Of a stretch of DNA of 27,079 nucleotides, positions 1 through 27,079 are shown one piece after another. The notes under the pieces were generated by a model that had not been told where the DNA came from, did not search any database, and worked only from the letters and a program-made list of their open reading frames with translations. Each line of letters starts with the position of its first letter. The stretch's first letter is position 1. This DNA is from a virus: positions 1 through 27,079 of IMG/VR virus record IMGVR_UViG_3300013131_000210; one strand, 5' to 3'. A program made the position numbers and the translations under genes.

Positions 1-13
1 CTGTCTCGATCAT
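1..13 (-). CDS. Start of next gene, probably gp46 (Rad50/SbcC-like), cut by window edge
   Basis: On the minus strand an ATG at 13-11 overlaps the TGA stop of the gp47 gene (12-10) as ATGA, and the frame stays open to the window edge, giving only M-I-E-T. Overlaps of this kind are common between co-translated phage genes. In T4 and its relatives the gene after 47 is 46, the Rad50-like ATPase partner of the gp47 nuclease, so that is the expected identity. Four codons cannot prove it; the call rests on position alone. Confidence 0.4.
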
Positions 14-1026
14 AATGTTTGATATATCTGCATTAGGAGTTTAGGATCGTAAAATTCCGATTCGATGCGAGTGATCTGATCAGTCACGATCTGATCTACT
101 GATTCAAACCGCACATCGCTGGGTGAGAGATCTTCATCCAGGGCTGTGCGTTTGTTGGGCATGAGGGCCATTTCACGCAGGCCATACTTGCCTATAAAGT
201 TTTCCTTGATATAGTTGGCTTCTTCGTAGGATATCTCTATGTCTAGTTGCACACGCACATGCTGATTGGGTTTGAGTATCTCGTCGGCATGATCTATAAC
301 ATGGCTAAGGTCCCACACATTGTACAAGGGCTGTTCGGGCCATGCATGATATTCCGGATCCTTGCCCCACTCCATGATCATCATGCCTCGATTGGCATCA
401 CCAGCATCGGCAAAATTGTGTGGAAACGCATTGCCAATGTAGTTGATGTTGCGTTTGTTCTGCCGTAGATGGAAATGACCGCTAAACACTTGATCATAGT
501 GACCAAAGTGCTCCACGGAGATCTCACCGTGATCGGGCATCTCTACCATGGCGTTCATCTTGAAATGCGGCAGCTCAAAGTGCCCAAACATGTACTTGGC
601 ACTCATCTTTTGTATTTTTTTATGATCGTCACCAACCAACCACGGAGCGATCACAACATCATCTTGTTGGAACCAGTCGTTGACAATGATGATGTTGGGT
701 ATATGCCGAGCCCATTCTGTAGAGTAGATATCACGCCGATCTCTATAATAGAGATCATGATTGCCCGGAATGAAATAGAATCGTTCAAATGCCGCACTGA
801 GCTTTTCCAAGGCACGCAGGCTGTACTGCAGGGTCTGCATGTTGATTGATGCCCGATGATGGCTCCAGTCACCCAGGAACATGCCGGTTTCGCAGCCCTT
901 CTCTCGGGCAGTGGCGATGAACCAATCAACAAATCGCTCACAGTCCTGATTGTGTAGAAGGCTGTTGGATTTCAGGCCGAAATGCAGATCTGTAAAAACA
1001 GCGACTTTTTTAAATAGGTTGCTCAT
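10..1026 (-). CDS. 47: Recombination nuclease subunit gp47 (Mre11/SbcD-like metallophosphoesterase)
   Basis: The 338-residue product has the metal-binding motifs of Mre11/SbcD phosphoesterases in order: DLHFG (Asp13, His15), GDWSHH (Asp53), GNHD (residues 88-91), GHFE (His149) and GHFH (His184, His186). Length nearly equals T4 gp47 (about 339). In T4, gp47 and gp46 form the complex that resects double-strand ends for recombination-dependent replication and repair and helps degrade host DNA. The gene lies downstream of gene 55 as in T4, with a GIY-YIG gene between. Its ATG is 16 bases after the upstream stop, with no clear Shine-Dalgarno sequence. All catalytic motifs look intact. Family membership is very secure; the phage role is inferred from T4. 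Confidence 0.95.
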   Translation of the reverse strand: MSNLFKKVAVFTDLHFGLKSNSLLHNQDCERFVDWFIATAREKGCETGMFLGDWSHHRASINMQTLQYSLRALEKLSAAFERFYFIPGNHDLYYRDRRDIYSTEWARHIPNIIIVNDWFQQDDVVIAPWLVGDDHKKIQKMSAKYMFGHFELPHFKMNAMVEMPDHGEISVEHFGHYDQVFSGHFHLRQNKRNINYIGNAFPHNFADAGDANRGMMIMEWGKDPEYHAWPEQPLYNVWDLSHVIDHADEILKPNQHVRVQLDIEISYEEANYIKENFIGKYGLREMALMPNKRTALDEDLSPSDVRFESVDQIVTDQITRIESEFYDPKLLMQIYQTL

Positions 1027-1042
1027 CTATTGCTTTTATTCG

Positions 1043-1789
1043 TTAACCTTTATGAAATAATCCGTTGATTGTTTTTTTAATAATAGTATTGGGCCATTGT
1101 CCAGTTGCCCGGTGAAATTCACTTTTACTGTTAAAGTATAGCACAGTACCATCCTCTTTTTCAACAACTAATTTTTTCGAAGTTTTTTCGGCACCTTTTA
1201 AACTGTTTATACGATTTCTATTTTTTAGTTTCTCTCTATTTTCTTCCTGCCATTTTTTAATAATTGCTCCTTTTAATTTTTTTACTTCTGGATTATATTC
1301 ATAGAATTTTTTTAGTGTGTCAGATTTTTTCTTATACACTTCTTCTGTATGCAGATGACTTGTAAGTTTCTTTCTTTCCTCTGCTGATGTTCCAGCCCAT
1401 TTTATATTTTTATTATATTCACTAAAATTTTGTCCAAGTGCTTCTTTTATGAGAATGATATCTTGATCCGATATAAGATGCAGAAGGTGTCTTCCTAAAC
1501 CATCTCCACCTCTGGTAGAGTTTAATCCTTTTTTATATGTGTCAAATTTTTCAATATATCTAATCTCCGCCAACGCTAAAGATGTAAATGATGTGAAATT
1601 ATCCTCTAAAATTTCTATGTTGCAATTTTCTATACCGTAATCAGACATTGCCTTGTATAATTTTGTATTTGGATTTTTATAAGCATTTCCGCAATGTGTT
1701 TTCCATCTTTTTAACTTATAAGATGGAGCCGTGTCAAACCCAATATAGCATTGGTTCAACGGAAGAACTGTGATTTTATAGATAAACAT
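1043..1789 (-). CDS. Free-standing GIY-YIG homing endonuclease
   Basis: Product of 248 residues from the ATG at 1789-1787; a TTG four codons upstream lies in the hairpin and is less likely. The N-terminus is a GIY-YIG nuclease domain: FIYKI (residues 2-6), CYIG (14-17), KRWKTH with Arg28 and His32, and Glu75 in AEIRYIEKF, matching the catalytic Arg27 and Glu75 of I-TevI. The middle is Lys/Asn-rich; the C-terminus (about 205-248) resembles a NUMOD/helix-turn-helix DNA-binding module with a TG...TIIKKTING pattern. Base composition is unlike the neighbours (13 G+C of 60 at 1261-1320, against 37 of 60 at 5101-5160), which points to recent transfer. It lies between genes 55 and 47, with no intron signs around it. 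Expression is probably controlled by the hairpin and late promoter just upstream. Confidence 0.9.
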   Translation of the reverse strand: MFIYKITVLPLNQCYIGFDTAPSYKLKRWKTHCGNAYKNPNTKLYKAMSDYGIENCNIEILEDNFTSFTSLALAEIRYIEKFDTYKKGLNSTRGGDGLGRHLLHLISDQDIILIKEALGQNFSEYNKNIKWAGTSAEERKKLTSHLHTEEVYKKKSDTLKKFYEYNPEVKKLKGAIIKKWQEENREKLKNRNRINSLKGAEKTSKKLVVEKEDGTVLYFNSKSEFHRATGQWPNTIIKKTINGLFHKG

Positions 1790-1796
1790 ATTTGAT

Positions 1797-1830
1797 CCCA
1801 AAGTGTATATGATTATTTATACACTTTGGG
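1797..1830 (-). promoter_or_regulatory. Perfect 13-bp hairpin masking the endonuclease ribosome binding site
   Basis: Minus-strand arms CCCAAAGTGTATA (1830-1818) and TATACACTTTGGG (1809-1797) pair perfectly around the 8-base loop AATAATCA (1817-1810). The GGGA before the endonuclease ATG (1799-1796, six bases of spacing) overlaps the base of the 3' arm by three bases. A message read through from gene 55 should fold and hide it. No U-run follows the stem on the minus strand, so a standard intrinsic terminator is less likely. The layout matches the known T4 arrangement in which a 5' hairpin silences early or middle transcripts of I-TevI. Confidence 0.8.
1814..1821 (-). promoter_or_regulatory. 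T4-type late promoter octamer TATAAATA inside the hairpin
   Basis: An exact TATAAATA (1821 to 1814 on the minus strand) is the T4 late promoter consensus recognised by gp55. TATA ends the 5' arm of the hairpin and AATA begins the loop. With T4 spacing, transcription would start near 1808, after the 5' arm, so the message could not form the hairpin. It would have a leader of about 19 bases before the endonuclease ATG. The position of the start is inferred. Confidence 0.75.
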
Positions 1831-1838
1831 TCAGTATA

Positions 1839-3719
1839 CTAGTCTTCCGAAGAGATTGCAACCACCGAAGCCGCAGCCGTGGTTCCGGCTTGCGAATACT
1901 GCCGGGTCCATGACGGATTCAAACCATTCATTTCCAGGATGTCATCTCGGATGTTTTGATTTTTCTTTTCGATGTTGAGCACTCGAGTGAACGAATTGGT
2001 TATGGCCGCGGTGTAGTAGGCGAAAGGATTGCTTGATTTTGATTCGTCGAACTGCAGACCTATCTGGCTGAGTTGCAGCAGGGCCTGGCCACGCATTTCC
2101 TCGTTGTAGGTGTTGCCCGTGAGATACACCTTGCCATTGCGACGTGCCATGAAACAACCATATTCAGTTTCTGGGCACCATACCATTCCCTGGTAGTGCT
2201 CGGTGGGCTGGTTGGGGTGGAATTGTTTACCTCGGCCCACAGCATCTTTGTTGTGTGCTCTGCCACCGTGGAAATCTATGCAGGTTCCACGGGTGTGACG
2301 TCGAGCAAACACATTGATTTCGTAATATTGTACTGGTTTACCGTAGGACATTTTATTTGCTCTAAAATGGGCGTTGGTTTTTTTTCCGGAGATCGTACAC
2401 AGGGCTTGGAACATGTCTACACCGGCCGGATTTTTTTGTACATAACTTAGATTGTTCCCTCGTCGCCATCCATCACCGTCGATCATGGTGTTGATCAGCA
2501 GCTCTCTCTGTTGGGTTGATATCTCCTGGATGAATTCCATGGTAAGATTTTTTTCGGGGAATTTTTCCATGATCATCACGGAACTTTTCCGATCCAACAA
2601 GAATCTCACATTGTTCTTGGGATCAGCCCTTTCACTGAATTGATATCCCAACTCTGTCAGACACCTGCGTATACGAACAGCATGCTCTCCTTCGTTTTGA
2701 TAGATGGTCACAGTTTTTTTCTGTGATTGATAATTACCTTCGGTGACGATCCATCCCATCAGCTCCACAAACGCATTTGGATATTGAGTTGAGTCCGTTG
2801 ACAACGGATCTCCCATCAATATCACTTTATCGGTGTGCAATAGATGTTCAACCTTGACCAAGCCCTGTTCTGTGACCAATTTATGTCCGGGAGTTATCAG
2901 GGCATCCATGCCCTTGACATCCAGTTTGTGCATCAATCCATCGAATTTGTCACGGAAAATTGAAAAAATCTTGGACCATTGTAGATTTTTACCATCATAG
3001 GAGAGTACAAGATCATCTTGTGTTATTTGATCGATACCCAGCCATCCTCGATTGGTCAGGGCCTGTGTGCTCTGATCTACGCAGTAGCCACGCCAGTTGG
3101 ATCTAGTGGCATATCGCTCGCACAGTTTCATGAACATCTGTGCCAGCTTGCGGGTCATGGTGCCATGATCTCGGCTATATGATCCTGTGTCCACATCACC
3201 AGACCAGTGGCTGCGGCCCACTAGATAAGGCACACGATGGTCTGTGACCCGGTAGTGGAAAAACGGTGGGAAATTCACACGCACATGCACAGGATCCAGG
3301 ATGGGCTCATCTACGAGATCTGCTAGTGGATCCTCGGTCGGCAGTTCTTCAAAGCCCAGGATGTCTTCGATGCTTTTCTTTTTCTTGGCCACGGCCTTGG
3401 GCACTTTTTTGGCAGCCCGGGGTATGTGTTCCCAGGTCATCACACGGAACACCAGATCCGTGCAGGGTATCTTCTTTTCGTTGACTTCAGTGCCGGTTTC
3501 TCGGGCGAGACGGGCAGCACGATTCCTGCGGGCTTCGGCTATGGTCCTTTGGTTGATTTTGCTCACTGACGGCAAGATTATGTCATACTGATGATCTGCC
3601 GCAGGGTCTCGGAAACTACAGTAGGTGTTCTTGCTGAGGTGTATTTCTTTTAATAAATCTCGATTGTTGAGATAGTTCACTTTGGGGGGAGGCTTCAACG
3701 GCAGTGTAGTTGACAACAT
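1839..3719 (-). CDS. 55: Late-transcription sigma factor gp55, interrupted by an intein
   Basis: The 626-residue precursor is a gp55-like sigma factor with an intein at residues 213-536; splicing would leave 302 residues (212+90), against 185 in T4 gp55. N-terminal PPKVNYLNNRDLLKEI matches T4 KPKYNYVNNKELLQAI. The region-2 core, split by the intein, reads ERYATRSNWRGY then TYNEEMRGQALLQL and NPFAYYTAAITNSF, like T4 SKRFNFSGYTQSWKQEM and NPHAYITQACFNAF. gp55 directs host RNA polymerase to TATAAATA late promoters. Odd points: about 150 extra residues (roughly 34-185) with a Lys-rich tract at 103-115 followed by an acidic stretch, and a C-terminus (AASVVAISSED) without the hydrophobic-acidic end that in T4 binds the sliding clamp. 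The ATG at 3719 follows AGGAG four bases away and an AATAAATA late-like box. Confidence 0.92.
   Translation of the reverse strand: MLSTTLPLKPPPKVNYLNNRDLLKEIHLSKNTYCSFRDPAADHQYDIILPSVSKINQRTIAEARRNRAARLARETGTEVNEKKIPCTDLVFRVMTWEHIPRAAKKVPKAVAKKKKSIEDILGFEELPTEDPLADLVDEPILDPVHVRVNFPPFFHYRVTDHRVPYLVGRSHWSGDVDTGSYSRDHGTMTRKLAQMFMKLCERYATRSNWRGYCVDQSTQALTNRGWLGIDQITQDDLVLSYDGKNLQWSKIFSIFRDKFDGLMHKLDVKGMDALITPGHKLVTEQGLVKVEHLLHTDKVILMGDPLSTDSTQYPNAFVELMGWIVTEGNYQSQKKTVTIYQNEGEHAVRIRRCLTELGYQFSERADPKNNVRFLLDRKSSVMIMEKFPEKNLTMEFIQEISTQQRELLINTMIDGDGWRRGNNLSYVQKNPAGVDMFQALCTISGKKTNAHFRANKMSYGKPVQYYEINVFARRHTRGTCIDFHGGRAHNKDAVGRGKQFHPNQPTEHYQGMVWCPETEYGCFMARRNGKVYLTGNTYNEEMRGQALLQLSQIGLQFDESKSSNPFAYYTAAITNSFTRVLNIEKKNQNIRDDILEMNGLNPSWTRQYSQAGTTAAASVVAISSED
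2112..3083 (-). mobile_element. Intein with LAGLIDADG homing endonuclease, in gp55
   Basis: A 324-residue intein runs from Cys213 to Asn536 of the gp55 precursor. Block A begins CVDQSTQALTNRGW; block B is TPGHKLVT with Thr276 and His279; block F/G ends RRNGKVYLTGN, followed by Thr537 as the +1 nucleophile. The usual penultimate His is Gly535, a known variant. Between them are two DOD-type endonuclease motifs: LMGWIVTEG (320-328, acidic Glu327) and LLINTMIDGDG (407-417, Asp414 or Asp416), so both splicing and homing could be active. The insertion splits the GY-T of sigma region 2, a highly conserved spot, as homing elements prefer. Spot counts of 26 and 24 G+C per 60 bases suggest somewhat lower G+C than the N-terminal extein (30-31 per 60). 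Confidence 0.92.
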
Positions 3720-3723
3720 GATT

Positions 3724-3728
3724 CTCCT
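3724..3728 (-). promoter_or_regulatory. Ribosome binding site of gene 55
   Basis: AGGAG on the minus strand lies four bases before the ATG at 3719-3717 and supports that start codon. Confidence 0.75.
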
Positions 3729-3734
3729 AGAATG

Positions 3735-3742
3735 TATTTATT
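3735..3742 (-). promoter_or_regulatory. Late-like promoter AATAAATA before gene 55
   Basis: AATAAATA (3742 to 3735 on the minus strand, in the context CAATAAATAC) differs from the T4 late consensus at one base and lies 15 bases before the gene 55 ATG. If used, gp55 would drive its own gene late. An earlier or middle promoter could also lie in the 3720-3830 gap, but none is recognised. Confidence 0.55.
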
Positions 3743-3802
3743 GTAGCACAAACGCCACGGTTGTCAACCTCTCACGGTATAAAGTTAGCCGTTTTTACAA
3801 TC

Positions 3803-3810
3803 CATAAATA
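3803..3810 (+). promoter_or_regulatory. Late promoter CATAAATA for the tail/baseplate operon
   Basis: CATAAATA is one base from the T4 late consensus and has exactly 20 bases between it and the ATG at 3831. The promoter before gp6 has the same octamer and spacing, which supports a real element. ATAGGA (3815-3820) could serve as a distant ribosome binding site. It is divergent from the gene 55 promoter box 60 bases away. Confidence 0.72.
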
Positions 3811-3830
3811 TCACATAGGACTGCGACACC

Positions 3831-6800
3831 ATGGCCGAAGAAAATCCGCAAGACGTTGACCCCGCTACAGACCCACAGGTGGAAGACGCCCCCTCCACGG
3901 CCGTGCCCCTAGCAGAAATAGACACTAGCCCTGCGCCCGTGCCACCGGCCACCAACCCTGAAGTACCACAGCCCGCACCCGAGCAGGCAGTCACGCCACC
4001 ACCTCCGCCCGACGAGGCGTTCCTGGAGCAGCAGACCGCCCAGGAAAATCGTTGGATCCAGGCCGCGGCCACCAATCCAGATGGCATCAATGACAACGGA
4101 TCAGTGGTTATCGATCGTGGCGGCGGCGTTCGCGAGACCATCAACCGGGATGGCAGCTACGAAATATCCAGCGGGTCGGGCACCTTCCGCTATGATGCGG
4201 CCGGCCAGGAGACGTCCTACACCACGCCCACCATCAATGGACTCAGCCAGACCTACACTACAGATGGCGTGGTCGTAGAAACCTATGCGGTAGGTGGCCT
4301 GCGCACGGAGACCATCTCCTACAATAATCAGATAGTCAGCACCAACACTACCGTGCAACTTGGTGCCACGACCCTGCAGCAGATCCAGGTAGGCGAAGGC
4401 CCGCCAGTGAACACTGCCAGCACTGTCATAGCAAATTTGACCGAAGGAACGGCGGGCGTCCAAATCACAGCGACCCAAGTAGGCGATGGTGAAATCATCA
4501 CGTCCACCGTGGATCGCGAGCAACGCCGGCTGGATCTCCTGGCCGCAGACGAGGCCCGGGCCGATGCTGCCGATCAACTGCGGCAGGACATCCGGGACGC
4601 ACAAGCACAGACCGAATCTGGCATACCCTTGGGACCCACGCAGCTGGCGGCCATAGAAGAACAGGCCCAGGCAGTGGCAGCCGCAGAAGAGGCCGTGCTG
4701 GAGGCCGAACAGGCCCTGGCCGAAGCCGATCCCACCGTCCTGGCACCCGACAGCGATCCACAGGTCTCTGAACCAGCGGACCAGGATCCCATACCTTCAT
4801 TGGCCACCACCGACTTTGAACCGGCCGCCGTGGATCCCGGTCAAGATCCCGAAGTGGCCGACTATGCTGCCCAACAAGAGGCAGCTGAATTCGTGCCAGT
4901 GGCCGACATCTCAGATGAACCACTTGCAGTGGCAGCAGAGAGTGATCCCGAAGTGGCTGACTATGCGGCCCAACAAGAAGCAGCCGAGTTCGTTCCGTTG
5001 GCCGACATCGACACCGGTCCCGCGCAAGTGACCGAAGACGAAGAGATCCTGTCGTTTGAAGAAGCACAAGCACAGGACGAGTTTGTGCCGGAGTCAGAGA
5101 TAGACCTGGCTGCTGCCGCCGTGGATCCCGCCGACGATCCAGCTATAGCGGAGTTTGAAGCGCAACAAGAAGCAGCAGAGTTCGTGCCTGTGGCAGATGT
5201 AGAAGTTGATCCCACCGTGGTGTCTGATGCTGACCCACAGCTGCCACCTGCCGATCAACCCATACGGGTAAGTGATCTCGTGGTACCATCCGCCGACGAT
5301 CCTACCCTGTTCCAGCCAACAGATACCTTGCCAGATGCTTTTGTATATCAAGCAGCAGACACGCCCGAGGATGATCCCATCGTCCTGGCCCAAGCCGACA
5401 ACATCGCGACAGACGTGGCTCTGGTCGACGTCACTAGCGGCCCGGACATAGTTGGAGAAGATGATCCTGCGGTGCCGCAAGAAGTCGCGCCACCCGAAGG
5501 CGGTTTCTTCGGAGAACCCACGCCGGTGGGCGGCAATTTCGCTGCCAGCTACGATCCCGAGACCGGTAACTATGACGTGGTAGACCTTGACACAGGCCAA
5601 GTGGTAGAGACCGGACTCAGCCAGCAGCAGGCCACCCTGGCCGCCCAAGACTTCAGCCTGGGCGACCCCCAGTTTCCCAATGAAACAGAAGACCTGGCCG
5701 CAGCTGCCGAAAGCGGTCTCATACGCGAGCCCACGGACGTGGATGTGGCGGAAGCGCAATTTGTAGAAACCGACACCGGATTCTTTGAGCTGCAGGAAGA
5801 AGCCGCACCCCAGCCGGACGAGTTTGGTTTCGTGGAAACCGACACCGGTTTCTTCGTCACGCAGGATGAGATCGAAGCCGAGATCGATCAAGAGCAGTTT
5901 GAAAACGAGTTGGGTGCTGAAGAGTTCGTGCCCTTGAGCGAGATTGAAGATGCACCGGAACCGGTCTTGGCCTCCGATGCAGCTGAATACGGTGCCGATG
6001 CCGAAGCGGAAGGCGAGATCACTGAATTCACAGCTGACGGCCCAGTCACCCGTGACGCCAATGAAGCCATCGCGGAAGCGGCCCGCCAAAAATCCACGCT
6101 GGATCGTGCCCGTGCCCAGAACATCCTGCAACAACAACGCAAACAGGCCAACGACGGTGACTGGCGTGTGCGGCTCAGATTGGCACCCAATGCCCAATAC
6201 CTATACAAGTCCGACAGCCCGGGGATCCTGCGGCCCTTGGCTGTGACCGACGGTGTGGTGTTTCCTTACACACCCCAGATCACCACGGCCTACAAGGCCA
6301 CCTACAGCCCCTACGATCTCACGCATTCCAACTATCGCGGCTACTTCTATCAAAGCAGCCAGGTAGAAGACATACAACTCAATGCCACGTTTACTGCACA
6401 GGACACAGCGGAGGCCAACTATCTCCTGGCCGTGATACACTTCTTTAGATCAGTGACCAAGATGTTCTACGGACAAAATGATGCGTTCCGTGGTGCACCT
6501 CCGCCCTTGGTATTCCTGCAGGGATTTGGGGAATATCAGTTCAACTTGAACCCGTGTGCAGTGGCATCATTTAACTATGTGCTGCCCGCGGATGTTGACT
6601 ACATACGAGCAGGAAGCCCCAACATCAACGGAACCAACTTGCTGCAACGTAGAGACCGGCAGGATCTGCCCACCAACCCATTTTCGTCGGCCTGGACCAG
6701 GATCAACAATGTTCTGAAACCACAGGGCATCAAGAAAGGTGCTGTGTCATCACCACCGCCCCCGCCTACCCTGGGCACCAACAGGCCCACCTATGTGCCT

Positions 6801-6917
6801 ACCAAGATGGACATAAGCCTGATACTGCATCCCATGCAGAGTCGCGAGCAGGTCAGCAAACAGTTCAGCCTTAAACAGTATGCCAATGGTGATCTGCTCA
6901 AGGGAGGGTTTTGGTAA
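3831..6917 (+). CDS. 48: gp48-like baseplate tail-tube cap with a long repetitive N-terminal extension
   Basis: Of 1028 residues only the last 250 or so (from DWRVRLRL at 777) look like a conserved fold. There FPYTPQITTAYKATY, HSNYRGYFYQSSQVEDI, FFRSVTKMFYG and PADVDYI resemble the T4/cyanophage gp48 family (364 residues in T4), which caps the baseplate hub and starts the tail tube. The first 776 residues are acidic and Ala/Pro/Glu-rich: Pro-rich 25-75; a beta-like, Gly/Thr-rich stretch about 85-220; Ala/Glu-rich helix about 225-300; four 32-33-residue repeats at 339-467; then acidic segments with two copies of VETDTGFF. A SSPPPPP tract lies near the C-terminus. It is first in the late operon and overlaps the next ATG by one base (TAATG). 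The gp48 name is from remembered family patterns; the extension has no assigned role. Confidence 0.75.
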   Translation: MAEENPQDVDPATDPQVEDAPSTAVPLAEIDTSPAPVPPATNPEVPQPAPEQAVTPPPPPDEAFLEQQTAQENRWIQAAATNPDGINDNGSVVIDRGGGVRETINRDGSYEISSGSGTFRYDAAGQETSYTTPTINGLSQTYTTDGVVVETYAVGGLRTETISYNNQIVSTNTTVQLGATTLQQIQVGEGPPVNTASTVIANLTEGTAGVQITATQVGDGEIITSTVDREQRRLDLLAADEARADAADQLRQDIRDAQAQTESGIPLGPTQLAAIEEQAQAVAAAEEAVLEAEQALAEADPTVLAPDSDPQVSEPADQDPIPSLATTDFEPAAVDPGQDPEVADYAAQQEAAEFVPVADISDEPLAVAAESDPEVADYAAQQEAAEFVPLADIDTGPAQVTEDEEILSFEEAQAQDEFVPESEIDLAAAAVDPADDPAIAEFEAQQEAAEFVPVADVEVDPTVVSDADPQLPPADQPIRVSDLVVPSADDPTLFQPTDTLPDAFVYQAADTPEDDPIVLAQADNIATDVALVDVTSGPDIVGEDDPAVPQEVAPPEGGFFGEPTPVGGNFAASYDPETGNYDVVDLDTGQVVETGLSQQQATLAAQDFSLGDPQFPNETEDLAAAAESGLIREPTDVDVAEAQFVETDTGFFELQEEAAPQPDEFGFVETDTGFFVTQDEIEAEIDQEQFENELGAEEFVPLSEIEDAPEPVLASDAAEYGADAEAEGEITEFTADGPVTRDANEAIAEAARQKSTLDRARAQNILQQQRKQANDGDWRVRLRLAPNAQYLYKSDSPGILRPLAVTDGVVFPYTPQITTAYKATYSPYDLTHSNYRGYFYQSSQVEDIQLNATFTAQDTAEANYLLAVIHFFRSVTKMFYGQNDAFRGAPPPLVFLQGFGEYQFNLNPCAVASFNYVLPADVDYIRAGSPNINGTNLLQRRDRQDLPTNPFSSAWTRINNVLKPQGIKKGAVSSPPPPPTLGTNRPTYVPTKMDISLILHPMQSREQVSKQFSLKQYANGDLLKGGFW
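4845..5231 (+). repeat. Four tandem 32-33-residue repeats in the gp48-like protein
   Basis: In-frame units start at 4845, 4944, 5040 and 5136 (residues 339, 372, 404, 436). Units 1, 2 and 4 share D-P-x-hydrophobic-A, then AQQEAAEFVP and a D/E-rich end; unit 3 is diverged but keeps DEFVPESEID. The core EFVPxAD/SE is also found singly near residues 25-31 (VPLAEI) and 695-705 (EEFVPLSEI), giving about six copies of one short motif. Copies 1 and 2 are almost identical in DNA too, so duplication is recent or the array is being kept uniform. Confidence 0.85.
6902..6908 (+). promoter_or_regulatory. Ribosome binding site deciding the gp53-like start
   Basis: GGGAGGG lies eight bases before the ATG at 6917, inside the last codons of the preceding gene. 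It favours this ATG over a TTG at 6911 in the same frame. Confidence 0.75.
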
Positions 6918-7216
6918 TGGCCAACTACAATTCTACCAGTCCTTATTTTGTCACTCCCTACAGCCAGTTTTTCCTTGATGTCATGGTGAACCGCCCTATA
7001 CCCAAGGAGTCAGACGATCAACTGTTCCAGATCAACGAGACCTATCAGTACAGGCCGGACATGCTGGCCTTTGATCTGTACGACACGCCAGATCTCTGGT
7101 GGGTGTTCTATCAACGCAATCCCAACACGCTCACAGCACCGCCCTGGGACTTTATGGCCGGTCAAACCATCTATCTTCCCAAGATAACCACTCTGCGCAC
7201 AGTGCTGGGATTCTAA
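6917..7216 (+). CDS. 53: gp53-like baseplate wedge protein
   Basis: A 99-residue protein starting MANYNSTSPY at an ATG overlapping the previous TAA. The central part RPIPKESDDQLFQINETYQYRPDMLAFDLYDTPDLWWVFYQRNP and the ending GQTIYLPKITTLRTVLGF have the compact LysM-like pattern of gp53 from T4-type phages (W-W-x-F-x-x-x-N-x-N, then a strand with a Pro). T4 gp53 is about twice as long (196), so this is a minimal form, as in many marine relatives. In T4 it joins the wedge late and helps link wedges to the hub. It sits between the gp48-like and the 1187-residue genes, four bases before the next start. Confidence 0.82.
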   Translation: MANYNSTSPYFVTPYSQFFLDVMVNRPIPKESDDQLFQINETYQYRPDMLAFDLYDTPDLWWVFYQRNPNTLTAPPWDFMAGQTIYLPKITTLRTVLGF

Positions 7217-7220
7217 ACAC

Positions 7221-10200
7221 ATGGCCGATATCAATGTCTTGATCCAGCGCAGGAACAGCATCAATGCAAAGCTGGCATCTTTACAAGCCAAGCGATCTGG
7301 TCAACTGAATCAAATTGAATCGGCAGACGCTGAAGTGGCGAGCCTTAGGGCACAACGCTCGCGACAGCGTGCGGGCGGAGATGAGCAAGGTGCGCAATTC
7401 ATAACCGGACTCATCGAACAAACAGAGTCCAAGCAAGACGCACTCAATGCACAGCTCAGCCAGACCGGTGCTGAAATCTTTGCCCTGGAACAGGAACTGG
7501 CCGAAATCAATCGCCAGATTAATCAGGTTCAACAACAACAATCAGCAGCCAAGCAAAGCACTGGTGAAACCGTAAGACAAGATCAGATAGGTCAGGCTGA
7601 AGCGGCCAATCCCTACAAACCCACTCCTTCCGAACTGAAGATAACCAATAATGGTGTGGGGGCCACGACTGCTACCAATGGTCGTGTGGGTCCCGCTGCG
7701 GCTGCCGTGCCCACCAACGCAGAAAAATTCACTGCAGATTCCAACGAAGATATCGGCACAGATGAACCCACCCGCCGAGCTTCACAGACACAACAGACTC
7801 CGCAGTCAGTAGCTGCACCCGGCGGTGTGAGACCTGGCACACCATCTACCTCTAATACATCTTTTACATCTACTACCTCTGCTGCAGATGACGCCAGACC
7901 CGGTGGTTCGGGACCACAGGCAGCCAACCAGCCCGGTGCTGCTGCAGCCGGAGATGACAATACCAACGGAGTGCGGAGCACACTGAACAGGCTCTTTTCC
8001 GGTGCCCGACAGCAGATAAAACCCCGGCCCAACATCCTGGACCAGTACTCATCCTACAGTTACAACATCAGTTTTTACATGATCACCCGAGATCAATATG
8101 CTCGCATGATGACCACCAAGAAGAAAAATCTCGCCGGCTTCCAGTTGCTCATGCAGAGTGGTGGTGCAGGACCTGCTGGAACCGCAGCAGATATTCCTGA
8201 ACTGTCGCGACAAGAAAGAGATTTTGTCACACAATCAGATCTCATCAATCAGAGCCTGCAAGGTCTAGGCCGCAATCAATATTTTCCCTTGGACTTCTAC
8301 ATCGACGATTTACGATTCGTGGTGTTGGGAACCAAAGGATCTGGCGGCAGTTACAACATAGCCAAGCAGGTAGATTTCAAGATATTTGAACCCAATGGCA
8401 TCAGCCTCATACCCAATCTCTATCGTGCCACTCAGCAGATGGTAGCCGCACAAGGACTCACGATGGATCGTGCCAACTACCTGAACCAGATCTATCTCTT
8501 GGTCATAAGATTCTATGGCTATGATGAAAATGGCACCCTGGTGCAAGCCGGCAAGACCGGTCCAGATTCCTCGGGCAGTGATACCTTTGCCATCAGTGAA
8601 AAATTCATACCCATACGCCTAAAAAATATCAAGTACAAGATCGCCGGCAAGGTCACGGAATATGAAGTGTCAGCCGTGGCCGCACCAGTGGACATCAACA
8701 TGGGAGTGCGTGGCGTGATCCCCACCAACTTTGAGATTCCAGCGGCCACCTTGAAAGACCTCTTCGCTGGCAACGAGAAACTCACCGCTGCCGCCCGACA
8801 GCCGGGCCAGTCAGATGGTGGCAGGCAATCTGGTTCAGAAACTGCTGCCCAGATTGATGCTAGATTGTCCAGCACCTATGGTATTCCTGCTGTGGGCACA
8901 GATGTGGAATTTGACAAGGCCTTGTCTGCTGGTACCACAGCAGGCACGTTTGGAACCACGGAAGAACTTAATACCGCACTGGGTTTCACTTCCACAGTGG
9001 TGGCCGGAAACAGTCCCACCCAGAGCACGGCTCCCAGCAAAGCCAATGCTGCCCCGTCTCCCAAGTTGGTGGCCGGTATCATGACAGCAATGAACCAGTT
9101 TCAAGAACAATTGGTCAAAGATGGCGTGTATCAAGAGAAGGATGAGTATGTGATGGAATTCACCGACAACATCCTGGCAGATGCCACTGTACAGCCACCA
9201 GAAAATACCGACAAAAAAAGCCGACCATCCCCGCCGGTAGAAAACGCCAGAGATGCACTGCTGCAACGCACCCAGTCGGTGGACACTGCGGCCAAGACCA
9301 CGGCCGCCACGGCCGGTATGAGCCTGGTGCAGTTTATCGATCAGTACACACGCAGCAGTTCCTACATCACCAGCCAGCAAACACGCATACCTAAAACCGA
9401 CGCACAGGGCAAAACTACCTACATCGTGCAGCCTGTGAGAGCTGGACAGATCTTGGCTTGGTATCGCATCGGTGTGCAGGCCACACCTTTGAAGTATGAT
9501 CCCAAACGCAATGACTATGCCTATCGCATAACCTATCAGCTCAATCCCTACAAGATCAATGCCCTGGACAGTGAATTCTTTCCTAATCCTCCGTTCCAAG
9601 GAGTACACAAACAGTATGACTACTGGTTCACTGGTGAAAACACTTCTATCTTGAGATATGAACAAGAAATCAACAATCAATATTTCATCACCGTGAACGC
9701 AGGACTCACGCCAGAACAAACCTTCAATGAGACCACGGACGTGAGAGAATACATCAATCGTGTGTACCAGGCCCGCAGCACGGAAAGTTCGCAGGGCATC
9801 CAAGGATTGGCCAATGATCCTGCCGCCAATGCCGCAGACTATCTGTTCAGTCCTGCAGATTTCAAATCGATAAAGATGGAGATAGTAGGAGACCCGGCCT
9901 GGATCGCACAGGGTGAAGTGTGGGAAGGCTGTGCGGGATTGAGATTCAACTATGAGCCATTCTTGCCTGACGGTACCATCAATTACGATGCACAGGAACA
10001 GTTGTTTGAAGTGAGATTCAACATGCCACAGGACTATGATCTCAACACCGGACTCATGGATATCCGGCGACGGGCCGGAGATGGAACCAGTGCGTCTGAT
10101 CGTCCTGATGAACCCACACAGAGCAATATCTATAAAATGAAAACCATAACCAACAAGTTCAGTCGAGGTCAGTTCACGCAAGAAATAGAAGGTGTGGGAA

Positions 10201-10784
10201 TCAGGTTCCAACTGCCCAGCGAAGCTCAGTCTGAATCAGTTAATCAGCCCGCACCAGCACCCAGTGCCACAGTCTCACGTGCTAGACAAGGTCCTGACCA
10301 GAGCGATGCAGAATCAGCACGACTGCTGCGACAGAATGCCGCGGCACGCACCAATGGTAGAACATTCGCACAACGGCAGCAGGATGCGGCCACTACCATG
10401 CAGAGTGCTCGCCGGCAGGCCTTTAGAGACAACACAGCATCAGGATTCCAACGAGCACCACAGTTGGAGTCTCCAGCAGCAGCCAACCAAGCACCTACAT
10501 CTGGTGGACAGCCCGTGGGTCCGGCCTCTAATTCTGTGGCCGTGGCCAGCCAAGGTGGTGCTTCGGGCACGGCAGTGGGACAACCGGTAGCTGTGCAGGC
10601 TTATCTCAACAATAATACAACCGTGTCAATTACAAATCAAGGACAGATAGATGCCTTGCGTCAAAATGGTCAACTCAGTGGCCAAGCAGCCAGTGCAGCG
10701 AGCGATCGACTGAGATTGGCACAACAAGCTGCCAATTCGCCTACCACTAACGCACCTCCCCAACGCATAGTGAAAGAGAGATAA
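7221..10784 (+). CDS. Large putative baseplate hub structural protein (cyanophage type)
   Basis: The 1187-residue product has two folded-looking parts and three low-complexity parts. Residues 1-110 form a coiled coil (LQAKRS, IESADAEVASLRAQ, ALEQELAEINRQINQ); 111-268 are a disordered linker. Residues 269-515 hold RPNILDQYSSYSYNISFYM and LDFYIDDLRFVVLG; 516-695 are again a linker. Residues 700-1000 hold IPKTDAQGKTTYIVQPV, YAYRITYQLNPY and the ending ITNKFSRGQFTQEIEGVGI. That ending resembles the final strand of hub proteins in gp27/XkdQ-like families. Residues 1000-1187 are Ala/Gln/Ser-rich and probably disordered. Its place next to gp48, gp53 and gp5 supports a hub role, taking the position of T4 gp27 or gp54. 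I do not recognise a precise family, so no symbol is given. It ends three bases before the gp5 ATG. Confidence 0.6.
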   Translation: MADINVLIQRRNSINAKLASLQAKRSGQLNQIESADAEVASLRAQRSRQRAGGDEQGAQFITGLIEQTESKQDALNAQLSQTGAEIFALEQELAEINRQINQVQQQQSAAKQSTGETVRQDQIGQAEAANPYKPTPSELKITNNGVGATTATNGRVGPAAAAVPTNAEKFTADSNEDIGTDEPTRRASQTQQTPQSVAAPGGVRPGTPSTSNTSFTSTTSAADDARPGGSGPQAANQPGAAAAGDDNTNGVRSTLNRLFSGARQQIKPRPNILDQYSSYSYNISFYMITRDQYARMMTTKKKNLAGFQLLMQSGGAGPAGTAADIPELSRQERDFVTQSDLINQSLQGLGRNQYFPLDFYIDDLRFVVLGTKGSGGSYNIAKQVDFKIFEPNGISLIPNLYRATQQMVAAQGLTMDRANYLNQIYLLVIRFYGYDENGTLVQAGKTGPDSSGSDTFAISEKFIPIRLKNIKYKIAGKVTEYEVSAVAAPVDINMGVRGVIPTNFEIPAATLKDLFAGNEKLTAAARQPGQSDGGRQSGSETAAQIDARLSSTYGIPAVGTDVEFDKALSAGTTAGTFGTTEELNTALGFTSTVVAGNSPTQSTAPSKANAAPSPKLVAGIMTAMNQFQEQLVKDGVYQEKDEYVMEFTDNILADATVQPPENTDKKSRPSPPVENARDALLQRTQSVDTAAKTTAATAGMSLVQFIDQYTRSSSYITSQQTRIPKTDAQGKTTYIVQPVRAGQILAWYRIGVQATPLKYDPKRNDYAYRITYQLNPYKINALDSEFFPNPPFQGVHKQYDYWFTGENTSILRYEQEINNQYFITVNAGLTPEQTFNETTDVREYINRVYQARSTESSQGIQGLANDPAANAADYLFSPADFKSIKMEIVGDPAWIAQGEVWEGCAGLRFNYEPFLPDGTINYDAQEQLFEVRFNMPQDYDLNTGLMDIRRRAGDGTSASDRPDEPTQSNIYKMKTITNKFSRGQFTQEIEGVGIRFQLPSEAQSESVNQPAPAPSATVSRARQGPDQSDAESARLLRQNAAARTNGRTFAQRQQDAATTMQSARRQAFRDNTASGFQRAPQLESPAAANQAPTSGGQPVGPASNSVAVASQGGASGTAVGQPVAVQAYLNNNTTVSITNQGQIDALRQNGQLSGQAASAASDRLRLAQQAANSPTTNAPPQRIVKER

Positions 10785-10787
10785 TCA

Positions 10788-13298
10788 ATGCCTGATAATG
10801 TTTCGCGTACCAAGGGTCGCAGCAAAGGATACAAGTTTGATCGCGGTGGCATGCCCGCTGAGTTTGGACCATTCATTGGTATCGTGAAAAACAATGTGGA
10901 TCCCACCAGATCCGGGCGACTGCAGGTCTACATTGAATCGTTCAGTGCCGGTGATCCCGAGGATGCCAGCAAGTGGCGTACAGTATCCTACGTGCCACCT
11001 TTTTATGGACTCACACCACATACCGGTACCAGTGCCGGTGCAGGCACATTCACTGGCAATCAACAGAGTTACGGCATGTGGTTCACACCACCGGATCTCA
11101 ACACCCAAGTGGCATGTTTCTTCGCTGAAGGCGATCCCAATCAAGGATACTATTTCGCCTGCGTGCCCGACACAGGTATCAATCACATGATACCGGCCAT
11201 TGGTGCCAGCCGCAAATTTGCCTTGGAAAATGGACCGCAAGACAGTTATTTCGCAGGTGCTAGTCAGTTGCCTGTCACAGAAATCAACACCGAAAATGAA
11301 GAGATCGACGAAGATCCCAGATTCTTTGACCAGATCAAACCGGTGCACAGTTATCTGGCCGGCATCTTGATGCAGCAGGGCTTGATCAAGGATACCACTC
11401 GCGGCCCCATCACCAGCAACAGCCAGAGAGAATCACCATCCGCGTGTTTCGGTATAAGCACACCGGGTCGTGCCATCTATCAGGGCGGCCTGTCAGAACG
11501 CGATATCAAAGGACAACTGGAACGCAATCAGATACAACCGCAGGATGTTGAAGTCATAGCCAGACGTGGTGGCCACAGCCTTGTGATGGATGATGGTGAT
11601 CTTGAAGGCAAGGACGATCTCGTCCGCATACGCACAGCCAAAGGTCATCAGATAACCATGAGCGATGACGGTGACTGTTTTTTTATCATACACGCCAATG
11701 GCCAGACCTGGTTGGAATTTGGCAAGCAGGGCACAGTGGATGTATTCTCTACCAATTCAGTTAACATACGCACACAAGGCACCATAAATCTCCATGCGGA
11801 CAAGGACATCAACATGTATGCGGGCGGTGCTGTAAATGTCAAAAGCAAGACCATGAAACTGGAAGGCGAAGCGTCGGTAGATGTCATTGGCACAGGCAAA
11901 CTGACCTTGTACAGCAAAAGTCTCGTAGGCGTCAAAAGCGATGGCAGCCTGGCCTTGAAATCCACCACAGGATCCTGGGATGGTGGAGGCAGCCTCAATT
12001 TGAAGGCTGGCTGTATCAATTTGAACAGCGGCACGGCAGCACCAGTGACCACACCCACCAACCTCAAGGATCTCAGCCTGGCCGACACCAAGTTTGTTAC
12101 CGGCACTGGCTGGACTGTGGAGTTTGGCAAACTGAAAACCATAGTTACCAGAGCTCCCACACACGAACCTTACCCCTATCACAACCAAGGTGTGAACGCT
12201 GTGGCCGAGCTCAGCGAAACACCGGCCACTGATCTCACAGAAGCCACGGCGGAAACCCTGGCCGGGCTCGAAGATGTGCCCGTGACTGACGGCATTGATT
12301 CTGCGGCATTCCTAGAACAGACACCTGCGGAGATATCTGTGGGCAGCCTGGACACCACGCAGGTCACTGGCCTGCTGGCACAGACTGCCTCAGACGTTGA
12401 TCAGGCCTCTGATGTGATATCAGCGGACAAAGGCATTGGCAAGTTCGGTTTATCAGCGGATCAGTTGGAATCATCGGGGTTCCTCAAACCCGGCACAGTA
12501 CAGACTTTCCTGCAGGATCCTGCACAGTTGGAATCAGTGCTGAGCTCACCACAGGTCTGGACCGGCAAGGCCGGCGTAGGTGGTCTAGGTCCCTTGTTGG
12601 CGGATGTGAATCTACAGAGTCTCACACAGAACGAAATCATGGTGTCGGCCTTGGATGGATTGAAATCTGCGGGCATCGTCACAGGATCAGAATCTCCCAC
12701 AGACTTGGCCAGTTTCGTGCAGACCGCCAGCAAGTTTGGAGTGGACAACACAGCAGCCTGGGTCAAGGGCCTGGCACCACCGGATCTGGTGTCAGAAATC
12801 AACTCCGTGGCCAAGAATGCCCAGTACGCAGTGAATTTCGTGGACAGCAAGGCGTCTGAGTTGGTCAAGGGTGGCGTACAACTGGGCGGCTTCACTGGCA
12901 CAGTGGAACGCAGCGAACTGGACTTGGCCCTGGCTCAGGTCATCGGCAATCCCAAGATACCCACTCCAAATTACAGTTCCAGCCTGTTCAGTTCTGTGCC
13001 CAATGAAGAACTGGTATATGACAACGATGCCGATGACGTGGACGTGGAACGCATAGATCAGGAGCGAGAAGTGCGAGGCCTGCCGCCCGTGGTAGAAGTG
13101 CAAACTGCTGCGGGTGACACTGTACGAACCAGTTCTGCTTCTAATCCTGTGAACCAGCAGATCACCCTGATCAATAACGAGATCTTTGATCTCGAACAGA
13201 TCGTGGCTGCACGGCAGCGTCGCGGTCAAGATTCCTCTGCACAACAAGCCGAGCTGGTCAGCTTGCGGGCCAGATTGTCAAGATTGCTGGCTGGTTAA
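10788..13298 (+). CDS. 5: gp5-like baseplate hub/spike protein without a visible lysozyme domain
   Basis: The 836-residue product starts with an OB-fold (about 26-130: FGPFIGIVKNNVDPTRSGRLQVYI, then FFAEGDPNQGYYFACVPD), as in T4 gp5 and VgrG. A middle link (TSNSQRESPSACFGISTPG, IYQGG) leads to a beta-helix (about 262-416) with strand repeats such as NSVNIRTQGTINLHADKDIN and NMYAGGAVNVKSKTMKL. The gp5 spike punctures the outer membrane. T4 gp5 has a lysozyme domain between OB-fold and helix; here the link has no such pattern and is too short. After the helix come about 420 more residues, including a helical segment (about 550-690: LSADQLESSGFLKPGTVQ, VWTGKAGVGGLGPLL) and a final coiled coil (791-836). 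ATG at 10788 is three bases after the previous stop. Confidence 0.85.
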   Translation: MPDNVSRTKGRSKGYKFDRGGMPAEFGPFIGIVKNNVDPTRSGRLQVYIESFSAGDPEDASKWRTVSYVPPFYGLTPHTGTSAGAGTFTGNQQSYGMWFTPPDLNTQVACFFAEGDPNQGYYFACVPDTGINHMIPAIGASRKFALENGPQDSYFAGASQLPVTEINTENEEIDEDPRFFDQIKPVHSYLAGILMQQGLIKDTTRGPITSNSQRESPSACFGISTPGRAIYQGGLSERDIKGQLERNQIQPQDVEVIARRGGHSLVMDDGDLEGKDDLVRIRTAKGHQITMSDDGDCFFIIHANGQTWLEFGKQGTVDVFSTNSVNIRTQGTINLHADKDINMYAGGAVNVKSKTMKLEGEASVDVIGTGKLTLYSKSLVGVKSDGSLALKSTTGSWDGGGSLNLKAGCINLNSGTAAPVTTPTNLKDLSLADTKFVTGTGWTVEFGKLKTIVTRAPTHEPYPYHNQGVNAVAELSETPATDLTEATAETLAGLEDVPVTDGIDSAAFLEQTPAEISVGSLDTTQVTGLLAQTASDVDQASDVISADKGIGKFGLSADQLESSGFLKPGTVQTFLQDPAQLESVLSSPQVWTGKAGVGGLGPLLADVNLQSLTQNEIMVSALDGLKSAGIVTGSESPTDLASFVQTASKFGVDNTAAWVKGLAPPDLVSEINSVAKNAQYAVNFVDSKASELVKGGVQLGGFTGTVERSELDLALAQVIGNPKIPTPNYSSSLFSSVPNEELVYDNDADDVDVERIDQEREVRGLPPVVEVQTAAGDTVRTSSASNPVNQQITLINNEIFDLEQIVAARQRRGQDSSAQQAELVSLRARLSRLLAG

Positions 13299-13306
13299 AT
13301 ACTCAC

Positions 13307-13681
13307 ATGCCCACATTCATAGGATTCAACACCATCAATCAGTTTAAAAAATTCACCTTGGTGGATTTTGAACTGATCAAACGAGATCTTGCCAACGCCT
13401 TCAACATACAGCAGGGCGAACTGCCAGGAAGACCCGGCTACGGTACCACCATATGGAGTTATGTGTTTGAAAACCAAACTGAGACCACTGAAACAACTAT
13501 CCTTGCAGAAATACAGCGTGTGGCCGGTGGTGATCCCAGGATCTATGTCGCATCTGCCAATGTGTATCCCCAGGACAACGGTATCTTGATCGAGGTCGAA
13601 ATACAGGTAGTGGCATCGTCTACCGCAGAACGCCTAGCCATATTCTTTGATCAAGAAACACGTAGAGCCAGCTTTATCTAA
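13307..13681 (+). CDS. 25: gp25-like baseplate wedge subunit
   Basis: The 124-residue product has the gp25/gpW fold pattern: an N-terminal helix (FTLVDFELIKRDLANAFNIQ), a loop GELPGRPGYGTTIWSYVFE, a helix TTILAEIQRVAGGDPR, and two strands (IYVASANVYPQD, ILIEVEIQVVAS). Length is close to T4 gp25 (132). gp25 binds gp6 and gp53 at the wedge core and helps trigger sheath contraction; it is one of the most conserved baseplate proteins of contractile injection systems. It lies directly before gp6, as in T4. The ATG is eight bases after the gp5 stop. Nothing unusual is seen. Confidence 0.93.
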   Translation: MPTFIGFNTINQFKKFTLVDFELIKRDLANAFNIQQGELPGRPGYGTTIWSYVFENQTETTETTILAEIQRVAGGDPRIYVASANVYPQDNGILIEVEIQVVASSTAERLAIFFDQETRRASFI

Positions 13682-13702
13682 AACAGGGCATATTTCCAGC
13701 AC

Positions 13703-13710
13703 CATAAATA
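13703..13710 (+). promoter_or_regulatory. Late promoter CATAAATA before gp6
   Basis: CATAAATA lies in the short gap after the gp25 stop, with exactly 20 bases before the gp6 ATG at 13731. This is the same octamer and distance as at 3803-3810. It would give gp6 and the giant gene behind it a second late transcript. Confidence 0.72.
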
Positions 13711-13730
13711 CTTGACCACTGTGAGAAGCC

Positions 13731-16700
13731 ATGGCCAAGACTGCTAGACAAACTGCTATATTCGGCGTAGAAGACTGGAAAAGACTGTATCAGACCTACA
13801 GAGAAGGCGACTTCCAAAGCTACGATTTTGAAACTCTACGCAAGAGTTTCGTTGACTATCTCCGCTTATACTACCCCGAAACGTTCAATGATTACATAGA
13901 GAGTTCAGAGTTCATCGCCTTGCTAGATGTCATGGCATTCATGGGCCAGGCCCTGGCGTTCCGCAACGATCTAAACGCCAGAGAAAACTTTCTTGACACA
14001 GCGGAACGCCGAGATAGTGTAGTTCGCTTGGCCAACCTGGTTAGCTATACTCCCAAACGCAACAATGCCGCCCAGGGATTCCTCAAGGTTTTTTCTGTGG
14101 CCACCACGGAAAATCTCACAGATTTCAATGGCATCAATCTCAGCAATGTCACCGTAGACTGGAACGATCCTACCAATGCCAACTGGTTGGAACAGTTTAC
14201 ACAGATCATCAATGCTGCCTTGGTAGACAGCCAGAAATTTGGTCGCCCAGGTAACGAACAAGACTTGTTGGGCGTGCGTACTTCGGAATATGCCATCAAT
14301 CTCGTACCGGGATTCTTGCCAGTGATCCCTTATACTGCCACGGTAGACGGGGTAAGCATGCCGTTTGAAGCTGTGAGTGGCACCAGCGAAGGTCGTGACT
14401 ACATCTATGAACTGGCACCAAGACCGTCAGGCACGTTCAACATCCTGTATCGCAACGATCAACTGGGATTTGGATCCGACAACACCGGATACTTTTTCTT
14501 TTTCAAACAGGGCGTGCTGCAGAACCAAGACTTTAACTTGGCCGAGGCCATACCCAATCGCACTGTTAACGTCAACATCGAAGGTTGCAACCAAGAAGAC
14601 CATTGGCTATACAAACTGGATGACCTGGGCAGTATCGCGTCAGAATGGGACTTTGTTGAAAGCATCTATGCCGGTGCTGTGGAACAGCTGGCACCAGACC
14701 AACGCCGACTGTACAGCATCACCAGCCGAGCCAATGACCAGATCACCTTGACCTTTGGTGATGGCGTGTTCGCTGAAGTGCCAGTGGGTTTCTTCCGTGC
14801 CTATGTGCGTGCCAGCAACGGCTTGCAGTACATCATCAACCCCGAAGAGATGCAGGCTGTATTGATTCCTATCAGTTACATCAGTCGCTTTGGTCGCTTG
14901 GAAACCATCACATTCACCTGCGGTATCACACAGCCTGTAAGCAACGCCGAAGCACGCGAGACCATACAAGAGATCAAGCAACGAGCACCTGCACGGTACT
15001 ACACACAGAATAGAATGGTCAACGGCGAAGACTACAACAATTTTCCATTCACACGATACAATTCCATCATCAAATCCAAGGCCGTGGCTCGAAGCAGCGT
15101 GGGTACATCACGCTACATTGATCTCACTGACGTCACTGGCAAGTATTCCAGTACCAACATCTTTGCCTCAGACGGTGTGATCTATCGGCAGAACGTGCTG
15201 CCCACTTTTGACTTTGACTGGGTGGATCGCAATGAAATCGTGGATGTGATCAACAATTCAGTGGAACCGTTGTTGCCCAGTCGCGGCACCTTGCAATTTT
15301 ACTATGCTAATTTTCCACGGCCCAACCTGGCCGTGCTCAATCTGGCCTGGCAGCAGAGCACTCGCCTGGTCAACGAAACCACGGGCTTCTTCTATGTAGG
15401 CACATCAGCCGCACCTCAGAGCATTGGCAGTTATGCCAGCAACAATGCCCGGTACATCACACAAGGGAGTTTGATCAAGTTTGAACCTCCCACAGGATTC
15501 TTTTTTGATGCCAACAATCGCTTGGTGGCTGGTGTGCCTGTGCGTGCCGATGAGAAACTGGTGATCTGGGCCACGGTCGCTGCCGTGGTGTTAGATGGTA
15601 CCAACAACGGCGTGGGCAATCTGCCAGACGGATCTGGTCCAGTGGCCTTGAACAATTTCGTGCCCACGGGTGCTCTGGCCACACAAGTCATCCCCAAGTT
15701 CATTACGGACCTACCTTCTGCCTTGGAACAGAGCATGCTGCAACAGATCGAACTGTTCCGCAATTTTGGCCTGGGCTATGATAATCTCACAGCAACTTGG
15801 TACATCATAACTTCTACCAATCTCGCACAGGATGCTGCATTCAGCCTGACCAATGCACAAAGCACAGCAGGCACCAATCTTGATGCTTCTTGGTTGATAC
15901 AGTTCGTCACAGATGGTCTAAATTATACTGTGACATCTCGCCAGTTGGATTACGTCTGGGCATCAGTGATACAAACACGCTTTACCTTTGATGGCCTTGA
16001 GGAAGTGTATGACAGCCGCACAGGCCTGGTGATCAACGATTTTATCAAAGCTTTAAAAACCAACTCACGTCCCGACAGTAACGAACCCTTGCCCACAGAC
16101 ATCACCATGGACATCATAGCACAGCCCATCGAAAGCGATGGATTTATAGATGATTACCAGGTGGTTGTCAGTTACACAGACAGTGACGGTGATGGCATAG
16201 CCGATGATCCTGATTTCTTTGATACCCTAGTGGCACCCACGGTGGCACCCACAACCAAACTTGTGTTCCTACAACTCACCACGGACTTTGATGATCTTGA
16301 AAGATATCTGCCCGTGGCTGCCGGTGTGGTCAACACTCTTTACACCACAGAAGATGCCATAGAATTGGTCAAGATCGAGTATGTAAATGGTCAGATATTC
16401 TATGCCACCACGGAAGAAACATTCTACGAACTGCAAGTGGCCCTGATCAATGGCGTGATACAACGCACCCTGTTACCACGCACTGACTTCGTCAGCAGAG
16501 TGGGCCGTCAGAGCCTGTACTTCCAGTACAGACACAACTCACCATTGACCAATGTGATAGATCCTGGTGTTACAAACATCATCGATCTCTACGTGGTTGA
16601 ACAACAGTATTACACACAGTATCAGAACTACATCCGCGACACTACCGGCACTGTGCCGGAACCCGCCATACCCACCATAGATCAATTGACCACGGCCTAT

Positions 16701-17330
16701 TCTGGTCTCAATGATTACAAGATGATATCTGACAACCTGGTGCTGAATTCAGTGCTGTTCAAACCTTTGTTTGGTGCCAAGGCTGCACCGGAATTGCGGG
16801 CAGTGATCAAGGTGGTCAGAGCACCCAAGACCACAGCGTCTGTGAGTGAAATCAAGAGCCAGGTAGTGGCCAACATGAATGCCTATTTCAGCATTGACAA
16901 ATGGGACTTTGGGGACAGTTTCTTCTTCTCGGAACTGGCAGCATACCTCCACGAACAGATGGGATCAATAATCTCTTCCGTGGTGTTGGTGCCGTTGAAT
17001 CCTTTAAAGACCTTTGGCGACCTCTATGAGATACGATCCGCACCCAATGAGATATTTGCCAACGCTGCCACAGTCACAGACGTGGAAGTGATCGAAGCAC
17101 TCACGCAGAGCAATCTACGCACCCAAACATCAGTGTCAGGATTGTATCCATCATCCAATACCTTTGCCCAAGGCACCGCAGGCAGAGGTACTGCTACCAC
17201 TTCTGCCACCACTTCGTCGTCATCTGGCAGCATCACTCCAAATCCAATACCTTACGGCTATGGTGGAGGCGGTAGCAGTAGCGGCGGTAGCAGCGGTGGT
17301 GGAAGTAGCAGCGGTGGTGGAGGTTACTGA
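13731..17330 (+). CDS. 6: gp6-like baseplate wedge protein, extended
   Basis: The 1199-residue product opens with the gp6 signature (FGVEDWKRLYQTYREGDFQSYDFETLRKSFVDYL, then SSEFIALLDVMAFMGQALAFRNDLNARENFLDTA). Near 419 it has the baseplate_J-type APARYYTQNRMVNGEDYNNFP. gp6 dimers form the inner ring that ties the six wedges together. T4 gp6 has 660 residues; here the gp6 pattern covers about the first half, and the rest is extra beta-rich sequence. It includes DSDGDGIADDPD (817-828), which looks like a calcium-binding loop, and a Gly/Ser tail (about 1174-1199). Its stop TGA overlaps the ATG of the next gene (TGATG), and GGAGG at 17319-17323 within the Gly codons serves that gene. Confidence 0.9.
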   Translation: MAKTARQTAIFGVEDWKRLYQTYREGDFQSYDFETLRKSFVDYLRLYYPETFNDYIESSEFIALLDVMAFMGQALAFRNDLNARENFLDTAERRDSVVRLANLVSYTPKRNNAAQGFLKVFSVATTENLTDFNGINLSNVTVDWNDPTNANWLEQFTQIINAALVDSQKFGRPGNEQDLLGVRTSEYAINLVPGFLPVIPYTATVDGVSMPFEAVSGTSEGRDYIYELAPRPSGTFNILYRNDQLGFGSDNTGYFFFFKQGVLQNQDFNLAEAIPNRTVNVNIEGCNQEDHWLYKLDDLGSIASEWDFVESIYAGAVEQLAPDQRRLYSITSRANDQITLTFGDGVFAEVPVGFFRAYVRASNGLQYIINPEEMQAVLIPISYISRFGRLETITFTCGITQPVSNAEARETIQEIKQRAPARYYTQNRMVNGEDYNNFPFTRYNSIIKSKAVARSSVGTSRYIDLTDVTGKYSSTNIFASDGVIYRQNVLPTFDFDWVDRNEIVDVINNSVEPLLPSRGTLQFYYANFPRPNLAVLNLAWQQSTRLVNETTGFFYVGTSAAPQSIGSYASNNARYITQGSLIKFEPPTGFFFDANNRLVAGVPVRADEKLVIWATVAAVVLDGTNNGVGNLPDGSGPVALNNFVPTGALATQVIPKFITDLPSALEQSMLQQIELFRNFGLGYDNLTATWYIITSTNLAQDAAFSLTNAQSTAGTNLDASWLIQFVTDGLNYTVTSRQLDYVWASVIQTRFTFDGLEEVYDSRTGLVINDFIKALKTNSRPDSNEPLPTDITMDIIAQPIESDGFIDDYQVVVSYTDSDGDGIADDPDFFDTLVAPTVAPTTKLVFLQLTTDFDDLERYLPVAAGVVNTLYTTEDAIELVKIEYVNGQIFYATTEETFYELQVALINGVIQRTLLPRTDFVSRVGRQSLYFQYRHNSPLTNVIDPGVTNIIDLYVVEQQYYTQYQNYIRDTTGTVPEPAIPTIDQLTTAYSGLNDYKMISDNLVLNSVLFKPLFGAKAAPELRAVIKVVRAPKTTASVSEIKSQVVANMNAYFSIDKWDFGDSFFFSELAAYLHEQMGSIISSVVLVPLNPLKTFGDLYEIRSAPNEIFANAATVTDVEVIEALTQSNLRTQTSVSGLYPSSNTFAQGTAGRGTATTSATTSSSSGSITPNPIPYGYGGGGSSSGGSSGGGSSSGGGGY
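17319..17323 (+). promoter_or_regulatory. Ribosome binding site of the giant baseplate gene
   Basis: GGAGG lies six bases before the ATG at 17330. It is formed by glycine codons of the gp6 tail, so the end of gp6 and the start of its neighbour are tied together. Confidence 0.8.
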
Positions 17331-20300
17331 TGGCCAGTCGTCGTACAGTAGATCTACTGCCAGAGATATTCCGCACTGAGACCAACAAGCAGTTCCTGGC
17401 CGCCACCCTAGATCAGCTCACACAAGAACCTAATCTCAAACGCACCCAGGGCTATGTGGGACGTCGTGTGGGTCCGGGGGTCGATCCCGCTGATAACTAT
17501 GTCACAGAACCCACTGCCACACGCACGGACTATCAGTTGGAACCCGGGGTGGTATTCTTCAAACCCGAAACCACACAGCCGCTAGATGCCATCACTTATC
17601 CTGGCATGATCGATGCCTTGGACCTCTTGGGCAGCAACACACAACGTGCCGATCGGCTATTCTCCAGCGAATTCTACAGTTGGGATCCTTTCTGCGATCT
17701 TGACAAGTTCACCAACTACAGCCAGTATTATTGGTTGCCCGGCGGTCCTGATTCAGTAGACGTAGGCAGCACCACCATACCGCTCACTGACGCCTGGGAA
17801 ATCACACGCACTGCCACAGGCTATGAATTCAGCGACGAAAGTGGTCGCAATCCTGTGATCACCCTGGTGCGTGGCGGCAACTACACGTTCACGGTCAACC
17901 AACCTGGGCATGGATTCTGGATACAGGCTGCTCCAGGTGTCGCTGGCACCATGCCTGCCACCCCCAACATTTCAAGCAGAGATGTTCTGGGTGTGGTCAA
18001 CAACGGCGAAGACCAAGGCACTGTGACATTCAATGTGCCGCTGAAGACTGCACAGGATTTCTACTACACACTGAATGACCTTGGAACAGTGGATCTTCTC
18101 ACTGATCTCAAGTTCAATCAAATCAATAATATCTATGTGAGTGCTTTCCTGGCCGCCAATCCCGACGGTATAGACGGCATAACCAACTTGAACAATCGCA
18201 CCGTGGTGTTTACCAACACCATCGTGGATGCCCAAGATGGCGGCTGGCAGATCAACACACAGTTTGACCCGTTGGCCCAGGTCACCACCAACAACGGACT
18301 CACAGGCAGTTATGATACCACCCTGTTCGATCAGACCACGGACATAACCAGCCAGGCACAGAGATATTCTGTGTGGCAGATACAGTATGTGCTGGATGAT
18401 GATGGCAATCTCTACATGCAGCTTAACAGCGTGCTCACGGTGCCTAATCTCAGCAAATTCCGTATTTCATTTGGTGCCCAGTGGTCTAGCACACAGTGGT
18501 ATAAAAATTCATCGGGATATTTTGAACAGATCCCCTTGCTCACAGCAGTGCTGGACACCGTGTATTATCAGGACTCCTCTGATCCGGTCTTGTTTGGTCG
18601 TATCCGACTGATAGATCCTGAAGAAGTTGATACCCTGGACATCGATGAAATCATCGGTGCCAAGAACTACACCAGCCCCAACGGTGTAGTATTCACCAAT
18701 GGATTAAAAGTGCAGTTCCGTGGCACTATCAATCCGTCAAGATATCAGAACTTGGAATACTATGTTGAAGGCGTAGGTACCGGACCCGGCATAGATGCTC
18801 GCGTGGGATTCATTGACGGAGAGGCATACTTTGGTGCGTTCCATGTGCATCAAGGACAGAAGATGACCGGTCCAACGCACGTAGACACTTTCCATCAGTT
18901 CATCTATGACACAATAGAAGAAAGCCTGGCCAATCCCGGAGCAGGTGGTCCTGCAGGAGCTCCCTTGAGCACACAAGGGGTGCTCAATGCCACGCAAGGA
19001 AACGGTATCAAACTGCTGCCAGTGTCCAATTTCGTCACACCAGAAACTTACACCAAGAGCGAAACTGTGCCCTATGATTCCACATCATATGACAGCACGC
19101 CTTATGACGCCAACGACAATGCTCCGCTAGTAACAGACTATCTCACCATCAATCGTGCCAGCAGAGACCTCAATGCCTGGACCCGCAGCAATCGTTGGTT
19201 CCACACAGACGTGATCCAGGCCACTGCGGTCTACAACAATCAGATCGCTGTGCTGGACAACGAATATCGTGCTCGCCGGCCCATCGTTGAGTTCCGTGCC
19301 AACATCAATCTCTACAACTTTGGCACACAAGGCAAGCAGCCAGTGGATATCATCGACTTCCAGGCCACAGATGCTTTCAGCGACATCAATGGTCAAGTGC
19401 AGTACAACATCGATGGATATCCGTTCATCGATGGCACCCGAGTGATATTCGCAGCTGATCTCGATCCTGAAGTGCGTAACAATATCTACGAGGTGGAATT
19501 TATCGATCCCGACGGCGTCACAGGATCACCCAAGATAATCAATCTCGCACTGGCCGTGAATGGCACAGCTTTGATTGACCAGACCGTGGTGTGTCTCAGT
19601 GGCAACACCCAGCAGGGTTTGAGTTTTTGGTATGATGGGGTGGATTGGGTACGTGGCCAGCAGAAAACCAATGTGAATCAAGCACCATTGTTTGACATCT
19701 ATGATGTGAACGGACGCAGTCTCGGTGATCTTGCTGTATACCCCAGCAGCACTTTTGCGGGTACCAAACTGTTTGGTTATGCTCTGGGCGATACCCAGAT
19801 CACAGATTCGGTGTTGGGATTCAGTATAAAATATCTCAATCTCAACAATGTGGGCGACATAGTTTTTGAAAACTATCTCTACACCGATACCTTCCTGTAT
19901 GTGATAGACAATGTCAGTTCAGAACAGCCCATCAACAGTGGATTCGTGCGGCAGTACATCGATCGCACAGGATTCTCCAATCTCATTGGTTGGCAGACCG
20001 CGGCCGCAGAAAGCCGCCAGCGACAGGTATTCCGTTTTGTCTACGACAGTGAGCCATTGGTGTTGGATGTGCCTTTGGATGAGACCACTACATTTGCACC
20101 CTTGCAGATCTTCCAAGGCACACAGTTTATCGATCCCACCAATTACACCTATGTGGTCACGGGCAATGCCACGCAGATCACGCTGACCACGCCACCTGCT
20201 GTGGGCACCATAATCGAAGTGCAGGCCTATAGCAACCAGACCAGTTCAGTGGCGTTCTATCAAGTGCCGGCGAATCTGGAAAACAACACCCTTAACGAAA

Positions 20301-23300
20301 ATTCTGATTCGTTCACCCTGGGCACCATTCGCACCCATTATGAAAGCATTGGACAGAATCTCCGCGATATCCAAGGTCCCATCGTAGGAGCCAACAACTC
20401 TAGAGATCTTGGTAACATACTGATCTATGGCGACACCATCATACAGAATTCCGCACCCGTGGCTCTGGGCGGTGTATTTTTAAGAGACCGACAGTTTGAA
20501 GTGATATCCGCTATAGAATTCAACAGCAGAGAGTATGAAAAATACAAGGCTCGGCTGTTGGATCTGGCCACCAAGGGCGACTACATCAACAATACTCCCA
20601 CGCAAGTGCTTGACTCGGTAATAACCGAAATAGCCTTGGGCAAGAGCGATATTAGTCCGTTCTACTGGTCAGACATGTTGCCGGCGGGACAGAATTACAC
20701 GGAAACCACATATCCCATCACGCCCATCAGCACCAACACCTTTGACACCCTGCAGCTCTATGATTACACTTCCAGCAACTACATGGGAATGTCGGTGTAT
20801 CTCAATGGTATTATACTCACTCGCGGCTATGATTACGAAGTGGTCTCGGACAGCCGCACCATCACTGTGTCTGCTGCATTGGCAGAGGGCGATGTCATCG
20901 TGATCAGAGAATTTTCAGCCACCTATGGCACCTATGTGCCTAACACTCCCACCAAGATGGGCCTTTACTCGGCGTATCGTCCAGAACTGTTTGTAGATGA
21001 AGGATATCTCACGCCCACGCCAGTGATCCGTGGACACGATGGATCCATAACCGTGGCCTTTGGCGACTATCGCGATGCGGTATTGTTGGAGTTTGAAACA
21101 CGCATATTCAACAATCTCAAGATAGTCACAGACATACCGCTGACAGCGGATGAAGTGATCCCGGGCCAGTTCCGTACCACAGAATACACCCTGGGCGAGA
21201 TCAACACCATCCTGGCTCCGGATTTTCTCAGTTGGGTTGGCTATAACAAGTTAGATTATACCTCACAGACTTATTTGGCCGCGGATGCTTTTACCTACAA
21301 CTACAGCCAGAGTGCAAACCGGCTGAACCGCCAACCCTTGCTGGGTGCCTGGCGAGGCATCTACAACTATTTCTATGACACCACTGCACCCAACACACGC
21401 CCCTGGGAGATGCTGGGTTTCAGTCAAGAACCCACTTGGTGGCAGGACTACTATGGTCCAGCACCTTACACGTCAGGTAACTTGGTGCTGTGGGAAGATT
21501 TGGCCCTGGGTCTGGTGAGAGATCCTGCAGGCGAATATGTTTTACCCCAATATCGTCGTCCGGACCTTTTGAGTGTTATTCCGTCGGGATCTGAAGGCGA
21601 ACTATTACCACCCATAGACACCACTACAGGCAACTATGATGCCACCAGTTTCCGTCGGAGCTGGACCTTTGGCGATGATGGTCCTGTGGAAAACGTATGG
21701 CGTTCATCATCAGCCTGGCCGTTTGCCGTGATGCGATTGTTAGCTCTCACCAAGCCCGCGAAGTTTTTCAGCTTGTTCGCCGATCGTGATCGCTATGTGT
21801 TTGATCCTGATATAGCACAGTATCTCTGGGATCAACGCTATCGCTTGGATGCCAAACTCTTGTCACCGCTGTACGGCAACGGCACCAGCAAGGCCAGTTA
21901 CATCGACTGGATCATAGACTACAATCGCCAACTGGGAGTTAACAGCACCACTCGCCTCACTGACACACTGAACAACATTGGTGTGCGGCTGTGCTGGCGT
22001 ATGGCCGCATTCTCAGACAAGCGATATCTCAAACTCTACACTGAACGCAGCACACCCAACAGTCTCAATGCCAGCCTGCTGCTGCCCGACGAAAGTTATC
22101 AGCTGTTGTTGTACAAGAACCAACCGTTTGGCCAGGCAGCATTCAGTTCCATCGTGGTGCAGAGCACCGACACAGGTTGGCAGGTCTACGGATACGATGC
22201 CACCAGACCCTATTTTGAAATCCTGACCAGCCGACCCAACGGCAATCTCATTACCTTGTCTGCGGGTGGTGCCACGGCTCGTGTGGCAGTGGATCACACC
22301 GATACCGTGGTGCAAGTGCCTTATGGCTACACCTTTACCAATGTAACCGCTGTGTGTGATTTCATCTACAGCTATGGTCTACTGTTAGAGCAACAGGGAT
22401 TCACATTTGACACCCGTGAGAACGGTTACATAATGAACTGGCTGCAGATGTGCCAGGAGTTCTTGTACTGGAGCGAACAGGGCTGGGAATCCGGCAGCAT
22501 CATCAATCTCAACCCTGGTGCCACCAGAATCACTGTCACCCAGCCCGGTACTGTGGTAGACAGCCTCAATGTTCTCAGACCAGAGAACCTCATACTGAAC
22601 CAGAATCGACAGCCATTGCCTGCGTCAGATCTCGTGATCGAACGTTTGGAAAACACCTTCCGGGCCACCAGCCTCACCAGCAATACCATCAACTATCTCA
22701 ACGTGTCATTCACTGCTTTTGAACACATGGTGATCTTGGACAATGTTTCGATCTTCGCTGATCTCATATACCAACCTGTGACAGGAGCACGGCAGAGCCG
22801 CATCCTGGTGTCGGGCACATTGTCAGGTGAATGGAATGGCACAGTGAACGCACCTGGATTCGTGCTCAACCAAGACAACATCGCACAGTGGGTGCCCAAT
22901 CAGGGCTATGCCAAGGGCGAGATCGTGTTGTTCAAGAATGAGTACTGGTCAGCGTCAGTGATCATCCAGCCCAGCGAACAGTTCGATTATACCTTGTGGA
23001 TCAAGAGCGACTATGACGAAATACAAAAAGGTCTCTTGCCCAACGCAGCCAACTCATCGGATCAATTGGCCACGGCCTATTCAGTGTATGATGCTAATCT
23101 CGCACAGGAAGTTGATCTATTCAGTTACGGACTTATAGGATTCCGACCCAGAGAATACATGCAGGCCTTGAATCTTGACGATGTGAGCCAGGTCAATCTC
23201 TATCAGCAGTTCCTAGGATCCAAGGGCACCCTACGCAGTGCGGAGATATTTTCTTTCGCTGATCTCGGCAAAGAAACTGCCCAGTATGACATCTACGAGT

Positions 23301-26300
23301 ACTGGGCCATGCTACGCAGCCAGTACGGTGCCACAGCCAATCGCAACTACATAGAACTGCGGCTGAATGAAGCCCTGCTCCGCAGCGATCCCAGTCTAGT
23401 CCAGATCATCCAACCACAGCAGACATCTCAGGCAGACCAGACTGTGCTGCTGCAAAACGTCTGGAAGAGCAGTGATAAACTCACCAGCACTGACATACTG
23501 CCCACCACTGTCACACCCAACCAAGATTCGGCCTTGCCCTCGGCAGGATATGTTAATCTAGAAGACGTGGATCTCACGGTGTTTGATGTAGAAGAATTAT
23601 CAGCATCATTGACCACGCTTGACGTCAATAAGCTAGGCGTAGGCAGCACATTGTGGGTGGCCAAGAGCAATGCCTACGATTGGAATGTGTATCGATTGAA
23701 ATCAGTGCCCGGTGACATCATTGTGGTCAGCGACAATCTCGACGGTCGTGCCTTGGTACAATTTGATGATCAACACGGCCTTGACATAAATGACGATCTC
23801 ATCATACGGTTCTTTGATCCCACAATCGACGGCGCCTATCGTGTGGTCTCAGTGCCCAGCCTGAACACAGTGCTGATCAACTATGTGTTCTTGGGCACAC
23901 AGACCACAGTCACTGGCGTAGGTGTGGGATTTACTTTGGATTCCGCCCGGATCACACAGGCCGCAGATGTGGTCACGCTGCCGTTTGCCACGGAACTGAC
24001 CACAGGGTCGCGTGTGTGGGTGGACAACAACGGCCAAGGGCTATGGACAGTGCTGGAGAAAACCAATCCCTTTACCGCACAACGAGATATCACTCCAGAA
24101 CAGCCCATATCAGGTGCCTTGTATGGTACCAGTGTGAGCCAAGGCTTCCAGAATCTTGTGGCCATGGTGGGTGCACCTGGTGTGCTACCCTCCGGCTCGG
24201 TGTATACCTATGTGAAAACCGATTCCAATACACTCCAACAGAACTTGATTCTGACCCTGGACACCACTGGTGCTGCAGGATTTGGCAATGCCATGGACAT
24301 GGGAGATCAGACCTGGGCAGTGATTGGTGCCGATACCAGCCTCGGCAATCAAGGCTATGCCGTGGTGATCTTCAATCCACCCACTGCTAACTCTTTCCAG
24401 AAATGGCAGTTGTTGGTCACTCCTCCAGACGAAGTCATCACTGCCGCGGATAGATTTGGTCACAGTGTCACTGTGAGCCAGGATGAGCATTGGTTGTACG
24501 TGGGAGCACCCGGAGCCAATCGAGTGTATGTGTACGGACGAGTGGATGTGCCTTTGCAAAATGTCACATATACCACCGACGGCACCACATTCATCTACGA
24601 CTATGGTGATTCCATCATAGTAGACACTGACAGCCAGTTGACAGTGGTCTTGGCAAATGCCATACAGACCCTAAGTGTTGACTACACCGTGAGCGGCAGC
24701 AACATCGTATTCATATCAATACCACCTGCAGGACTGAGATTGATCATATCTCGCAAATTCCTCAAGAATTTCACAGGTGATGGAGCTACTACGGATTATG
24801 CTCTGGATGACATATATTCAGCAGAAAACATCAACTCTTTCTCAGTGTATGTGGATGAGGTGCTGCAGAGACCCAAGTACGACTATGACTTTGGCGAAGC
24901 CAGTTCGCTGGATCTGGTATTCGTATCAGCACCGGCCGTGGATGCCACGATACAGGTGCGCGCTCTGACCTATTGGCAACCAGTGACTTCAATCACCGTG
25001 GCTGGCCTGGCCAGCGATGCTGAATTTGGTCACAGCGTGAGCACCAGCACCGACGGACGCACTGTGATAGTGGGATGTCCGGGTACAGAATCAGGTGAAG
25101 GTCGTGTGTATGTGTTTGATCGAGCCGTGGAAAGATTCCAGATCACTGATGCTAGCACCTTGGCCTATACCACGGTACGAAGCCTGGCAGTGCCCGGTGC
25201 TCCCATTAATGTGTTGCTCAATGGAGTGTTCCTTGCCAACTCAGCAGGCAGCGTCACAGGAGAATTTTCCATTGCAGGTAATACTGTGACTCTGGACACA
25301 GACATTGAAGTGGGCGATGTGCTAGAAATACAAACCAACCAGTTTGCATTGATCCAGACCTTGGCCGATGATCAACCATTTGAATCTGCCGAGTATGGTT
25401 ATGTGGTGGATCAGTGCGTGAATGACTGCAGCCTTTACATCGGTGCACCATTTGATGGCAGTGTATTGCCCGAAGCGGGTCACGTGGAATATCAACTCAA
25501 TCAGAGCCGGGTATATGGTTTCACTGAGAGTCCGGTGGCCAACGGTGTGCTCACATCGGGTGATCGCATCCGTGTGAATGACTACATGGTGGAACTTGCC
25601 GGTGTCACTGTATACAACAGTGGATCAAGTTATGTTATCGATGATTATGTGTTGGTGTCAGGAACCGATATATTCCGTGCTGTGCGTGCAGTGCCTGCTG
25701 GTATCAGCATCACTGATGTGACCTACTGGCAACCAGCCAACTGGAGCACAGCGTTGGCCACAGACATAAATGCAGCCGCAGTGCCCAATGCCGTGGCCAC
25801 CGTCACGGCCAACGCAGAGTTCATAGGTGATGGAACGACGAAATCTTTCAACGTGGGCACTGTGTATTCTGATGCTGGCACATATACCACCTTGGTATAT
25901 GTGAACAATGTGCGGCAGACTGCTTCAGTGAACTACACCTATGACGCTGCCACTACCACAGTGACCTTTGTGAACGCACCCATAAACGACAGCGAGATCC
26001 GAGTGATCGGTGCACGATTGATTTTATCTGTGAAAAATCAAGCTGCCTCGGTGGCTCTAAACCGTATCACAGTGTTGCCGGGCACTGGTACCTTGTTCAC
26101 AGATCTTGAGTTCGAGACCTATGTGTACACCCAGACCATCACCAGCCCTGTGCCCCAGGACTATGCACACTTTGGCCAGAGCGTATTCATCAGCGACAGC
26201 ACCGTGGATCTGGTAATAGGTGCACCCAATGGTACCGTGATCGAATCCACCACATTTGACGATGACACCACGGTGTTTGATGCACAGAGCACGAGATTTT

Positions 26301-27079
26301 TTGATCCTGTGGCCAACAGTGGTGTGGTGTATACGTTTGATTTCTTACCTGCTGCTTCGGCGTCGGTTGACAATCCTGGACAGTTCGTGTTCGGTCAACA
26401 GATCTACGATTCAGAGATGAGCACCCAGGATCAGTTTGGTGCCGCTGTGGATTACACCACTGGCATACTTTTGATTGGTGTGCCCGGTGAAGACTTTGAA
26501 GACAGCACTGTGAACTATGGTCGAGTGGCCGAATTCCGCAACAGCAGCCGCGGCCCTGCTTGGCAGACCATCAGGCTACAACGACCTGTGGTGGACATTG
26601 AGTTGATGAACACTGTGTTCATGTATGATCGTGTGAGTGGCAGTGCCAAGCAGTATTTTGATTTCTTTGATCCTTTGCAGGGACGTGTGCTGGGTGCTGT
26701 ACGACAGAACTTAAACTACATCGGTGCCGTGGATCCTGCGGCCTACAACGTGGGTCCCTTGAACAACTTTGGCCAGCGTTGGGCACAAGAACGTGTGGGC
26801 GAGATCTGGTGGAATACCACCAATACTCGTTTCATCGATCCCAACCAAGACGACATCGTGTATGCCAGCCGTCGCTGGGGACAACTATTCCCAGGCAGCA
26901 CCGTGGAAGTGTATCAGTGGATCTCCAGTTCTGTGCCGCCGGCCCTGTACACTGGCACAGGCACACCCAGAGACATACAGAGTTACTCTATAACATCTTC
27001 CATCAACGAACAAGGAGTATTTGGTACCACCTACTTCTTCTGGGTCACTGGCATCCGCAACGTGGATCGTACAGCACGC
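17330..27079 (+). CDS. Giant gp7/VrlC-type baseplate structural protein, partial at the 3' end
   Basis: One frame stays open for all 3250 codons to the window edge, so the protein is longer still; T4 gp7 has 1032. The N-terminus (ASRRTVDLLPEIFRTETNKQF, LAATLDQLTQEPNL, then LFSSEFYSWDPFCDLDKFTNYSQYYWLPGGPD) matches my memory of large baseplate proteins after gp6 in cyanophages, called gp7-like or VrlC. About 1250-1900 is the most conserved-looking part (PNTRPWEMLGFSQEPTWW, YLWDQRYRLDAKLL, GYIMNWLQMCQEF). From about 2260 to 3070 there are seven FG-GAP-like blades with other domains between them. At least six beta modules of the kind seen in tail fibres (ending PPxGxxIxV or similar) occur near residues 900, 1140, 2410, 2480, 2610 and 2830. 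Translation is likely coupled to gp6 through TGATG. Role as wedge protein is inferred from position. Confidence 0.75.
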   Translation, partial: MASRRTVDLLPEIFRTETNKQFLAATLDQLTQEPNLKRTQGYVGRRVGPGVDPADNYVTEPTATRTDYQLEPGVVFFKPETTQPLDAITYPGMIDALDLLGSNTQRADRLFSSEFYSWDPFCDLDKFTNYSQYYWLPGGPDSVDVGSTTIPLTDAWEITRTATGYEFSDESGRNPVITLVRGGNYTFTVNQPGHGFWIQAAPGVAGTMPATPNISSRDVLGVVNNGEDQGTVTFNVPLKTAQDFYYTLNDLGTVDLLTDLKFNQINNIYVSAFLAANPDGIDGITNLNNRTVVFTNTIVDAQDGGWQINTQFDPLAQVTTNNGLTGSYDTTLFDQTTDITSQAQRYSVWQIQYVLDDDGNLYMQLNSVLTVPNLSKFRISFGAQWSSTQWYKNSSGYFEQIPLLTAVLDTVYYQDSSDPVLFGRIRLIDPEEVDTLDIDEIIGAKNYTSPNGVVFTNGLKVQFRGTINPSRYQNLEYYVEGVGTGPGIDARVGFIDGEAYFGAFHVHQGQKMTGPTHVDTFHQFIYDTIEESLANPGAGGPAGAPLSTQGVLNATQGNGIKLLPVSNFVTPETYTKSETVPYDSTSYDSTPYDANDNAPLVTDYLTINRASRDLNAWTRSNRWFHTDVIQATAVYNNQIAVLDNEYRARRPIVEFRANINLYNFGTQGKQPVDIIDFQATDAFSDINGQVQYNIDGYPFIDGTRVIFAADLDPEVRNNIYEVEFIDPDGVTGSPKIINLALAVNGTALIDQTVVCLSGNTQQGLSFWYDGVDWVRGQQKTNVNQAPLFDIYDVNGRSLGDLAVYPSSTFAGTKLFGYALGDTQITDSVLGFSIKYLNLNNVGDIVFENYLYTDTFLYVIDNVSSEQPINSGFVRQYIDRTGFSNLIGWQTAAAESRQRQVFRFVYDSEPLVLDVPLDETTTFAPLQIFQGTQFIDPTNYTYVVTGNATQITLTTPPAVGTIIEVQAYSNQTSSVAFYQVPANLENNTLNENSDSFTLGTIRTHYESIGQNLRDIQGPIVGANNSRDLGNILIYGDTIIQNSAPVALGGVFLRDRQFEVISAIEFNSREYEKYKARLLDLATKGDYINNTPTQVLDSVITEIALGKSDISPFYWSDMLPAGQNYTETTYPITPISTNTFDTLQLYDYTSSNYMGMSVYLNGIILTRGYDYEVVSDSRTITVSAALAEGDVIVIREFSATYGTYVPNTPTKMGLYSAYRPELFVDEGYLTPTPVIRGHDGSITVAFGDYRDAVLLEFETRIFNNLKIVTDIPLTADEVIPGQFRTTEYTLGEINTILAPDFLSWVGYNKLDYTSQTYLAADAFTYNYSQSANRLNRQPLLGAWRGIYNYFYDTTAPNTRPWEMLGFSQEPTWWQDYYGPAPYTSGNLVLWEDLALGLVRDPAGEYVLPQYRRPDLLSVIPSGSEGELLPPIDTTTGNYDATSFRRSWTFGDDGPVENVWRSSSAWPFAVMRLLALTKPAKFFSLFADRDRYVFDPDIAQYLWDQRYRLDAKLLSPLYGNGTSKASYIDWIIDYNRQLGVNSTTRLTDTLNNIGVRLCWRMAAFSDKRYLKLYTERSTPNSLNASLLLPDESYQLLLYKNQPFGQAAFSSIVVQSTDTGWQVYGYDATRPYFEILTSRPNGNLITLSAGGATARVAVDHTDTVVQVPYGYTFTNVTAVCDFIYSYGLLLEQQGFTFDTRENGYIMNWLQMCQEFLYWSEQGWESGSIINLNPGATRITVTQPGTVVDSLNVLRPENLILNQNRQPLPASDLVIERLENTFRATSLTSNTINYLNVSFTAFEHMVILDNVSIFADLIYQPVTGARQSRILVSGTLSGEWNGTVNAPGFVLNQDNIAQWVPNQGYAKGEIVLFKNEYWSASVIIQPSEQFDYTLWIKSDYDEIQKGLLPNAANSSDQLATAYSVYDANLAQEVDLFSYGLIGFRPREYMQALNLDDVSQVNLYQQFLGSKGTLRSAEIFSFADLGKETAQYDIYEYWAMLRSQYGATANRNYIELRLNEALLRSDPSLVQIIQPQQTSQADQTVLLQNVWKSSDKLTSTDILPTTVTPNQDSALPSAGYVNLEDVDLTVFDVEELSASLTTLDVNKLGVGSTLWVAKSNAYDWNVYRLKSVPGDIIVVSDNLDGRALVQFDDQHGLDINDDLIIRFFDPTIDGAYRVVSVPSLNTVLINYVFLGTQTTVTGVGVGFTLDSARITQAADVVTLPFATELTTGSRVWVDNNGQGLWTVLEKTNPFTAQRDITPEQPISGALYGTSVSQGFQNLVAMVGAPGVLPSGSVYTYVKTDSNTLQQNLILTLDTTGAAGFGNAMDMGDQTWAVIGADTSLGNQGYAVVIFNPPTANSFQKWQLLVTPPDEVITAADRFGHSVTVSQDEHWLYVGAPGANRVYVYGRVDVPLQNVTYTTDGTTFIYDYGDSIIVDTDSQLTVVLANAIQTLSVDYTVSGSNIVFISIPPAGLRLIISRKFLKNFTGDGATTDYALDDIYSAENINSFSVYVDEVLQRPKYDYDFGEASSLDLVFVSAPAVDATIQVRALTYWQPVTSITVAGLASDAEFGHSVSTSTDGRTVIVGCPGTESGEGRVYVFDRAVERFQITDASTLAYTTVRSLAVPGAPINVLLNGVFLANSAGSVTGEFSIAGNTVTLDTDIEVGDVLEIQTNQFALIQTLADDQPFESAEYGYVVDQCVNDCSLYIGAPFDGSVLPEAGHVEYQLNQSRVYGFTESPVANGVLTSGDRIRVNDYMVELAGVTVYNSGSSYVIDDYVLVSGTDIFRAVRAVPAGISITDVTYWQPANWSTALATDINAAAVPNAVATVTANAEFIGDGTTKSFNVGTVYSDAGTYTTLVYVNNVRQTASVNYTYDAATTTVTFVNAPINDSEIRVIGARLILSVKNQAASVALNRITVLPGTGTLFTDLEFETYVYTQTITSPVPQDYAHFGQSVFISDSTVDLVIGAPNGTVIESTTFDDDTTVFDAQSTRFFDPVANSGVVYTFDFLPAASASVDNPGQFVFGQQIYDSEMSTQDQFGAAVDYTTGILLIGVPGEDFEDSTVNYGRVAEFRNSSRGPAWQTIRLQRPVVDIELMNTVFMYDRVSGSAKQYFDFFDPLQGRVLGAVRQNLNYIGAVDPAAYNVGPLNNFGQRWAQERVGEIWWNTTNTRFIDPNQDDIVYASRRWGQLFPGSTVEVYQWISSSVPPALYTGTGTPRDIQSYSITSSINEQGVFGTTYFFWVTGIRNVDRTAR
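24107..26545 (+). repeat. Seven FG-GAP-like blades (putative beta-propeller) in the giant baseplate protein
   Basis: FG-type motifs start near residues 2265 (YGTSV...MVGAPG), 2318 (FGNAM...VIGAD), 2376 (FGHSVTVSQDEHWLYVGAPG), 2566 (FGHSVSTSTDGRTVIVGCPG), 2689 (YGYVV...LYIGAP), 2948 (FGQSVFISDSTVDLVIGAP) and 3036 (FGAAV...LLIGVPGED). Most are followed by a VYVY/VYTF-type strand. Seven is the blade number of integrin-alpha propellers. The DxDxDG calcium loops of integrins are not seen. Blades 3-6 are separated by 125-260 residues, so other domains are inserted between them. A single closed propeller is inferred, not shown. Confidence 0.75.
24569..26017 (+). repeat. Tail-fibre-type beta modules inserted between the FG-GAP blades
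   Basis: Four modules of about 60-70 residues: about 24569-24760 (TTDGTTFIYDYGD ... PPAGLRLIIS), 24770-24970 (FTGDGATTDYALDD ... APAVDATIQVRAL), 25160-25348 (LAYTTVRSLAVPG ... IEVGDVLEIQT) and 25821-26017 (FIGDGTTKSFNVG ... APINDSEIRVIGA). Shared plan: G-D-G-T/A-T opening or equivalent, V-Y-V-x-x-V/L in the middle, F/L-x-x-x-P/A and I-x-V at the end. Similar units occur near 20030-20235 and 20738-20914. This kind of module is frequent in phage tail fibres. Limits are approximate. Confidence 0.6.

Follow-up and report, generated by a model that had tools for sequence, protein, structure and literature searches.

Beta-propellers are already known from phage baseplates, and phage proteins with FG-GAP repeats are already present in databases. 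The baseplate propeller Gp45 of phage phi11 has a cavity that was proposed to bind the GlcNAc of wall teichoic acid, while the propeller of phiKZ gp131C lies at the periphery of a jumbo-phage baseplate and was proposed to be a receptor-binding or cell-degrading domain (PMC4901313). The virion of phage CBB contains a Kelch propeller (PMC5259590). We found no paper in the open-access literature that joins FG-GAP repeats with phage baseplates or with a giant protein in the wedge position. The new element described here is an integrin-type propeller that was inserted once in a giant wedge-position protein of an uncultured jumbo-phage lineage and that carries exchangeable inter-blade modules.

The baseplate gene cluster and the giant protein

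The window (the whole stretch of DNA that was analysed, 27,079 bases) is a fragment of the genome of an uncultured virus and encodes, on its plus strand, a cluster of baseplate genes of the T4 type. No DNA nearly identical to it was found in the phage collection. The features of this cluster and of the conserved parts of its last open reading frame are the following.

6911-7216, plus strand: small baseplate wedge subunit, probably gp53-type (phrog_7145, baseplate wedge subunit, E 1.5e-21)
10788-13298, plus strand: gp5-type hub or spike protein (phrog_13211, E 4.9e-37)
13307-13681, plus strand: gp25-type wedge protein (PF04965, E 2.9e-8)
13731-17330, plus strand: gp6-type baseplate wedge protein, immediately upstream of the giant ORF (phrog_10646, E 8e-276; phrog_219, E 4e-25)
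17330-27079, plus strand: giant virion protein ORF, first 3250 residues, cut by the end of the window
22580-23674, plus strand: PRE region before the propeller, residues 1751-2115, conserved and common to isolated jumbo phages
22874-23020, plus strand: residues 1849-1897, fold of the chitin-binding CBM5/12 type within the core, ahead of the propeller (VIA-align)
26573-27079, plus strand: POST domain after the propeller, residues 3082-3250, conserved and common to isolated jumbo phages

The gp6 gene overlaps the start of the giant ORF, and the same gene order was found in isolated phages. The profile search matched the giant protein to phrog_10938, annotated as virion structural protein, with an E-value of 4.1e-258; the protein measures 4650 to 5120 amino acids in complete relatives, against the 3250 that lie inside the window. 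The original prediction had placed a propeller in a giant wedge protein. A giant protein is indeed encoded in the wedge cluster, directly after gp6 as T4 gp7 is, but the T4 gp7 profile did not match it. Comparison by hhalign of two family profiles with a four-sequence gp7 profile gave a best probability of 1.1%, and we rejected homology with gp7 on this basis. The core of the giant protein gave a moderate model (mean pLDDT of 71.8), with no gp7 chain named among the structural matches listed. The label of wedge protein comes from the gene order and from the virion proteomics of relatives. The homologue CBB_236 was represented by 21 peptides in purified virions (PMC5259590), and the record note of the PA5oct homologue marks ESI-MS/MS. 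Presence in the virion is documented for these two homologues. In a broad range of jumbo myoviruses this giant protein is probably a structural component at the periphery of the baseplate.

Elsewhere in the window, a late sigma factor gene (phrog_12791, phrog_234) of 626 amino acids, at 1839-3719 on the minus strand, appears to hold an intein. By eye, from its motifs, the splice junctions would lie at about RGY^CVDQST (N-splice) and VYLTGN^TYNEEM (C-splice). A free-standing homing endonuclease gene (1043-1801, minus strand; phrog_314, E 9e-18) adjoins it.

The predicted propeller and its inter-blade modules

The propeller, its blades and its inserts were delimited as follows.

24065-26572, plus strand: seven-bladed FG-GAP (integrin-alpha-type) beta-propeller with inter-blade modules, residues 2246-3081 (AlphaFold2, VIA-align and Pfam FG-GAP_2)
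24065-24256, plus strand: blade 1, residues 2246-2309, FG motif at 2265
24257-24430, plus strand: blade 2, residues 2310-2367, FG motif at 2318
24431-24550, plus strand: blade 3, strands 1-3, residues 2368-2407, FG motif at 2376; strand 4 at 24959-24997
24551-24958, plus strand: insert I3, in the strand 3-4 hairpin of blade 3, two tail-fibre-type beta modules
24998-25141, plus strand: blade 4, strands 1-3, residues 2557-2604, FG motif at 2566; strand 4 at 25334-25369
25142-25333, plus strand: insert I4, in the strand 3-4 hairpin of blade 4
25370-25507, plus strand: blade 5, strands 1-3, residues 2681-2726, FG motif at 2689; strand 4 at 26108-26149
25508-26107, plus strand: insert I5, in the strand 3-4 hairpin of blade 5
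26150-26413, plus strand: blade 6, residues 2941-3028, FG motif at 2948
26228-26317, plus strand: loop of blade 6 after GAP, residues 2967-2996, signature TFDxxxTxFDxxSTxF
26414-26572, plus strand: blade 7, residues 3029-3081, FG motif at 3036

The seven FG motifs that had been predicted are thus present in the giant ORF, between residues 2265 and 3036. The Pfam family FG-GAP_2 (PF14312) matched the region with an E-value of 3.1e-15 and a score of 56.5 bits against a cutoff of 23, three stretches passing singly. A blade HMM built from relatives found seven blades in the closest loci, with E-values below 1.3e-5 for positives and above 0.67 for negatives.

We modelled residues 2115-3250 with AlphaFold2 from an alignment of 87 sequences (mean pLDDT of 87.8, pTM of 0.80). 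In this model, which is a prediction and not a solved structure, the seven blades close into one propeller domain, as the original prediction of an integrin-like propeller had proposed. The results of VIA-align showed that residues 132-967 of the model (2246-3081 of the protein) superpose on integrin alpha heads, the best match being integrin alphaM (Z of 36.3, rmsd of 2.6 A over 355 residues), and that integrins made up all but one among the 50 matches listed. Foldseek agreed, with integrin alpha5beta1 as its best match (E 5e-9). The interval first proposed for the propeller, 24107-27079, does contain it but needed new limits: the segment of 836 residues starts at 24065 and ends at 26572, and the following 507 nucleotides encode the separate, more conserved POST domain. 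The integrin calcium loop DxDxDGxxD gave three matches in the 87 aligned rows and none in the window, so that metal binding of the integrin type by this propeller is unsupported. Residues 2246-3081 are strongly predicted to form a closed seven-bladed FG-GAP propeller of the integrin alpha type, free of calcium loops.

The beta modules predicted between the blades were found in blades 3, 4 and 5, in each case in the hairpin that joins strand 3 to strand 4. The alignment, the DSSP string and the length table gave 136, 64 and 200 residues for I3, I4 and I5 in the window, while over the 87 sequences I3 ranged from 133 to 355 amino acids, I4 from 61 to 75 and I5 from 88 to 207. The standard deviation of length was 54 amino acids for I3 and 32 for I5, against 0 to 8 for most blade segments. 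An optional YW..W module in I5, at about residues 2760-2805, resembles CBM5/12 by eye only. The 3-4 hairpins of propellers all leave on one side, and therefore the modules of I3, I4 and I5 should lie on a single side of the disc.

The loop of blade 6 carries the signature TFDxxxTxFDxxSTxF in 95 of 124 non-redundant propellers and in one of 32 propeller-less relatives, the shuffled value being 0.11, and its length is nearly constant within the lineage of the window. If the propeller has a functional or locking site, this loop is the strongest candidate. Both its frequency and its constant length would suit an enzyme or former enzyme that modified polysaccharides, with its active site on the face bearing the loop, as would the GDSL esterase found in those family members whose lineage lost the propeller. 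However, the closest folds are binding propellers (integrins) and not hydrolases, the pattern of the loop has a repetitive look and its role may be structural, and no catalytic family profile matched the propeller of the window, which makes an enzymatic role very unlikely.

Insertion and inheritance of the propeller

We examined eight isolated relatives (Atu_ph07, Phosso, PA5oct, RaK2, 121Q, CBB, SCTP-2 and Vibrio 2.275.O), all of which encode a homologue of the giant protein, mostly directly after an annotated baseplate wedge gene. The blade HMM detected no FG-GAP blades in the interval between PRE and POST in any of the eight. This interval is short in RaK2, 121Q and CBB (97 to 99 residues), while Atu_ph07, Phosso and SCTP-2 carry other sequence in place of the propeller, which in Atu_ph07 (L184) and Phosso (L189) spans about 1425 residues with many repeats of the module GxGYxxxPxVxxxGGxGxGA. 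When the flanks of the window were joined in silico, they aligned unbroken to PA5oct with a score of 155 against a shuffled maximum of 52; the scores against PA5oct and the relatives L259 and L220 were 129 to 156, against shuffled maxima of 52 to 57. The insertion site in the sequence coincides with the structural domain boundary of the propeller, and the comparison with isolates together with the model strongly predicts that the propeller is an insertion in the turn between two conserved domains of the giant protein.

Two observations concern other domains in these phages. A LamG/ConA-like stretch (EYWSFD...) was seen by eye close to the propeller site in SCTP-2 (L188:14708-16081) and in one further locus (L304:727-2085), and it gave no Pfam match. 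Atu_ph07, whose giant protein has no propeller, encodes a separate 393-amino-acid "Hemagglutinin" (BFVD A0A2L0UZX4) that matches the propeller fold.

A locus search from a distant alignment (A4) gave no usable stretch, and a degenerate DNA pattern for the POST domain was used instead. It recovered at least 119 stretches in viral contigs, and every one that was checked encodes the POST domain. FG-GAP blades were detected in 44 of the 71 non-redundant family members by Pfam FG-GAP_2 and in 47 by the blade HMM. The latter left a clean gap between positives and negatives and was positive for 167 of 167 close relatives, many of which are the same contigs fetched repeatedly. The search for a host through proviruses or genome bins found no relative of the window in genome contigs.

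An unrooted maximum likelihood tree built from the flanking domains (101 rows by 473 columns) required two changes in the presence of the propeller, compared with 25.2 in shuffles. The first falls on the branch that splits 74 rows from the 27 rows that include all isolates, and the second is one loss inside the 74-row lineage (L205 and L239), in which the propeller is kept in 72 of 74 members. On this unrooted tree the first change could be read in either direction, but gain is simpler than loss, given that the empty site is contiguous. Frequent gain and loss, as of a receptor-binding tip, was rejected with only two changes on the tree. The identity of the blades tracks that of the core with a correlation of 0.83, so that disc and core were inherited together. 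As far as these trees and identities can tell, the propeller is a single, stably and vertically inherited insertion that marks one large metagenomic lineage for which we found no isolate. A GDSL esterase is present in both propeller-less members of this lineage (PF13472, E 1e-14 and 6e-10). Replacement of the propeller by this esterase at the same point was rejected: the esterase occupies a second insertion site, on the upstream side of the GYVN motif.

The inter-blade modules, in contrast, come and go while the propeller is kept. The long form of I3 changed state 14 times on the core tree and the optional YW..W module of I5 seven times, a gain and loss of modules that had been foreseen, as had the greater variability of the region (identity of 0.49 to 0.55) relative to the N-terminal half (0.62 to 0.82). 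Comparison of 14 pairs of close relatives gave dN/dS values of 0.03 to 0.08 for the core, about 0.05 to 0.17 for the blades and 0.08 to 0.32 for the inserts; the inserts were above the core in 14 of 14 pairs (about 0.13 against 0.05). No diversifying selection was seen in these pairs, in which dN/dS was at most 0.32 and selection purifying throughout. The original view of the region as a part under host-driven change did not hold as stated, since the propeller itself is not fast-changing. The faster change of the inserts appears as just that, and host-driven diversification is not proven by it.

The propeller might also be a filler that gives size or rigidity to a giant structural protein, has no specific ligand and is kept by drift and fold stability. 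The wide variation in insert length and the fact that phages with related proteins manage without a propeller would fit such a filler, but the propeller persists in 72 of the 74 members of a deeply divergent lineage and its dN/dS is far below 1, which makes a filler improbable.

Probable role and comparison with known systems

Several parts of the protein family are related to glycans or to fibres. The chitin-binding fold at residues 1849-1897 superposed on chitin deacetylase modules and on the phage Milano baseplate (8fqc_P1) with a Z of about 5 to 7 and 1.3 to 1.7 A over about 45 residues. Residues 1120-1197 (20687-20920) form a tail-fibre or adaptor-type beta-sandwich in the core, with a Z of 7 to 8.5 to several phage tail proteins. 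One relative (L002) carries CBM_5_12 in its C-terminal part (E 8.5e-9), and in the variable interval between PRE and POST other family members have a GDSL esterase, an endosialidase beta-barrel or the T7 tail fibre N-terminal domain PF03906.

These parts bear on two readings. Propellers are common protein-binding platforms, and this one may be a docking scaffold inside the virion for tail fibres, whiskers or other baseplate proteins, one that never touches the host and whose modules act as sockets and vary together with the fibres that they hold. The stable single acquisition, the vertical inheritance and the purifying selection are consistent with such a scaffold, as are the likeness of the inserts to fibre-attachment modules, the occurrence of PF03906 in the interval of family members and the fibre-like fold of residues 1120-1197. 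However, the chitin-binding fold, CBM_5_12 and the GDSL esterase recur in the protein family and would be needless for a scaffold alone. We regard docking as a serious rival, possible although on balance doubtful.

The propeller most likely binds the host or a glycan, a role reached by inference. We favour an adhesion platform because of the presence of homologues in virions, the recurring glycan-related parts and the known baseplate propellers of phi11 and phiKZ with their proposed receptor binding. The 836-residue segment, in a turn of the giant protein encoded after gp6, would fold as a rigid propeller that serves as a display disc. Tail-fibre-type and perhaps carbohydrate-binding modules would project from one side of the disc, where the 3-4 hairpins of the adjacent blades 3 to 5 emerge, and phages would exchange these modules but retain the disc. 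The baseplate would thereby grip a polysaccharide or protein of the host surface, probably during adsorption, in addition to the fibres. To this adhesion reading as a whole we give a probability of about 0.52. Counting against it are the vertical inheritance (0.83) and the absence of diversifying selection, unlike typical host-range tips, as well as the only moderate model of the core and its lack of a gp7 profile match. A wider form of the adhesion reading, in which a single capture of the propeller gave the whole lineage a permanent gripping disc, host specificity was re-tuned by module swaps and the body of the baseplate became a receptor-binding organ, is tentative and rather unlikely.

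The results link one clear innovation in the structure of a baseplate-region protein with a large lineage of uncultured jumbo phages, and an 836-residue region with defined exchangeable modules is short enough to be testable. If the propeller binds hosts, the type of module could help to predict the host range of phages known only from metagenomes, and an integrin-type head would stand on the virus side of the contact between virus and bacterium.

Comparison with T4 gp7 shows a common position directly after gp6, but gp7 has 1032 amino acids against about 4700 and no profile similarity. The giant proteins of CBB, RaK2, 121Q, PA5oct and Atu_ph07 (phrog_10938) have homologous N-terminal, PRE and POST regions and the same order after gp6, and differ by having no FG-GAP propeller at the site. 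Gp45 of the siphophage phi11 has five blades and is a trimeric receptor-binding protein, whereas the propeller of the window is inserted in a protein at the wedge position. The propeller of phiKZ gp131C (PDB 4GBF), compared by description, likewise has seven blades and lies at the periphery of a jumbo-phage baseplate, but it is the C-terminal domain of a separate protein and is not described as FG-GAP (PMC4901313). Bacterial and phage FG-GAP_2 (PF14312) repeat proteins and predicted viral propellers in BFVD (such as A0A6J5S3H5, and A0A2L0UZX4 of Atu_ph07) share the repeat family or the predicted fold, but are mostly separate or uncharacterised proteins.

The likeness to the integrin alpha heads (alphaM 9t3y, alphaX, alphaL, alpha4 and alpha5) lies in the closed seven-bladed propeller and its FG-GAP motifs, with a Z of 32 to 36 and an rmsd of 2.5 to 2.9 over about 350 to 370 residues, at about 18 to 20% identity over the aligned residues. 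The propeller of the window differs in having no DxDxDGxxD calcium loops and in lying inside a phage virion protein, where its flanks are phage-specific conserved domains, and we do not claim that it belongs to the integrin alpha subunits. Extra domains between strands or blades are common to this propeller and to integrins alphaM and alphaX, but integrin has a single I domain, whereas the inserts of the window occupy the strand 3-4 hairpins of blades 3 to 5.
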